Shown piece by piece: positions 1 through 64,000 of a DNA stretch of 64,000 nucleotides. Positions within the stretch are counted from its first letter, which is position 1, and every line of letters starts with the position of its first letter. Below the pieces are notes generated by a model. It was not told the DNA's origin and made no database searches. It saw only the letters and a list, made by a program, of their open reading frames with translations. The position numbers and the translations under genes are program-made. Origin of the DNA: Candidatus Bathyarchaeota archaeon (GTDB taxonomy: Archaea > Thermoproteota > Bathyarchaeia > TCS64); the NCBI GenBank assembly GCA_026014815.1, contig JAOZHP010000088.1, forward strand, positions 1 to 64,000, read 5' to 3'.

Positions 1-1252
1 CATGTCCATCCACCTTGACACTGCCCGTCACGGGGTCATAAAACCTGTAGAGTAGGTTGATCATTGTTGTCTTACCTACCCCAGTAGGTCCAACGAGAGC
101 CACGGTGGTTTTAGGCTCGATCTCAAGATCGATATCCCAAAGTACCTGCTGATCCTGCTTGTACCCGAAGTTTAGATCCTCGTAGCTGATCTTACCGTCG
201 ATGCGTGGAAGCTCCATTGCTCCCTCACTGCTGGTGATGGTGACTGGCGTGTCCATGATACCGAAGACGCGTTCAGCCGCAGCGAGGGCTGACTGGACGC
301 TGTTCCAGAAGCCGCTGAGGTCTTGGATAGGCATGAAGAACCTACCGAGGTAGCTCATGAACCCGAAGAGCACCCCCAAGCTGAGGTCGCCCTTCATGAC
401 CGCTGAGCCGCCGAACCAGAGGACAAGGAAGTTGCCTACCGCCGTAAAGATCTGTACTGCAGGCCAGAAAGCAGACATTACCTGACCTGCCTGAACATTG
501 GCCTGCATGTTGCTCAGGTTTACTTGCTGGAACTCTCTGCGCGTCGCGCCTTCCCGGCTGTAGCTCTGTATCTCCTTCATGCCGCTGACGCTTTCCTCCA
601 TCTTGGCGGAGACGCTTGCAATTGTCTTACGGGTCTCCCTGTAAACTTTCCTGACTCGTCTGCCCCAGAAATAGAGGAACAGCGCCATCATGGGGATGAC
701 GCTGAAAGTGATAAGGCTGAGCCACCAGTTCATGTAGAGCATGATGCCGATGATACCGAATAGGGTGATCAGGTCAGCCACCACGTTAGCGATGCCACTG
801 GATACCAACTCAGTGATCTTGTCAATGTCATTGGTGCCCCTAGACACGATGCTTCCCACTTCCCGCGTAGCGAAAAAGTCGAGTCCGAGACGTTGAAGAT
901 GCCTGAATATATCCATACGTATCTCGTACTCTAGCTTGCTGCCAAGCCAGCTGATGAGGAACCTCTGCCCATATTGGGCTACGAAGATTAACGCATAGAC
1001 AACGAGGAAGCCTCCGCTGATCAATATGAGACCCTGAGTATCCAGTTTTTCGATGTACTTGTCAATAGCCAGGCTGAACATGTAAGGTGGAAGCAAGTTG
1101 ATCATGGAACTCCCAAGAATAGCCACGAGAAGCATGAAGCTCTCCTTTCTCTGACTGAGGATGTATCCTACCATTCGCTTGAAAAGTACCATATCGGGTA
1201 TGGAGCGTTCATAATCGTCGTCCGAGGCGTATCTCCTCATTCTCCATCCCAT
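1..1252 (-). CDS. ABC transporter, permease/ATP-binding exporter (3' end truncated by window edge)
   Basis: Reverse-strand reading from ATG at 1252 gives MGWRMRRYASDDDYERSIPDMVLFKRMVGYILSQRKESF..., a TM domain, then ...VALVGPTGVGKTTMINLLYRFYDPVTGSVKVDG (Walker A); start overlaps the stop of the next ORF. Confidence 0.88.
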   Translation of the reverse strand, partial: MGWRMRRYASDDDYERSIPDMVLFKRMVGYILSQRKESFMLLVAILGSSMINLLPPYMFSLAIDKYIEKLDTQGLILISGGFLVVYALIFVAQYGQRFLISWLGSKLEYEIRMDIFRHLQRLGLDFFATREVGSIVSRGTNDIDKITELVSSGIANVVADLITLFGIIGIMLYMNWWLSLITFSVIPMMALFLYFWGRRVRKVYRETRKTIASVSAKMEESVSGMKEIQSYSREGATRREFQQVNLSNMQANVQAGQVMSAFWPAVQIFTAVGNFLVLWFGGSAVMKGDLSLGVLFGFMSYLGRFFMPIQDLSGFWNSVQSALAAAERVFGIMDTPVTITSSEGAMELPRIDGKISYEDLNFGYKQDQQVLWDIDLEIEPKTTVALVGPTGVGKTTMINLLYRFYDPVTGSVKVDGH

Positions 1253-3129
1253 TAGGACCCGCCTCCCTCGGCGCCGGCTATCTGAGTCCGGTACAGCTTG
1301 TAGTAGATGCCCTGAAGCTTCATGAGGTCCTCGTGAATTCCTTCCTCGGCTATCTCCCCCTCCTCAAGAACGATGATGTAGTCAGCTTTCTTGATGCTAC
1401 TAAGGCGTTGAGTGATGATGAATGTGGTCCTGTTCTCCAATAATTCATCCAGTGCTTTCTGAATCTCGTACTCCGTCTGCGTGTCAACGCTGCTGGTACT
1501 GTCATCAAGGATCAATATCTTAGGATTCTTCAACAAGGCACGAGCGATAGCAACACGCTGCTTCTGTCCACCACTAAGTGTTACGCCTCGTTCACCCACC
1601 CTAGTGTCATAGCCCTCAGGAAGCCCCTCGATGAACTCGTTGATCTTGGCCTGCTTCGCGGCCTCCTTAATGCCTTCAAGACTCGCGTTCTGCACGCCGT
1701 AAGCGATGTTTTCCTTGAGAGTGGTGCTGAAAATATAAGGGTCCTGCCGCACGATACCTATATGAGTTCTCAGGCTCTTGATGGTGATATCCTGTATGTC
1801 CACGCCGTCCAGCCTGATACAGCCCTTAGACACATCATAGAACCTGGGCACAAGATTGATTATGCTGCTCTTCCCCGAGCCAGTCGCGCCTAATATAGCC
1901 ACTGTCTGACCTGACTCCACTGTCAGATCAATGTCTTTGAGCACCATGTATTTACCGTCGTAGCTGAACCACACGTCCTCGAAGGTGATCTCACCCTCTA
2001 TCTCTGCAATCTCAATTGCTCCCTCCTTATCGCTCACGTCCACCTGAGCATCAACGATCTCGAACACACGCTCAGCAGCCGCGTTAGCCCTGACGAACAT
2101 GCTTGTCATGAACCCAAGCATGCGGACTGGTCTCAGAAGACGCGACATGTAGAAGTAAAAAGCAACCATGCTGCCGACGCTAAGAGTCCCGGCCATGACC
2201 TGGTTACCACCGTACCAGAGTATGATTACGAGTCCTACGCTGCCGATTAGCGTGGCGAGAGGCATGAACAAAGCCCTGAGCCGAGCCAACGTGATATTGA
2301 TGTCAAAGAACTTAGCTACCTCCACCTCGAATTTTTCTTCCTCAAAGCTCTCCCTGTTGAAGCCCCTGACCACGCGGAGCCCTGACAGGTTCTCTTGGAG
2401 TACGCTTGTGATTACTCCGTTCTGCTCCCGTGTCTCTCGCCACAGGGGAGTAACGTTTCTTGAGTAGACACGCGTCGAGTAGAGGAGGAACGGTATCACA
2501 AGTAAGGAAACTAGTGTTAACTCAAGGTTTAGACTCATCATGCTGTACACCACCAAGCCCAGTGTCAGCAGGTTACTGAGAGCCATCCTGATACTCATGT
2601 TAAAAAACCTTCCAAGCATGTTGATGTCCCCCGTGGCCCGTGCCATGAGTTGCCCTGTGCGTTGCTGGTCATAGAAGCTAAAGCTCTGCTCTAGGAGGCT
2701 ATTGTACATGTCGTTCCTTATGTCGTATCCTGCCCGCTGGCTGACAATCTCTAGCATGTACCTCTGAATGAAACTGAGGCCACCTGTCAACAACGCGATG
2801 ACCACGAGGCTTAAACTGAACACTAGGAGAGTCGCGAAACCGGAGTCCATGGCGGCTACATCCGTCACCCATCCCGAGACCGGCAACAAAACACTGGAAG
2901 CTACCTTGGTGACACCTGTCCCGGCATCGATCTGCTCCCCGGATGCCACGTCCTTCACTATATCCACTATGCCACCTATGATGGCTGGTGATAGGATTCC
3001 GAGAAACGTGCTCAAAACCACCATGACGAGGATAGCTTTCAGCTCCCAGTAGGGAGTGATGTAGCTGAACAATCTACCGAATATGCTCCACTGAACCTTC
3101 CGGGAGCTAGCGTCACCGCTAGAACTCAT
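1252..3129 (-). CDS. ABC transporter, permease/ATP-binding exporter
   Basis: 625 aa; Walker A GATGSGKSS, signature LSGGQKQR, Walker B ILILDDSTSSVD, N-terminal 6-TM domain. Confidence 0.93.
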   Translation of the reverse strand: MSSSGDASSRKVQWSIFGRLFSYITPYWELKAILVMVVLSTFLGILSPAIIGGIVDIVKDVASGEQIDAGTGVTKVASSVLLPVSGWVTDVAAMDSGFATLLVFSLSLVVIALLTGGLSFIQRYMLEIVSQRAGYDIRNDMYNSLLEQSFSFYDQQRTGQLMARATGDINMLGRFFNMSIRMALSNLLTLGLVVYSMMSLNLELTLVSLLVIPFLLYSTRVYSRNVTPLWRETREQNGVITSVLQENLSGLRVVRGFNRESFEEEKFEVEVAKFFDINITLARLRALFMPLATLIGSVGLVIILWYGGNQVMAGTLSVGSMVAFYFYMSRLLRPVRMLGFMTSMFVRANAAAERVFEIVDAQVDVSDKEGAIEIAEIEGEITFEDVWFSYDGKYMVLKDIDLTVESGQTVAILGATGSGKSSIINLVPRFYDVSKGCIRLDGVDIQDITIKSLRTHIGIVRQDPYIFSTTLKENIAYGVQNASLEGIKEAAKQAKINEFIEGLPEGYDTRVGERGVTLSGGQKQRVAIARALLKNPKILILDDSTSSVDTQTEYEIQKALDELLENRTTFIITQRLSSIKKADYIIVLEEGEIAEEGIHEDLMKLQGIYYKLYRTQIAGAEGGGS

Positions 3130-3740
3130 TGAACCCTGTGTTCCCCCTTGATCTCGTCGATGATGTCGCTGAGTCTCTGTGATGCTTCAACGTATTCCGG
3201 GTCCTTGCGGAGCTGCATGTGGCTGAGGATGCTGGCCACGTTCCTCGCCCCGTAACTCTTTCGTTGAACAGGGGTTTTTCTCTGGGAAAGCCGATCCTCG
3301 AACGCTTTCTTCTCCCTCAGGTAACATGTCCTGAGAAGATTCCTGACCTCATCTTCTCTGTCCTTCGGGACGATGACGCTATATGCCTCTAATCCCTTGA
3401 GCAGTCTATCGATATAATCTTCCTGCCAAGCCGAGAAGTCCGGGTCCTCGCTGAGGGCCTCTGTGAGACTGTAAGCGACATGGTACCTCCTGCTTACACT
3501 CCTATAGTAGGGTTGAACCATGTTCCTGACTTTCTCTTCCCGTGTAACCTTGATGAGCCCAGCTTCACGGAGTACGTTCAGGTGGTGAATAACGCTGCTG
3601 TGGTTTCTCTCAAGAGCCTTGGCTAGGTCCGTAACTGATTGTTCACGGTGTCTGAGAATGTGTAGTATCTGTCTCCGCGTGGGGTCTGCTAGGAGTTTAG
3701 CTACCTCAGGGTCCTTGATAATGAATGTATCTACACTCAA
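3126..3740 (-). CDS. ArsR-like winged-helix transcriptional regulator
   Basis: N-terminal LLADPTRRQILHILRHREQSVTDLAKALERNHSSVIHHLNVLREAGLIKVTREEKVRNMVQPYYR typical wHTH; overlaps ABC gene start. Confidence 0.85.
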   Translation of the reverse strand: MSVDTFIIKDPEVAKLLADPTRRQILHILRHREQSVTDLAKALERNHSSVIHHLNVLREAGLIKVTREEKVRNMVQPYYRSVSRRYHVAYSLTEALSEDPDFSAWQEDYIDRLLKGLEAYSVIVPKDREDEVRNLLRTCYLREKKAFEDRLSQRKTPVQRKSYGARNVASILSHMQLRKDPEYVEASQRLSDIIDEIKGEHRVQ

Positions 3741-3768
3741 CAGTATCGCTACAATTCAGTGTAACGGT

Positions 3769-4188
3769 TTAATATACTTTACCTTTTTTGGAGGCAAATA
3801 GCTTAGCCAAGACTATTCTCTCAGTCTCAATATCAACACGGGTCAACTCGTCCATGCCAATAAAGAAAACCTCTTCAGCCTCGTTGCATCTTGGTTCCCC
3901 TTCCCAGCCCTCACAGAGGTGATAATGAACCAACTGAGTCTCATGTGGTGTCTCCCAAGTCATCATATCCACACATTCATAGCAATCACAGGTAAGCCCA
4001 AGCTCCTCGCGAAGCTCCCTCCTACACGCATCCACCAGGGATTCACCTTCTTCTACGTGCCCTCCTGGGACAACTACGACTCCGGGGTCAGTCAACTTGT
4101 CCATCGTACGCCTCTCCACAAGCAGTTTTCCATCCCTCAAGAGGATGAGAGCGACAGTACGCACTGTCGGTTTAACTAATCCAGACAT
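3769..4188 (-). CDS. NUDIX hydrolase
   Basis: Nudix box GGHVEEGESLVDACRRELREELGL. Confidence 0.92.
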   Translation of the reverse strand: MSGLVKPTVRTVALILLRDGKLLVERRTMDKLTDPGVVVVPGGHVEEGESLVDACRRELREELGLTCDCYECVDMMTWETPHETQLVHYHLCEGWEGEPRCNEAEEVFFIGMDELTRVDIETERIVLAKLFASKKGKVY

Positions 4189-4214
4189 AACAATAAGGTT
4201 AGAAAATAATGGTA

Positions 4215-4535
4215 TTACTTCTTTCGGCTTAGGCCACGTGCCTTCTGACCTGAACTGGTCCTGCCCCTATGAACCCTCCTGATATGGGGCTTGCCCGTCT
4301 GCTTTGGCTTCTTGAAGCTGACCTTTGCCTTCTTAGCTTCCTTGAGGTACTCCTTGAGTGTCTCCACGTTCTCCTCGTGGCTTGTGCCTCGGCGCTTGTC
4401 AACGGGGATACCTAGACGTACGGCCTCACTGGGAGTGAGTTCAACGGCTTTAAGTTCGTCAACACTGAAACCTTTGCCTTCCCTGATCCGGTCACCGCGT
4501 TCGACGACCGGGTTAATCATTCTAACCATACGCAT
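4215..4535 (-). CDS. rpl13e: Ribosomal protein L13e
   Basis: GKGFSVDELKAVELTPSEAVRLGIPVDKRRGTSHEENVETLKEYL matches L13e pattern; directly downstream of S9. Confidence 0.78.
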   Translation of the reverse strand: MRMVRMINPVVERGDRIREGKGFSVDELKAVELTPSEAVRLGIPVDKRRGTSHEENVETLKEYLKEAKKAKVSFKKPKQTGKPHIRRVHRGRTSSGQKARGLSRKK

Positions 4536-4946
4536 CTACCTGTAGCTCTTCTGTTTCCTACGCCTCGCGCCTGGTCCACCGAACTTTTTGGCCTCCTTAC
4601 GCCTTGCATCTCCTGCAAGCATGGTCCTATCATACTCGATGTACTTTGCACGTAGGCGCTTGCTCTTAGTGAACTTGACTAGTCCCAGTGCGATTCCCAT
4701 GCGGGCGGCCTCGGCCTGACTCATTACGCCTCCGCCGTGGGTCTTGATGCTGATATCCACTCTGCCCCTGTAGTCACCTGCAAGCATATACGCCTCTAAT
4801 ATCTTCTCACGAGCCAAGTAAGGCTCAACGAGGTGGATGGGTGTGTTGTTGATCCTGATGCGTCCTTTGCCCTCTGAAACGACGACCCTTGCCTTGCTGG
4901 TCTTGCGCTTACCGGTTGCCAGAACTGACTTTTTCTTTACAGACAT
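4536..4946 (-). CDS. rps9: 30S ribosomal protein S9
   Basis: [25 protein letters not shown] ... [20 protein letters not shown] ... C-terminal [11 protein letters not shown]. Confidence 0.96.
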
Positions 4947-4952
4947 CTCTTA

Positions 4953-5375
4953 TCACTTCTTCCAGCCGATGCTCTCGGCGATCACTCCAATGGTCACGAA
5001 CCTGCGGTTCAGGTTACTTGAGTGAACCTCTGGCATCTTTGCTTTCTCAGCGGTTTCCAGTTCCTCAGGGACACCGATATGAACTTTGAGGCGGCTGAAC
5101 GCCTTTTTTCCTTTGTCCTTCCTGTAAGGTAGCATACCTCTGATGGTTCTGCGGACCATCCTGTGGGGTTGCCTGTAGTGGATGGGTCCCTTGCCGTGGC
5201 CACCGACCTCAAGGAACTTGTGCTCCTTCTTTAGGATCATGTGGCGGTTCCCTGAAACGACGATGTTCTCAGCGTTTACTATCTCGATTTTTTCCCCTGC
5301 GAGAAGCCTCTTGGCGACTATGCTAGCCATCCTGCCCAGTATAAGGCCGTCTCCGTCGATAACTGTCATGCTCAT
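4953..5375 (-). CDS. rpl13: 50S ribosomal protein L13
   Basis: MSMTVIDGDGLILGRMASIVAKRLLAGEKIEIVNAENIVVSG; start chosen at internal Met (ORF extends to 5453). Confidence 0.95.
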   Translation of the reverse strand: MSMTVIDGDGLILGRMASIVAKRLLAGEKIEIVNAENIVVSGNRHMILKKEHKFLEVGGHGKGPIHYRQPHRMVRRTIRGMLPYRKDKGKKAFSRLKVHIGVPEELETAEKAKMPEVHSSNLNRRFVTIGVIAESIGWKK

Positions 5376-5566
5376 TTTATTCATCCTTGGAACGGCTAGA
5401 GCCGCCATATTGCAACCCTCTGAACAACGTTTATGCGTATAAAGGTTTTCCAAATCCTGATGCTACAACCGTCATATGGAAAATCCCAGATAGGTGAGAC
5501 AACGCATCCCCAAACCATTTTAAAGCCAAGGGTCACCCTCTCCTCGCGGCTTATTGGCCATGGAAT

Positions 5567-6745
5567 ATGACGGTTCCGGAGGCCGAGCTGTCAAGGGTTC
5601 ACTGGTTGAGGTCTGGCATGGAGAAAAATTACATCTTGAAATGTTTCTCGGATAATCCAACCTACATCCGAGACAGCAGCCTCAAGGAACTAAGGGAAGT
5701 TGATGTCGTGGTTTTTGACTGCGACGGCGTGCTCTTGGACATACGAGAGTCCTACTGCCGGTCAGTGGCTAGGACCACAACCGTCATCATTGAGGCATTC
5801 ACTGGGACACGAATAGAGGAATCATTCTTTGACGCCGACCTTAACTTCGCTTACAAACAGACAGGGGGCTTCAATAACGACTGGGCTTTAACCTATACCC
5901 TCATCATGAAGCTGCTCGCCGATTTATCCTCTAAGGAACTTGACATGATCAACGAGGTCGCTGATCGATCCTTGAGGTATGAGACCCCCTTTGAGAGGTT
6001 CCAGTACATCCAGGAACACAGACCCGAGGTATCAATACATGTTGAAGGAGTAAAGGAAAGGCTCCATGACTTCGCCATGAGCTTGGATAGCACCGGTGTC
6101 AAAGCCGTGGATGAAAGGCTTTTCTCGAAGCTTGGTCCCGTAAAAAGGGCCTTGAACTTCCCTGGAGATGTAGGGGAAAGTATGGTCTCAACGTTATTCG
6201 AGGAGACATTAGGGGGAACTCAACTGTTCCAGGAGACCTTCGGACAGTCTGCTACATTTAATCAGGGCGACACCGGGTTCATCGAGAACGAGAGAGTTGT
6301 GGTCTCGGAGGAGACTCTGGAAAAGCTCAGTGTTCTTCTTGGCGGTAACAGGATGGGTATTGCCTCCGGAAGTCTGGCTAACACGGCACGCCATGCACTT
6401 GGAGATATTTTAAACAAGTTTCGTTCTGACGCTCAGGTCTGGCACGATGACGTAGCAAAAGCCGTCAAGGCTACAGGGAGGAGTGATCTTCACAAGCCCA
6501 ACCCTTACGCCTTGCTCAGGGCATTAGAGCCGTTCAAGCCATACAAGCGTGTTCTCTACGTTGGTGATACCTCCGCTGATTATATGACTTCTACTCGAGC
6601 CGGAGTGCTCTTCGCAGGGGTTTATGGCAGCGTGTCAGCGTCAGAGCGGACAAAAGACGCTTTCATTGAGCTAGGTTGCAGCGTTGTGGCTCCGACAGTG
6701 AACGATCTACCGGATGTCTTGAGGACGGCACGCGAATCAAATTAA
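5567..6745 (+). CDS. HAD-superfamily hydrolase
   Basis: Motif I VVFDCDGVLLD, motif II IASGS, motif III/IV VLYVGDTSADYMTSTRAG. Confidence 0.85.
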   Translation: MTVPEAELSRVHWLRSGMEKNYILKCFSDNPTYIRDSSLKELREVDVVVFDCDGVLLDIRESYCRSVARTTTVIIEAFTGTRIEESFFDADLNFAYKQTGGFNNDWALTYTLIMKLLADLSSKELDMINEVADRSLRYETPFERFQYIQEHRPEVSIHVEGVKERLHDFAMSLDSTGVKAVDERLFSKLGPVKRALNFPGDVGESMVSTLFEETLGGTQLFQETFGQSATFNQGDTGFIENERVVVSEETLEKLSVLLGGNRMGIASGSLANTARHALGDILNKFRSDAQVWHDDVAKAVKATGRSDLHKPNPYALLRALEPFKPYKRVLYVGDTSADYMTSTRAGVLFAGVYGSVSASERTKDAFIELGCSVVAPTVNDLPDVLRTARESN

Positions 6746-6800
6746 ACCCCCCATTATTCATCCACAAGATTTTATGTCGTGCTTCATCTAATGACAGGCG

Positions 6801-7490
6801 ATGTGTCCCAAAGTAGTTGTGATCATCTCAGCGGATGGCGAGTGGAGAGCCATCCCCAAGATATATCCAGACGCCAAGTTCAAGGACTCTTCTTACGGTC
6901 AATGGTTCTAGGCAGAGATTACCGGTGAGCCGGTTATTTTCTTTCACGGTGGCTGGGCGAAGATACCCTCCGCTGCCTCAGCGCAGTACGCCATCGACCG
7001 GTGGAGCCCCGAGCTGATAATCAATATGGGCACCTGTGGAGGGTTCAAGGGCGAGATCGAGAGGGACACCATTACTCTCGTGGAAAAAGCCGTGGTCTAT
7101 GACATAATCAACCAGATGAGTGACACAGACGAGGTCATAGCCAAGTTCACCACAGAGATCGACCTCTCATGGCTGAGAGACACACCTATACCAGTGACAC
7201 GTGCCTCCATCGTCAGCGGCGACCGTGACCTAAGACCCGAGGACATACCCCTGCTCAAAGAGAAATACAAAGCAACGGTGGGAGACTGGGAATCAGGCGG
7301 AATCGCGTGGGTGTGCAAACAGAACAACACAAGACTCCTCATCATGCGTGGCGTCTCGGACCTAGTTGGGGCATCAGGTGGTGACGCATACGACGGGAAG
7401 ACGGTGGTCTGGATCGAGGCTGCCGAGAGGATAATGAAGAAACTGGTGGCCTCGCTTCCCGGCTGGATAAGTCTGTTACCCCAGCCATGA
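6801..7490 (+). pseudogene. Nucleoside phosphorylase/nucleosidase-like gene with an in-frame TAG codon at 6909-6911
   Basis: Frame reads MCPKVVVIISADGEWRAIPKIYPDAKFKDSSYGQWF*AEITGEPVIFFHGGWAKIPSAASAQYAIDRWSPELIINMGTCGGFKGEIERDTITLVEKAVVYD... without any frame change; listed ORF starts only at 7026. Confidence 0.65.
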
Positions 7491-8429
7491 GGCTAGCCGG
7501 TGCATCATCTTGGTGAAGTCACCGCCTGTGCTTAACTCTATGAGCTGGACTCCCGGCTCCTCTTCCAGTTGCATGTAGTGTCTCTTCATATCTGGGTCAT
7601 CACCCAGCAGTACTACAAGCACGTCCAGGTTTGACCTAGCGAGGCTGCTCAGCAGTTCAACAGTTTTCTCGTTTTCCGTTTCGGTGTCCTCGCCAATGAT
7701 GGAGACTGGTTTGCCGTCGGTTATCACCACGACGCGCTCAGGCTCCTGCAGAAGGACCTCTCCCAGTGCTTGGTCTAGCCTTGTTTCCTTTCCTTTGGGC
7801 TCCACTTCACTCGCATCATGGATATGTTTGATTTCTGCGCCTACGCTGTGAATAGAGGTATTGACCTGCGCCAGGGTGATAACGCCGGCGAGGAACTGTG
7901 CTATCGTGATCTTCTGGTACTGTTCCCAGAGACTCCATGGCTCCACCATGCTCTCGCTGCTGTCCAGAAGCAAGGCTGTTCTCGTGTTTTTCATCCGAGG
8001 TGCAGCTTTGTAGTCGTTGACTGTTTGTCTGTAGGAGCCTAGAAGCTCAAGAAAGTCGTAGTGACGTTTCTCTCTTATGATCCGTAACGCGTTTCTGTCC
8101 TCGTCGTAGTTAGTGACTGGCTGCATATGTGGACGTGTGACCTGCGAGCTGTCCACTGCTGGCGTGGCTATCTTTGCTTCGGGGTCCTCAAGGATTGCCG
8201 CGTAGAAGCCTCCTCCTCCCCCAAAGTAGATGAGGTCTGGACGTTTTTTCCCCTCAAGGTCAAGTGTGAGGCGGCCTTCATCGATGTACTCCTTGACCTG
8301 TTGCTCCAAGTCGTGTTTCTCTATGAAGATGTGGCTGGTTTTTTTACCGTCCACGTATGTGACGCCGCGTCCTTTGATCCTGAAAACCAGTGAGACTATC
8401 GGGACGTCGTCACTTGGAGTGGCGCTCAT
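7476..8429 (-). CDS. VWA (von Willebrand factor A) domain protein, MoxR partner
   Basis: TALLLDSSESMVEPW (MIDAS-like DxSxS) and VVVITDGKPVS; overlaps the start of the AAA ATPase gene. Confidence 0.8.
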   Translation of the reverse strand: MSATPSDDVPIVSLVFRIKGRGVTYVDGKKTSHIFIEKHDLEQQVKEYIDEGRLTLDLEGKKRPDLIYFGGGGGFYAAILEDPEAKIATPAVDSSQVTRPHMQPVTNYDEDRNALRIIREKRHYDFLELLGSYRQTVNDYKAAPRMKNTRTALLLDSSESMVEPWSLWEQYQKITIAQFLAGVITLAQVNTSIHSVGAEIKHIHDASEVEPKGKETRLDQALGEVLLQEPERVVVITDGKPVSIIGEDTETENEKTVELLSSLARSNLDVLVVLLGDDPDMKRHYMQLEEEPGVQLIELSTGGDFTKMMHRLASWLG

Positions 8430-10231
8430 GGCTTATCCCAGGTATACTCCATTACGCGCTGGTAGGCTTCCTCGTACTCCTCGACGCCGAATGGGTTGAT
8501 TACACGCATCTTGAGGAGCCTGTCCACTGCTAGTTGCTTGAGCTCCGCCTCATCCTCATAGTGATCTCTGTAAGCTTTGTACTCTTTTGCGAACTTGATG
8601 AGGTTCCTGACGTTTATGGGCACCAGGTAGCGCATCCTGTCAACCTCTTGCTTGATCCAGACAGCGAAGTTGAAGACATCCTCGGGCAATGCGTACCTTG
8701 CCAGTAACGCCTGTATACTCTCTATCGGCGTCTTGTTCCAGATGATGGTCTTACCGAACCTGTCAAGGAACTCTGGGTCAGGCGTGTCCTGCACCGTGTT
8801 ATCTAGGTTGCTCGCAGCGACCACAGTGAACTCATCTGGGAGGCTATACTGTTTTCCATCCACTGGGTTCGTGAATGTCTTGTTGTTCATGGCCTCGAAG
8901 AGGATACCCTGTGTCCTTGGCTTAAGCTTCATCACCGAGTCCAAGTAGAGTATTGGTGCCTCTTCCTCTTCATGGACTATCCTCATTAACAACCCGTTAT
9001 GCACGGCGTCACCACCTGCGGGTGGGTTATACCCTGCCACCAGTTCTCTTTGAGTGACATCCTCGTCACAATGGAGGTAGACGCCACCCAACTGGTTCTT
9101 GAGTTGCAGAAGAGTCTCGGTCTTTCCCTCGCCGTGAGGACCCAGCAGAAGGACGTTGTCGTGTAACCTGACTGCTTTTAATAGTCTCTTGATCTCGTGG
9201 TTGTGGCCCTTTACTGCTTTGATTAGTTCATCGTAGACTGGGTCTTTCTCCTCTGGTGGCTCCTCTGTAGCGGGCTCTGGCTGTGCTTCCTCTATTGGAT
9301 CAGCGGTAAGTTCAAGCTCTAACTCGGGCTCAAAAACTTGCTCTACTTGTGGTTCTAACTCAAGCTCAGGCTGGAAGACTGGCTCTGGCTCTATGAATAG
9401 CTCTGGCTCCGCGATCTTTTCAGTCTCAGCTATAGCCTCGATTTCCGTTACAAGCTCATTCTGCGGCTCTGGCTCGACCTCTGGTTCTACGTGCTCGTAC
9501 TCCCAATCCACGCTTGCTTCGAATAACTCAATCATCTCTGAGAGATCGAAGATCACAGGACCCTGCATCTCTGCCGGTGCGTTAAGAGCGGTCACAATGC
9601 TTGAGAAAACTATCTTGTAGTGGTGGAGGTTCCTCTGTATCTCCTTGAGTTTTACGACGTCTTCCTCGGTGCTTCCCCCGACGCCGAGGCTGTTCCGTTT
9701 GGCTCTGAGCCTCATGATGCTATCCGAGACTTTCTCGATTACTCCTCTGAGGCGCGTGAACTCCCGCATGAACCCCTCAGTGGATAGCTCTCCTCGTGCC
9801 CTCTCTTCCTGCTTCTCCTCGACGAGCCTCTTGGTGTCTTGAAGTATCTCCCCTGCCTCGACAACCTCGTCCCCAATGTCGGTGTAAAGCTCGATGATCT
9901 GACGTGTCTTCAGCATATAGTCCGTGTAGTGCTTCTGGAAGGCCTCGTGGCTGATCTTCCCCTGTTCAGCCAGTTCCAGTGCCTTCACTCTCCACAATAG
10001 GTACTTGGCGAGTCTGCCCTCTGGTTCTTCCTCTGGAAGAATCTCTGGTTCTGCTACTTCGAGTACCTGCACCTGGGCTCCTTGATTAACATGAAGTTCC
10101 TCTGATGCCTCTATCTGGGGCTGCCTCTTGGGTTTAGGTGGCAGATTTTCTCCGCAGTTGATGCAGGACGGGCTCCAAGGTACCACTGCGTTACAACTGG
10201 TGCATGTGACGTGCTCGTCGGGGAAGGACAC
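8426..10231 (-). CDS. MoxR-type AAA ATPase with N-terminal zinc ribbon and acidic low-complexity linker
   Basis: CTSCNAVVPWSPSCINCGENL; EPEPE-rich segment; Walker A LLGPHGEGKTETLL; ILYLDSV; sensor VVAASNLDN. Confidence 0.85.
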   Translation of the reverse strand: MSFPDEHVTCTSCNAVVPWSPSCINCGENLPPKPKRQPQIEASEELHVNQGAQVQVLEVAEPEILPEEEPEGRLAKYLLWRVKALELAEQGKISHEAFQKHYTDYMLKTRQIIELYTDIGDEVVEAGEILQDTKRLVEEKQEERARGELSTEGFMREFTRLRGVIEKVSDSIMRLRAKRNSLGVGGSTEEDVVKLKEIQRNLHHYKIVFSSIVTALNAPAEMQGPVIFDLSEMIELFEASVDWEYEHVEPEVEPEPQNELVTEIEAIAETEKIAEPELFIEPEPVFQPELELEPQVEQVFEPELELELTADPIEEAQPEPATEEPPEEKDPVYDELIKAVKGHNHEIKRLLKAVRLHDNVLLLGPHGEGKTETLLQLKNQLGGVYLHCDEDVTQRELVAGYNPPAGGDAVHNGLLMRIVHEEEEAPILYLDSVMKLKPRTQGILFEAMNNKTFTNPVDGKQYSLPDEFTVVAASNLDNTVQDTPDPEFLDRFGKTIIWNKTPIESIQALLARYALPEDVFNFAVWIKQEVDRMRYLVPINVRNLIKFAKEYKAYRDHYEDEAELKQLAVDRLLKMRVINPFGVEEYEEAYQRVMEYTWDKP

Positions 10232-10298
10232 GGTTGTTCGTTTGCCGTTACGTGTTCTTACGTATATATTTTCGAGATCGATGATCCATTAGAGTAAC

Positions 10299-10306
10299 AA
10301 ATATAT
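10299..10306 (+). promoter_or_regulatory. Putative TATA box of tRNA-Gly
   Basis: AAATATAT about 28 nt upstream of the mature tRNA 5' end. Confidence 0.5.
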
Positions 10307-10333
10307 CCGGCATTACGCGTCTATGGTGTGCGA

Positions 10334-10407
10334 GCGACCGTGGTCTAGTGGTAAGATTTCTGCCTGCCACGCAGGGGGCCCGGGTTCGATCCCCGGCGGT
10401 CGCACCA
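10334..10407 (+). tRNA. tRNA-Gly (GCC anticodon), CCA encoded
   Basis: GCGACCG...CGGTCGC acceptor stem, CCGGGTTCGATCCCCGG T-arm, anticodon arm CTGCCTGCCACGCAG, terminal ACCA. Confidence 0.95.
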
Positions 10408-10707
10408 TTATTCTTGTAACCGTGTTAAGAGTGGCTCCAGCACAGGGTTTGTACAAAGTGACTTGGAATTACGCGGAAAAAATGATCCGGGTTACTGGGT
10501 ATAAGCGTTTTTCGTGTGTGTGACCTAGAAGGGTGAGGGGGTGTCCGTCATCGCCGCGTTTTTACGTATTTTAATGGCGCACTCGCACCGTTTTTTCCAT
10601 TGATCGTGAATGATTCTGTGCGTTTCTGGGGCTTATTCTAGGTGTTTCATGTTGACTCCTCTGTGTTTGGTAGGATTCATATCTAGTTGTCTGTTATACT
10701 GTGTGTA

Positions 10708-11541
10708 ATGTCAAAGGTTGCTGTGATAAAAGGCATGAGAGGCTTGGAGCCTGTTTACAGGGCGCTGGATCTGATCCCCTACAAGGAAGTGCTGGAGCCG
10801 TGGGGCACGGTGCTTGTGAAGCCGAACCTCATCACATCCCACACATATGAGACGGGGATCACCACCGACCCGATCGTAATTGAGGCGGTGATCAATAGGA
10901 TGCATGATCTTGGAAAGAAAGCCATCGTGGTGGAGACCGAAGGAGGCATCACTTCCCCGGACAAGGCGATACACACAACGGGCATGATGGAGGTCATCGA
11001 GAGGCTCGGAGCCGAGTACGTGAACATGAGGAAGCTGGAGGACAAGGTGGAGCTTGTGGTGGAGGAGCCGAGGAAGGTGAAAAAGTTCAAGGTTGCACGG
11101 ATCGCCACCGAGTCAGCCATCATCACAGTTCCTACGATGAAGACCCTGCACCACACCAGCATCACCATGGGCCTCAAGAACATGTTCGGGATGCTCACCA
11201 CAAGGAGTAAGTTCGGCATGCATCCAATGGGGATGAGTAACGTCATCTATGATATCTGCAAGACGCTACCCCCCACCATGAGTGTCATTGACGGCTTCTA
11301 TGGAAAATCAGGGAAAGGCCCATGGCAAGGAGAACCAGTGAAGATGGACACCATAATCGCCAGCACCGACCCTATTGCGGCGGACGCTACGGCTGCAAGG
11401 TGCATAGGCATAGACCCCATGACAATTGACCACGTTAAGTGGCTGCATGAGGCTGGAATGGGCGAGATCAGTGACATCGAGGTCCTGGGTGACGGTATCG
11501 AGGCCGTGTTCAAGAAATGGGATAGGGGATTGGAAGATTAG
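10708..11541 (+). CDS. DUF362 domain-containing protein (paralog 1)
   Basis: SKVAVIKGMRGLEPVYRALDLIPY...LVKPNLIT...TDPIVIEAVI; closely similar to ORF at 42840. Confidence 0.82.
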   Translation: MSKVAVIKGMRGLEPVYRALDLIPYKEVLEPWGTVLVKPNLITSHTYETGITTDPIVIEAVINRMHDLGKKAIVVETEGGITSPDKAIHTTGMMEVIERLGAEYVNMRKLEDKVELVVEEPRKVKKFKVARIATESAIITVPTMKTLHHTSITMGLKNMFGMLTTRSKFGMHPMGMSNVIYDICKTLPPTMSVIDGFYGKSGKGPWQGEPVKMDTIIASTDPIAADATAARCIGIDPMTIDHVKWLHEAGMGEISDIEVLGDGIEAVFKKWDRGLED

Positions 11542-12392
11542 GGTCTCGCGGGGGTCAAGACTAAGTTCCTGAACTCGACGGCCCTGTGGTCGCCTTGAAG
11601 CATAATGGGGCCGGGGACCCCCTCGTTTGAGTCCAGTGCACCCCCCGTCAAGCCAGGTATTTCCTGTCGATCTATTATGGTTTCCCCGTTGAACACTATT
11701 GTGACCCAACGGCCAATGAAGGTGATGTCGTAGGTATTCCACTCTCTTACCGGTTTTGTCATCTTCTTTGAGGGCTTAAGGTACCCGTAGATGGACCCCG
11801 TTGACCCGTCATCTGGCTCCCTGTCATGGTCGTCCAGTATCTGTATCTCGTACCTGCCCCTTAGGTAGATGCCGCTGTTGCCCTTCTCAGGGACCCTCCA
11901 CTCTGCGTGAAGCTTGAAATCAGTGTACTTGTCCCTGGTTATGATGTCGACGCTGGGAGGAGTATTACTGAGAACCCCTTCTTTGATCCCCCAGCCGCTT
12001 GTGTATTCTGAGAACCGTTGTCCCCAGTTAGACAAGTCCTCCCCGATGAGGTTTATCGGCTCTCCCCACTCCACCTCTCTGTACTCAAGTTTAGGCGCAG
12101 GGACAGCGGTGAACTCAACCCAGTTATCGTTCTCGTCGTTGGTCTCTCCAGTAATCTCATCGTCAACGAGGGTTCCTTTGAAAACGAGGTCTCCCTTATG
12201 TTTCTCGTATTGTGAGGGGAGCCTAAAATACAGCTCTTCACCTTCATAGTTGACCTCAGTCATGGGTCTTGCGCTGCCCTCGATACCGACGAATCTACCG
12301 CTGAGCTTCCCTCCCTCATCGGTGATCTCAAACCATGAGGCGTGGACCCTCTTTAAACCGTGAACTGTAACGTCCCATCGGCCTTGAATCAT
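11538..12392 (-). CDS. DUF1080 (3-keto-disaccharide hydrolase-like, concanavalin-fold) protein
   Basis: EWRVPEKGNSGIYLRGRYEIQILDDH ... REWNTYDITFIGRWVTIVFNGETIIDRQ; start at internal Met 12392 avoids overlap with upstream gene. Confidence 0.82.
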   Translation of the reverse strand: MIQGRWDVTVHGLKRVHASWFEITDEGGKLSGRFVGIEGSARPMTEVNYEGEELYFRLPSQYEKHKGDLVFKGTLVDDEITGETNDENDNWVEFTAVPAPKLEYREVEWGEPINLIGEDLSNWGQRFSEYTSGWGIKEGVLSNTPPSVDIITRDKYTDFKLHAEWRVPEKGNSGIYLRGRYEIQILDDHDREPDDGSTGSIYGYLKPSKKMTKPVREWNTYDITFIGRWVTIVFNGETIIDRQEIPGLTGGALDSNEGVPGPIMLQGDHRAVEFRNLVLTPARP

Positions 12393-12408
12393 CTTATCAT
12401 CATTACTC

Positions 12409-13872
12409 TTAATCTGGTTGATCGAAGGGCCAGATTGGACGTGGAATGTTCTGGTACGTGAACCATTCAAGGTTCGGCGTGGTTAACCCGGGAGCGTCCA
12501 CTTCGAGAACCATTTTACTGAAGGGCTCGTATGCTGCCCTGAAGTGGCCCCTGCTCTTCAGTACCAGTATCTTCTTGTCGGTGGGCTCGATACCGTTCCG
12601 TCTGTAGACCTCGGGGTCGTTGGGCGCGTGACTCCTCTCTGTGAGAATAATCTCAATCCCGTTTACGTCGATGACGGCTGTACGGCCGACATCCGCTGGG
12701 ACTCCAATCGCCATCGCTTTGTGGATGAACCGGCCGTCAGTAATGGTACGTACAACGCCAGTGACCTCTAGCGGTTCTCCGTGGAAGTCATCAGTCTTGG
12801 CTCCTATCTTCATGGTGATTGTGCCCTTTACTCCTGCTTCGATGGCTCTCTGGACGGCCTCTGGGTCTTTGATGCATGCGATTCCCACGTTCTTTGCTCC
12901 CTTTTTAAGCAACTCGCGGAGTATCTCTGTGCCGTCTCCTGGGGCTCCTCCTCCCGGGTTGTCTGCCACGTCAGCGAGGACTATTGGTCCCTCGGGGGCA
13001 TCCATCGCGGTCTTCACCGCTTCATCGATGGGTGTCAGGGGCTTGAGGAACTCTTCTCTTAGGTTCCACATCTGTGCTCCAAGCTCGTCAGCTAGTTTCT
13101 GGGCTAGCTTGGGGTCGTTATCTGTGACTGCCACGACTGCTGAGCCTACCCTTTTGACGTCTGCGTATGGGAACGCCGGGAATAGACATACGTTGAGGAC
13201 GCCTGTTTGTTCCTCCATTCGCCTAGCGGTCTCCAATAGTTTGACCATAGGTCCTTCTGCTGTCCTCTGGTTGATTGTTGGGGGTAGCATACGGAGCTTC
13301 TTGTGGGCTACTGTGGGCTTTATCTTGCCTCTGATTGTCTTCATCAGTGCCTCCGCTGCCTCGACTCCTCTCTCATACATGTCCACGTGAGGGTTGGTGT
13401 CGTAGCCGAAGATGGCGTCACAGTTTTCTACTATCATATCCGAGATAAGGCCGTGAAGATCAAGGGTGATTATTATTGGAGTTTCACCTACCAGCTTCTT
13501 TACTTCCCTGAGTAGTGTTCCCTCTGCCTCAGGCACGTTCTCGGCGACCATGGCTCCGTGGAGGGCGAGAAGAACACCATCTATTTTTCCAGCCTGCTTT
13601 ATTTCATTCTTGATATATTCAACAATCTTCCAGTAATCCGCGTTCCGGAGTGGTCCAGCCGGTGTGGCTCCCGCCGCTATGGTTGGGATGTACTCGACTT
13701 CTTCACGCTCAAAGACTTCAATGTAGCCTCCGATTCCGCTTCTTGTTCCCCTGAGAGTCGCTACGATCTCTTCCCCGTACTTGGGTCTAAAATCGCTCAT
13801 AGTCGTCTTGACGGTGCTGAATGTGTTGGTCTCGTGACTCATCGAACCTATAATTACGCGATATCCTACCAT
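12409..13872 (-). CDS. M81 family (microcystinase C/MlrC-like) metallopeptidase (paralog 1)
   Basis: RVIIGSMSHETNTFS ... GVLLALHGAMVAENVPEAEGTLLREVK ... TLDLHG ... ADVADNPGGGAPGDGTEILRELL. Confidence 0.92.
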   Translation of the reverse strand: MVGYRVIIGSMSHETNTFSTVKTTMSDFRPKYGEEIVATLRGTRSGIGGYIEVFEREEVEYIPTIAAGATPAGPLRNADYWKIVEYIKNEIKQAGKIDGVLLALHGAMVAENVPEAEGTLLREVKKLVGETPIIITLDLHGLISDMIVENCDAIFGYDTNPHVDMYERGVEAAEALMKTIRGKIKPTVAHKKLRMLPPTINQRTAEGPMVKLLETARRMEEQTGVLNVCLFPAFPYADVKRVGSAVVAVTDNDPKLAQKLADELGAQMWNLREEFLKPLTPIDEAVKTAMDAPEGPIVLADVADNPGGGAPGDGTEILRELLKKGAKNVGIACIKDPEAVQRAIEAGVKGTITMKIGAKTDDFHGEPLEVTGVVRTITDGRFIHKAMAIGVPADVGRTAVIDVNGIEIILTERSHAPNDPEVYRRNGIEPTDKKILVLKSRGHFRAAYEPFSKMVLEVDAPGLTTPNLEWFTYQNIPRPIWPFDQPD

Positions 13873-14081
13873 GTGTAAGATTTGATTGATGTAATATTAA
13901 AAACGGGAAGTGAAATGAATTTAAGACTGAATAAAGATAAAATCCAGTACCTAAACCCAAAATAGAAGCCCTTAGCCTCGTAAACAAGCAGCTGTGAGAC
14001 CTTATTCTGAACGATTATCTTTTATTTGGTACCTGAATTAGGCAAACATTATCTATCCCCCCCGGCTCTTTTTTGGCTATT

Positions 14082-15245
14082 ATGAAGAAGATACTAGAGA
14101 ACATAAAGATCCTAGACTTCACACACGTATGGTACGGGCCATACACCACGATGATGCTGGCCGAGCTTGGCGCAGAGGTAACCAAAGTAGAGCCCCCGTG
14201 GGGAACCATCGGCAGGATGGGGCCAGGCGAGCTGCATCACGGCACAAGCACCACCTTCTACGCCCTCAACCTCAACAAGAAGGGCATAAGCATGGACCTC
14301 AAGAACCCAGAGGTCAAGGAGATGATCAAGGAGCTGGTAAAGCAGAGCGACGTGGTCATCCAGAACTTCGCCCCCGGCACCATGGAGCGCCTTGGCTTAG
14401 GGTATGACGTCCTCAAGGAGTGGAACCCTAAGATCATATACGCTGCCTTAAGCGGATTCGGCCAAACAGGTCCCTACAGCAGGTACGGCAGCTACGCCGT
14501 CATCGCTGAGGCTATCAGCGGCCACACATACTCCACAGGCAAGGGTATCAACATCGATCATCCACCGGTCACAATGGCTGGCGCTATGGGCGACCTGGGA
14601 CCAGCCATGTACGCCGCCTTCAGCATAATGGCAGCCATCAGGTACCGTGACCAGACGGGCGAAGGTCAAATGATTGATTGTGCACAGATTGACACCATGG
14701 TCGCGTTCAACTGCTGCGCTAGCGTTGCCTACGATCTGATAGGAGAGAGCCCAATCCAGCGCAGGGCCCAGCGTCCACGTGACCCACAGAGGATCTGGGG
14801 AGTATTGCCGGTTAAGGACGGCTGGATCCAGATCGCCGGTGAGAGAGGCAAGGCCATCGAGAACCTGAAGCAGGAGCTGGGCGTGGACGAGGTGAACAAG
14901 GACCTTGTGCTTGAGAAGATTAAGGACATGACCAAGATGGAGGCCTTCAAGTGGCTGGCAGACTTGGGCTTCCCCTGCGCACCCATCTACGAGGCATACG
15001 AAGCCATGAGCGACCCCCACTTAGAGGCACGTGACATGTGGGTCGAGGTGGAGCACAAGGTCGCAGGCAAGTACATGATACCCAACTTCCCAGTAAAGTT
15101 CAGCAAGAGCCCGGGAGAAGTTAACAGGGCAGCCCCCATGTTAGGGGAGCACACCCGCATGGTCCTTAAGGAGAAGCTGGGTAAGACCGACGAGGAGCTT
15201 GACGCCTTGGAGAAGCAGGGCGCCATAGTCCAGTGGAAGGGGTAA
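14082..15245 (+). CDS. CaiB/BaiF family (class III) CoA-transferase
   Basis: ILDFTHVWYGPYTTMMLAELGAEVTKVEPP...RLGLGYDVLKEWNPKIIYAALSGFGQTGPY. Confidence 0.94.
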   Translation: MKKILENIKILDFTHVWYGPYTTMMLAELGAEVTKVEPPWGTIGRMGPGELHHGTSTTFYALNLNKKGISMDLKNPEVKEMIKELVKQSDVVIQNFAPGTMERLGLGYDVLKEWNPKIIYAALSGFGQTGPYSRYGSYAVIAEAISGHTYSTGKGINIDHPPVTMAGAMGDLGPAMYAAFSIMAAIRYRDQTGEGQMIDCAQIDTMVAFNCCASVAYDLIGESPIQRRAQRPRDPQRIWGVLPVKDGWIQIAGERGKAIENLKQELGVDEVNKDLVLEKIKDMTKMEAFKWLADLGFPCAPIYEAYEAMSDPHLEARDMWVEVEHKVAGKYMIPNFPVKFSKSPGEVNRAAPMLGEHTRMVLKEKLGKTDEELDALEKQGAIVQWKG

Positions 15246-15256
15246 CCTCTTTTACT

Positions 15257-15829
15257 CTATTTTGATACAAATCTATTCTTTTTGATGTAGAATCTGAGTT
15301 CTTTAGGTAGGTCTTTGGTTACACCTATTCTGTGGCTGGTACCTATCTCGAACTCCATCTCGTTACCTTTTACATGAATAGTGCATGACTCGTCTGTGAT
15401 AGGTAAACCGTTGAGGTTTTTTGTGACTCTCAGAGCAACTGTGAGCTTCCCGGGGCCACTGGTGAGATCAGTCTCTTTCTTTTTTGGTCTGTTTCTCTGC
15501 ATTGTCTCGATGCCTTTTGTGGGCTCGATGGCACGAATCAGGATGCCTCCCACCCCATCATCGTGAGCTATGAAGTTGAGCATCCAGTACCGGTGTACGT
15601 TGTAGATGAAGAGGTGTCCCGGCTCCTCAAACATGACACGGTTGTACTGTTTCTTGCCGTGGTAAGCCCTTGACGCCGGGTCATCTACACCGTAATATGC
15701 CTCGGTCTCCACGATTATCCCTTCAAGATACTCGTCGTCCAGCTTTCTGACCAAAACTTTGCCAAGAAGACCCTTAGCAACCTCTGCTGTGTCCCGTGAA
15801 TAGAATTTCTTGTCGAGGACACGGTTCAT
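15257..15829 (-). CDS. DNA-3-methyladenine glycosylase (AAG/Mpg family)
   Basis: AKGLLGKVLVRKLDDEYLEGIIVETEAYYGVDDPASRAYHGK ... GPGKLTVAL. Confidence 0.94.
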   Translation of the reverse strand: MNRVLDKKFYSRDTAEVAKGLLGKVLVRKLDDEYLEGIIVETEAYYGVDDPASRAYHGKKQYNRVMFEEPGHLFIYNVHRYWMLNFIAHDDGVGGILIRAIEPTKGIETMQRNRPKKKETDLTSGPGKLTVALRVTKNLNGLPITDESCTIHVKGNEMEFEIGTSHRIGVTKDLPKELRFYIKKNRFVSK

Positions 15830-15892
15830 AATCCAATTATGATTAACGTCACTTGTTCATTTTCGGGGAGCTGAACCATTAATAATTTCAGT

Positions 15893-16714
15893 TTGAACGC
15901 GTCTCCGATATGTAAGACTTTGCGGGATGATAACTTGGCAGAAATCGACTGGAAAAACATACTACATGAGCTAGCGGAAAACATCAAGAACAGGGTTTAC
16001 ACGGTGATCCCCAGACGGCACAGTATGCCGGTTAACAAGTTCAAAGACCTCCTTGACTCTCAGGCTCAGGAAGCTATAATCAACACCATCAACGAGCACA
16101 GCATCCCCGTCACCCTCATCAGCGAGGAGGGGGACGAGACCTTCGGTACAGGAGATTATGTTATTGTGGCTGATCCCGTGGACGGTACAACGAACCTCGC
16201 TAGGGGGCTTCCACCTTCGGTGACGAGCATCAGCGTAAGCCGGACAGACCAACAGAGCGGCGTCTTCGCCGGCATTATACTGAACCTCAACACTGGGGAG
16301 ACCTATTACGCTGAGAAGGACCGAGGGGCTTTCCAAGAAGCATGGACACTTCAAACCGCTGAACCTGTCCCTTTCCGTGAAGCACTGGTGTCCATGGATA
16401 TCAGTAAATCCCCCAGACTTGACGTGATCAAACCTCTTATCGAGGAGAATCGCCACCTACGAGGGATAGGCTGCAGCGCCATGAGTCTGTGCCACGTCGC
16501 CTCTGGTGTCCTCGACGCCCACTTCGACCTCAGAGGCATCATCAGAGCCACCGACATCTCAGCTGGACTCCTAATCCTCAGGGAGGCAGGAGGCGTTTAC
16601 ACCATTGACGGGGAACTCTTCGGAGACATGCCCCTAAGACAAGACACCCACGTGGATTTCATCGCAGCGTCATCCATGCATCTCCTCAACGAGATACAAA
16701 GGCTACTTGGGTAA
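15893..16714 (+). CDS. Inositol monophosphatase/FBPase-like family protein
   Basis: VADPVDGTTNLARGLPPSVTSISV; ISEEGDE; metal-binding signature DPVDGT. Confidence 0.9.
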   Translation: MNASPICKTLRDDNLAEIDWKNILHELAENIKNRVYTVIPRRHSMPVNKFKDLLDSQAQEAIINTINEHSIPVTLISEEGDETFGTGDYVIVADPVDGTTNLARGLPPSVTSISVSRTDQQSGVFAGIILNLNTGETYYAEKDRGAFQEAWTLQTAEPVPFREALVSMDISKSPRLDVIKPLIEENRHLRGIGCSAMSLCHVASGVLDAHFDLRGIIRATDISAGLLILREAGGVYTIDGELFGDMPLRQDTHVDFIAASSMHLLNEIQRLLG

Positions 16715-16719
16715 CAAAC

Positions 16720-17409
16720 ATGAAGCATCCCTCGACTCCCCTCAAAGCCACTCTGCTTGAACGCCCTAACAGGTTCCTCGGCGTCGTTGAGCTCAACGGT
16801 GAGAAGACTCTGGCACACATCCCCAACCCTGGGAGGATGCATGAACTAATGGTGCCGGGTACAACCGTCTATGTCCTTGAGAAACAGGGTGATCACAGAA
16901 AGACAGGGTACGACTTGACCCTCGTGGAGTACGCCGGCACCCTCGTCAGCATCGACTCCCGGCTACCCAACAAACTCCTCGCGGAAGCCATCACCCAGGA
17001 CGAGTTACAGGAGTTCTCTGGCTATCGGGTGAACAGGATGGAGCCCAGCTACCTTGACTCAAGGCTCGACCTTCTCCTCACAGACAGCAACAAGCAGGCA
17101 ATGGTGGAAGCAAAATCCTGCACTCTCGTCGAGGATGGAATAGCTCTTTTCCCTGACGCCCCCACGAAGCGTGGGGCACGCCACATGAACACCCTCGTGA
17201 AAGCACTCAAAGATGGAAGGTCAGCTGTTTGCTTCATTATTCAGCGGGGAGACGCCAAGGAGTTCAGGCCCAACGAGGCGATGGACCCTATTTTCGCTGA
17301 GGCACTCAGGAACGCGGGGAGAAAAGGCGTTGAGATATACGCGTACACCTCAGAAATCACCTTTATAGGCGCTTCCATCCGTGATCGCATCCCAGTGAAC
17401 CTAGATTGA
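16720..17409 (+). CDS. sfsA: SfsA family DNA/RNA nuclease
   Basis: LLERPNRFLGVVELNGEKTLAHIPNPGRMHELMVPGTTVYV ... AMVEAKSCTLVEDGIALFPDAPTKRGARH. Confidence 0.94.
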   Translation: MKHPSTPLKATLLERPNRFLGVVELNGEKTLAHIPNPGRMHELMVPGTTVYVLEKQGDHRKTGYDLTLVEYAGTLVSIDSRLPNKLLAEAITQDELQEFSGYRVNRMEPSYLDSRLDLLLTDSNKQAMVEAKSCTLVEDGIALFPDAPTKRGARHMNTLVKALKDGRSAVCFIIQRGDAKEFRPNEAMDPIFAEALRNAGRKGVEIYAYTSEITFIGASIRDRIPVNLD

Positions 17410-17622
17410 GTTAAGGTTACACCGTATAAGCCACTTTTATCCGTCTTTAACCAAAATAAGCCAAAAAACAGGTTATTGCGTACAAGTGACTCGGATACAG
17501 TTTTTAAGCAACACGCCATCTTATTCACGCTAAGAGGCAAATGAATGGGAAAAATCGCTTCCACCACGAAGCCAGTGGAACCCAGGATGAACCCTGTCCC
17601 AGATACACATTGAGATGATACC

Positions 17623-18438
17623 GTGTCCAGACCCAACGATATAGACGAAGACATTGACAAAAAAACAGACGTTATCGAGCGCCGCTACGAGGAAGAAGCC
17701 TTATTCAAGGACAAGAACCGGGAAGACTTCCGGGTTATAGAGGAGGTGTTCGACCGCCTCACAGTACAGGGAATACTCAGGTTCTTCAAACGAGGCATCA
17801 TAAAAGACCTCCATGGCGTCGTCAAGACCGGTAAGGAGGCCAGGGTCTACTTCGCCACTGACAAGGACGACAGGGAGCTAGCCATCAAGATATACTATAC
17901 TCACACAGCCGAGTTCCGTAAGGGTATGATGCAGTACATTCAGGGAGACCCACGATTCAAACGCGTGCGAAAACAGTCACGCGCCGTCATCTACACATGG
18001 AACCAGAAAGAGTACAGCAACCTCCAGCTCTGCTTTAACGCGGGAGTAAACTCCCCTGAGCCCATCGCGTTCTATAGGAACATACTGGTGATGACCTTCA
18101 TCGGCGAGGACGGGTTATCTACACCCCTTCTCAGAGAGCTGGACCCCGAGGACCCGTCAGGGTTCTATGAGCTAGTCCTTCATGAGATGCAGCTCATGTG
18201 GCAGAAAGCGGGGCTCGTCCACGGTGACCTAAGCGAGTACAACATAATGGTACAAGATGAAAAACCCGTGATATTTGATGTGAGCCAAGCCATGCTCACA
18301 GGTCACCCAATGGCGAATATGTTAATAGAACGAGATATTCAAAATATAAACAATTATTTTAGCAGACTAGACGTAGAGACGAGGGACCCAAAGGAACTAA
18401 AGGAGTGGATAACCGGTGGAACAGAAGACGTATATTAA
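17623..18438 (+). CDS. rio1: RIO1-type serine protein kinase
   Basis: GVVKTGKEARVYFA...LAIKIYYT...VHGDLSEYNIMVQDEKPVIFDVSQAMLTGHP. Confidence 0.95.
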   Translation: MSRPNDIDEDIDKKTDVIERRYEEEALFKDKNREDFRVIEEVFDRLTVQGILRFFKRGIIKDLHGVVKTGKEARVYFATDKDDRELAIKIYYTHTAEFRKGMMQYIQGDPRFKRVRKQSRAVIYTWNQKEYSNLQLCFNAGVNSPEPIAFYRNILVMTFIGEDGLSTPLLRELDPEDPSGFYELVLHEMQLMWQKAGLVHGDLSEYNIMVQDEKPVIFDVSQAMLTGHPMANMLIERDIQNINNYFSRLDVETRDPKELKEWITGGTEDVY

Positions 18439-18994
18439 GATCCCACAGGACCGTGTGGGCGTCCTCATCGGCCCCCATGGACAATCCAAGAAACGAATCG
18501 AGGCCACTCTCCTAGTAGACCTCACCGTAGACGGCGAGTCCGGTAACGTCGAGGTCAAAGTCCTCCCCGAGCAGACCGACGTCTCAGTAATATTCACCGC
18601 GAAAAACATGGTGAAAGCCATAGGCAGGGGATTTAGCCCCCAACGAGCCATGGCCCTCATGAACGAGGATAACGACCTCCTAGTCATCGACCTAGAAGAC
18701 TACGTTGGCACCAGTAAAAACGCTCAGGCAAGGATCAAGGGCAGGCTCATCGGTAAAGAGGGTAAGAGCAGGGAGCTCATAGAGGAGCTCACCGAGTGCC
18801 TCGTCAGCATCTACGGCGGCACAGTGGCCCTCATCGGTAGCTTCGAGATGCTTCCAGTCGCCAAGGAGGCCGTGGAGATGCTCATCAACGGTGCTTTCCA
18901 CAAGACCGTGTGGAATCACCTTTATGCTTATAGACGCAGATTGAAGAAGGAAAAGGGAGAGCTCTGGTACGAGCCCAAGAGAAGAAGGGAATAA
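18416..18994 (+). CDS. KH-domain RNA-binding protein (archaeal Pno1/Dim2-like)
   Basis: KIPQDRVGVLIGPHGQSKKRIEATL ... RIKGRLIGKEGKSRELIEELTECLVSIYGGTVALIGS; overlaps RIO1 and precedes Topo VI B. Confidence 0.93.
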   Translation: MEQKTYIKIPQDRVGVLIGPHGQSKKRIEATLLVDLTVDGESGNVEVKVLPEQTDVSVIFTAKNMVKAIGRGFSPQRAMALMNEDNDLLVIDLEDYVGTSKNAQARIKGRLIGKEGKSRELIEELTECLVSIYGGTVALIGSFEMLPVAKEAVEMLINGAFHKTVWNHLYAYRRRLKKEKGELWYEPKRRRE

Positions 18995-19000
18995 AACAGC

Positions 19001-20581
19001 ATGCCACAAGTAGAGTACCAATCAATCAGTCCGGCGGACTTTTTCTACCGTAACAGGGAGATCGCGGGCTTCAGTAACCCAAGCAGAGCCACCTACACGG
19101 CCGTAAGGGAGCTCATCGAGAACAGCATGGACGCATGCGAGGTGCAGCAGGTCCCAGCGGAGATATTCCTCAGGATAAGCGAGGTACCCGACAACAGGAA
19201 CACAGAGACCAAGATATACGTGATGCGTGTCGAGGACAACGGCACAGGATTACCAGCAGAACATATTCCCCAAGCCTTCGGTCAGGTATTCTACGGGAGC
19301 AAATACGAGCTCAAGCAGGCGAGGGGAACCTTCGGGCTGGGAGGAACAATGGCTGTACTCTATGGACAGATCACAACCCACAAACCGGTTCAGATCACGA
19401 GTAGCACGGGCGGTGACATCCACGAGTTTGTTATGAACATAGACATCCAGAATAACCGCGCCAACATACTCAAACACACAGTCAAGCAGAACCCTAGCGG
19501 ATGGAGAGGTACAGCGATCGAGTTACAGATGGACGGCGACTACAGCCGCATCATGTATCGCCTCATCGAGTACCTGAAACAAACAGCCATGGTCAATCCT
19601 TATGCGGATATAACATATATCGGCCCCAAGGGCCGTCTATACAAGTTTGAGCGAGGCACAGAGAAACTTCCACCACTGCCTGTAGGAGTGAAGCCGCACC
19701 CCCACGGCGTGGATGTAGAGGCATTCAGGCGGCTCATCTCCGTGACCAAGTCCAAGAACATGAAAACATTCATGATGGACAACTTCCAAGGCGTTGGAAA
19801 CAAGACCGCTGAACGGTTTCTTGAGCTAGCTCAGATAAGCCTGAAAGCAAGACCAAAGATGCTAAGCCCAGAGGACATCCTAAGGATAGTACGTTCCACC
19901 AAGGAGTATGGTAACTTTAAGCGTCCAGATGCAAGTTGCCTCAGCCCAATCGGTGAGGAGCTCATGGAGACCGGTATAAAGAAAGAGCTGGGACTCACTG
20001 ATGAGGACTACATCAAGGTAGTCACACGTAAGCCCAGCACATACCTCGGTTATCCCTTCATCGTGGAGGCGGCGGTAGCCACTGGGAAGAACGTTAGGAA
20101 GATGCACGGCTCAGGGATCACGACTTACCGTTTCGCCAACCGTATACCCCTTCTCTTTGATGAGAGCAGCGGCGTTGTCTGGAAGGCTGCGAACAAGAAC
20201 ATCAACTGGAAGACGTATAATGTGGAGAGCGACACAAGCGTAGTCGTCGCAGTCCACGTCTGCTCAACCAAGATACCCTATAAGAGCGTGGGCAAAGAGT
20301 TCATGGCCGATCAGCCTGAGGTTGAAAAAGAGATAACCAACGCCATCAGGGAGGCGGCGCGAGGCGTAAGAGGCTTCATGAGCCGAAGGTTCAGGCTCGC
20401 CCGGGAGAAGCGTAGACTAAACATATTCAACAAATTCTTACCTAAGATAGCCGAGTTCAGCGGTAGACTTGCTGAGAAAGATACTCCCAATATTGAGCCG
20501 CTTCTCAGAGTGGTGAGCACGGATATACATGAAGTGGAGAAAAAGCTAGAGGAGGTACCTGAGATTGTCGAAGAATCATAG
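19001..20581 (+). CDS. top6B: DNA topoisomerase VI subunit B
   Basis: GHKL ATPase motifs ELIENSMDACEV, RVEDNGTGLP, FGLGG; adjacent to subunit A. Confidence 0.97.
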   Translation: MPQVEYQSISPADFFYRNREIAGFSNPSRATYTAVRELIENSMDACEVQQVPAEIFLRISEVPDNRNTETKIYVMRVEDNGTGLPAEHIPQAFGQVFYGSKYELKQARGTFGLGGTMAVLYGQITTHKPVQITSSTGGDIHEFVMNIDIQNNRANILKHTVKQNPSGWRGTAIELQMDGDYSRIMYRLIEYLKQTAMVNPYADITYIGPKGRLYKFERGTEKLPPLPVGVKPHPHGVDVEAFRRLISVTKSKNMKTFMMDNFQGVGNKTAERFLELAQISLKARPKMLSPEDILRIVRSTKEYGNFKRPDASCLSPIGEELMETGIKKELGLTDEDYIKVVTRKPSTYLGYPFIVEAAVATGKNVRKMHGSGITTYRFANRIPLLFDESSGVVWKAANKNINWKTYNVESDTSVVVAVHVCSTKIPYKSVGKEFMADQPEVEKEITNAIREAARGVRGFMSRRFRLAREKRRLNIFNKFLPKIAEFSGRLAEKDTPNIEPLLRVVSTDIHEVEKKLEEVPEIVEES

Positions 20582-21650
20582 GAGTGATGCGGACCGTAAA
20601 CGGGAATCAATGGAGAAGAGCCTTACACAGTTAGGCAACCTCATCTATGAGCAGATCAACAACCAAGAGTTCCCCTGGATACACATGCAGAGCAGATCCA
20701 CTGACAACATCCTGTACGACACTAACCTTCGGCAGTACGTCCTCGGCCCACGGATGATAAGACGGCACAGCAGAAATATTCGTCACATCAGACCCTTCAC
20801 GCAGCTCATCTGGACGGCGTGGTTCGCCAAAGAACTCGTAACCCAGAAGAAGACAAGCACCCTCAGGGAGACCTACTACTCGGCTAGAGGTCAACGTGAC
20901 ATCGAGTACACCGACCAGCAGGAATCGGATAACATTATCACCGATCTGGAGGTCGCGTTGAACCGTGCTCGCGAGGACTTTAACATATTCCCAGCTGAGC
21001 GAAGCGCTATCTTCGGTGATCTCACTATCGAGTACACTGTACCCGGGTATGAGGGGCGGCGCACAAACCTCACGGATCACCCTGACGGCATAATGATCGG
21101 TCCAGCTATCACCAGCAGCGAGTTCATCGAGACATCTGCTGACAAGGTGCTCGTCATTGAGAAGGGCGCCATGTTCAACAGGCTCGTGGAAGAGAAGGCT
21201 CACGAGAAATTCAACGCGTTACTTATACAGACAGCGGGGCAGAGCCCAAGGTCCACCCGTGCCATCATTAATAGACTCTACACTGACTATAATCTCCCCA
21301 TCTACATCTTTACTGACGCTGACCCTTGGGGTTTACACATAGCCATGGTAATCATCAGCGGCAGCGCCAACGCGGCTCACCTCAGAGGACTCGCCACACC
21401 TGACGCCAAATGGATCGGTGTGCTCGGCAGCGACATATTGAACTACAAGCTGCCCACGGAGCCCCTCACTGAGTACGACCATAAACGGCTCTTTGAGCTA
21501 AAAGCGGACCCACGGTACAAGGACCAGTTCTGGCAGGACGAGCTTGACATACTTCTGAAGATCGAGCAGAAGGCGGAGCTGGAGGCGTTCAGCAAGTACG
21601 GCCTCACGTACATCGTGGACGAGTATCTCCCGGCCAAGCTGGAATCCTAA
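20565..21650 (+). CDS. top6A: DNA topoisomerase VI subunit A
   Basis: Spo11-like; ETYYSARGQ catalytic Tyr region; Toprim VLVIEKGAMFNRL and IYIFTDADPWGLHI. Confidence 0.97.
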   Translation: MSKNHRSDADRKRESMEKSLTQLGNLIYEQINNQEFPWIHMQSRSTDNILYDTNLRQYVLGPRMIRRHSRNIRHIRPFTQLIWTAWFAKELVTQKKTSTLRETYYSARGQRDIEYTDQQESDNIITDLEVALNRAREDFNIFPAERSAIFGDLTIEYTVPGYEGRRTNLTDHPDGIMIGPAITSSEFIETSADKVLVIEKGAMFNRLVEEKAHEKFNALLIQTAGQSPRSTRAIINRLYTDYNLPIYIFTDADPWGLHIAMVIISGSANAAHLRGLATPDAKWIGVLGSDILNYKLPTEPLTEYDHKRLFELKADPRYKDQFWQDELDILLKIEQKAELEAFSKYGLTYIVDEYLPAKLES

Positions 21651-21679
21651 CAGTTTTTATCTTCACAACCCACATTGTC

Positions 21680-21889
21680 TTGATCACCCAAATGTCAATG
21701 AGAATAAACCTCAGCCCTAGGGCCCTCGCCACGTTCCTCGTGGGCTTTGTATTCCTAGCCACAGGGTTCCTTCTAATTATGAACATCCTGAACACGGAGA
21801 CCGGAAAGATTAGCCCTACTATACTTACGCCCCTCGGCTACATAGTCATTATAGCTGGACTGGTTCTCATCACCTCACGGGATGAGTAA
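21680..21889 (+). CDS. Small two-TM membrane protein
   Basis: 69 aa, two hydrophobic helices; fits between top6A and the nucleotidyltransferase gene, overlapping the latter's start. Confidence 0.6.
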   Translation: MITQMSMRINLSPRALATFLVGFVFLATGFLLIMNILNTETGKISPTILTPLGYIVIIAGLVLITSRDE

Positions 21890-22646
21890 CATGAAGCATG
21901 TAAAGGGCGTCATCATGGCGGGAGGTATGGGCACCCGTTTCAAGCCCCTCAGTCACTACCTCCAGAAATGCATGATACCCATAGGTATCCACGAGAAGCC
22001 TATCATGGAGTACATCGTTAGGCTATATGAGCACCATAAGATCAATGACCTCGTGCTCTTGGTGGGGTACAAGCACCAGCAAATACAGAACTACTTCAAC
22101 GGCGGTGAACGCTTCGGCGTCAAAATGAAGTACATCGTAGACGACCCCAACCTCAAGGGAAGCGCAAACGCCACACTCAACGCTTACAGGCAAGGCGCCA
22201 TAACCGAGGACGACACGGCAGTCATCTACTATGGAGACATCATCAGCAACATCGACCTACGAGAGATGGTGGAGTTCCACCACGAATCCGAGGCAAAGGC
22301 AACGATAGCCCTAGCTCCAAGTTTAAAGATCAACGAAGGGGTGGCTGATATCAAGGGAGGCTGGATACATAAATTCAGAGAGAAACCCAATCTAGACCTC
22401 GCCATAAGCATTGGCATCTTGATTCTCGACGGCTCGGTGATGCCTGAGATGGAGCGTCTACAAGGAATGGGTCAACACGATTCCTTCGACATCATGGGTG
22501 ACGTCGTGCAGCACCTTGTCAACAGCGGAGAGAAGGTGGCGTCGTACATAACCGAGGCTTTCTGGTACGACATGGGCTCCATTGAGAGATATGAACGGCT
22601 CAGCACCGAAAAAATCGAGGAAGAGCTAGGGTTCCTCTTAAAGTAA
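21882..22646 (+). CDS. NDP-sugar nucleotidyltransferase
   Basis: GVIMAGGMGTRFKPLSHYLQKCMIPIGIHEKPIMEYIV. Confidence 0.93.
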   Translation: MSNMKHVKGVIMAGGMGTRFKPLSHYLQKCMIPIGIHEKPIMEYIVRLYEHHKINDLVLLVGYKHQQIQNYFNGGERFGVKMKYIVDDPNLKGSANATLNAYRQGAITEDDTAVIYYGDIISNIDLREMVEFHHESEAKATIALAPSLKINEGVADIKGGWIHKFREKPNLDLAISIGILILDGSVMPEMERLQGMGQHDSFDIMGDVVQHLVNSGEKVASYITEAFWYDMGSIERYERLSTEKIEEELGFLLK

Positions 22647-22706
22647 CAGAGGAACGTCGAAAAGCTTCTTAACTCTGATTCAGACTTCAATAACGGCGAT
22701 ATACTC

Positions 22707-23795
22707 TTGAAAGCTCTCGTTCTAGCAGGCGGATTCGGTACAAGGCTTAGACCTCTAAGTTGCAGCCGTCCCAAGACGCTTTTCCCTTTAGCTAACCAGC
22801 CCCTTATTGATTATACGCTTCAGAACCTCGTCAAGGGTGGCGTTGACACAGTGGTTCTCTCTGTCTATTATATGGCGGAGAACATCGTTCGCTACTTGGG
22901 ACCGACCAAGCACGATTTGGGTATCCTCTATTCACGTGAGCAGCGGCCCCTAGGAAAAGGTGGAGGAATAAAATATGCGGAGGATATGCTCAACGGGCAA
23001 GCCTTCGTAGTGATGAACGGCGACATCGTCACGGATCTTGATTTACGTCGGCTAATAAACTACCATAAAGAGAAAGGCGGGTTGGCTACCATCGCGCTAT
23101 ATCAAGTCAGGGACCCAAGCAGATATGGATGCGTAGAACTCGATAATGAGGGTAGAATCACAAGGTTCGTTGAGAAACCCGAGCCCGGGAGCGCGCCGAG
23201 CAACCTAATTAACGCAGGGATATACATCCTTGAACCCGAGGTACTAGAATACATGCCTCCCGGAAAGAAGTTTGACACAGAGGAAGACGTATTCCCGATT
23301 CTTGCTGAGGAGGGGAAGCTTTTCGGTTTCGAGTTCCACGGATACTGGACTGACATCGGAGTACCCGAGGAATACCTAAACGCAAACGCCAAGCTTCTCG
23401 CGAATCAGGAAAAAGGATCCACGAATCCAAACACAAACGTAGACCCCTCCGCCACCATCATAAAACCATGTATCCTAGGGGAGAATGTTAGTATAGGCGC
23501 AGAGTCTGTCATAGGTCCTAACGTGAGCCTCTCCGACAACGTTCACATCGGTAAAGGCTGCAGGATCCAGAACAGCATCATCTTCAGTGGAGCCACCATC
23601 GAGGATTATAGCAGCGTTCGGAACGCCATAATCGGCGAGAACGCGGTACTGGCGAAGTGGGTCAAGGTGGAATCAGGGAGCCTCATCGGCGACTACGCCC
23701 AGATAATGGACAGCGTCACCATCACTGAAGGCGTCAGCATCTGCCCGAGCACGACCATCGAAGAGAGCATCCTCCAGCCCAAGCTGGTGATGTAG
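22707..23795 (+). CDS. NDP-sugar pyrophosphorylase with left-handed beta-helix (hexapeptide) C-terminus
   Basis: ALVLAGGFGTRLRPLSCSRPKTLFPLANQPLIDYTL; C-terminal I-rich hexapeptide repeats. Confidence 0.94.
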   Translation: MKALVLAGGFGTRLRPLSCSRPKTLFPLANQPLIDYTLQNLVKGGVDTVVLSVYYMAENIVRYLGPTKHDLGILYSREQRPLGKGGGIKYAEDMLNGQAFVVMNGDIVTDLDLRRLINYHKEKGGLATIALYQVRDPSRYGCVELDNEGRITRFVEKPEPGSAPSNLINAGIYILEPEVLEYMPPGKKFDTEEDVFPILAEEGKLFGFEFHGYWTDIGVPEEYLNANAKLLANQEKGSTNPNTNVDPSATIIKPCILGENVSIGAESVIGPNVSLSDNVHIGKGCRIQNSIIFSGATIEDYSSVRNAIIGENAVLAKWVKVESGSLIGDYAQIMDSVTITEGVSICPSTTIEESILQPKLVM

Positions 23796-25153
23796 TGGCC
23801 AGGCTCTTCGGCAGCAACGGTGTCAGAGGCATCGTTAACCAAGAGTTCACAATAGAGCTAGCGTCGGGTTTAGCGGCCGCGGTTGGGCATCTTCTCGGCA
23901 AGGATATCGCAGTCGGGAGAGACGGTAGAACCAGTAGCCCAATGGTCCGGGATGCGGTGGTAAGCAGTCTTCTCAGTGTAGGATGCAACGTCCATGATCT
24001 TGGGGCTGTACCAACGCCGGCACTCCAGTACATGATTAAACACATGGGGTGGGACGGAGGCGTAATGGTTACCGCCAGTCACAATACCCCAGAGTTCAGC
24101 GGCATAAAGGTGGAGGCAGGCGACGGAGTAGAGGTCAGCAAGGATACAGAGGCCAAGATAGAGGAACTATACTTCAAGGGCGACCCCAAGCCGGTTACAT
24201 GGGACATGGTTGGACAGGTCTACTCATACGACTCCATGGACAGCTACATAGAGGCAGTGACCAGTCACGTTGACCTGGAAGCCATCAAGGAAAGAAGCTT
24301 CAAGGTGGTCCTCGACACGGGGAACGGCGTCGCCTCCATAACCGCACCAGAAATAGCTAGCAAGCTAGGCTGCGAAGTATTCACAATCAACACAGAGATA
24401 GATGGAACCTTCCCCGGGAGAGGAAGCGAACCAACCCCCGAGAATCTTGGTGCCCTCAAGGAACTCATGAAGGCCACAGACGCGGACCTTGGCGTAGGCT
24501 TCGACGGGGACGGTGACCGTAGCATCATCATGGATGAGCACGGCGTCGCCGTCTGGGGTGACAGCAGCCTCAGCCTCATAGCAGACTGGTACATGGAGAC
24601 CCACCCCGGGATAACCGTGGTCACCTCTGTGAGCACCTCGCAGCGCCTCGAACAAGTCGTAGAGGCCAAGGGAGGCAAGGTCCACTGGTGCAAGGTAGGA
24701 AGCGTACTCATCAGCCGCGCCATGGTGGATCTCGGCGCCCCTCTAGGTGGGGAGGAGAACGGGGGCATCATGTATGGCCCCTTTCTTCCCGTACGGGATG
24801 GCGCTATGGTGATGTCGCTCCTTCTTCACATCATGGCTGAGCGAGGTAAGCCGCTAAGCGAGCTGATAGCGGAGCAGCCCATGGGAGTCAAGGGCAAGGA
24901 CAAAATACCATGCCCGAACCACGTCAAGGACGAGGTGCTCAGACGGTTACCTGAGGTAGCGGACGCGCCGATAGTGGACACCACCGACGGCGTCAAGCTC
25001 ATCTGGGAAGATGATAGCTGGGTGATGGTAAGACCCAGCGGAACGGAGCCCATAGCAAGGGTCTATGCCGAGGCAGACACCGAGGAAAAGGTGAAGCAAC
25101 TCATCGAGGAGTACAAGAAGAAAGCCTCTGAACTCATCGAGTCACTCAAATAA
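23795..25153 (+). CDS. Phosphohexomutase (phosphoglucosamine/phosphomannomutase)
   Basis: VTASHNTPEFSGIK active-site Ser; GFDGDGDRS metal loop; GGEENGG; VRPSGTEPIARVYAE. Confidence 0.95.
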   Translation: MARLFGSNGVRGIVNQEFTIELASGLAAAVGHLLGKDIAVGRDGRTSSPMVRDAVVSSLLSVGCNVHDLGAVPTPALQYMIKHMGWDGGVMVTASHNTPEFSGIKVEAGDGVEVSKDTEAKIEELYFKGDPKPVTWDMVGQVYSYDSMDSYIEAVTSHVDLEAIKERSFKVVLDTGNGVASITAPEIASKLGCEVFTINTEIDGTFPGRGSEPTPENLGALKELMKATDADLGVGFDGDGDRSIIMDEHGVAVWGDSSLSLIADWYMETHPGITVVTSVSTSQRLEQVVEAKGGKVHWCKVGSVLISRAMVDLGAPLGGEENGGIMYGPFLPVRDGAMVMSLLLHIMAERGKPLSELIAEQPMGVKGKDKIPCPNHVKDEVLRRLPEVADAPIVDTTDGVKLIWEDDSWVMVRPSGTEPIARVYAEADTEEKVKQLIEEYKKKASELIESLK

Positions 25154-25232
25154 CCTTCTTGGTCACAAGATATGTTCACCTCCTATGATTAACAGTTAAA
25201 AATACGTGACTGTAACCTGACTCAGGGGACCG

Positions 25233-25738
25233 ATATTTGAGTTTAAGATTCGAGGCAGAGAGATAGAGAAGGATGGAAAGTTCTTCGAGATGATGAACTA
25301 GGAGTCTTTCAGGATCGAGTTCGTCAGGGATCAATCCATGAGCGATGAGGAGGCTTGGGGAAAATTCAAGGAGTTCGAGGAAAAAGATCCTCTTGCTCCA
25401 TGGGGATGTGGGCATCAAGTTTACTTCTCCGAGATAGATGAAGACCTCGCTGGAGTATAGTCTGGTTGGCTGAACATGTCCCCTTCGCGGCGTTCAAGCA
25501 TATGCATGCGTGGATCTATAATCTCCACATAGTTCCATACTATAGGAGGCATGGATTTGGGTCCAAGCTACTGGAGACCGCCGAGTCGTGGGCCAGAGAT
25601 CAAGGTTTCGACACGGTTGGGCTTCACGTGGCAGACTTCAATACCGCTGCGAGGAACCTATACGAATCTAAAGGGTACCAGCTCGTTGATACGCATAACT
25701 GGAGCTGTTTCTACGCGAATAAAAATGTGAGGCTATAG
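25233..25738 (+). pseudogene. GNAT-family N-acetyltransferase, damaged
   Basis: IFEFKIRGREIEKDGKFFEMMN*ESFRIEFVRDQSMSDEEAWGKFKEFEEKDPLAPWGCGHQVYFSEIDEDLAGV then -1 frame break at about 25455 into IVWLAEHVPFAAFKHMHAWIYNLHIVPYYRRHGFGSKLLETAESWARDQGF. Confidence 0.75.
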
Positions 25739-26476
25739 CCTCTTCAGATCCTCGATGAACTCGGCAAGGTCCTTGACAGCGCTTTCGACCAGTATTTTTC
25801 CCTTCTCTTTTGATGCCAAGGTAGGGTCGCCCAAGCTGCCGATGCTCGTGGACTCGTCGAAGTTGTAAGCCGCGGTTACTTTTCCTTTGTGTTTGGGGTT
25901 AATGCTGCTGTGCTCTGGGGTCCATTTCTCTGCTTTGTCAATTAGAATTCTGTGCCCTAGCTCCATGCCCACGCTGGTCTCTAGCTCGCATGCGTGGCCT
26001 CCCCTTTCCTGCTCTATCACCTTGGTGCCCTCTGCCCCGAACCCGTTGGGCATGGGGTACACCATTACGCTGTAAACCCGTTTACCTGTCTCGTCATCTA
26101 TCTCCCTTAGCGCCTGTTTGATGGGGTTGGTGTTGCCGCCATGGGCGTTCATGATGACTATCTTCTCGAAGCCATGATGGATGAGACTCTTGCATACATC
26201 CTTCAGGACGTTGACTAGGGTCTGGAAGGTAAGGGTCACGGAGCCCTTGAAGTTCATGTGGTGTGGCGAGTAGCCGTAGCTCATGAGAGGCGCGACTAGG
26301 ACGCCGGTCTTCTCTGCTACCCGTTTAGACATTTCCAGAGCCGTATAGGCGTCTGTGTCTATGGCCATGTGTTTTCCATGTTGTTCAGTGGCGCCCACCG
26401 GTAGGAGAACTATGTTGTTCTCTTTTAGGTACTCCTCGACCTCGGGTCTGGTAAGTTTGTATAGACGATTCTCCAT
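25733..26476 (-). CDS. Creatininase-family amidohydrolase (paralog 1)
   Basis: LLPVGATEQHGKHMAIDTDAYTA ... SPHHMNFKGSVTL ... IMNAHGGNTNPI. Confidence 0.93.
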   Translation of the reverse strand: MENRLYKLTRPEVEEYLKENNIVLLPVGATEQHGKHMAIDTDAYTALEMSKRVAEKTGVLVAPLMSYGYSPHHMNFKGSVTLTFQTLVNVLKDVCKSLIHHGFEKIVIMNAHGGNTNPIKQALREIDDETGKRVYSVMVYPMPNGFGAEGTKVIEQERGGHACELETSVGMELGHRILIDKAEKWTPEHSSINPKHKGKVTAAYNFDESTSIGSLGDPTLASKEKGKILVESAVKDLAEFIEDLKRL

Positions 26477-26521
26477 AATGTATCAAGGATAAGTTGGTCT
26501 AAGAGAAGATAAAATCTGGGC

Positions 26522-27475
26522 TCAAGTGAAAGACGGAGCGACCTCCTCGGCGAAGATCTTGGACTCCTTCCCTTGGTTCTCACCCATGAATCGAAGGATA
26601 AACATAGATACGCCTGCCTCCATGTACGCCTCGACCTGTTGAATAATCTGGTCAGGTGTACCATTCAATGGAGGACGCCTGTCTGCGGCAGCGTCACCGT
26701 ACCTTTCTTGAAGGTTCTTGGTGTACTTGTTGAGGTTCTTCTCTGCCTTGGTCTGATCCTCGCTGATCAAAACATAGCACGCCCAAGATCTGGTGATCTC
26801 ATCTGAATTTCTACCCACTTTCTTGCAGTGGCTTCTCAGAACCTCATCTTTGTGCTTAAAGTCCTCAGGTGACCTCATCCAGGCGGCAAAGTTGCTGATA
26901 TCCGCGTGTCTCGCCACGGTGCGCAGCGTCAGTTGCTCGCCGCTCCCTGCAAGCATTAATGGCGGATGTGGCTTCTGCACCGGTTTAGGTGAGCAATACG
27001 CATCCTCTATGCTGTAATGTCGTCCCTTGAAGCTTGGTGCTTCCATTGTCCACATCTTCTTGATTATCTGGGCTGCTTCATCCAGCCTTCTGACTCGTGC
27101 AGCGGGGCTATCAAACGGATACCCGTATGCCTTGAACTCGCCTTCGTGCCATCCTGTCCCGAGACCAAGTATCAGTCGTCCACCGCTTATGCTGTCCAGT
27201 GTTGCTGACATCTTAGCCATCAGGCTTGGATGCCTGAATGGGTTGCAGAGAACCAGTTGTCCAAGCTTTATTGTCTCAGTGTCAGCGGCGAGAGCCGACA
27301 TGGTGGTCCAGCACTCGTAACGGGGATCACCGGGGTTCTGGTACATCCCGATTACGTGGTCGCTTATCCAGGCGCTGCTGTAGCCGAGGGTTTCGCATTG
27401 CAGAAAATCGTTCAATATGTCTTGGTAGCTTGGGCGCTCTGCGCTGAGGAAAACTCCGAACTCTGGGGTTGGCAT
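26522..27475 (-). CDS. LLM-class flavin/F420-dependent oxidoreductase
   Basis: ETLGYSSAWISDHV ... TIKLGQLVLCNPFRHPSLMAKMSATLDSISGGRLILGLGTGWHEGEF. Confidence 0.92.
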   Translation of the reverse strand: MPTPEFGVFLSAERPSYQDILNDFLQCETLGYSSAWISDHVIGMYQNPGDPRYECWTTMSALAADTETIKLGQLVLCNPFRHPSLMAKMSATLDSISGGRLILGLGTGWHEGEFKAYGYPFDSPAARVRRLDEAAQIIKKMWTMEAPSFKGRHYSIEDAYCSPKPVQKPHPPLMLAGSGEQLTLRTVARHADISNFAAWMRSPEDFKHKDEVLRSHCKKVGRNSDEITRSWACYVLISEDQTKAEKNLNKYTKNLQERYGDAAADRRPPLNGTPDQIIQQVEAYMEAGVSMFILRFMGENQGKESKIFAEEVAPSFT

Positions 27476-27510
27476 GGTATGGAGATATTGTAGGGTGTAT
27501 TGACTTTTTC

Positions 27511-27762
27511 TCAGGGAATGATCTCGCAGCCATTATTGATCTCGGGGTAATCGAACGCGTCTACAGCTAGCATGTCTTCATCCATCAGTCTTCGTGTTAG
27601 AGGCACCTGCTTTTCGAGTTCACGGATCATATGCCTCGTGGTGTCACAGACCCTATAGAAGAGGTCTCTGCCCCAGAACATGGTCTTGTTGGCGAAGAGG
27701 CATCTGCCTCCACATACCCCGAGGTCATCACATTTACTGCATGGTGGTCCTACTTGTACTTG
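27511..27762 (-). pseudogene. C-terminal fragment of a radical SAM/SPASM-domain protein
   Basis: Reverse-strand open frame QVQVGPPCSKCDDLGVCGGRCLFANKTMFWGRDLFYRVCDTTRHMIRELEKQ...GCEIIP*, preceded in frame by TAA; cysteine pattern CxxC..x5.CxxxC is SPASM-like; no radical SAM N-terminus found adjacent. Confidence 0.65.
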
Positions 27763-28775
27763 TTAAGGATTTTTCTTAGCTCAAGTAACTCTTTCTCTGT
27801 AGCACTTTTCTGCATGTCTGTATACCAGTCATGCTGACCGTTGATCTCTTTCAGGTTCATGATGATCTTGATGCTCTTCTCTAGGTGACCCCGAATGTTC
27901 CCGTGCTCCCTCTCTACACCATTAAATAGCTCTGCCTGTCTCTCTGACCAGTCTCTAGGCTGGTCCAAGCCGGGGATATATCTAGGAATCATTCTCTCAA
28001 GTGTGTCTGAGGAAACTATGCTGCCTAGTTCCTTGTACTCGCCTGTGGCTAGATACAGGCTCTCATCAGGTCCATAGACACACATGTCATAGTTGTTGTG
28101 AGCCAGCTGGGTAAGGTCGCACAACGCGAAGCTAATTAATTTTATGTTCCGCTGTTCACAGAGAGCTCCTATCCTCTGTAACGATGGGATCGCAATGAAC
28201 CCGTAGAGGATGATAAGGTCAGGATGTATCCTGTGCTCGAAGCAATCATTGAGGGCTGCCTCCGCTGAGCGCCCAGTCGCGTATGTATCAGGGATTATGA
28301 GAGTGGATATCTTACTCATGTTATGGGGATAGTTCTTGTAGCTGACCTCTAGACTCCTATTGTCGTCGCTATGATCCCTGTAACCTGTTTTCTTGTACTC
28401 TGTTCTCACGCTGATTATGGGAACCTTGTAAGGCGTCGCTTCCGCTACCATGTAGCCTGCTCCCGCTCTGAGAATATGCATAATTGCGGTATCTTCCTTG
28501 GTGAGGAGCCCTAACTCATCTATAGACCTAACAAACTCACCTGCGATACCTAAACAATGGGCTCTGAGGGACTCTCCGACGATGTGGGGGTGACATGCGA
28601 TCATCTCAGCCTGTGGAGTATCAAGTATGTAGGATACGCCGGTGTAGCCTGATGGGATAAGATGTGAGTTCGTTACACTGTAGAGGTAGCTACCAGTATC
28701 CAGTTCGATATCTACGGGTTTAGTAGATCTGGTGTCCACTGGGAAATGCTTGATTACGTCGTCGATGCTGTCCAC
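27750..28775 (-). CDS. Phosphoribosyltransferase-like protein (UPRT-like) with helical C-terminal extension
   Basis: PRPP-loop-like STLIIPDTYATGRSAEAAL; ILRAGAGYMVAEATPYKVPIISVRTEYK. Confidence 0.65.
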   Translation of the reverse strand: MDSIDDVIKHFPVDTRSTKPVDIELDTGSYLYSVTNSHLIPSGYTGVSYILDTPQAEMIACHPHIVGESLRAHCLGIAGEFVRSIDELGLLTKEDTAIMHILRAGAGYMVAEATPYKVPIISVRTEYKKTGYRDHSDDNRSLEVSYKNYPHNMSKISTLIIPDTYATGRSAEAALNDCFEHRIHPDLIILYGFIAIPSLQRIGALCEQRNIKLISFALCDLTQLAHNNYDMCVYGPDESLYLATGEYKELGSIVSSDTLERMIPRYIPGLDQPRDWSERQAELFNGVEREHGNIRGHLEKSIKIIMNLKEINGQHDWYTDMQKSATEKELLELRKILNKYK

Positions 28776-28812
28776 ATCAAACTGATTCCATTTACCTGTA
28801 TTTATGTCAGCA

Positions 28813-29697
28813 CTAGGACTCGGGTCGCCTGAACTGGCTGACGTACCTGTTGATTAGCTCTGGCTGCCTCAGCACCATTATGACGTTTACGTTTATCATC
28901 TCACCGTACATGGCTCCTAGTCTCTCGTCTTCCTTTTGTAATAGTTCATGCCATGTGCTCCCCTTGTTTATCGCTTTCTCGCAGTCAGTCTTACATGGAT
29001 AAAAGTAGCCTATTGGGTACACATGGGGGTCCACCTTCTCCTCGGCTTTGATTACATCCGCCAGCTGTTTTGCCGCTCTTACCTCGACGTTTATTCCCTT
29101 TACCCTGTCATTCGCATACCTGCTGATACAGCAATCAGGGTAGCCTAGCAATTTGCCCATGCGTTTGATCCACTTGGCGTTGAACTCCTCAGGGTACGCG
29201 AACTGGATACCTCCGAGATTCGGATCAGGTCTTCTCTGGGTTTTGACTCTAAGCTTTTCCCTTTCCTTTTGAAGCTTCCTCAGCTCCTTTCTTGACCCTC
29301 CGTCCTTGAACAAGTATACCTCGTGGACTGTGGGTCTGACCTTAGTTTGCTCTGATTTTAAGCCCAGTCTGTCGCTCCACAGGTAGAGTGCCTTGTAGGG
29401 CTCGGACTCCTCCACCACCTCCTCGAACTGTTTCTCCAGAAGACTCTTGATAGCATTGATGGCTAACGCCTTGCCCCTTGGGTCCTTGATTCCTTGAAGC
29501 TTCATCATATGTGGTTTAACATGTTCATCGATGCGTTGCCCCATCTCGACTCCTCCCGGAAACTCTGCTGGGATTGTGATCTGACTACACTCCCTGAGCC
29601 CCAGATAGGTCAGAAGAAGCTGCTCTACCTTCACTCTTGGCATTATCCTCTCGTCATGAAGAAAATCGTCGAGTAATTGTTTCTCCAAGTCTCTCAT
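28813..29697 (-). CDS. DUF483-like protein
   Basis: KLLGYPDCCISRYANDRVKG motif; directly upstream of and co-oriented with the PRTase-like gene. Confidence 0.65.
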   Translation of the reverse strand: MRDLEKQLLDDFLHDERIMPRVKVEQLLLTYLGLRECSQITIPAEFPGGVEMGQRIDEHVKPHMMKLQGIKDPRGKALAINAIKSLLEKQFEEVVEESEPYKALYLWSDRLGLKSEQTKVRPTVHEVYLFKDGGSRKELRKLQKEREKLRVKTQRRPDPNLGGIQFAYPEEFNAKWIKRMGKLLGYPDCCISRYANDRVKGINVEVRAAKQLADVIKAEEKVDPHVYPIGYFYPCKTDCEKAINKGSTWHELLQKEDERLGAMYGEMINVNVIMVLRQPELINRYVSQFRRPES

Positions 29698-29732
29698 ACA
29701 AACTAAGTTTTAACGGCTTAAAACCTGTGCTA

Positions 29733-29754
29733 GAAAAAAAAATAAAAGAAAAAA
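29733..29754 (-). terminator. T-run terminator downstream of copy-1 membrane operon
   Basis: + strand GAAAAAAAAATAAAAGAAAAAA, i.e. long U-tract on the minus transcript immediately after the stop at 29765. Confidence 0.55.
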
Positions 29755-29764
29755 TGGGAATTTG

Positions 29765-30400
29765 TTACATTGGGATTAATTTCAGGACCTGTAGGAAGAA
29801 CTGAGCTCTGCCCGTCAGCATCGTGAATCTGAACAGCACTGTGTTACCGAAGTACGCTCCCAGAGCGATCATGATGAACAAACGTCCAATCCTTGTCGGT
29901 GCCTTGAGCGGTCCAGTGTGCTCGAATGTCAGCAAGAAGTACATCATGCTGCATATTAGACCCACGGCGATGTACAGGAAGTTAATCCATGCCATCATGC
30001 CTCCATCCGAGGGCGCAGTTATCGTGCTGATAATTGCGTCCTGAATGTTAGGTGCAATGGTTCCTCTGATACCGAGGCCGAAGCCTGCTCCTACAAGTAG
30101 GGCGACTGGATATCTACTAACCCACCGATATTCAGGTATCAACATCGTGTAGATCATGATACCAAGTATCAGCGGCACGATCATCAGGAAATCTCCACCC
30201 ATCATTGGGGTGATGCAGATCCTTACCACGTTGCTAAAGTTAGTAACAACGTTAATCGCCAACATCATGCCGATGAACATGTACTCAGCTGTCCTGTACA
30301 CAGGATTCTCCTTGTACAGAGGATAGCTGTAGATCATTAGCATCAGGACCCAGCCGGTCCAGAGACCGATTACGTCCCACATAGCTGTTGGATATGCCAT
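29765..30400 (-). CDS. Multi-TM membrane protein D1 of duplicated cluster
   Basis: About 6 hydrophobic segments; shares SRYPVALLVGAGFGLGIRG and LGAYFGNTVLFRF with ORF at 49021. Confidence 0.85.
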   Translation of the reverse strand: MAYPTAMWDVIGLWTGWVLMLMIYSYPLYKENPVYRTAEYMFIGMMLAINVVTNFSNVVRICITPMMGGDFLMIVPLILGIMIYTMLIPEYRWVSRYPVALLVGAGFGLGIRGTIAPNIQDAIISTITAPSDGGMMAWINFLYIAVGLICSMMYFLLTFEHTGPLKAPTRIGRLFIMIALGAYFGNTVLFRFTMLTGRAQFFLQVLKLIPM

Positions 30401-31228
30401 TTAGCTTTCCCTCCTCTCTGTTAGTACGCCAATGTTTGCCAGTATTACCGCGATTACGATTAGTAAGTGACTTACGCTGATGCTGTCCATAGATGTGGTT
30501 GCTTCACCTAGTTCATTGATGAGGATCTCTAGCTCTGCTCCTCCTCTGCTACCGACGCTCATTCCGAAGTAGTTGCCAGCCAGCCATAGCGGGATTCCCG
30601 TAGAGCCAAGCATCGCAATACCTATCTGAGCCAGTCTAGTTCCGTGAGGTCCCTGCCACTGTCGCAGGAAGTATGAACCCCAGTCACCAGTGTCAGAGGA
30701 AAGCACTCCATCGATGTCCCGCCAACCGTTAACATCCGCCATCATCGGAATGTCATCCAAATCCGTACCGAAGTAGTCGTTAGGATAGACGCTCCGCATG
30801 TCAGACGCCAGCTGTGTGATGGCTGCCTCTCCGCCGGTAATGTAACCGAGGAAGACATAGTCCTCACCATAAACTTTGCCTGCAAAGTCAGCGGCTGCTG
30901 TTGTCTGAAGCTTGTTGTATGTAAGATGCACGTCGTAGTGGGGACCCATGAAGATTATCTTCGCGTCTTCCCTGAAGAGAGCCTTGGTACAGACGGTTAC
31001 ACCGGGGTGGCACTCTGACCACGCGCTTACACCGTATCCGAAGTTTATGATCCATACATCTCCTGGCTCCACGTTGTCACCGGTGATTCCATCGTAAAGA
31101 TCACGAGTGTTCTCTGCGACCGAAAGCGGGAACCCGATGGGGCTTAGGAATGGAACCATCAACGCGATGAAGAGTATCCAGTAGAATACTCTACGGTCGA
31201 TGTTCGCTAGTTTCGCCGTGAAACTCAT
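30401..31228 (-). CDS. Membrane-anchored protein C1: N- and C-terminal TM helices flanking an alpha/beta domain
   Basis: GDVWIINFGYGVSAW...AKIIFMGPHYD...VYGEDYVFLGYITGGEAAITQLASDMRSVYPNDYFGTDLDDIPMMADVNGW; same motifs in ORF 49642. Confidence 0.85.
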   Translation of the reverse strand: MSFTAKLANIDRRVFYWILFIALMVPFLSPIGFPLSVAENTRDLYDGITGDNVEPGDVWIINFGYGVSAWSECHPGVTVCTKALFREDAKIIFMGPHYDVHLTYNKLQTTAAADFAGKVYGEDYVFLGYITGGEAAITQLASDMRSVYPNDYFGTDLDDIPMMADVNGWRDIDGVLSSDTGDWGSYFLRQWQGPHGTRLAQIGIAMLGSTGIPLWLAGNYFGMSVGSRGGAELEILINELGEATTSMDSISVSHLLIVIAVILANIGVLTERRES

Positions 31229-31878
31229 TCTTCTCCGCCTCCAGCGTAGAATCCACGCTCTTTACCTAGCAGGGCTCTGAACCCATACGCGATCATTCCG
31301 AGAGACCCAACCATCGCGAATGTTCTCATCCCCGGGATCTGCCCAGTGAATCTGAACCACTCGCCGATAGTTGCGAATCCAGGCCAGATAGCCTCGCCTA
31401 CCGGAGCGTTGCTCAGGATGACGAAGCACCCAGCGATCAGCATGAGTGCTGCATCGATGTTTCTTGCCCTGAAGGATCTATATGCGGCTGAGAAGATATA
31501 GAAACCAGTGATCGGGTATAGCGTAGCACCTAGTGGCGTGTACATGTTGTTGAATAACCAGTTGTAGATGGCATTATCAGTCATCTGTCCCGTAGCTGCA
31601 TATCCTGCTAAACCAGTTAGCAGCATGATTGCGAACGTCGCAACCAGGAGAGCGCTAAACCCATAGTTCGATCGCTTCCTCTGTATGTTCATGGCACTCT
31701 GTCTTAAGAGTTGAACTGCTCCTAAACCTAGAGAGATGTTGAAGACGATAACCGCCCATGTCCTGACTGTCTCAGCGAAGCCCCAGCCATCCACGAAGAA
31801 GAAGTAATCAACAAACATGATTACTGTAACTAATCCTGTGAAAGCGTAAACGACCTCACGTTTAAGTATTTGTGACAT
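31225..31878 (-). CDS. Multi-TM membrane protein B1 of duplicated cluster
   Basis: About 6 TM; IYNWLFNNMYTPLGATLYPITGFYIFSAAYRSFRARNIDAALMLIAGCFVILSNAP matches ORF 50481 (YSWIYNAIYLPLGATMYSSLAFYMAYGSYKVLRARNFDAALLFITAVLVIMGNTP). Confidence 0.85.
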   Translation of the reverse strand: MSQILKREVVYAFTGLVTVIMFVDYFFFVDGWGFAETVRTWAVIVFNISLGLGAVQLLRQSAMNIQRKRSNYGFSALLVATFAIMLLTGLAGYAATGQMTDNAIYNWLFNNMYTPLGATLYPITGFYIFSAAYRSFRARNIDAALMLIAGCFVILSNAPVGEAIWPGFATIGEWFRFTGQIPGMRTFAMVGSLGMIAYGFRALLGKERGFYAGGGEE

Positions 31879-31884
31879 TTTTCA

Positions 31885-32667
31885 TTACACCCCTAATAGA
31901 TCCGCGATTGCTGTGATACCCACTGCGCCAAGCAAGAAACCGATCCCTATTATCGCTACGAGAAGTAGCTTGATCATGTCTTCTCCCTTGATCGAGCCCA
32001 GCATGTCTGGGTCTTTACTTACAGCGGCACCGGCAGCGAACAACTCTTCGGCTAATAGCATGTAGTCACATGTGGCTACGAGGAAAGGCATCTGGTGTGT
32101 GTTGTTGGTACCTCCTATCTGCATAGCCTCGATCGCGTTTCCAGCCTCACCGATAACGACGGCCTCGTAATAGAATCCGCCCATCAATATGTTAGAGGCA
32201 GGCCTCTCCCTCTGGAAGTAACCCAGTACACCGCTTAGGTAAGCGGACTGACCAGAGATGAAAGTAATATCCTCGACATTGAACTCCTCTGGTTTTCCTT
32301 GCGAGAGGTACGCGGTCCTCATGACCTCCTCGACTAGCGGCAGTGCGTCTGCTAGAGGACAGAATGCAGCGAGCCGCACACCTGCCTTAACACACTCCTC
32401 TGTCAAGTGACCGAGTATGCTTATGCTAGCTAGTATCTGTGGTCCCTGTGTTGCATCGTTGAGTCCACCACCAATTCCCACTGTCCAGAAGACAGGTTTC
32501 CCCATCTCTGCCGCCCTCCCTACTGCTTCAGGGATTGCGTCCATAGCTGGCATTGATCTGATAGTGTACTCTTTCTTTTTGCTAATTGACATGTAATAAT
32601 ACATCACCGCGAAGGTGAGGATCATTAGTACGAAAGTCATCAGTCGTCCTTCTACTATAATTGCCAT
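31885..32667 (-). CDS. DUF6754-like membrane protein A1 of duplicated cluster
   Basis: TM-soluble-TM layout; MDAIPEAVGRAAEMGKPVFWTVGIGG ... MQIGGTNNTHQMPFLVATCDYMLLAEELFAAGAAVSKDPDMLGSIKGEDM; clear homolog of ORF 51123. Confidence 0.82.
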   Translation of the reverse strand: MAIIVEGRLMTFVLMILTFAVMYYYMSISKKKEYTIRSMPAMDAIPEAVGRAAEMGKPVFWTVGIGGGLNDATQGPQILASISILGHLTEECVKAGVRLAAFCPLADALPLVEEVMRTAYLSQGKPEEFNVEDITFISGQSAYLSGVLGYFQRERPASNILMGGFYYEAVVIGEAGNAIEAMQIGGTNNTHQMPFLVATCDYMLLAEELFAAGAAVSKDPDMLGSIKGEDMIKLLLVAIIGIGFLLGAVGITAIADLLGV

Positions 32668-33003
32668 TGTTTTTCCTTCCGTGTTGTTAGCCTAATCCAA
32701 AGAGCCGCACAGCGTACGTTCTCACGTAGCACAATGCACAGGCTCAGTGAATGATAGACCTAAATTTCTATCACTGTTCTGTATATATAATACTTTATTT
32801 CAAATACACGTATTTTCTGCTAATATTTGTGCATAATTATACGTTTAGTATAAAAGTTGAGAGTATTGGTTGACATTTAGATTCGTCCAACATAGATTTT
32901 TTTATACAATGTTGGTTGTTACTGTAATCCATTGAGAGTGACCCCGAGATAATCTAGCTGCATCGATGATCATCAATTAAATCAGTTATAACATACTTTT
33001 CTA

Positions 33004-33399
33004 TTAGAATGGAAGATACTTTCTCCAGCCCTTCCTTTCATCGCTTGTTTTTCCTTCCTCTTCTTTCTTCACTGATTTTTTTAATTCTTTCTCTTTGGGC
33101 TCTATTCCATTTGCAGCTATCTCCTCAAGCCTCTGTATCAGTCTCTCAACGTTGCTAGACTCTTGAAAGAATGTGAAGACTTTTTCACCTTTGATGATAG
33201 CGTTATCTCCAAACAGTGGTAACAAGGGCGTGAAGAAGACCTGACCCATGCTGGCCCCAATCCTACTTATGGGCTTGTAGCTTTCTATGAAAAGGATAGC
33301 CGCTGTCTCTAACCCATACTTGTAGAATTCCCTTGCAACCCACTCGATAATCTCCTCTTCCTCTTCAGGCGTAATCTCTTCATCTATAAACATGGTCAA
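33004..33399 (-). CDS. Small acidic cytoplasmic protein E1
   Basis: YGLETAAILFIESYKPISRIGASMGQVFFTPLLPLFGDNAIIKGEKVFTFFQESSNVERLIQRLEEI...ERKGWRKYLPF; homologous to ORF 48103. Confidence 0.82.
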   Translation of the reverse strand: MTMFIDEEITPEEEEEIIEWVAREFYKYGLETAAILFIESYKPISRIGASMGQVFFTPLLPLFGDNAIIKGEKVFTFFQESSNVERLIQRLEEIAANGIEPKEKELKKSVKKEEEGKTSDERKGWRKYLPF

Positions 33400-33434
33400 T
33401 CACAGGTGCTAAGATTTCTACAACCATTAAGGAT

Positions 33435-33908
33435 TTAAGAACTTGCTTCAAGCGTCTGCCGACGTTTTTGAAGTCGTCTCCGGATTATCATATAACCTCC
33501 AACTACGCTACCAGCGACGAAGCATATCAGAAGTGTAACGGCGAGGCTCAGTGTCGGTTCGCTGGCCATCGTGAACATAATGATGAGGCTACCAATCCAG
33601 CTGTATCCCGCAGTCCTCAACCCTACATTCAAGTGCTTAGTATCCGCTCTTTTACCCACCTGGCTCGCGGAGAAGTATCCAGCGAACACGTAGACGAGGA
33701 AACTGGCGTCAGTTAACAGTCGTATGGGTAGTTGACTGGTGACGCCTCTGAACAGGCTAAGTGCCTGCATCCACACCCATACGATGCCGTTGGCTAGCAT
33801 CGCGCCTGCTAGGTAGTCGGTCTGTGTGGGGATCTTGGGTCCCTTCTCTTGAGGTGTCTCTTCCTGCTCGTCTTGAGGCCCCGGTCCCTCTGGGTTCTCT
33901 GCTTCCAT
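33435..33908 (-). CDS. Four-TM membrane protein F1
   Basis: TDYLAGAMLANGIVWVW ... GSVVGGYMIIRRRLQK; homologous to ORF 48558. Confidence 0.8.
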   Translation of the reverse strand: MEAENPEGPGPQDEQEETPQEKGPKIPTQTDYLAGAMLANGIVWVWMQALSLFRGVTSQLPIRLLTDASFLVYVFAGYFSASQVGKRADTKHLNVGLRTAGYSWIGSLIIMFTMASEPTLSLAVTLLICFVAGSVVGGYMIIRRRLQKRRQTLEASS

Positions 33909-33980
33909 TCCCTATTGGTTGGTTTCTGAGTTCTTAGCTTATTCGTTGACCTTAACTAGCTGTAAGGCAAAGCTTTCATT

Positions 33981-36467
33981 ATGATACATATTCCTGCTCC
34001 CGAGGAGCATCTAGGGTACCTTGTCGGCACTGACAGAAAGCTTGCTGACTGGCCCGAGATCGTTGAATATTATATGAAGGTGGCTGAGGCATCGCCTCGC
34101 GTCACTGTGAAAGATCTGGGAAAGACTACTGAGGGAAACCCGTTCCTCCTCGCGATCATCACATCCGAAGAGAACATGGCGAACCTTGATGAGCTGAGAA
34201 AGATACAGCTCAGACTCAGCAACCCTGAGGGGCTGAGTGACGAGGAGGCCAACGAGCTCATCGAGAAAGGCAAGACCGTGGTTCTCATCACCTGCAGTAT
34301 TCATAGCACGGAGGTGGGTGGAAGCCAGATGAGCATGGAGCTTCTTCACGAGCTTGCCTCTGAGGACACCGTTGAGGTGAAGGAGGTTCTTGATAACGTC
34401 GTGTTCCTGCTTGTACCGAGCTTGAACCCTGACGGTAACAGGCTTGTCGTTGACTGGTACCAGAGGTATCTTGGAACCAAGTACGAGGGAAGCAACCCGC
34501 CGTACGTGTATCACAAGTACGCTGGCCACGACAACAATAGAGACTGGTACATGTTCACGTTGAAGGAGACACAGATGACCATTGAGCACGCTCACAACCA
34601 GTGGCACCCACAGATAGTGTACGATATCCACCAGATGGGTAGAACAGGTCCACGGTTCTATGTGCCCCCGTTCATCGACCCAATGGAGCCCAACATCGAC
34701 CCGGTGCTCCAGAGCGGAGTCAACTTTATGGGCATAAGTATGGCTGACGCGTTGGCCCGGGAAGGCAAGAAGGGTGTGGCTGTCCACTGGGTCTTTGATG
34801 GCTGGACGCCCGCCAGAGCTTACCAGCACTACCACGGAGGCATCCGTATCCTCAGTGAGGCAGCCTCCGTGAAAATCGCGTCGCCGATAGAGATAAAGAA
34901 GGAGGAGCTGGAGTCGGGAAGAGGCTTCAACGCTCACGAGGCGCGATGGAATCACCCTATACCCTGGGAAGGAGGACAATGGACTCTCAGAGATATAATC
35001 GAATACGAGAAAACAGCTGCCTTCGCGTGCCTCCAAACCGCGGCCAAGTTCAGAAAACGGTGGCTCAACGGCACACTCACTATCGGCAGAAACGCACTTA
35101 ACCCGAGGAACGGCCCCTACGCTTTCCTGATCCATCCCGCTCAGAGGGACCCCGGGGCTTTGAACGAACTCCTCTGGGTCCTCAGGATGGGTGACGTGAA
35201 TATACAAAGAGCTAAAGATAGCTTCACAGCGGATGACGTTGATTACCCCGCCGGTACCTACGTGATCCCCTACGCGCAGCCCTACGGTGGCTTCGCAAAG
35301 ACGCTGCTGGAGCGACAGGTCTACCCGGACCTCCGTGACAACCCGGATATGCCTCCAAAGGTGCCCTACGACGTGACGGCTCACACCTTGAGCATGCAGC
35401 TGGGCGTCGAGGTTGTCCACGCCGAGGAGCCATTCGATGCAGAGCTGGAGCAGGTAGAGGACCTATCAATGCCTGAAGGAGAGGTGCATGGAAGGAGGAA
35501 GCCATACTACGCTTTCTCCCCTGTCCCCAACTACTCAGCGAAAGCCGTGAACAGGCTACTCGACGAAGGATACACGGTAAGCAGGAGCCTAGACGAGTTG
35601 GAGCTAGAGAACCAGCGGTTGAAGCCTGGGGCCTTCATCGTGGAGTCTAAGCCCGGTATCCACGAGCTACTTGAGTCTATGGCGAAGGAGCTTGGCCTTG
35701 AGTTTTACAGCCTTAAGGAGGAGTTATCCGAGGTCTTTGAGCTGAGTAAGCCGAGGGTGGGCGTGTACCGGGCTTGGCTGCCCAACGCGGATGAGGGCTG
35801 GCTCAGAATGGTACTAGACGAATACGGGTTCGAGTATGTGAACCTGTACCCTGAGGACGTGAGGAAGGGTGAGTTGTCCAGTAAGATCGATGTCCTAGTG
35901 ATCCCGGACCTAAACAGGGACGTAGTTATGGATGGCATGGTAGGGCAACGATACTATGACCCTAAGCAGTACGAAGCCAAGTACAGGAAAGGGATCGGAG
36001 AGAAGGGCAACGCAGAGGTGCTAAAGTTCCTTGAAGCAGGAGGGACAGTGATCGCCCTTAACAGGTCCTGTGAGTACGCCGTCAAAGAGCTGTGGGCTGG
36101 CGCTGAGTTGCCCTTGGAGGGGCTCAGCGACAAGGAGTTCTACTGCCCAGGCAGCCTTCTAAGAGTACTTGTGGATAACACCCACCCAGTAGGCTATGGG
36201 TTCAGGCGTGAGGAGGCTATAATGTTCCTAAAGGGACCAGCTCTTCGAGTCAGGGAGGGGCAAGCCGTAGCTTGGTACCCTGAAGCAGATCCATTACTCA
36301 GCGGATGGGTATTGGGTGAGAAGCATCTGAGGGGAAACGCGGCTGTAGCTGAGGTTCCCGCCGGTGACGGCACTATCATCTTGATTGGGTGTCCACCTCA
36401 CTTCAGGAACCAGAACAGGGCTACATTCAAGCTGTTGTTCAACAGCATCTACTATGGCGTTGCTTAG
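33981..36467 (+). CDS. M14-family zinc carboxypeptidase-like protein
   Basis: TCSIHSTEVGGSQMSMELLHELA (HxxE zinc motif), LNPDGNRLV, YDIHQMGRTGPRFYVPPF. Confidence 0.88.
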   Translation: MIHIPAPEEHLGYLVGTDRKLADWPEIVEYYMKVAEASPRVTVKDLGKTTEGNPFLLAIITSEENMANLDELRKIQLRLSNPEGLSDEEANELIEKGKTVVLITCSIHSTEVGGSQMSMELLHELASEDTVEVKEVLDNVVFLLVPSLNPDGNRLVVDWYQRYLGTKYEGSNPPYVYHKYAGHDNNRDWYMFTLKETQMTIEHAHNQWHPQIVYDIHQMGRTGPRFYVPPFIDPMEPNIDPVLQSGVNFMGISMADALAREGKKGVAVHWVFDGWTPARAYQHYHGGIRILSEAASVKIASPIEIKKEELESGRGFNAHEARWNHPIPWEGGQWTLRDIIEYEKTAAFACLQTAAKFRKRWLNGTLTIGRNALNPRNGPYAFLIHPAQRDPGALNELLWVLRMGDVNIQRAKDSFTADDVDYPAGTYVIPYAQPYGGFAKTLLERQVYPDLRDNPDMPPKVPYDVTAHTLSMQLGVEVVHAEEPFDAELEQVEDLSMPEGEVHGRRKPYYAFSPVPNYSAKAVNRLLDEGYTVSRSLDELELENQRLKPGAFIVESKPGIHELLESMAKELGLEFYSLKEELSEVFELSKPRVGVYRAWLPNADEGWLRMVLDEYGFEYVNLYPEDVRKGELSSKIDVLVIPDLNRDVVMDGMVGQRYYDPKQYEAKYRKGIGEKGNAEVLKFLEAGGTVIALNRSCEYAVKELWAGAELPLEGLSDKEFYCPGSLLRVLVDNTHPVGYGFRREEAIMFLKGPALRVREGQAVAWYPEADPLLSGWVLGEKHLRGNAAVAEVPAGDGTIILIGCPPHFRNQNRATFKLLFNSIYYGVA

Positions 36468-36814
36468 GGGTTTGGGTAGGGCGGCGGGTAATCTCCCTGC
36501 TCTACCTCTATTCTCTCTACCTTGAACACTACTGGTCTCTCCGAGTCAGGGCAGCTATAGTACGCTATCTTGTCCATGTAGTCCCATGGCTCGGTGACTT
36601 CACGTGTCATGGCGCTTGTTAGTGGCAGGATGGCGCTGAACGCTGCGAGGCAGACGCTGTCCGTCTCACCTAGGACAAGTTGCCCTGGGTTGCCCACTAT
36701 GGTCATCTTGTCACCTACCTTGTACATCTTGCATGGTCCTGAGACGTGGCATGGCTCCCCGTCTATGCTCTTTGGGGGTTTCACGTCAACTACGGTGAAA
36801 ACTACCTTATACAT
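36464..36814 (-). CDS. TIGR04076-like small protein
   Basis: YKVVFTVVDVKPPKS...CHVSGPCKMYKVGDKMTI...ACP-like YYSCPDSERPVVFKVERIE. Confidence 0.7.
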   Translation of the reverse strand: MYKVVFTVVDVKPPKSIDGEPCHVSGPCKMYKVGDKMTIVGNPGQLVLGETDSVCLAAFSAILPLTSAMTREVTEPWDYMDKIAYYSCPDSERPVVFKVERIEVEQGDYPPPYPNP

Positions 36815-36927
36815 GCGGTTTGTGAGGCGTCGGTGAGGTAAAAGAGGATCGAGTCAGCTCTCAGCCGGGTAGACTGGCTCGAATCGTTCAAGGATTGCCT
36901 CCATGTCCTCATTTATAAAAAGGGTGA

Positions 36928-38331
36928 TTAGAGGTCGAACTTGATCATTGTCTCTGTGAGGGTCTGCTCTAGGACCTGAAGTCCCTCATCCACCTGATCT
37001 TTGGTGATAACAAGCGCAGGCATCATACGGAGGATGCTTGTCCCCCAGCTGCTGCCTAGAATCAAACCATTCTCCTTGATCTTGTCTGTGAAGTACTGCA
37101 TCGGGTTCTTCTCAGGGTCCTTCTTATCATCAGCTGAAAGCTCTTTCGGGACAAGGCTGTCCTTGCTCTCACGGTCTTTCACAAGCTCTACTCCCATGAA
37201 GAGGCCGAGTCCACGCACATCACCTACGATGTGAACACGCTCCATCATGCCTCTGAGTTCATCGATCATGTATGCACCCATCTTGGCTGAGTTTTCTGCA
37301 AGCTTTTCCTTCTGATAGTAATCTATGACCGCGAGGGCCGTGGCGCATGCTACGCTGTGACCGCTGTACGTGTAGCTGTGTGGGAATCCTTTCTCATTGA
37401 AGTGATCAGCCAGCTTCTTGTTGACAACGCAGGCTCCCAACGGCACGTAGCCGCAGGTAATACCCTTCGCGTAGGTCTCGATGTCAGGGACCACATCCCA
37501 GTGCTCGGTGGCGAACATCTTGCCCGTCCTAGCAAAGCCAGTCATAACCTCGTCAAAGATCATCAGAATGCCTTTCTCGTCACATATCTCCCTGATACGC
37601 TTCCAGTACCCGTCAGGTGGAACCACTTGACCCGCCCAGCTGCAGATGGGCTCCGCCATGAACGCCGCGACGCTGTTCTCTCCCTCCTTCTCGATGGTGT
37701 ACTTGAGGAACTCTGCGCAGAACAGCTCACACTCTGGGTAGGTCTTCTTGTATGGGCATCTGTAGCAGTAAGGACTCGCAATATGCTTGAAGTCCTCAAA
37801 GATGCTCAGGCCTTTGGATTGCCTGTTTCGCGCTGACCCTCCGACGCTCACCATAGCGTAGGTCGAGCCGTGGTACGCGTCCCAGAAGCTAATGATCTTG
37901 GGTGCCTCCCTGTAGAGCTGAGCTAGCTTGATGGCTACCTCATTTGCCTCGGTGCCGCTGTTACCGAAGAAGGTCTGGCATAGATCACCGGGCGTGATCT
38001 TGGCCAGCTTCTTGGCTAACTTGATCTGTGGCTCATTGTAGTAGCTGGGAGACGCGTAAGCCAAGTCATCCAGCTGTTTTTTAGCTGCTTCGATGGGTAC
38101 CTTGTTTCCCATGCCGATGTGGACGTTGTAGAGCTGGCTGATGAAGTCCAGATACTTCTTGCCCTTGGCATCCCACATGTAGACGCCTTCACCTTTCGTC
38201 ATGACGATGGGCTTGTACCCGGGTCTGGGCTCCCATCGCTGAACAAGGTATGCCTTGGCGTCTTTGAGGAGTTTTTCTTCCTTTTTCTCAGAGAACTTGC
38301 TCATAGAATCACAGAAAGAATGTGGTTTCAT
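36928..38331 (-). CDS. Class III aminotransferase (paralog 1)
   Basis: [17 protein letters not shown] ... [46 protein letters not shown]. Confidence 0.95.
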
Positions 38332-38396
38332 GAACCTAAAACAATTACTAAACTAACCGACGGTCTCGAAGCATCTCTTGGGCGTCGTTTCATTAT

Positions 38397-38900
38397 TTGA
38401 AACAGATGTTACAGTCACGGTTTATGTTTAACCCGAGGGATTCATGGTGCAAGGTGAAAAAAGTGAAAAACAAGATATTCACCGTCGCGATGGTCCTCGG
38501 AGTAGCCCTCACCGCCCTCGTCGTTGTAGGCCCCGTGCTGGCTCACCCATACTGGGAAAACGAGGAAGGCGAACAAATCTACCTGCCATGGTGGGGAGAG
38601 TATGGTGAGAACTATACGATGCCTCACTGGGACCTGAACGGCACATATCCAATGTCCTACTGGTATGAGAACGGCAACCAAACCTATCCATACTGGAACG
38701 AGGATGGCACATACTGTCCAGGCCCATACTGGGCTACACCTGACGGTGAGGCGCCGGAAGGCTCTCCAGATCAGGCTCCTCCCGTATATCCTAGAAGGGG
38801 ATACGGGTGTGGTGGATACGGCGGCATAATGGGTGGACTTTGGGGCAGCCGAGGCGGCTTTAGCTCTTACAGCCGAGGTTCAATGGGCTGGTCCGGCTAA
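38397..38900 (+). CDS. Secreted Trp/Tyr/Gly-rich repeat protein
   Basis: N-terminal KNKIFTVAMVLGVALTALVVVGPVLA signal/TM; repeated aromatic PYW/YWxxNG units; Gly/Ser-rich tail. Confidence 0.75.
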   Translation: MKQMLQSRFMFNPRDSWCKVKKVKNKIFTVAMVLGVALTALVVVGPVLAHPYWENEEGEQIYLPWWGEYGENYTMPHWDLNGTYPMSYWYENGNQTYPYWNEDGTYCPGPYWATPDGEAPEGSPDQAPPVYPRRGYGCGGYGGIMGGLWGSRGGFSSYSRGSMGWSG

Positions 38901-38934
38901 ACATTACTCCCTTTTTTGTATATTTTTATGACCC

Positions 38935-39513
38935 TCAGATTGTGGGAGGCTTGCGTTGGGTGAATGCATCCGCAAGTTTCACGCCAACCGTGTGGTATCC
39001 CCTATCACCGGACCCGAAGAGCAAGGGCCTTATCTTCTGTGTGTCAGGGGCTCCACCTGTGATGACGTCTTCGTCTGCTTTCACGTCCAGTATCTCACCG
39101 ATGAATTGGGTGTGGAGTCCTATCTTCACTGTCTCGATGACTTTGCATTCGAGTATCAATGGGAACTCATCCACATAGGGTGCGTCCACGAGTTCGCTCT
39201 GGATCGCCGTGAGATCAGTGTCTTTCATTTTATCGGTGTCTCGCCCAGAGGCTATGCCCATGTAGTCTGTTTCACGCCAGTACTCCTCCCCAGGGATACT
39301 CACGGTGTACGCCTGCCTCTCCACGATATTCCCGTAACTGTATGTTGCTTCCCTGAGGCTCACGTAGATACATGGAGGTCTTGAGCAGCAGATTCCTCCC
39401 CACGCCGCTGTCATGAAGTTCGGCTTTCCCTCCTTATCATTGGTGCCCACTACCCATACCGGGCTGGGCACCGACCAAGTCTTTGCTCCAAGTGACTGCT
39501 TCAATTGAATCAT
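38935..39513 (-). CDS. Flavin reductase-like (FMN-binding split barrel) protein
   Basis: SPVWVVGTNDKEGKPNFMTAAWGGICCSRPPCIYVSLREATYSYGNIVERQAYTVSIP. Confidence 0.92.
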   Translation of the reverse strand: MIQLKQSLGAKTWSVPSPVWVVGTNDKEGKPNFMTAAWGGICCSRPPCIYVSLREATYSYGNIVERQAYTVSIPGEEYWRETDYMGIASGRDTDKMKDTDLTAIQSELVDAPYVDEFPLILECKVIETVKIGLHTQFIGEILDVKADEDVITGGAPDTQKIRPLLFGSGDRGYHTVGVKLADAFTQRKPPTI

Positions 39514-39572
39514 GTAAATCTCGGCATCTCAGAGTAAAACCCTTTTTAGAATGACTCTTGGATAATTTGCTG

Positions 39573-40469
39573 ATGTGTATTCAACGCGTCTCAGATAATG
39601 TCTCCATGGTAGACTCTCCCTTCAACGGCAGCACAGGAGTCCTCGGCACGTACATTGTCCAAGGAGACCATACGTTAGTTATGGATCCAGGTCCAGCAAC
39701 ACAGACAACAGGCGTACTCGCGGCGTTGAAGAAGCAGGGCGTCGCGAACGTTGGAATCATAGCGCTCACTCATATCCATCTAGACCACGCCGCTGGATGC
39801 TGGAAGATGCTCGAAGAATACCCTGATGCAGTAGTTCACTGCCACCCGAGGGGTGTTCAGCATATGGTGGATCCAAGCAAGATCAAGGCAGCTGCCATTC
39901 AACAGTTCAGGGGTGAACTGCCTCCTTACGGCGAGATAAAGGGGTTGCCAGAGGAGAAGGTAAAGGCATCAACCGACGGCGAGGTTATTGACTTGGGAGG
40001 TGTACGGCTTCAAGTCATCTGGACGCCGGGTCACAGCACGCACAGCCATGCCTATTATGAACCTGAGGAAAAAGTGCTATTCGTCGGTGACACGGTGGGT
40101 CATACACATGGACGCCCTGACCACGTGATACCTGCAAGTCCACCTCCTTTCAACCCCGTTCAGACGGTAGAGAGTATAACCAAGCTAATTGCCCTTGACC
40201 CTAAGGTGTTGTGCATCAGTCACTTCGGTTTCCATGAGAACGCTGTGGCTCGCCTCAGGAGCTTCGAAGAGCAGGTGCTGCTATGGGAGAAACTAGTGTT
40301 CAAAGGAGTCGAGGAGCAGCTGGATCTTACAGGTGTCTTCAATCTGGTAAAGGAGCATGACCCTGTAGTCCAAGCTATGCTTGAGGCGAATCCTGCTTCC
40401 AAGGGCGACGTCTTTTCCAGCCTAGTGGGGTTTGTAGGATACGCCAAGTGGGTGAAGAAAAACAACTAA
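39573..40469 (+). CDS. MBL-fold metallo-hydrolase
   Basis: ALTHIHLDHAAG, WTPGHSTHS, FVGDTVGH. Confidence 0.94.
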   Translation: MCIQRVSDNVSMVDSPFNGSTGVLGTYIVQGDHTLVMDPGPATQTTGVLAALKKQGVANVGIIALTHIHLDHAAGCWKMLEEYPDAVVHCHPRGVQHMVDPSKIKAAAIQQFRGELPPYGEIKGLPEEKVKASTDGEVIDLGGVRLQVIWTPGHSTHSHAYYEPEEKVLFVGDTVGHTHGRPDHVIPASPPPFNPVQTVESITKLIALDPKVLCISHFGFHENAVARLRSFEEQVLLWEKLVFKGVEEQLDLTGVFNLVKEHDPVVQAMLEANPASKGDVFSSLVGFVGYAKWVKKNN

Positions 40470-40642
40470 CTATTTTTCTTTCCTCGGACCATAGATCAGC
40501 GTTTTTACCGTAATATTATTGAAATTATGGTTATCCGATGTAGGGAAGCTCCATATTTCAAGCATTATTCCGTGAGTTAGGGTCCATTTTCTGAATTTAG
40601 TCTCCTTAATCCCTTTTAATATGGATAAACGTCTATCTATCA

Positions 40643-41086
40643 ATGTCCTGGCCCAGTGAGAGGAAAGGGAAAGGAAGCGCCATAGCGGCCCTGTTCTTAA
40701 TGTGCTCCATTGTTTTCTTCGCCGGCTGCATCTTATGGTTCGTGACAAACCCCTCGTTCGGCTTCGGCTTCAACCCGTCAGATCCAGGAAAACTCTTTAA
40801 CCCCGCTGGAGAGCCCATTCCGAGCACACCAGAACCGGATACACCTGAGCCTGTACAGCCCACGTTAAGTGAGGCACTGGAAGACCTGCAGTCAAATGGC
40901 TGTGTAGTCACCGAGCGTCAGATAAGCGGGTTCAACGAGGACCAATGCACTGAGTTAGAGTATGATGCTTTCGCGGAGAAAGCTGTAGAGAGAAAACTAG
41001 TCACACTGCACTACCACGAGGAGAATCCCGTTCTTATTGTTTCCATTGGGGATACCTCCTTTATCTGGTCCCCAGCTTCCAACTAG
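40643..41086 (+). CDS. Membrane-anchored hypothetical protein with Pro-rich stalk
   Basis: N-terminal TM AIAALFLMCSIVFFAGCILWFV, then PSTPEPDTPEPVQP stalk and about 70 aa domain. Confidence 0.6.
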   Translation: MSWPSERKGKGSAIAALFLMCSIVFFAGCILWFVTNPSFGFGFNPSDPGKLFNPAGEPIPSTPEPDTPEPVQPTLSEALEDLQSNGCVVTERQISGFNEDQCTELEYDAFAEKAVERKLVTLHYHEENPVLIVSIGDTSFIWSPASN

Positions 41087-41951
41087 AAAATGTCTTAATT
41101 TGAGCCAGTTCAAGGATTTTTCGTAGATTTCTGATACTGCAATCCTCGACGATCCCAATGCTGTTTATGAGGTACTTGTCAACACTTAAACTGTTTAGTT
41201 TTCTATCTCCAACTCGTCCAAGCTTATATCCTGCATTAGCAACCGCCTCTTTCTCCCTTCTCCCTGCCTCGTTGTAGGGATACGCTATCGCGTAGACCTC
41301 TTTTCCCGTGGTTTCCTCAATAAATTTTTTGGATTCGACTATCTCGTATCGAAGCTGGTAGTCTGGGAGAGCTGTGGATACGTGATGGTTCACTCCATGA
41401 GATTGGAACTCCACATAGGAACTCATCTCCATGATCTCCTCAAGGCTCAGCATAGTTCGTTCATGTTCAAAGCTGTTGTAATCGAAGTACTCTATGATTC
41501 CTGTTTCCTCCGATTGTCTGGTTATCTGTTGAAGCAGATCCTCGTTGATGAGGAAGTCATCATAAATGACTTTGGAGCCCGGCTTTCGGTTTGAGCCTAC
41601 AAGTCCAGTGGAAAGAAAGATCGTAATGGGGCAGTCAAACTCTTTTATCACTGGTAAGAGCTGATAATTTGTCTTCCATCCATCATCAAAAGTGATGATG
41701 AGACTATTTTCGGGTAATTTCTGTCCATTTGTGTCATATAATATATCTCGTAAGGTCTGAAGTGAGATAATGTTGTATTTTTCTCTTAGAAATAAGATGT
41801 GTTCTCTGAATTTCTCGGGGCTCATCCTATGGTAATGAATCATGGTGAAATGAGTACGCTTCAGCCGTGTCCTCAGGAAAGAAAATACTGGAAGTCTCCA
41901 TACCAAGTAGATCAGAGACTTTAGAAATCCGCGTAAGCTCGTGTTCTCCAA
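41061..41951 (-). CDS. Polysaccharide deacetylase family (CE4-like) protein
   Basis: LIITFDDGWKTNYQLLPVIKEFDCPITIFLSTG; SHGVNHH; AIAYPYNEAGRRE. Confidence 0.92.
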   Translation of the reverse strand: MENTSLRGFLKSLIYLVWRLPVFSFLRTRLKRTHFTMIHYHRMSPEKFREHILFLREKYNIISLQTLRDILYDTNGQKLPENSLIITFDDGWKTNYQLLPVIKEFDCPITIFLSTGLVGSNRKPGSKVIYDDFLINEDLLQQITRQSEETGIIEYFDYNSFEHERTMLSLEEIMEMSSYVEFQSHGVNHHVSTALPDYQLRYEIVESKKFIEETTGKEVYAIAYPYNEAGRREKEAVANAGYKLGRVGDRKLNSLSVDKYLINSIGIVEDCSIRNLRKILELAQIKTFSSWKLGTR

Positions 41952-42757
41952 CAGTCTAGCTTCCTGTCAAGTATCTCTTCTAATCCCTTGATTTCTGAGG
42001 CTAACAAAGGACCCATTCTTCGATAAGTCTTTTCCTCGATCTCAGACTCAGCACTTGGCCTCAATCCACTATAGGCCTTCTTTAAGAATCGAGGTGATCG
42101 AGGGTGAAGCATCACCGTTGATATTATATTCCATCCATTGTTACCGTGCTCAAAGGATCCTTGCTTCATCTGAATCTTTGCTGACGGGGGTCTAAAATTA
42201 GGGTCCACTTCAAGGAACCTGAATATTTTCTCAAGGAACCCGTATTGATCCTTGTCTTTGTCTTCATAAACTAGCAGGAGGATGTTCTCTCTTGGGAAAT
42301 GCTTCATGAAATTGGAGATATGAGTGAAGTACAGGCTCCTTTTAAAATATTCACTATCTAAGGTAGATACTTCCTCGAATTTTTTATCTCTCAGTGACTC
42401 GTCACCGTTTCGATTCATCATAAAGTGACTGAACATCCTTTCCACAGGGTCCCTTATACAACAGATCAGTTTCATGTCTGGGTAGTGCTCAGCTATCCTC
42501 TCTGGTACAATCTTTTCATGAAGATATGTTGCAGTTTTTTCGCCGACTGCTTTCTGGTCACCTCTGTCTTCGAAGAAACTGAGCCAATATTCAAGACCTT
42601 TCTCATATTCTCTTTCGAAGAAATGAATCTCTTTCCGTGGCATGAAAATATCTGGGTGCTCCTTCAAGCACTGCCTAATCCAGCCTGTTGCACACCGCAT
42701 TCCCCCTATCACAAGGAAGTTTGGCTCACTCTTTTTCATGACACAGCTATACTCCAA
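41921..42757 (-). CDS. Sulfotransferase domain protein (heparan-sulfate-sulfotransferase-like)
   Basis: FLVIGGMRCATGWIRQCLKEHPDIFMPRKEIHFFEREYEKGLEYWLSFF ... KLICCIRDPVERMFSHFMM (5'-PSB and 3'-PB-like PAPS motifs). Confidence 0.9.
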   Translation of the reverse strand: MEYSCVMKKSEPNFLVIGGMRCATGWIRQCLKEHPDIFMPRKEIHFFEREYEKGLEYWLSFFEDRGDQKAVGEKTATYLHEKIVPERIAEHYPDMKLICCIRDPVERMFSHFMMNRNGDESLRDKKFEEVSTLDSEYFKRSLYFTHISNFMKHFPRENILLLVYEDKDKDQYGFLEKIFRFLEVDPNFRPPSAKIQMKQGSFEHGNNGWNIISTVMLHPRSPRFLKKAYSGLRPSAESEIEEKTYRRMGPLLASEIKGLEEILDRKLDCWRTRAYADF

Positions 42758-42839
42758 TCAATAACAGGTTTCATTATTCACATATAATCTTTGAACATAG
42801 TCAACTTTTTTAGGTGTCACTATTGTACATGTCTGAAAG

Positions 42840-43673
42840 GTGTGTGTTCTGAGTAAAGTTGCCGTCATCAAGGGTGAGCGAGGCGCTGAGCCTGTTTACA
42901 CTGCTTTCGATCTGGTCCCATACAAAGATGCGTTAAAGGACTGGGATCAAGTTCTAATCAAAGTCAACTTTATCACTACGAGGAACTGGGAGACGGGGGC
43001 CACCACTGACCCTGTGGTGGTTGAAGCTATCATCAACCGTGTTCGTGACTTGGGGAAGGAGGTCATCGTGGTTGAGTCAGACGCCCAGACCACCAACGCC
43101 TCCAAGGCTGTCGTAATGAGTGGTATGCAGAAGATGCTTGACAGAGTAGGAGTAGAGTTCGTTAACATGCGGCATGTGGACGAGAAGGTGGAGCTGCCTG
43201 TGCCTGATGGGAGGGTGTTGAAGAAGATTAAGGTAGCCAAGATAGCATCCGAGTCAGCCATCGTTAGCGCCGCGAAGCTCAAGACCCACATGAACACAGC
43301 GGTGACGCTTGGGATGAAGAACATGTTCGGGATGCTTACCACAAAGTGGAAGGGCAAGTTTCACCTACAGGGCATGCACAAGGTCATCCACGACATCAAC
43401 AGGACTCTGCCTCCTCAATTGACAGTCATCGACGGCTTCATCGCAATGGAGGGCAGGGGACCCGTACACGGTAAGCCCGTGAAGATGGACACAATAATAG
43501 CTAGCACTGACCCGGTTGCCGCTGACGCCACTGCTTCACGTATTATGGGTTTCAACCCAGAGCGCATAGATCACATCAAGTGGGCGTACCAGTCTGGAAT
43601 CGGTGAAATTAATGACATCGAGGTTCTGGGTGACGGCGTGGACGCTGTGAAGCGTGTTTTTGAGCGGCTATAG
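42840..43673 (+). CDS. DUF362 domain-containing protein (paralog 2)
   Basis: SKVAVIKGERGAEPVYTAFDLVPYKDAL...TDPVVVEAIINRVRDLGKEVIVVESD; near-collinear with ORF 10687. Confidence 0.82.
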   Translation: MCVLSKVAVIKGERGAEPVYTAFDLVPYKDALKDWDQVLIKVNFITTRNWETGATTDPVVVEAIINRVRDLGKEVIVVESDAQTTNASKAVVMSGMQKMLDRVGVEFVNMRHVDEKVELPVPDGRVLKKIKVAKIASESAIVSAAKLKTHMNTAVTLGMKNMFGMLTTKWKGKFHLQGMHKVIHDINRTLPPQLTVIDGFIAMEGRGPVHGKPVKMDTIIASTDPVAADATASRIMGFNPERIDHIKWAYQSGIGEINDIEVLGDGVDAVKRVFERL

Positions 43674-43702
43674 TTTCTCATAGCTGCGGTTTTGATCAAA
43701 AA

Positions 43703-44938
43703 TTAGGTGTTGGAGGCGTTTGCCTTGGATATCTGCATGGCTGCTGTGGGGTATAGAGCGACTAAGGCATCATCGCTGTGGGTTTCCTCAAGCATCTTCC
43801 GGGCTTTCTGCCATGACTTGACCCATTGGCTTCCCTCACCATAATAATATTCATCCATCTTGGCTATCTGTGGGGTGACGCAGATGACTCTGTTCATTTT
43901 CCATGGTTTCTTGATGTATGTGGTCTTGGTCCATCCTCTGCCCCCAAAGTCTGTTCCGAACCTGCCGTTATAGTGGTGGACCCTGCATCCTTCGGGTGTG
44001 TAGAGGAGGAACACCATGTCTCCTCCTTCACGAACCGAGTCGTTGAGGAGGTGGTACGCCTTGTAACCCTCGTTGGCCATGGGGTACCCGTTGCCTATGA
44101 CTATGTCGGCGTCCTTCACAATCTCTGTGGCGTAGTGGCGTCGTGCTATCTTCACGCCCTCCCTGTGGGCGTCAACCACATCACCGCATACGAGGTCAGC
44201 CACGTCGCAGTCAGCGTTCATGAACGCGTTGATCACGAAATCAACTCCTGCTGCTCTTGCTGCTTCCTCAGAATCGAGGCGTCTGACGTTTTCCAAGACC
44301 TTTCCGGGTCCTGTGCCGTCTCTGATCCTGTGGTTATGGGTGATGCTGTCGATGCCTGCTACTCCGGGGAGGATCATCTTGCTACCGCCTCCGAACCCGT
44401 ACCCGAAGTGAGGCATCATGACTCCAAGGGTGATTTTGAGGTCGCAGTTCATCACTTCAGTGTTGATGTGGATAGGTGTCCCGTGGCTTGTCTCCCCAAG
44501 GTCGACGAGGTTCTCGTAGCAGTTATGGTTGAAAACCAGATACCTCTTAGGGGTCTCTGGGCCTAGTTTCTTCTGGAAATCGAAGAGAAGCCTTCCACCG
44601 TGGGCTCCGGTAGCCATCATGAAGACTATTTGGTCGTCGTTTAGGCCTCCCTTGTGTAGTTCATTGAGGACCGCGGGTAACATCTGGTATTGTTTGGTTG
44701 GCCTGGTCATGTCGTCTATTACGATAACGCATCTCTGTTTTCCCTTGGCGAGGTCGCTTAGCTGCGGCGTGCCAACAGGGTTCTGGAGTTTTTCCGCAAA
44801 CTCCCTGTCCGAGAGTTTTGGTGAGTCGTGACCAATCATCTTCTGCTCCTTGACTGTCCATCTCTCCGGGAAGCCGAGTTTCTCAGGTTTCCATCCATAG
44901 AACTCCCATGCGGGTACGTCGAAAGTGTTCATGGTCAA
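43703..44938 (-). CDS. LarA-like (lactate racemase domain/DUF2088) protein
   Basis: CVIVIDDMTRPTKQYQMLPAVLNEL ... MMATGAHGG ... VFNHNCYENLVDLGETSHGTPIHINTEVMNCDLKITLGVMMPHFGYGFGGGSKMILPGVAG. Confidence 0.9.
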   Translation of the reverse strand: MTMNTFDVPAWEFYGWKPEKLGFPERWTVKEQKMIGHDSPKLSDREFAEKLQNPVGTPQLSDLAKGKQRCVIVIDDMTRPTKQYQMLPAVLNELHKGGLNDDQIVFMMATGAHGGRLLFDFQKKLGPETPKRYLVFNHNCYENLVDLGETSHGTPIHINTEVMNCDLKITLGVMMPHFGYGFGGGSKMILPGVAGIDSITHNHRIRDGTGPGKVLENVRRLDSEEAARAAGVDFVINAFMNADCDVADLVCGDVVDAHREGVKIARRHYATEIVKDADIVIGNGYPMANEGYKAYHLLNDSVREGGDMVFLLYTPEGCRVHHYNGRFGTDFGGRGWTKTTYIKKPWKMNRVICVTPQIAKMDEYYYGEGSQWVKSWQKARKMLEETHSDDALVALYPTAAMQISKANASNT

Positions 44939-45024
44939 TACTCTGCGTGTCCTGTAATAAAATAAGTGTCAGGCGATGAAAAAACTGGATAAATTCCATT
45001 GGATAAGAAAATGGTTAGAGGAAT

Positions 45025-46197
45025 TTACTCCTCTATGATCTCGACGTTGGCTCGTGGCACCATGACCACTTCGCCGCCATCTAGCTCGATGTTCACCACG
45101 CGGACCATGGACTCGGACTCAAGCCTCTGAAGCTCTACCGGGAGGCTGTGTACCTTCCCTATGGCTCCAAAGTATGGCTGCCTGATGATTCTGATGGGTG
45201 TACCGGCGATCATGCCACTGCTTAGCGCCTCCGACTCCTCGTCCTCTTGGATTTCGTGGGGAATGATGATCTCGGGTCTGAGTACCCCTGCCCTGATCTG
45301 AGTAGCGCCGTTAACCGCGGCCTGTTTTCCCTCAAATTCCTTGAGTAGGTCAAAGGTTCTCTGACTCATACTCATCTTCCCGAATCCCTCGGTGATGATG
45401 ATTGTTAAACCAACCTCCTCGGTACCTGTAATGGCGACACCGATTTCTTCTCCAGTGAAGGTTGTGAGATCGTCGTGTCTGACTCCGCCGCTGACGATGG
45501 CTGAGACCCCAATGTCCGCTGCTTTTCTTAGGGCATCGAGGGTGACCTGGCTTCCGCCAATGAGGACACTGCCTTTGTGATCAGCGGTAATCATGTCAGC
45601 ATCTAGGATTTCGGTGTTGTTTTTGGCTATGACGTGTAGGGGGCCGTGTACCTCGCCGCCTATGCCGAAGATGCCCTGAATGAAGGCGGCGCTAGTCTCG
45701 ATGACCGCGCCTTCCCGGGGCATGACCTCCACAACTGTCCCCGGGATATATGCGTCTACCTCTACTGGGATTGGTACGCCTCTGATGATCACCTGTCCGG
45801 TGATATCACTGATACTCTCAATGGTTCCATCTACAGGTGATTCGACGCGTTTCTTGATGAGACCGAAGAGGGCGCTGTAATACCCTATGAGTTCACCTTT
45901 CTCAACTGTTTCTCCCAGTTGTTTCGTCATGTACCTTGGGACATCCTCTGGCTCAAGACCGAGGATCATGCCCATCTTGATGATATGTGGGTCTCCGCTG
46001 ATCTCTGTTCTGGCCACGATCTCATTGTACTCTATCTTGTCGCCGACCTTGAGGAAAACCTCTCCCATGATGGGGAGTCTTCTCGTCTTGTCGACTGTCA
46101 TGGTTCTCTTGACTTTCAAGCCGGGTGTGTAGGCGTGAGCCTCCTCTGTCTCGGCTTCCTCTCCGTTGGTTATGTTTTCAATTGCTTTGTCTACCAT
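45025..46197 (-). CDS. Barrel-sandwich (lipoyl/RnfC-like) protein with KOW-like C-terminus, MutL-associated
   Basis: RRLPIMGEVFLKVGDKIEYNEIVART...VESPVDGTIESISDITGQVIIRG; C-term MIAGTPIRIIRQPYFGAIGKVHSLPVELQRLESESMVRVVNIELDGGEVVMVPRANVEIIEE. Confidence 0.7.
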   Translation of the reverse strand: MVDKAIENITNGEEAETEEAHAYTPGLKVKRTMTVDKTRRLPIMGEVFLKVGDKIEYNEIVARTEISGDPHIIKMGMILGLEPEDVPRYMTKQLGETVEKGELIGYYSALFGLIKKRVESPVDGTIESISDITGQVIIRGVPIPVEVDAYIPGTVVEVMPREGAVIETSAAFIQGIFGIGGEVHGPLHVIAKNNTEILDADMITADHKGSVLIGGSQVTLDALRKAADIGVSAIVSGGVRHDDLTTFTGEEIGVAITGTEEVGLTIIITEGFGKMSMSQRTFDLLKEFEGKQAAVNGATQIRAGVLRPEIIIPHEIQEDEESEALSSGMIAGTPIRIIRQPYFGAIGKVHSLPVELQRLESESMVRVVNIELDGGEVVMVPRANVEIIEE

Positions 46198-48032
46198 TAG
46201 ATCAACGCCTCCAGCTTATTCTCATTATATAACTCAAGTGACTTGAACCATTTCAGTAGGAGTTCTTTTCTTGCTGTCTCTTCCTCGGGTAGGTATATTG
46301 GTCTCCCACGTGCGTCTATCATTACACCGGCTACTCCGCCTGCGACGGTTGCCTCCCGTTCCTTACCGGGGCCTGCCCCTACATCGAACTCCTTTTCGGG
46401 AGTGATGTGGACTTTTGCCTCCTCGTCTGGGCCAAGCTTCATAAGCTTGATCTCGCCGAAGGTCATCTCCTCTTTAACTATCTTTCCATCGGGCATAGTC
46501 ATCTCGATTGTCATGCAGGGGTCGCCAAACTTCCCATTACCTGTTGCAGCGATGTTGGTTCCCATCCTGACGAGGCAGTCCTTGTCGAAGATGTTCCACG
46601 CCGCTTCACGGTAGACTGTGCTCAGTACGCCGATGTGTGGCATCATGAATACGCTGTCCTGGTACATCCTTGTGATGCCTTCAGGTTGCCACGCGTCCGT
46701 GAGGATGAACATGCTCTGGACACGTCGCGGTGCATGGCTTAAAAGCCCGCCTGTCCCTGCGCATATGGCGATATCCATCATCTTTACGTAGCTATCCTCG
46801 ACGGCTTGCTCGAACATGTCGCTGATGGTTCGCTCCAGTTGTACGCCCTTAAGCCTTGTAGCTATGGTTCTGTGATGTTGCAGGCCGAGTCGTAGCGCTT
46901 CACGTGCTACGCTGTGCTCCACTATGAGGTCCTCCAGTGTTTGGGGGATGGTGGTAGGCCTGATCATCTTATTCATGAGGCGGCTTGCCACTTCCTCCTT
47001 GTCTAAGTTGAAGGGTATCCACCGCATTATGTTCTCGATGCCGGCCTCCTTCATGACGTTGGTCACGCTGTAGCTCATTCCCAGGTTGGCTGAGACGCTT
47101 CTGACGAACCTTCCGTCAACAATTGAGTACACGTTTGTGGTTGCCCCGCCGAGGCCTACACCCAGGACATTCATTTTGTAGGAGTTGGAGATGAGTTGCA
47201 TGGCCATTCCCTCGCCTGCGGGAGTTGGCATGATGTCTACGTCTGTCCACTTCATCAGCCGTGTGTATCCCGGTGCGTGGCTCATGACGTGCTCCATGAA
47301 GAGCTCGTGGACAGCTCGCCTAGCTGGCTCAGTGTTCTCCTGCTCTAGTACGGGCCTGATGTTGTCCACCATGTCGAGTGCGAAGCCCTCTTTGAGTAGC
47401 TCCTCGATCTGAGGACGGAGTGTCTTGTTGCCTGCGTATACGATGGGTAGCTGATAGGCGACTCCAAGTCTGGGCTTTGGCTCGGCGGCCTTGATGAGCT
47501 CAGCGATCTCCATGACATGGCTGCTTGCTCCCCCGTCGGTGCCACCTGCCATGAGTATCATGTCAGGTCTGAGGCTCCTGATCATCCTGATCTTTTGGTA
47601 GACCTGCCTGCCGTCGTCCCTGGCGATGACGTCCATGACGATGGCTCCTGCGCCGAGTGCCGCTCTGTTGGCGCTCGCAGCGGTCATTGACTTGATTAGT
47701 CCACTGACCATCATCTGCAGTCCACCACCGGCGCTGCTAGTAGTGACGTATAGATCAACTCCCTTCTCGCCGTCGTAGGGCAGGATTAGTCCGCTGCCAT
47801 CAGGGGCTAGAAGCTTGTGCCCAGTCAGTTCCTCGACCTCTCGCACTGCGTTCTGAACCCCCATTGTAACGTCCTCGTAGGGGGCTTCTACTGTGGTTGG
47901 TGCTTCTCCTGCTACTAGGAAACGCCATTCACCATCTTTGAGGTGGAAGAGTCGGGCTTTGGTGGTTGTGCTTCCGACATCGGTTGCAATAATGTATTGC
48001 ATCTCTTCTGTAGACTTTTTGAGGGTAGCCAT
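46197..48032 (-). CDS. Glutamate mutase L/MutL-like ASKHA-fold ATPase
   Basis: IIATDVGSTTTKARLFHL phosphate-1; MILMAGGTDGGASSHVMEIAELIKAAEPKPRLGVAYQLPIVYAGNKTLRPQIEELL; VLGVGLGGATTNVYSIVDG. Confidence 0.92.
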   Translation of the reverse strand: MATLKKSTEEMQYIIATDVGSTTTKARLFHLKDGEWRFLVAGEAPTTVEAPYEDVTMGVQNAVREVEELTGHKLLAPDGSGLILPYDGEKGVDLYVTTSSAGGGLQMMVSGLIKSMTAASANRAALGAGAIVMDVIARDDGRQVYQKIRMIRSLRPDMILMAGGTDGGASSHVMEIAELIKAAEPKPRLGVAYQLPIVYAGNKTLRPQIEELLKEGFALDMVDNIRPVLEQENTEPARRAVHELFMEHVMSHAPGYTRLMKWTDVDIMPTPAGEGMAMQLISNSYKMNVLGVGLGGATTNVYSIVDGRFVRSVSANLGMSYSVTNVMKEAGIENIMRWIPFNLDKEEVASRLMNKMIRPTTIPQTLEDLIVEHSVAREALRLGLQHHRTIATRLKGVQLERTISDMFEQAVEDSYVKMMDIAICAGTGGLLSHAPRRVQSMFILTDAWQPEGITRMYQDSVFMMPHIGVLSTVYREAAWNIFDKDCLVRMGTNIAATGNGKFGDPCMTIEMTMPDGKIVKEEMTFGEIKLMKLGPDEEAKVHITPEKEFDVGAGPGKEREATVAGGVAGVMIDARGRPIYLPEEETARKELLLKWFKSLELYNENKLEALI

Positions 48033-48102
48033 ATTGATTCAATATTGGTCGCAGCCACATACGAATAAGGTTTTCTGATATATTCGATTAAAATGAACTC
48101 GA

Positions 48103-48522
48103 TTAAAACGGAAAGAAGCGGCGCCAGCCTTTTCGCTCTGTTGTATTCTCTGTCGGTACTTTTTCTGGTTCCTCTACAGGCTCTGTGGTCTCCCCCACGG
48201 GTTCCTCTTCTTCGGACTCGTACTCACCTTGAGCCATGGCTTCAAGGAGATCGATGAGCTTGTCAATGTTTTTCCTGTCCTCAAACACTAGAATGAGTTT
48301 CTCTCCGAGGAGGTTAAAGTCTGGGCCGAGGGCGGGCATGAAGGGTGAAAGTGTTAATCGGCTTAGTTCTCCGCCTACGTAGACCATGGGTTTTATGCTC
48401 TCCAAGGTCATGATGGCTACGGTCTCCATCCCATAGAGGTGGATTCGCTCTGCAGTCTTTCGAAGTATCTCCTCTATCTCTTCCTCGGGTACCTCTATGT
48501 CTCCGGTTTGGAATCTACTCAT
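48103..48522 (-). CDS. Small acidic cytoplasmic protein E2
   Basis: YGMETVAIMTLESIKPMVYVGGELSRLTLSPFMPALGPDFNLLGEKLILVFEDRKNIDKLIDLLEAM...ERKGWRRFFPF; homolog of ORF 33004. Confidence 0.82.
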   Translation of the reverse strand: MSRFQTGDIEVPEEEIEEILRKTAERIHLYGMETVAIMTLESIKPMVYVGGELSRLTLSPFMPALGPDFNLLGEKLILVFEDRKNIDKLIDLLEAMAQGEYESEEEEPVGETTEPVEEPEKVPTENTTERKGWRRFFPF

Positions 48523-48557
48523 CTCGATTAGTATTCGGATGTGGTCGATTTAAAGTA

Positions 48558-48956
48558 TTATACTTCCACTTCCCTCTTAGGCTTCCGCGGTTTGAGCCGC
48601 TGTCTAGTAGTGATGTATCCCGATGTGAATCCTCCCAACAGGAAAAAAACCAGAAGTACACCGAAGAAACTAGCTTGGTTTCCCTGTGTGAACGCGAGAA
48701 GGCTCACGACTGTAAAGATCCATGATATTATGGCGCTTTTCAACCCGGTTGGTAGCTGATTTCTGCTGGTTCGTTTACAGATCATGCCTGAAGGTAAGAG
48801 ACCGCCGAGATAGAAGAAGACGAATGCTAGTATCCATGGGGCGTTATAGAGTGTCTTGACCCTGATCCAGAAATAAACTATACCATACGACAGCACGGCC
48901 CCTGCCATGTAGTCTGTTGTGCTCGGTTTTTTCGACTGGTCGCTCAAGTGTATCAT
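48558..48956 (-). CDS. Four-TM membrane protein F2
   Basis: TDYMAGAVLSYGIVYFW ... GGFTSGYITTRQRLK; homolog of ORF 33435. Confidence 0.8.
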   Translation of the reverse strand: MIHLSDQSKKPSTTDYMAGAVLSYGIVYFWIRVKTLYNAPWILAFVFFYLGGLLPSGMICKRTSRNQLPTGLKSAIISWIFTVVSLLAFTQGNQASFFGVLLVFFLLGGFTSGYITTRQRLKPRKPKREVEV

Positions 48957-49020
48957 TTATGTGAGGTTTGCTCTGCATAAGAGTTTTAATATGAATAAAA
49001 AAGGGGGATAGAAGTTTCCA

Positions 49021-49641
49021 TTAGATGATTTGTAACCATTCCCTCAACAGGAAGATAATTCTGCCTTGGTACATTCCGAATCTGCTCATGACAGTGTTAC
49101 CGAAGCTGGCTCCGAAAGCTAGTAGCATCATCCAGCGCCCGATCTTTGGCACTATCCCGATGGCGCCCTCATGTATCTTTTCCTGCGTGAAGATGAAGTG
49201 ACTGATTGAAGTTACTACACCAACGAAGGTGATGAGAGCGTTGACTGTGCCTAAAGCATCTGATTTTATCAGTGGTGACGCTGTGGCGGCTACCTGTACA
49301 ATGAAGTCGCTGTGGATGGCTGCTCTGATACTGATCCCTATGCCGTTGCCTACAAGGAAGGCGATGGGGTATCTGTATAGCCAGTAGTAGTCTCTGTGGA
49401 ATCTCGCGTATAGCAGAATCCCTAGCAGGAAGGCGACGCTGTATATCATCTCCCCCTGCATTATGTGGGTCCAGCCGTAGTCTCTGATGTTCTTGACGCC
49501 CATTACTATGGTGTGACCAGCTGCGACGCCGATGAACGTGTTCTCGGCGAACTTAAACACAACGTTGTCTCTGAAAGCGTAGCTTGTTGCGGCTATCGTG
49601 AAGAAGGCTGCTATCCATATCTGTGGATCTACTGATACCAT
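49021..49641 (-). CDS. Multi-TM membrane protein D2
   Basis: LYRYPIAFLVGNGIGISIRAAI and LLAFGASFGNTVMSRFGMYQGRIIFLLREWL match ORF 29765. Confidence 0.85.
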   Translation of the reverse strand: MVSVDPQIWIAAFFTIAATSYAFRDNVVFKFAENTFIGVAAGHTIVMGVKNIRDYGWTHIMQGEMIYSVAFLLGILLYARFHRDYYWLYRYPIAFLVGNGIGISIRAAIHSDFIVQVAATASPLIKSDALGTVNALITFVGVVTSISHFIFTQEKIHEGAIGIVPKIGRWMMLLAFGASFGNTVMSRFGMYQGRIIFLLREWLQII

Positions 49642-50478
49642 TTAGCTCGCCTCCCCTTTGCCTCTTGTCATCCAGAACGAGACGTTCCCGATCAGAATGA
49701 AGATTAGTACTAGTGCCTGTGTGAAGCTCAGAATGTCGCTACTGACGATTGCGTCTCCGGGGTGACCCGTGAGGAACTCTAGGTCAGCGGCACCCTTAAT
49801 GCCGTCCATGATTCCCAGTATTTGTCCCGAGTCATAGTAGGGCTTGATGCTTGTCGTCATCATGCTTAGGCAGCCTCCGAGTACGTCTGCATTGTACTGG
49901 CTGTAGGCTTGGTAGACCCAGCCCTCAGCTGTACCTCCTGCAGTTGTCATGTAAGCTACTAGGTCAAAGTCATCTGCACCGTTAACATTGTCCATGATTG
50001 ATAGGCTGTCTACTGATGTGCCTTCATAGTCAACAGATACGAGAGCCTTGAGGTCTCCAAGCACTCCTGCCATGGCTGTCTGGCCGCCGGCGATGTAACC
50101 GAGGAATACATAGTCTTCACCGTAGACTGCACCATAGTTTTGCTCAGGTTTGACACCTTCCATGACCAATGGATACATCATTGAACCCTCAAGGGCTGTA
50201 GCCATCATCACTATTTTGAGATCTTTCTCAAACATCTGGTGGAAGGCCGCGATGTTTCCCGGGCCAAGGCTTGGGTAGCCTCCTGAACCGTAGCCGACGT
50301 CGAAGAGGACAACTGAGCCCGCCGGAAGTGCATCAACAGTATTGTACCATGCTCTAGACATGTCTCCTGTAAAAAGAGGAAGACCCAGAGGGTTCATGGC
50401 AGGTATTATCATAGCTATTAGGACTAGACCCATGACTATCTCACGGGGAAGTGATGTCATTTTTTCCCATATTGACAT
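49642..50478 (-). CDS. Membrane-anchored alpha/beta-domain protein C2
   Basis: Start at Met 50478 (MSIWEKMTSLPREIVMGLVLIAMIIPAMNPLGLP); AVYGEDYVFLGYIAGGQTAMAGVLGDLKALVSVDYEGTSVDSLSIMDNVNG matches ORF 30401. Confidence 0.85.
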   Translation of the reverse strand: MSIWEKMTSLPREIVMGLVLIAMIIPAMNPLGLPLFTGDMSRAWYNTVDALPAGSVVLFDVGYGSGGYPSLGPGNIAAFHQMFEKDLKIVMMATALEGSMMYPLVMEGVKPEQNYGAVYGEDYVFLGYIAGGQTAMAGVLGDLKALVSVDYEGTSVDSLSIMDNVNGADDFDLVAYMTTAGGTAEGWVYQAYSQYNADVLGGCLSMMTTSIKPYYDSGQILGIMDGIKGAADLEFLTGHPGDAIVSSDILSFTQALVLIFILIGNVSFWMTRGKGEAS

Positions 50479-50480
50479 TT

Positions 50481-51116
50481 TTATCGCCTCCCTAGATAGC
50501 CTGTCTCCATTCCGAGCAGTGTCCTGATTCCAAGTACTACTGCTCCCATACCAATGCCTATACGGATACCTCTGTATGCTCCGCTTACGATGGGACCAAA
50601 TATCCACTCACGTGTATAGAAGAGTCCCGGGAACGTAGCGGCGAGGGCGGGTGTGTTGCCCATTATGACTAGTACAGCTGTGATGAACAATAGAGCTGCA
50701 TCAAAGTTTCTCGCTCGTAGCACTTTGTAAGAACCATAAGCCATGTAGAACGCCAAGCTACTGTACATCGTTGCGCCTAGAGGCAGATAGATTGCGTTGT
50801 AGATCCAAGAATATGTTGGACCCGCATCGTATTGACCTGTTCCTAATCCAACGACAATGAACATAGCCATCATTAACAAGAGCCACCCACTGAACATCCA
50901 ATCAGTGCCTCCACTACGTTGACTTATTCGTTTACCGTGGACACGTAACAGGTTGACTGCTCCGAGGCCGAGAGCGAAGCCTTGTATGACGACGCCCCAG
51001 TTCTTGATTAAGGTGAACGTGTCTGTGATTACCTGTACTCCTGTGTAGTAGTCGAGAACCGCGATGATTCCGATTAGGAACGTGATTGCTAAGGGTATAT
51101 CTCTTCTATAATCCAT
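50481..51116 (-). CDS. Multi-TM membrane protein B2
   Basis: Homologous to ORF 31225 (PLGATMYSSLAFYMAYGSYKVLRARNFDAALLF). Confidence 0.85.
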   Translation of the reverse strand: MDYRRDIPLAITFLIGIIAVLDYYTGVQVITDTFTLIKNWGVVIQGFALGLGAVNLLRVHGKRISQRSGGTDWMFSGWLLLMMAMFIVVGLGTGQYDAGPTYSWIYNAIYLPLGATMYSSLAFYMAYGSYKVLRARNFDAALLFITAVLVIMGNTPALAATFPGLFYTREWIFGPIVSGAYRGIRIGIGMGAVVLGIRTLLGMETGYLGRR

Positions 51117-51122
51117 TCATAA

Positions 51123-51905
51123 TCACCTCGATAACAACTCCGCTATTATGTTGACGCCGACACTGGCGAGTAAAGCACCTAGTATTGAGAGACCTATGGC
51201 TGCAAATTTGAACCAGTCTTGAGCTGCGATGCTACCAATCTGCTGAGGGTCACCTGAGACATATGCTCCAGCAGCGAATATCTCTTCGCCGATAAGCACG
51301 TAATCACAGAGGGCCGCGAAGAATGGTATCTGGTATGTTCTAGCTGTGCCGCCTACCTGCATTGCTCCTACCCTGTCAAAGGTCTCGGCAAACATCATTG
51401 ACTCGGCCCAGAACGGTCCAATCATGATGTTTCCCGCCGGCTTCATACGAGCCGCCATACCTATGATCCCGCTTGCCCAGGCGAACTGGGTTCCTGAGAG
51501 GTAGGGAAGTTGTTCGTCGACATCGATCTCATCTAGTTTTCCCTCTACTCTGTAAGCATCTCTCACTACCTCTATTGCGACTGGCATGACGTCTACTCTT
51601 GCCTGTGGGGCATAGAGTTTGGCGCCAAGTTTCGCGCAGAGGCCTGAGACGTAGCTTAGTATGCTGAGGCCTGCGATTGTCTGTGTTGCGTATATGTCAG
51701 TGAACTGGCCCATGCCGATGATGTCGAAGACTGGGCGCCCCATCTCAACGGAGCGGCCGATGACTTCCTCAATGGCGTCTAGGCCAGCAATTCGTCGTAT
51801 CTTAATCTTTCCTTCCTTACCCATACCGATAGCGATGTAGGTCGCTACCCAGGTGAGGATGAAAGCAATTAATGGAATTATTCTTCCTTCTGTTAGTAAT
51901 GCCAT
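51123..51905 (-). CDS. DUF6754-like membrane protein A2
   Basis: LDAIEEVIGRSVEMGRPVFDIIGMGQF ... MQVGGTARTYQIPFFAALCDYVLIGEEIFAAGAYVSGDPQQIGSIAAQDWFKFA matches ORF 31885. Confidence 0.82.
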   Translation of the reverse strand: MALLTEGRIIPLIAFILTWVATYIAIGMGKEGKIKIRRIAGLDAIEEVIGRSVEMGRPVFDIIGMGQFTDIYATQTIAGLSILSYVSGLCAKLGAKLYAPQARVDVMPVAIEVVRDAYRVEGKLDEIDVDEQLPYLSGTQFAWASGIIGMAARMKPAGNIMIGPFWAESMMFAETFDRVGAMQVGGTARTYQIPFFAALCDYVLIGEEIFAAGAYVSGDPQQIGSIAAQDWFKFAAIGLSILGALLASVGVNIIAELLSR

Positions 51906-52360
51906 TTTTGATATTCTCCGTAGAATACCTAGTTTTTACAATCAATCTATAACATTAAAAAACTTTGGAAACAAAACTCCGATTAAATGACAAATTTTAT
52001 TAAGCTTAAATATTTTTTCAATCATTAAATTAAAAAAAAATCCACATCCACCATGAAAAGTGAGTAACTTTTAGAATTCAATAACTATTTAATTAGAAAG
52101 AAAACTGCTGACTCCTACCTTCTCGAATTGATTGCCGTCCTCACCGCAGATTATTCGTTGGCAGCTTTGTGTCCGGTTTTTTCGCTGGGGCTGCCTGGGT
52201 TGAAGATCGAGATATTTCGAGCCTTGGAGATTGAGTACGGTGTGATGGATTGATGATCGAGGGACGTCAAGGTGGTTCACGTTCTTCACGTAGCAGTTCT
52301 TACTCGTGTTAGTCTCTTGCTGTTAAATATCAGTTGAGTCTAATTCATGTCTAGTTAGAT

Positions 52361-52750
52361 ATGAAGAGCGATACCAAGGAAAAGTTTCAGGTGTACTTCG
52401 CGGGTGCTTCATTGGCTTTCGGGGTTCCTTTCTTTGTCGGGGAGATACTGGGTCTCATCATGGGGTCGTCGCCTGTGACTGATAGCTTCAAGGATTTGTA
52501 TTCATCGCTTTTCGTGACGCTTCACTTGGTGGGAGGGTTGCTGGGGGGGTATCTTGTCGCCAGACGTCTTGGTGAGGAAAAGAGTCCGTTACGGGCTGGT
52601 GTGGTGACGGGGGTCATGGCTTACCTGTTTCAGCAGATAGTTTACACCATTTTTTATGGGGCTGGAGCCATCGGTGATATCTATACTATGGTTGGGCTCA
52701 TAGGCGGATCGGTAGCAGGTGTACTTATCTTCAAGTCAATGACTCGATGA
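52361..52750 (+). CDS. Four-TM membrane protein G (tandem paralog 1)
   Basis: KEKFQVYFAGASLAFGVPFFVGEILGLIMGSSP...GGYLVARR...LRAGVVTGVMAYLFQQIVYTIFYGAGAI. Confidence 0.75.
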   Translation: MKSDTKEKFQVYFAGASLAFGVPFFVGEILGLIMGSSPVTDSFKDLYSSLFVTLHLVGGLLGGYLVARRLGEEKSPLRAGVVTGVMAYLFQQIVYTIFYGAGAIGDIYTMVGLIGGSVAGVLIFKSMTR

Positions 52751-52816
52751 TCCGATAAAACGGGTCGGTTACCCTCTGTTATATACTCGTCTAGAACATT
52801 CATAACCTGATTAGAG

Positions 52817-53287
52817 TTGGGTCAGAATAACAGGGATCGGCTAAGACTCTACTTCTCAGGCGCTTCAATCGCTGTAGGCATTCCTTTCATGTTGCTAGAG
52901 GTTTTTGGGATGATTGTGGGGCACTCACCTGGTTCAACTGAGTTTCAGTCTCAGTACTGGATGCTCTTCACTGGTTCCAACTTTTTCTTTGGTGCTGTCG
53001 CTGGGTTCTTGGTTGCTAGAAGGTCCAGCATTGAACCTATGCAGGTTGGTGTTACTACTGGTGTACTTGCTTACCTCCTACAGCAGGTTGTTTACCTTGT
53101 CTATTATGCGGGGGCTATTCCCAATGACCTTAACCTTACGATCGCTTTGGTGGGGGGTACCATTGTTGGGTCGGGTGCATACCGTTACAAGGCTCGTATT
53201 GATGCTCTGAACGAAACCATAGATACTGATATTAAGCTTGATAAGGAGCAGAGCGGCGAAGAAGAAACGCTTCCCACCGAGGGTTAA
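52817..53287 (+). CDS. Four-TM membrane protein H (tandem paralog 2)
   Basis: RDRLRLYFSGASIAVGIPFMLLEVFGMIVGHSPGS...AGFLVARR...MQVGVTTGVLAYLLQQVVYLVYYAGAI; non-ATG start possible. Confidence 0.75.
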   Translation: MGQNNRDRLRLYFSGASIAVGIPFMLLEVFGMIVGHSPGSTEFQSQYWMLFTGSNFFFGAVAGFLVARRSSIEPMQVGVTTGVLAYLLQQVVYLVYYAGAIPNDLNLTIALVGGTIVGSGAYRYKARIDALNETIDTDIKLDKEQSGEEETLPTEG

Positions 53288-53388
53288 TGCCGTTTGGAAT
53301 AATTATGGCATTGATTTTTACGAGGATTAATAAATAGAGGCTCTTTTTCTGTATGAAAACCTTTGAGGTGAATCCATTGTCCCATGAT

Positions 53389-56133
53389 ATGTCAAAGAAA
53401 ACACTTGTAACATCGGCCCTCATCTACGCCAACGGACCAGTCCACATAGGTCACATGGTGGAGTACATCCAGACTGATATCTACGTCAGGTTCCTCAAGC
53501 TCACTGGACGAGATGTAGCCTACTGCGGGGCGGATGATACCCATGGCGCCCCTATTGAGATCAACGCGTCGAAGCAGGGAATCTCGCCCGAGGAGTTCAT
53601 CGAGCACTGGTGGAAGGAGCATAAACGTGACTACGATGACTATCTCGTGGAGTTCGACTCGTATCACTCAACGAATAGCGAGGAGAACCGTTACTACACT
53701 GAGCTGATATTCAAGCGTCTACAAGACAATGGGCATATTTACACTAAGGAGATCGAGCTCACCTACTGTGAGAACTGTAACCGGTACCTTCCAGACAGGT
53801 ACGTGAAGGGTACTTGTCCAAAATGTGGTGCTCAGGACCAGTACGGTGATGTGTGTGAGAAATGCAACAGCACCTATAACACCACTGAGCTAATCAACTC
53901 TTACTGCAGCATCTGTGGGGCTACCCCAATCAGGAGGAACAGTCTACATTACTTCTTCAAACTCAGCGAGTTCAGCGACAAGTTGAAGAGATGGCTCATA
54001 GGTAACCACAGGCTGCAGCCCGAGATCCGAAACCAGATTCTCAGCTGGATCAAGGAGGGGTTAGAGGACTGGTGTATCAGCCGAGACGGCCCATACTTCG
54101 GTTTCAAGATACCTGACTCGGAAGACAAGTACTTCTACGTTTGGCTGGACGCGCCCATCGGGTACATAGGGAGTACGGCAAACTATTGCATAGACAAGCC
54201 TTTCACTGCGGATGACTACTGGCAGAAAGATGAAGCTGAGATAATTCACTTCATCGGGAAGGATATCATCTATTTCCATCTTCTCTTCTGGCCGGCTATC
54301 CTTATGGGCTCAGGGTTCCACGTGCCAGACAACATTGTGGTCCACGGGTTCCTCACTGTGAACGGCGAGAAAATGAGCAAAAGCAGAGGAACTTTCCTCA
54401 CAGCCGAGGAGTTCAAGGAGTACCTTGACCCCGAGCTACTCAGGTTCTACTATGCCGCTAACCTCAGCCACACAATGACCGACATCGACCTGGACCTCAA
54501 AAACGTGGAGAACAGGATCAACAACGAGCTCGTCTCAAACCTCGCTAACCTGATCTACAGGGTCATGAGCTTCACCAACAAGTACTACGGAGGACAGATC
54601 ACCAAGGTCAACGACCCAGAGCTTCTGAAAGAAGTCAAGGAGAAGTGTCAAGGTGTCCGTAAAGCCTACGGGAGCTACGAGTTCAGAGACGCCGTGAACC
54701 GGATACTGGAGATAAGCAGCGTAGGCAACAAATACTTCCAGGACAAAAAGCCCTGGGAGCTAGTCAAGTCCGACAAGGAGCTGGGTCAGCGCGTGCTGAC
54801 TGACTGCGTCAACATTGTCAAGAACCTCACTGTGATGGTGAAGCCTATCCTGCCGCTGTTCGCAGCCAAGATCGAGGGGCAGCTCAACCTCGGGGAGCTC
54901 AAGTGGAGCGACACCGAGTCCATCATAGAGAACCATAAGGTGAATGAGGCTCAGATAATCCTCAAGAAGATCGACCCAATCGAGATCAAGGCACCCGCAC
55001 CGAAAGCCTCGGAGAGAAAAATCGAGTTCACAATCGACGACAAGCTCACCAAACTTGGAGTAGACGTGAAACTGGCAGTCGTGGAAGGCGTGGACATCAA
55101 GAAGAGCAGCAGCGAACTTGACAGGCTCAAGAAGCAGGCTGCGGAGACCATCAAGAACACTGATTACACCGGTGACAAGATCATTCAGGCTTACAACGAT
55201 GTCTACAAGAAGTTCAAGATCGAAGCTGAGAGCCCCGTAACTCATCTCATCAACCTTGTTAAGGAGAATGGACGACTTCCCACCATCAACACGGTGGTGG
55301 ACAGCTACAACATCGTGGCCGCATCCAAGAGGGTGAGCGTCGGCGTCCATGACCTTGACAAGGTCACAGACAACGTCAGGCTCAAAGTGACACAGGGCAA
55401 CGAAGTCTACATCCCCCTCGGGGAGACTGAGCGGATGAAGGTACCCCCGGGGAAGTTCGCGATGGTGGACGATGAGCACGTCATGTGCTGGCTCGACGTG
55501 AAACAGGGGCAACACACCAAGATTGGGTACGACAGCAAGAACCTTATCATCTACGTGCAGGGGAACAGTGAGACCAGCGGTAGGTATCTGGATGACGCCA
55601 TCACCGAGATCTGTGAGAACATCGTCAAGTATAATGGAGGCAGTTACAGGCTGCTCAACCCAACCGACCTCTCAGCCCTGAACCTCAAGGTGGCAAAGGT
55701 AACAGAGGTACTGGATCACTCGGGAGCAGACAAGCTGTATATCATTAAGATCGATTTAGGAGACGAGCAGAGGCAGCTATGCGCGGGTCTCAAGCCTTAC
55801 TACCCTGACAGGAACGACCTCTTGGGAAAGCACCTCGTTGTGTTGACAAACCTTCAGCCGGCGAAGCTGAGGGGAGAGCTCAGCGAAGGCATGTTACTGG
55901 CTGGGGACGACGGCGAGAACGTTGGCATACTTAACCCACAGAATAGCAAACCGGGAGACCAGGTCTACGTTGGTGATATCCGTGAGTACAAGAACGATCT
56001 CATCGACTTCAGCGCGTTCATGAAATATACCTTTGAGGCGAAGAATGGTAAAGCCTACCTGGAAGGGCTCCAGCTCACCACTGACGCCGAGGAGATCACC
56101 CTCGAAAAGGTGACAGACGGCAAAATTAGGTAA
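53389..56133 (+). CDS. metG: Methionyl-tRNA synthetase with internal B3/4-like domain and C-terminal EMAPII-like tRNA-binding domain
   Basis: ALIYANGPVHIGHMVEYIQTDIYVRF; Zn knuckles CENC/CPKCGAQ/CEKC/CSICG; KMSKSRGTF; B3/4-like VVDSYNIVAASKRVSVGVHDLDKV...IPLGETERMKVPPGKFAMVDDEHVMCWLDVKQGQHTKI; C-term LNLKVAKVTEVLDHSGADKLYIIKIDLG. Confidence 0.95.
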   Translation: MSKKTLVTSALIYANGPVHIGHMVEYIQTDIYVRFLKLTGRDVAYCGADDTHGAPIEINASKQGISPEEFIEHWWKEHKRDYDDYLVEFDSYHSTNSEENRYYTELIFKRLQDNGHIYTKEIELTYCENCNRYLPDRYVKGTCPKCGAQDQYGDVCEKCNSTYNTTELINSYCSICGATPIRRNSLHYFFKLSEFSDKLKRWLIGNHRLQPEIRNQILSWIKEGLEDWCISRDGPYFGFKIPDSEDKYFYVWLDAPIGYIGSTANYCIDKPFTADDYWQKDEAEIIHFIGKDIIYFHLLFWPAILMGSGFHVPDNIVVHGFLTVNGEKMSKSRGTFLTAEEFKEYLDPELLRFYYAANLSHTMTDIDLDLKNVENRINNELVSNLANLIYRVMSFTNKYYGGQITKVNDPELLKEVKEKCQGVRKAYGSYEFRDAVNRILEISSVGNKYFQDKKPWELVKSDKELGQRVLTDCVNIVKNLTVMVKPILPLFAAKIEGQLNLGELKWSDTESIIENHKVNEAQIILKKIDPIEIKAPAPKASERKIEFTIDDKLTKLGVDVKLAVVEGVDIKKSSSELDRLKKQAAETIKNTDYTGDKIIQAYNDVYKKFKIEAESPVTHLINLVKENGRLPTINTVVDSYNIVAASKRVSVGVHDLDKVTDNVRLKVTQGNEVYIPLGETERMKVPPGKFAMVDDEHVMCWLDVKQGQHTKIGYDSKNLIIYVQGNSETSGRYLDDAITEICENIVKYNGGSYRLLNPTDLSALNLKVAKVTEVLDHSGADKLYIIKIDLGDEQRQLCAGLKPYYPDRNDLLGKHLVVLTNLQPAKLRGELSEGMLLAGDDGENVGILNPQNSKPGDQVYVGDIREYKNDLIDFSAFMKYTFEAKNGKAYLEGLQLTTDAEEITLEKVTDGKIR

Positions 56134-56137
56134 ACCT

Positions 56138-57487
56138 CTATTTTACTCCCAGTTCTTTCTCAACTTCACCTATAGATTTGTCCAGTAGCGCCACGACTTC
56201 ATCTATCTCGGATCGTTCAATCACCAGTGGGGGTGCCACCTGGATGTGGTCCCCGTTGACCCCGTCCACCGTCCCAGAGCCAGGGTAAACCAGTAATCCA
56301 TTATTGAAGCAGTGGTCAACAACGCGTCTATTGAACCTGAGGTCAGATGGGAACGGCTTCTTGGTTTCTTTGTTCTCTACGAACTCGATACCAGCGAAGA
56401 CACCCATGCCCCTGATGTCCCCCACCGAGGGGTGGTCGTTGAGGTCACTGAGCTTCTTGTGGAAGTATTCCCCATTCACAGCTGACCGTTCGATTAGGCC
56501 GTGTTTGATAACGTAGTCAAGAGTCGCTGCTCCTGCCGCGCATGCAACCGGGTGACTTCCATACGTGTGGCCGTGTGCAAAGGGTTCGCCGAAGCCCTCG
56601 TAGACCTTGTCGCTGGCGATGGCTGCGCCGAGGGGAAGGTAGCCACCTGCGAGTCCCTTTGCGGTTGCTATGATGTCCGGCTCGGTGTCCCAGTGGTCCA
56701 GTCCCCAGTTCTTCCCGGTTCGACCGAGCCCTGTCATGACTTCGTCAGCGATGAACAGTACGTCGTGGGTGTCACATATCTCCCTGATTAACTGGAAGTA
56801 GCCGGGGGCTGCGGGGACGGTGCCGAGGGTTGCTCCCACCACCGGCTCCGCGATGAACGCTGAGACATACTCAGGGCCAGTCGCCTTGATCTGAGTGTCC
56901 AGCGCCTTGGCACACTCCAAGTCACAGGTGTCGCAGGTCTTACCGAACCAGCATCTGTAACAGTACGCGGGCGGTATATGGGGGAAATCCAGCAGCATCG
57001 GCACGTATCGTCTACGCCTCGCAATGTTACCGGACATGCTGAGAGCCCCTAATGTGTTGCCGTGATAGCTCTGCCAACGCGCTATGATCTTGCTACGCGT
57101 GGATTCACCCTTCAACAAGTAGTACTGACGGGCCATCTTGGCTGCTGACTCGGTGGCCTCTGAGCCTCCGCTGCAGAAAAACACGTGGCCTAGTCCCTCG
57201 GGAGCGAGTCCTGCAATCTTCTCCGCGCAGTCCAAGACAGACTCCGTGATGAAGTGACTGCTGTGAACGTAGCTAACTTGTTTCATCTGCTTGTGAACGG
57301 CTTCGGTGACCTCCTTTACTCCGTGACCGATGTTGACGCAGATGGGGCCGGAGCTCCCATCGATGTACCGGGTGCCATCCTTCGTGTAAAGATAGATTCC
57401 CTCTCCGCGATCCATCTTGTGGAGATGCACGGCTCCCCTTGAGAATACGTGTGAATCAGACATGGTTAAAACTGGACGTGAAGTCAC
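56138..57487 (-). CDS. Class III aminotransferase (paralog 2)
   Basis: FFCSGGSEATESAAKMARQYY ... LFIADEVMTGLGRTGKNWGLDHWDTEPDIIATAKGLAGGYLPLGA. Confidence 0.95.
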   Translation of the reverse strand: MTSRPVLTMSDSHVFSRGAVHLHKMDRGEGIYLYTKDGTRYIDGSSGPICVNIGHGVKEVTEAVHKQMKQVSYVHSSHFITESVLDCAEKIAGLAPEGLGHVFFCSGGSEATESAAKMARQYYLLKGESTRSKIIARWQSYHGNTLGALSMSGNIARRRRYVPMLLDFPHIPPAYCYRCWFGKTCDTCDLECAKALDTQIKATGPEYVSAFIAEPVVGATLGTVPAAPGYFQLIREICDTHDVLFIADEVMTGLGRTGKNWGLDHWDTEPDIIATAKGLAGGYLPLGAAIASDKVYEGFGEPFAHGHTYGSHPVACAAGAATLDYVIKHGLIERSAVNGEYFHKKLSDLNDHPSVGDIRGMGVFAGIEFVENKETKKPFPSDLRFNRRVVDHCFNNGLLVYPGSGTVDGVNGDHIQVAPPLVIERSEIDEVVALLDKSIGEVEKELGVK

Positions 57488-57548
57488 TTAACGGTAACGA
57501 CCGCGCAAATGAGAAAAGCCCGGTATGTGAGTCTCATAGTGAGAACTC

Positions 57549-58505
57549 ATGATCGATGAAGTTAAACGAGTAGCATGCGTCGGCTCTGGCCTCGTGGGTC
57601 AGGGCTGGGCGGCCCTCTTCGCCCTCAACGGCTACGAGGTAGTGATGCAGGACCTTACTGACGAGAAGCTCAGTGAGGCTTACAGCCGTGTGTTAAGTCA
57701 CATAAGCACACTGGTGGACAACGGTTTGGGAAAAGATAAGGAGGCCGCAGCTGGACGTCTCTCCACGACAACGAGCCTAGAGACGGCGTTGAAGGGGGTT
57801 GACTTCGTCGTGGAGTCAGTCTTTGAGAGTCTTGATGTTAAACGTCCCCTCTACGCCGAGATGGATCGGTTGGCTCCAAGGAAAGTGGTTTTCGCTAGCA
57901 GCACCTCGGGCCTCATGATGACGGCGATAGCTAGGGATATGAAGCAACACCCTGAACGAGCTATCGTCGCTCATCCATGGAACCCAGTTCACCTTGTGCC
58001 CCTAGTGGAGTTGAGCCCGGGGGAGAAGACAAGCAAGGAGACCACCGAACTCACCTACAGGGTCATGGAGGATATTGGACGTGTCCCTGTGGTGCTCAAG
58101 AAGGAGGTGCCGGGTTTTATCGCCAACAGGATAAGCGTTGCTCTTTGGAGAGAAGCCCTCGACTTAGTGGACCAAGGAGTAGCCTCCGTAGAGGATGTGG
58201 ACAAGGCCATCCGGGCTGGACCCGGGATAAGGTGGGCCATCATGGGACCCTATCTGGTGTATCACCTCGGGGGCGGTAAAGGAGGAATCGAGTACCTCAT
58301 GCGTCACATCGGCACAAGCAAATCGGAGTGGCTGAAGAACATGGCTAAATGGACCGAGACCCCCGACTCCGTCGTCCAGAAAGCAATCGACGGCGTCAAT
58401 GAGATGGTGGGTGACAAGAGTCTGGAGGAGCTTGAGGCGTGGAGAGACAAGTACCTGCTGGCACTGAACAAGCTTCTCTGGAGCGGCGAATCGGGGGTCT
58501 ATTAG
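57549..58505 (+). CDS. 3-hydroxyacyl-CoA dehydrogenase family protein
   Basis: VACVGSGLVGQGWAALFALNGYEVVMQDL; FVVESVFESLDVKRPLYAEMDRLAPRKVVFASSTSGL; HPWNPVHLVPLVELSPG. Confidence 0.94.
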   Translation: MIDEVKRVACVGSGLVGQGWAALFALNGYEVVMQDLTDEKLSEAYSRVLSHISTLVDNGLGKDKEAAAGRLSTTTSLETALKGVDFVVESVFESLDVKRPLYAEMDRLAPRKVVFASSTSGLMMTAIARDMKQHPERAIVAHPWNPVHLVPLVELSPGEKTSKETTELTYRVMEDIGRVPVVLKKEVPGFIANRISVALWREALDLVDQGVASVEDVDKAIRAGPGIRWAIMGPYLVYHLGGGKGGIEYLMRHIGTSKSEWLKNMAKWTETPDSVVQKAIDGVNEMVGDKSLEELEAWRDKYLLALNKLLWSGESGVY

Positions 58506-58563
58506 ACCCTTTTTTCTTCTTGGGAGCGATAAAGATTAAGCCTTTTCCAGTCCACATGAATCC

Positions 58564-59583
58564 ATGAAGGTTCTTATGGAGGGCAAGGGGGAACTCCACG
58601 GATGGATGCACCCCGATGAGGCTCGGAGATGGATGGCTGAGAACAAGACGCGTGCTCTTGTCGATAAACGAGTGACAATGGAGGAGGCGGTCAGCCGCTT
58701 CACAAGGGATGGCGACTACTTCGCCATGGGGGGCTTCGGCCACATCAGGTTCAGTATGGTCGCCATATTCGAGATGATTAGACAGAGACGACGCAACCTA
58801 ATTATGGCGGGAAAGACCAGCGTCCACGATGTAGACGTACTCATAGCCGGCGACGTAGTTGACCGCATCGACTGCGCGTACAGTTTTGGCCACGAGCTCA
58901 GGGGCCTCAGCCCAGCTGGTCGGCGGGCAGCGGAGTCCGGGAAAGTCAGGGTTGTCGCCGAGCTCAGCAACGCAGCGTTTCAGTGGAGGTTCAAGGCGGC
59001 CGCTATGGGGCTTCCCTGGTTCCCAGCGAGGGTGATGATGGGAACGGATACATTCAATTACAGCTCGTCGAAGATCGTTGAGGACCCATGGACTGGTCAA
59101 CCAATAACGTTGCTACCTGCCTGTTACCCGGATTTCAGTTTCATTCACGTTCACCGCTGTGACAAGTATGGTAACTGCCAGATAGATGGAATAACCATTG
59201 AGGATGTGGACTTGGCTAGGGCCAGCAAGAGACTCATAATCACGACTGAGAAGATCGTTGAACCAGAGGCGATCACAGAGCACCCCGACAGGACAGTGAT
59301 CCCCCACTTCATCGTGGACGCAGTCGTGGAGACACCGTACGGCAGTCACCCAGGAAACATGCCTGGGCTCTACTACAGCGACGAGGAGCACATGGCGGAG
59401 TGGCTACGCCTCACCCGCAGCGAGGAGGGTGTACAGGAGTACATGGACAAATACGTGTACGGGGCAGCGAACCATGAAGAGTACCTTGAGCTGGTGGGAG
59501 GCACGGAGAAGATGGAGTACCTAAGGAAACTGGAGTATCTAGAGGTGCCTCTCGACGCTCCATGGTCAAGGAGGACTCGGTGA
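58564..59583 (+). CDS. CoA-transferase subunit A (family I, glutaconate CoA-transferase-like)
   Basis: MEEAVSRFTRDGDYFAMGGFGHIRFSMVAIFEMIRQRRRNLIMAGKTSVHDVDVLIAGDVVDRIDCAYSFGHE. Confidence 0.9.
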   Translation: MKVLMEGKGELHGWMHPDEARRWMAENKTRALVDKRVTMEEAVSRFTRDGDYFAMGGFGHIRFSMVAIFEMIRQRRRNLIMAGKTSVHDVDVLIAGDVVDRIDCAYSFGHELRGLSPAGRRAAESGKVRVVAELSNAAFQWRFKAAAMGLPWFPARVMMGTDTFNYSSSKIVEDPWTGQPITLLPACYPDFSFIHVHRCDKYGNCQIDGITIEDVDLARASKRLIITTEKIVEPEAITEHPDRTVIPHFIVDAVVETPYGSHPGNMPGLYYSDEEHMAEWLRLTRSEEGVQEYMDKYVYGAANHEEYLELVGGTEKMEYLRKLEYLEVPLDAPWSRRTR

Positions 59584-60347
59584 TGGAGTACAACCCAACT
59601 GAACTCATGGCCTGTGTCGCCAGCAGAGCGCTGGAGGACAGGAAATCAGTGTTCGTAGGCACCGGGCTCCCCATCATCGCCACCATGCTGGCGCAGAGGC
59701 TTCACGCACCTGACCTCCTTATTGTGTTTGAGGCGGGAGGTATCGGGCCGAAGCTGCCCACGATTCCCATCAGCGTCGGGGATAGCAGAACATTCCATAA
59801 GGCATGCATGGCTGCGAGCATGGACTACGCCATGGGGATGGCTCAGCAGGGACTGGTTGACTACGGGTTCCTAGGGGCAGCCCAGATAGACAGGTATGGC
59901 AACCTCAACACCACCGTAATCGGTGACTACGAGAACCCAAAGGTAAGGCTACCTGGGAGCGGGGGAGCCAACGACTTGGGCAGCCTCTGCACCCAGACAA
60001 TCACGCTGATGCGCCACGACAAACGCAGGTTCGTAGAGAAACTGGACTTCCTGACAACACCCGGCTATCTCTCTGGACCGGGGGCAAGGGAGCAAGCAGG
60101 GCTTCCAGCAGGTACAGGTCCATACCGGGTCATCACTCAGCTCGCCGTGATGGGGTTCGACCCTGAGTCGAAGAAGATGTCGCTGGTTTCGGTTCACCCT
60201 GGGGTCTCCGTGGAGGACGTGGAGATGAACACAAGCTTCAAGCTTGTTATCGACGGAGATGTCCCTGAAACGAAGCCCCCGATAACTGAGGAGCTGCGGC
60301 TTCTACGCGAGGAGATCGATCCCTCCGGGATAGTCTTAGGAAGGTGA
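59562..60347 (+). CDS. CoA-transferase subunit B (family I)
   Basis: ELMACVASRALEDRKSVFVGTGLPIIATMLAQRLHAPDLLIVFEAGGIGPK; overlaps subunit A. Confidence 0.9.
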   Translation: MVKEDSVMEYNPTELMACVASRALEDRKSVFVGTGLPIIATMLAQRLHAPDLLIVFEAGGIGPKLPTIPISVGDSRTFHKACMAASMDYAMGMAQQGLVDYGFLGAAQIDRYGNLNTTVIGDYENPKVRLPGSGGANDLGSLCTQTITLMRHDKRRFVEKLDFLTTPGYLSGPGAREQAGLPAGTGPYRVITQLAVMGFDPESKKMSLVSVHPGVSVEDVEMNTSFKLVIDGDVPETKPPITEELRLLREEIDPSGIVLGR

Positions 60348-60400
60348 CATGAATAGGAAAGAGACTTAGAATCGGCGTCGCAGGGTTCAGCCACGAGACA

Positions 60401-61840
60401 GTGTCGTTCTGGCCCGGGGTTACATCGTTAGCTGACTTTGAACGCAACGCCAAGTATGGTACGGATGTACTGGATAAAGCGAGGGGTACCAACAGCTGCA
60501 TCGGGGGCTTCATGGAGGTCTGTGAAGCAGAGGACATTGAACTAGTCCCCATACTTAACGCGTCTGGAGGAGCCACAGCCACCGTGGCTGACGAGGTGTA
60601 TGATCACTACGTGCCGAGGATGGTTGAAGGCTTCAAGGAGATAAAAAATGACCTCGACGGTATCTTGCTTGCTCTGCACGGCGCGATGGCAACCGAGAGC
60701 AGGACGGACCCCGAGACTGATGCAGTGAGAGATATTAGGGAGGCCGTGGGCTACGAGATGCCCATCAGGGTTACCCTTGACCTCCACGGTAACAAGGATG
60801 AGGCATTAATCAAGGAGGCAACCGGTGTCTTCGGATACCATAGTAGCCCTCACGTGGACCAAGCGAACACGGGGGTGAGAGCAGCCAAATGCATGATCAA
60901 GACGCTGAGGGGAGAGGTCAAACCCATCGTCGCGTTAAGGAAACCCGGTGTGGTAGTGCCCAGCGTGTTCAGCGCAACAACGGTGTCACCGGCGAAGGAT
61001 CTAATAGACCGGCTTAAAGAGTGGGAGACTAAGGATGGCGTTATCGACGTTACGGTACTTTTCGGGTTCGCGTGGAGCGACGTACACAACCTCGGCATGT
61101 CCTTAATCGCGGTGACTGACGGCGACCAGGCGCTGGCTGAACGAATAGCCAAAGACCTAAGCGACCTTGCCTGGATGAAACGAGACGACCTCACAGGAAG
61201 AGAGAAAGCCGCACTGTACGGTGTTCAGAATGGTGTCTCAGAGGCCATCAGGAAGGCAAGGGACTCAGCAAAACCCATAGTTATCCTGGATCACGCTGAT
61301 CGTTCCAACGACACGACCTTTATGCTACGCGAGTTACTCAGGCAGGGAGCCCAGAACGTGGCTGTTCCACTGATTTATGACCCTGACGCCGCCGTTAAAT
61401 GCGTTGACGCCGGTAAGGGAGCGACCGTCAGGCTTGATGTGGGCGCCAGCACGGGATGGCGTGACGGCGGTAAATTAACAGTCGAGGGTGAGGTTCTCTG
61501 GTCCGGTGAGGCAAAATATACTGGCACTGGACCCATGTCGATAAACAGGGAGGTAAATCTGGGGCCCGCTGGCATTATTCAGGTTGACGGTGTCTGGCTT
61601 CAGGTGGTTTCAAGGCAGACTAGCCTCATTGACGATGACCCTATGAAGCAGTTTGGGTACAATCCATACGGGTTTGATATAATTGTGTCCAAATCCAAGA
61701 CTCATTTCCGAGCGGTGTACGAGGAACTGGGAGAGGAGATACTGATAATCGATGCACCGGGGCAATGCCCCGCCGATCTCAGCCATTTCGAATACAAACA
61801 TGTCCCTGACGGCGTCTACCCGGTGTCAAGGAAACAATGA
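60401..61840 (+). CDS. M81 family (MlrC-like) metallopeptidase (paralog 2); 5' end problematic
   Basis: DGILLALHGAMATESRTDPETDAVRDIREAVG...TLDLHGN...GYHSSPHVD; conserved N-terminus RLRIGVAGFSHETVSFWPGV continues upstream to about 60353 without ATG/GTG/TTG. Confidence 0.88.
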   Translation: MSFWPGVTSLADFERNAKYGTDVLDKARGTNSCIGGFMEVCEAEDIELVPILNASGGATATVADEVYDHYVPRMVEGFKEIKNDLDGILLALHGAMATESRTDPETDAVRDIREAVGYEMPIRVTLDLHGNKDEALIKEATGVFGYHSSPHVDQANTGVRAAKCMIKTLRGEVKPIVALRKPGVVVPSVFSATTVSPAKDLIDRLKEWETKDGVIDVTVLFGFAWSDVHNLGMSLIAVTDGDQALAERIAKDLSDLAWMKRDDLTGREKAALYGVQNGVSEAIRKARDSAKPIVILDHADRSNDTTFMLRELLRQGAQNVAVPLIYDPDAAVKCVDAGKGATVRLDVGASTGWRDGGKLTVEGEVLWSGEAKYTGTGPMSINREVNLGPAGIIQVDGVWLQVVSRQTSLIDDDPMKQFGYNPYGFDIIVSKSKTHFRAVYEELGEEILIIDAPGQCPADLSHFEYKHVPDGVYPVSRKQ

Positions 61841-61959
61841 CCCATGGGAAACAGCATTTTGTATGCTGGTCAACCCTGTTTTTCTCCCTTTTTCATGCAT
61901 TCAACACGTAGGAACCGTGGTTTCATCTGGTTCCTCCGGGTTCTTAATATCGTTTCCTT

Positions 61960-62184
61960 GTGAGGGTTGAATTGCTGAGGTTAATGAGTGGTAACGGGAA
62001 GACGTCCATACCCATGGACAAAGGGGGTAAACCCAAAAACGGCTCCGAAAGTGAGTTGATACTCACCGAGGACGAGTGTTTAGAAGCGTTCTTCAGCCCG
62101 ATCGATGGAGCTAAAAAACCCTGTAAAACCCGCAAGAAAAACGAATCAGACAACCTCAGGGAGATGTACAAACACAATTATTAA
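61960..62184 (+). CDS. Small hydrophilic hypothetical protein
   Basis: 74 aa ORF in the gap between convergent MlrC and creatininase genes; composition plausible but no family recognised. Confidence 0.35.
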   Translation: MRVELLRLMSGNGKTSIPMDKGGKPKNGSESELILTEDECLEAFFSPIDGAKKPCKTRKKNESDNLREMYKHNY

Positions 62185-62202
62185 GCAAAAAAATGAGGGG
62201 TG

Positions 62203-63048
62203 TTAATCCCTGTAGCACAGCGGGACAGGGATGGTCTTCCAGACGTTTATGAAGTCCGCGAGGAACTGGGTGGCCTCTTCCATGCTTACTTCGGCTTCCT
62301 TCACGTCGGCTTTCCTCGGGTCTGTGGTAGCGTACTGACCTGTCGTTGTGATGTCCTCGGTGTTTGGGCCGAGACACGCAGAGAAGACCTGACTCACCAG
62401 CTCATAGTCTTCTCTATCCGGGTTCATGAACTCCTGTAGCTGCTCGCTGATAACGACACCGTTCTCCCAGTCGTCCAGCCTCCACATCTCGACTAGTTCA
62501 GGGAAGTAGTGGAGGGCAAACGCCGTTTCCCTGGGTCCGCTATGAACTTCTAGATACCGCTGCATCCTTTCTAGAATCTTTTTGGATGTCTCTGTGTTTC
62601 TGGGTCCCTCCGGTGTAGCTATCATGACCCTGAACTCACGTTTAGCGATCTGGGCCGCCAGCTTCATTATGTTGCTGTTTCCGCCGTGGAAGTTGATGAG
62701 TACAATACGTTTGATGCCGTGCTCTGCAAGGCTTTCGATGGTGTCCAGAAGGATGGCGAGGAGTGTGTCCTCGCTGAAGGTTATGGAGCCTTTGAAGGAC
62801 ATGTGGTGGGGGCTGTATCCTGGCCAACATGGGTGGATGCACACGCTGTTGGTTCTGCTAGCTGCATCATGGATGAACTTCTCCACTCCCAGACTGTCAG
62901 TGCCTAAGGGGAGGTGGGTTCCATGTTGCTCTATGGCGCCGATGCCTACGATGACAACTGGCTCTGCCTCGTTTTCGAGCCAGTCTTCGAAGGCGGGGCG
63001 CGTCAATTCCTGTATCCAGAATTTGGATAGTTTACCGTTCTCTGACAT
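62203..63048 (-). CDS. Creatininase-family amidohydrolase (paralog 2)
   Basis: VGIGAIEQHGTHLPLGTDSLG ... SPHHMSFKGSITF ... LINFHGGNSNIM. Confidence 0.92.
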   Translation of the reverse strand: MSENGKLSKFWIQELTRPAFEDWLENEAEPVVIVGIGAIEQHGTHLPLGTDSLGVEKFIHDAASRTNSVCIHPCWPGYSPHHMSFKGSITFSEDTLLAILLDTIESLAEHGIKRIVLINFHGGNSNIMKLAAQIAKREFRVMIATPEGPRNTETSKKILERMQRYLEVHSGPRETAFALHYFPELVEMWRLDDWENGVVISEQLQEFMNPDREDYELVSQVFSACLGPNTEDITTTGQYATTDPRKADVKEAEVSMEEATQFLADFINVWKTIPVPLCYRD

Positions 63049-63139
63049 GGTTCAAGTTTGCTTTAACTCTGTTTATGGTTTTCCCATACATCCACGTATA
63101 GGGCTAATGTTATGATATTGCAGGGTATAATAACATGTC

Positions 63140-64000
63140 ATGCTTGACTGGGTGAACAGGGACGGCAAACTACTCCTTGCAGTAAGACCGTTACAAAGCT
63201 TCGCGGCTAGCTACGTCAGCATCTTCTTCGCTATCTACCTCAAGCTCCTCGGGTTGCCCCTCTGGCAGGTAGGGTTGGTTTTAACGGGTGGGCTTCTCAG
63301 CAGCACGTTGTTCAACCTCATAGCTGGTTTCCTAGCCGACAAGGTGGGGCGGAGAAGGGTTTTAGTTTTCTTCGGTTTGCTGACGGCTGCCTCTGGTCTA
63401 GTATTCAGCCTTGTCTCTGAGCCCGTCGTGCTTGTGGTTGTCTCTGTGATCTCCACCATGGGGTATCGGGGAGGCTACGGCGTAGCCCAGATGCTTGAGA
63501 GAGTGATCTTAGCCCAGAGCTGCCCTGATGAAAGAAGAACACGTCTGTACGCTGTACGTAGTACACTCGGCTCGTTAGCTTCAGCCGCTGGTAGCTTATT
63601 TACGGGTTTCCTCGTGGTATTGCAGAGCTGGGGAGTATCTGAGGTGGGTGCCTACCGCTGGATGTTCGCCATCTTCACCGCCCTGAACCTCGTTGTAGTT
63701 GTCTTGTACCTGTTTCTAAGCGAAGACGCTGAGATAAAGCAGGAGCAAGTCGTGCAGGTATCTCTCAGCCCAGAGACTAAGAGATATGTTGTCCTTTTCT
63801 CTGTGCTTTTTAGCATGGATTCCTTTGGAGGCGCATTTATGACTCAAAGCCTCGTCGCTTTCTGGTTCTTTGAGCGTTTCGGCCTCGGAATGGACTTTAT
63901 TGGAGCCATCTTCTCAGCATCCAGTCTCCTCGCTGCTGTGAGTTTCATGCTTGCTGCACGCATCAGTGAACGCATCGGACTCATCAACACTATGGTTTAC
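63140..64000 (+). CDS. Major facilitator superfamily transporter (3' truncated by window edge)
   Basis: ATG at 63140: MLDWVNRDGKLLLAVRPLQSFAASYVSIFFAIYLKLLGLPLWQVGLVLTGGLLSSTLFNLIAGFLADKVGRRRVLVFFG (MFS motif A-like GFLADKVGRRR). Confidence 0.88.
   Translation, partial: MLDWVNRDGKLLLAVRPLQSFAASYVSIFFAIYLKLLGLPLWQVGLVLTGGLLSSTLFNLIAGFLADKVGRRRVLVFFGLLTAASGLVFSLVSEPVVLVVVSVISTMGYRGGYGVAQMLERVILAQSCPDERRTRLYAVRSTLGSLASAAGSLFTGFLVVLQSWGVSEVGAYRWMFAIFTALNLVVVVLYLFLSEDAEIKQEQVVQVSLSPETKRYVVLFSVLFSMDSFGGAFMTQSLVAFWFFERFGLGMDFIGAIFSASSLLAAVSFMLAARISERIGLINTMVY

Follow-up and report, generated by a model that had tools for sequence, protein, structure and literature searches.

An undescribed four-gene DUF6754 membrane module found with a long MutL-like protein in archaea and bacteria

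A MutL/GlmL-like protein encoded next to a series of membrane proteins raises the question of whether it serves glutamate mutase, as its 'glutamate mutase L' label says, or belongs with its membrane neighbours. We examined such a locus in a stretch of 64,000 nucleotides (contig JAOZHP010000088.1, assembly GCA_026014815.1) from Candidatus Bathyarchaeota archaeon, hereafter the window.

An eight-gene block and its membrane proteins

An initial annotation had described eight co-oriented genes with gaps of about 70 nt or less, and all eight were found on the minus strand (Table 1). Taken in the order A-B-C-D-F-E-M, the intergenic gaps from A to M are 6, 2, 0, 64, 35 and 70 nt, and the stop of M overlaps the start of K by 1 nt (TAATG), as had been noted. 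The start of C is an ATG; the ORF lister had taken a GTG upstream, inside B. A second F-E / A-B-C-D module, missed by the initial annotation, lies within the window at 29765-33908, and three more A modules were found in the genome outside the window. A, B, C and D stand in order as adjacent genes in the window, with M-K in the same genome, which is the arrangement of the A-B-C-D/E-M-K system proposed here.

Table 1. Genes of the eight-gene block and of the second module in the window.
Gene	Description	Position	Strand	Basis
A	DUF6754 protein, 260 aa	51123..51905	-	PF20539 E 3.6e-72
B	6-TM membrane protein, 211 aa; conserved second module gene	50481..51116	-	consensus hydropathy
C	TM-anchored extracytoplasmic Rossmann-like domain, 278 aa; conserved third gene	49642..50478	-	AF2, hydropathy
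D	6-TM membrane protein, 206 aa; conserved fourth gene	49021..49641	-	consensus hydropathy
F	small membrane protein, 132 aa	48558..48956	-	TM scan; HMM matches in archaeal loci only
E	small soluble protein of 139 aa; accessory conserved in M-K / A-D operons	48103..48522	-	alignment, adjacency
M	long MutL/GlmL-like ASKHA (actin-fold) protein, 611 aa	46197..48032	-	PF13941, tree
K	barrel-sandwich + alpha/beta + KOW-like protein, 390 aa	45025..46197	-	alignment, weak profile matches
Second A	DUF6754	31885..32667	-	E 6e-67
Second B		31225..31878	-	E 6e-78
Second C		30401..31228	-	E 3e-105
Second D		29765..30400	-	E 8e-79
Second E		33004..33399	-	E 2e-69
Second F		33435..33908	-	E 3e-54

The earlier descriptions of the membrane proteins were largely borne out. 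A contains the full PF20539 domain (243 bits against a gathering cut-off of 27) and carries highly conserved carboxylates; by consensus hydropathy it has two TM segments, one on either side of a cytosolic Rossmann-like domain (AF2 model, pLDDT 93.6), and bacterial A proteins bear an N-terminal extension outside the cell with a weak FN3 match. The expected six or so TM segments were found in both B and D, whereas C has two, flanking a single domain that is Rossmann-like in the AF2 model (pLDDT 95.1) and has a net charge of -19. F is a membrane protein, as annotated, but its count of four TM segments is approximate, as a single-sequence scan gave three clear ones. K had been described as a barrel-sandwich and KOW protein, which agrees with its weak similarity to Biotin_lipoyl, GcvH, the NusG insert and KOW (Spt5).

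A-F had also been put forward as a candidate uncharacterised membrane system, and A-D are indeed without a known match. Searched against Pfam and NCBIfam, A-D matched DUF6754 only, and no known transporter, respiratory or secretion complex. PDB sequence and profile searches gave no match for B, C or D and none that was credible for A; they were likewise fruitless for E and M, so that among A-E, M and K only K yielded weak matches, to barrel-sandwich and KOW structures. Foldseek searches with A and C, both modelled confidently by AF2, returned no match at E <= 1e-3 and generic Rossmann-like folds above 1e-3. In A-D no cofactor motif was found, nor any resemblance to proteins of pili, secretion or division. 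Clear homology was rejected between A and C (hhalign probability 28%), as was homology between B and D (4%). An anti-phage defence system was also considered and rejected, PADLOC-DB matching none of the eight proteins.

Conservation across archaea and bacteria

The order A-B-C-D is near-invariant: among adjacent pairs in the surveyed loci, A-B occurs 113 times, B-C 106 times and C-D 100 times. Across 28 archaeal modules the subunit distances correlate at 0.93-0.95, which indicates that A-D evolve as a unit. We conclude that A-B-C-D is a fixed four-gene membrane module. In the same survey M is followed by K in 36 adjacencies, with no case of the reverse order, and the two are fused in two genomes; K is linked to the A-D system as tightly as M. 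E adjoins M 15 times and D 6 times. F is an archaeal accessory outside the conserved core, which is A-B-C-D with E, M and K.

The initial annotation had called for a genome-neighbourhood survey of MutL and DUF6754, and their co-occurrence proved to be very strongly conserved. Seven of 301 Thermoproteota genomes carry DUF6754, and exactly these seven have long MutL and K. In Bacillota, long MutL is accompanied by DUF6754 in every genome that has it (14 of 14), whereas DUF6754 is missing from all 62 genomes whose sole MutL is the short one of glutamate or ornithine mutase, and in Planctomycetota DUF6754 and long MutL occur together in 49 genomes (totals 53 and 55). E, M and K accompany an A-D module in Bathyarchaeota, Methanomethylicota, Bacillota, Planctomycetota, Riflebacteria, Zixibacteria, Fermentibacteria and Neomarinimicrobiota, sharing one operon with it in many bacterial phyla, and at least 578 relatives of A were found in one genome scan. 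The recurrence of the same block in so many bacterial and archaeal phyla marks it as a real, widespread cellular system.

Copy numbers differ between the parts. Archaeal genomes hold three to seven A modules each, yet M is usually single-copy, and several carry five to seven diverged, full A-D paralogues, some of them adjoining different catabolic enzymes. The ratio of A to M is reversed in two Bacillota genomes (G301 and G374), with one A against three to four long M. Between modules within one genome, A is the most conserved subunit, at a mean identity of 38-44% against 32-37%.

Literature searches for DUF6754, PF20539 and PF13941 returned nothing relevant, and no paper naming DUF6754 was found in the open library consulted; the 'uncharacterized membrane proteins' of a paper on Effluviviacota were rejected as a candidate, since the phrase means EetAB. 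A-B-C-D/E-M-K is an undescribed system, widespread in bacteria and archaea.

The MutL-like protein and its label

M is of the GlmL/MutL type, as annotated, with a full-length match to PF13941 (MutL; E 2.4e-116, profile positions 1-450), and sits in the MutL/EutA branch of the superfamily that holds EutA and GlmL. It nevertheless scores under the NCBIfam equivalog cut-offs for GlmL (NF040745, 212 against 475 bits) and OrL (210 against 600 bits), and likewise under that of TIGR01319 (138 against 204 bits). Long M proteins, found with K, form their own clade, separated from short GlmL/OrL by one branch (SH-aLRT 99). They are about 600-650 aa in length with a C-terminal extension, are followed by K and co-occur with DUF6754, whereas the short MutL proteins have about 455-480 aa, lie beside GlmS/GlmE or OraE and are without K. 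Both groups match PF13941 over its full length and, in most bacterial long M, share the phosphate-1, phosphate-2 and adenosine-type motifs.

The phosphate-1 motif (DxGS..TK) is intact in M. Phosphate-2 (DxGG.TTD) reads VDIGGATTD in bacteria and GVGLGGATTN in the window M and five other archaeal M; both conserved acidic residues are absent from all six archaeal operon-clade M proteins read. To judge from these missing aspartates, active ATP hydrolysis by archaeal M is doubtful. The earlier proposal that M is the ATPase of an A-F complex stands in part: M belongs with A-D, but the term ATPase is doubtful for this copy and F falls outside the core.

GlmE had been reported as absent from the window, and the whole genome (93% complete) also gave no match to it (PF06368), nor does it encode a glutamate mutase or an enzyme of the methylmalonyl-CoA-mutase family. 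Given its separate clade, its ties to K and DUF6754 and a genome without such a mutase, the 'glutamate mutase L' label is wrong for the window M, as the initial annotation had suspected, and a role as glutamate mutase reactivase was rejected (no GlmE, wrong clade, sub-equivalog scores). A broader form of this idea is that M is a conventional AdoCbl mutase reactivase that happens to adjoin membrane genes. The PF13941 match speaks for it, as do the short relatives found with GlmS/GlmE or ornithine aminomutase, which are described as reactivation chaperones (PMC4682846), GlmL of glutamate mutase and OrL of ornithine 4,5-aminomutase. It is highly improbable, however, since M is tied to K and DUF6754 and not to mutases, GlmE is missing from its genome, and none of seven archaeal genomes carrying M has a match to PF01642 (MM_CoA_mutase), nor do G305, G310 and G311; G247 and G305 each have one B12-binding match, in frames of 541 and 481 aa, and the PF02310 matches of the archaeal genomes lie in frames too short for aminomutases.

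Possible functions and known counterparts

The best explanation overall, although we rate it at not quite an even prospect, is a membrane complex of A-D that works with a cytosolic M-K pair, possibly in solute uptake. A, B, C and D would form one multi-subunit complex with B and D as its membrane core, C presenting its Rossmann-like domain outside and A a different one in the cytosol. K and the actin-fold, nucleotide-binding M would act as a cytosolic pair, docking most likely on A; the high conservation of A is what a shared partner on this face would lead one to expect. E would assist, as would F in archaea. Different A-D modules may be specific for different substrates, with the archaeal M-K pair common to up to seven modules, and nucleotide binding by M would serve to gate or energise the complex, with no B12-enzyme reactivation.

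Gene neighbourhoods bear on the putative substrates. Amidohydrolases are enriched beside the module (8/94 against <2/94 for distant genes), a signal with few loci behind it, and there are single cases of aminotransferases, M55, M81, M28 and S9 peptidases, a gamma-glutamyltranspeptidase and a LarA-like protein. Of these neighbours, the amidohydrolases, aminotransferases and peptidases point to substrates of an amino-acid or amide type, and uptake of organic solutes (such as amides, amino-acid derivatives or peptides) is the function we favour, though tentatively. Against uptake, B and D are without relatives among known transporters and the flanks are often housekeeping genes (fab genes, aroK/aroB, ExbB/ExbD), with no conserved flanking pathway in the bacterial loci surveyed; the single A against several long M in G301 and G374 also fits a shared energiser poorly, and the missing phosphate-2 Asp of archaeal M counts against this reading too. 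That the system is a new class of primary transport machine, in which an ASKHA protein and its barrel-sandwich partner, and not an ABC-type ATPase, drive or gate four-subunit modules, is unlikely.

Two other readings, both somewhat unlikely, keep the link between M-K and A-D. A-D and M-K may be an envelope-organising or membrane-remodelling machine, with M as a cytosolic scaffold like PilM, FtsA or GspL, and with its extracellular parts, C and the FN3 domain that bacterial A carries, contacting the envelope. This would accord with the match of M to an actin/ASKHA-type family, with the motifs of archaeal M, where phosphate-1 is retained and the Asp of phosphate-2 absent, a state conceivable in a scaffold that binds nucleotide, with the extracellular extension of bacterial A and with bacterial flanks that are often not catabolic; one would not expect a structural machine to have five to seven diverged A-D paralogues in a genome, some of them next to different catabolic enzymes, and A-D resemble no pilus, secretion or division proteins. 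Alternatively, A-D may be an enzyme bound to the membrane, or a complex that couples energy (to decarboxylation or acyl-CoA oxidation, for example), with M-K as its activase or reactivase, acting on a membrane enzyme as GlmL, EutA or the diol-dehydratase reactivase act on theirs. One archaeal A-D class adjoins a PycB-like carboxyltransferase subunit and a biotin carrier and another adjoins acyl-CoA dehydrogenase and FeS genes, which favours this possibility, as do the kinship of M with EutA and GlmL and the carboxylates of A, but the neighbours vary from class to class and A-D have neither a cofactor motif nor a PDB relative.

The system could represent a novel type of machine, for transport, energy coupling or the envelope, and its parts, A to E with M and K, are defined well enough for cloning, purification and testing. 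Proteins of the long M clade carry the 'glutamate mutase L' annotation although genetically they are partnered by K and the undescribed membrane module, and correcting the label removes a false sign that uncultured lineages ferment glutamate with B12. PF20539, to which A belongs over its full length, is an uncharacterised family that is here set in a defined B-C-D / E-M-K system. PilM, FtsA and GspL offer an analogy only, as actin-fold cytosolic proteins genetically tied to membrane proteins; between A-D and proteins of pili, secretion or division no sequence similarity was detected, and M lies in the MutL/EutA branch. For the uptake reading, the nearest parallel is with ECF transporters, where many substrate modules draw on one common energising unit. 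A-D/M-K have no ABC ATPase and no similarity to S or T components, M being of the actin fold, and there is no homology; the likeness, by analogy, is that a genome has several membrane modules but few copies of the cytosolic pair that binds nucleotide.

The membrane module and its copies

The eight-gene block lies in a draft genome of 3.09 Mb (93% complete); among named relatives, those with the most similar protein A are Bathyarchaeota MAGs (73-85% identity). Re-reading of the window confirmed the eight genes, their close spacing and the 1-nt overlap between M (a long MutL-like protein) and K (a barrel-sandwich/KOW protein). In searches against Pfam and NCBIfam profiles, A matched DUF6754 and M matched MutL (PF13941); B, C, D, the small soluble protein E, the small membrane protein F and K gave no above-threshold family match. 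Consensus hydropathy over many relatives gives six TM segments each in B and D, and one domain flanked by two TM segments in A and in C. The C domain is acidic (net charge -19), and charge distribution together with the positive-inside rule suggests that the A domain is cytosolic and the C domain outside the cell. AF2 predicts Rossmann-like folds for A and C with high confidence (pLDDT 93.6 and 95.1); Foldseek searches with these models against PDB returned zero matches at E<=1e-3. Bacterial A is often longer (about 365-425 aa); all three printed sequences of this form start with a signal-like segment, and two scanned members have a weak fibronectin-III match.

HMM searches of relatives' loci showed that the order A-B-C-D is kept almost everywhere (adjacent pairs A-B 113, B-C 106 and C-D 100, some loci being sampled twice), and found a second, complete module in the window, 11 kb from the first block. 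The genome carries five A genes; each of the six other genomes of the phylum that have A holds 3-7. In 28 archaeal modules, pairwise identities for A, B, C and D rise and fall together (correlations of 0.93-0.95), showing that the four diverged as a unit, with A the best conserved. Tandem arrays of two or three modules within one operon occur at loci L119, L138, L144, L127 and L083, the first three being bacterial arrays of three; their products may be hetero-oligomeric complexes.

Features in the window and related loci
Feature	Location	Coordinates	Strand	Remark
Eight-gene block	Window	45025-51905	-	
M	Window	46197-48032	-	Within the block
Second A-B-C-D module	Window	29765-33908	-	With its own E and F
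DUF483 protein	Window	28813-29697		Comes after the second module, as in relative L050
DUF362 and lactate-racemase-like (Lar_N) proteins	Window	42840-44938		Adjoin K; LarA-like gene directly downstream of K, co-oriented
Two small membrane proteins	Window	52361-53287	+	F family by profile; divergent from the operon; in Bathyarchaeota, A has divergent F genes like these beside it at L069, L070 and L050
Second M of this genome	L067	8575-10335		
Third K of this genome	L250, contig C50	5023-6183		57% identical to window K; M and A-D genes not found on contig
MutL-domain protein	L246 (G391, Bacillota set)	8306-12007		1233 aa; MutL domain at C-terminus

Linkage of M, K and E to the module

M, K and E belong with the A-B-C-D module. 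The layouts E-M-K-A-B-C-D and A-B-C-D-E-M-K recur, such operons being found in Riflebacteria, Planctomycetota, Zixibacteria, Fermentibacteria/Aegiribacteria, Neomarinimicrobiota and Bacillota. At the surveyed loci, the adjacent order M-K occurs 36 times and K-M never; the two are fused in two genomes (L182, L183), and in the close relative G202 M-K lies between two A-B-C-D modules (L050).

The initial annotation had proposed MutL as a possible ATPase of a membrane complex of A-F, and our survey of neighbourhoods and genomes found MutL and DUF6754 together in other genomes of three phyla. In Thermoproteota, 301 genomes were searched with bit-score cut-offs of 100 for DUF6754, 300 for full-length MutL and 450 for K, and the matches above these fall in exactly the same set for all three: our genome (G000), G202, G062, G133, G157, G217 and G247. 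Long MutL (frames of about 560-655 aa) is present in 14 of 200 Bacillota genomes, all 14 of which have DUF6754; the latter occurs in 16 in total, the extra two being G330, without MutL, and G406, with a weak DUF6754 match, and in 0/62 genomes having only short MutL. Among 201 Planctomycetota genomes, 53 have DUF6754, 55 MutL and 49 both. The P values of these associations (2e-14 for DUF6754 and MutL in Thermoproteota, hypergeometric; 1e-19 for long MutL and DUF6754 in Bacillota; 4e-35 in Planctomycetota) ignore shared ancestry, although the three phyla count as separate draws. M is also present in 18/18 DUF6754-bearing genomes of one searched set, in G306 as frame-broken pieces.

Nucleotide site and possible function

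The phosphate-1 motif DxGSTTTKA is kept in long M. Phosphate-2 reads VDIGGATTD in bacterial long M; in the archaeal M read from the clade of window M (window M itself and five more) it is GVGLGGATTN, with both acidic residues lost. From these motifs, and from what is known of the actin/Hsp70 family, nucleotide binding by M is plausible and ATP hydrolysis by window M doubtful. Conversely, the second M of this genome has a degenerate phosphate-1 (DVNNKSTKA) and an intact phosphate-2 (DIGGETTD); the two are possibly complementary half-dead ATPases.

Amidohydrolases are enriched among adjacent same-strand genes (8/94, against fewer than 2/94 genes more than 4.5 kb away at the same loci), an enrichment that rests on few loci, for example L045, L082 and L128; at L067, M-K is followed by an amidohydrolase. 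One archaeal A-D neighbourhood has a PycB-like protein with a biotin carrier; others have acyl-CoA dehydrogenase, class-III aminotransferase, Lrp ligand-binding domain, or S9, M28 or DUF885 proteins. Bacterial flanks are mixed and often housekeeping. DUF483 is matched by 3/94 scanned neighbour genes, and in two Phycisphaerae (Planctomycetota; L099, L115) the genes immediately downstream of the system are for fatty-acid biosynthesis (PlsX, FabH, FabD and FabG-like, identified by eye and in part with Pfam).

Because several diverged modules adjoin different catabolic genes while archaeal genomes usually have one M, we tentatively favour, at somewhat short of an even chance, substrate-specific uptake: each A-B-C-D module would take up its own substrate, and M would be a cytosolic partner common to several modules in archaea. 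The A:M ratio is reversed in some Bacillota, which counts against a simple shared energiser. The genomes surveyed are mostly draft MAGs with mechanical gene calls. A scaffold machine is a less likely reading than uptake modules, and a membrane enzyme with M-K as its activase is as likely as the scaffold.

Relationship to GlmL and OrL

GlmL and OrL act as reactivation chaperones (PMC4682846), and short MutLs adjoin GlmS/GlmE (L244, L245) or ornithine aminomutase (L184, L247, L248), as expected of them. In a 60-protein tree, 53/53 long M fall on one side of a branch with SH-aLRT 99. In Symbiobacterium, a single short OrL belongs to an ornithine-aminomutase operon; its long M-K copies lie elsewhere, adjoining C-D. 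The N-terminal part of the L246 protein resembles a B12-dependent mutase by eye only; it is possibly a mutase-reactivase fusion, in contrast to the M-K fusions.

A profile search of our draft genome found no GlmE, and no MM_CoA_mutase-family enzyme was found in seven M-bearing archaeal genomes, whose B12-binding matches are confined to frames no longer than about 660 aa, too small to hold an aminomutase of the kind present at L184, L247 and L248. With GlmE absent and long M in a clade apart from short MutLs and tied to DUF6754 and K, we reject window M as a glutamate-mutase partner; the 'glutamate mutase L' label is indeed misleading, as had been suspected. Whereas GlmL and OrL stand beside GlmS/GlmE or ornithine aminomutase, long M stands instead with K and A-B-C-D.
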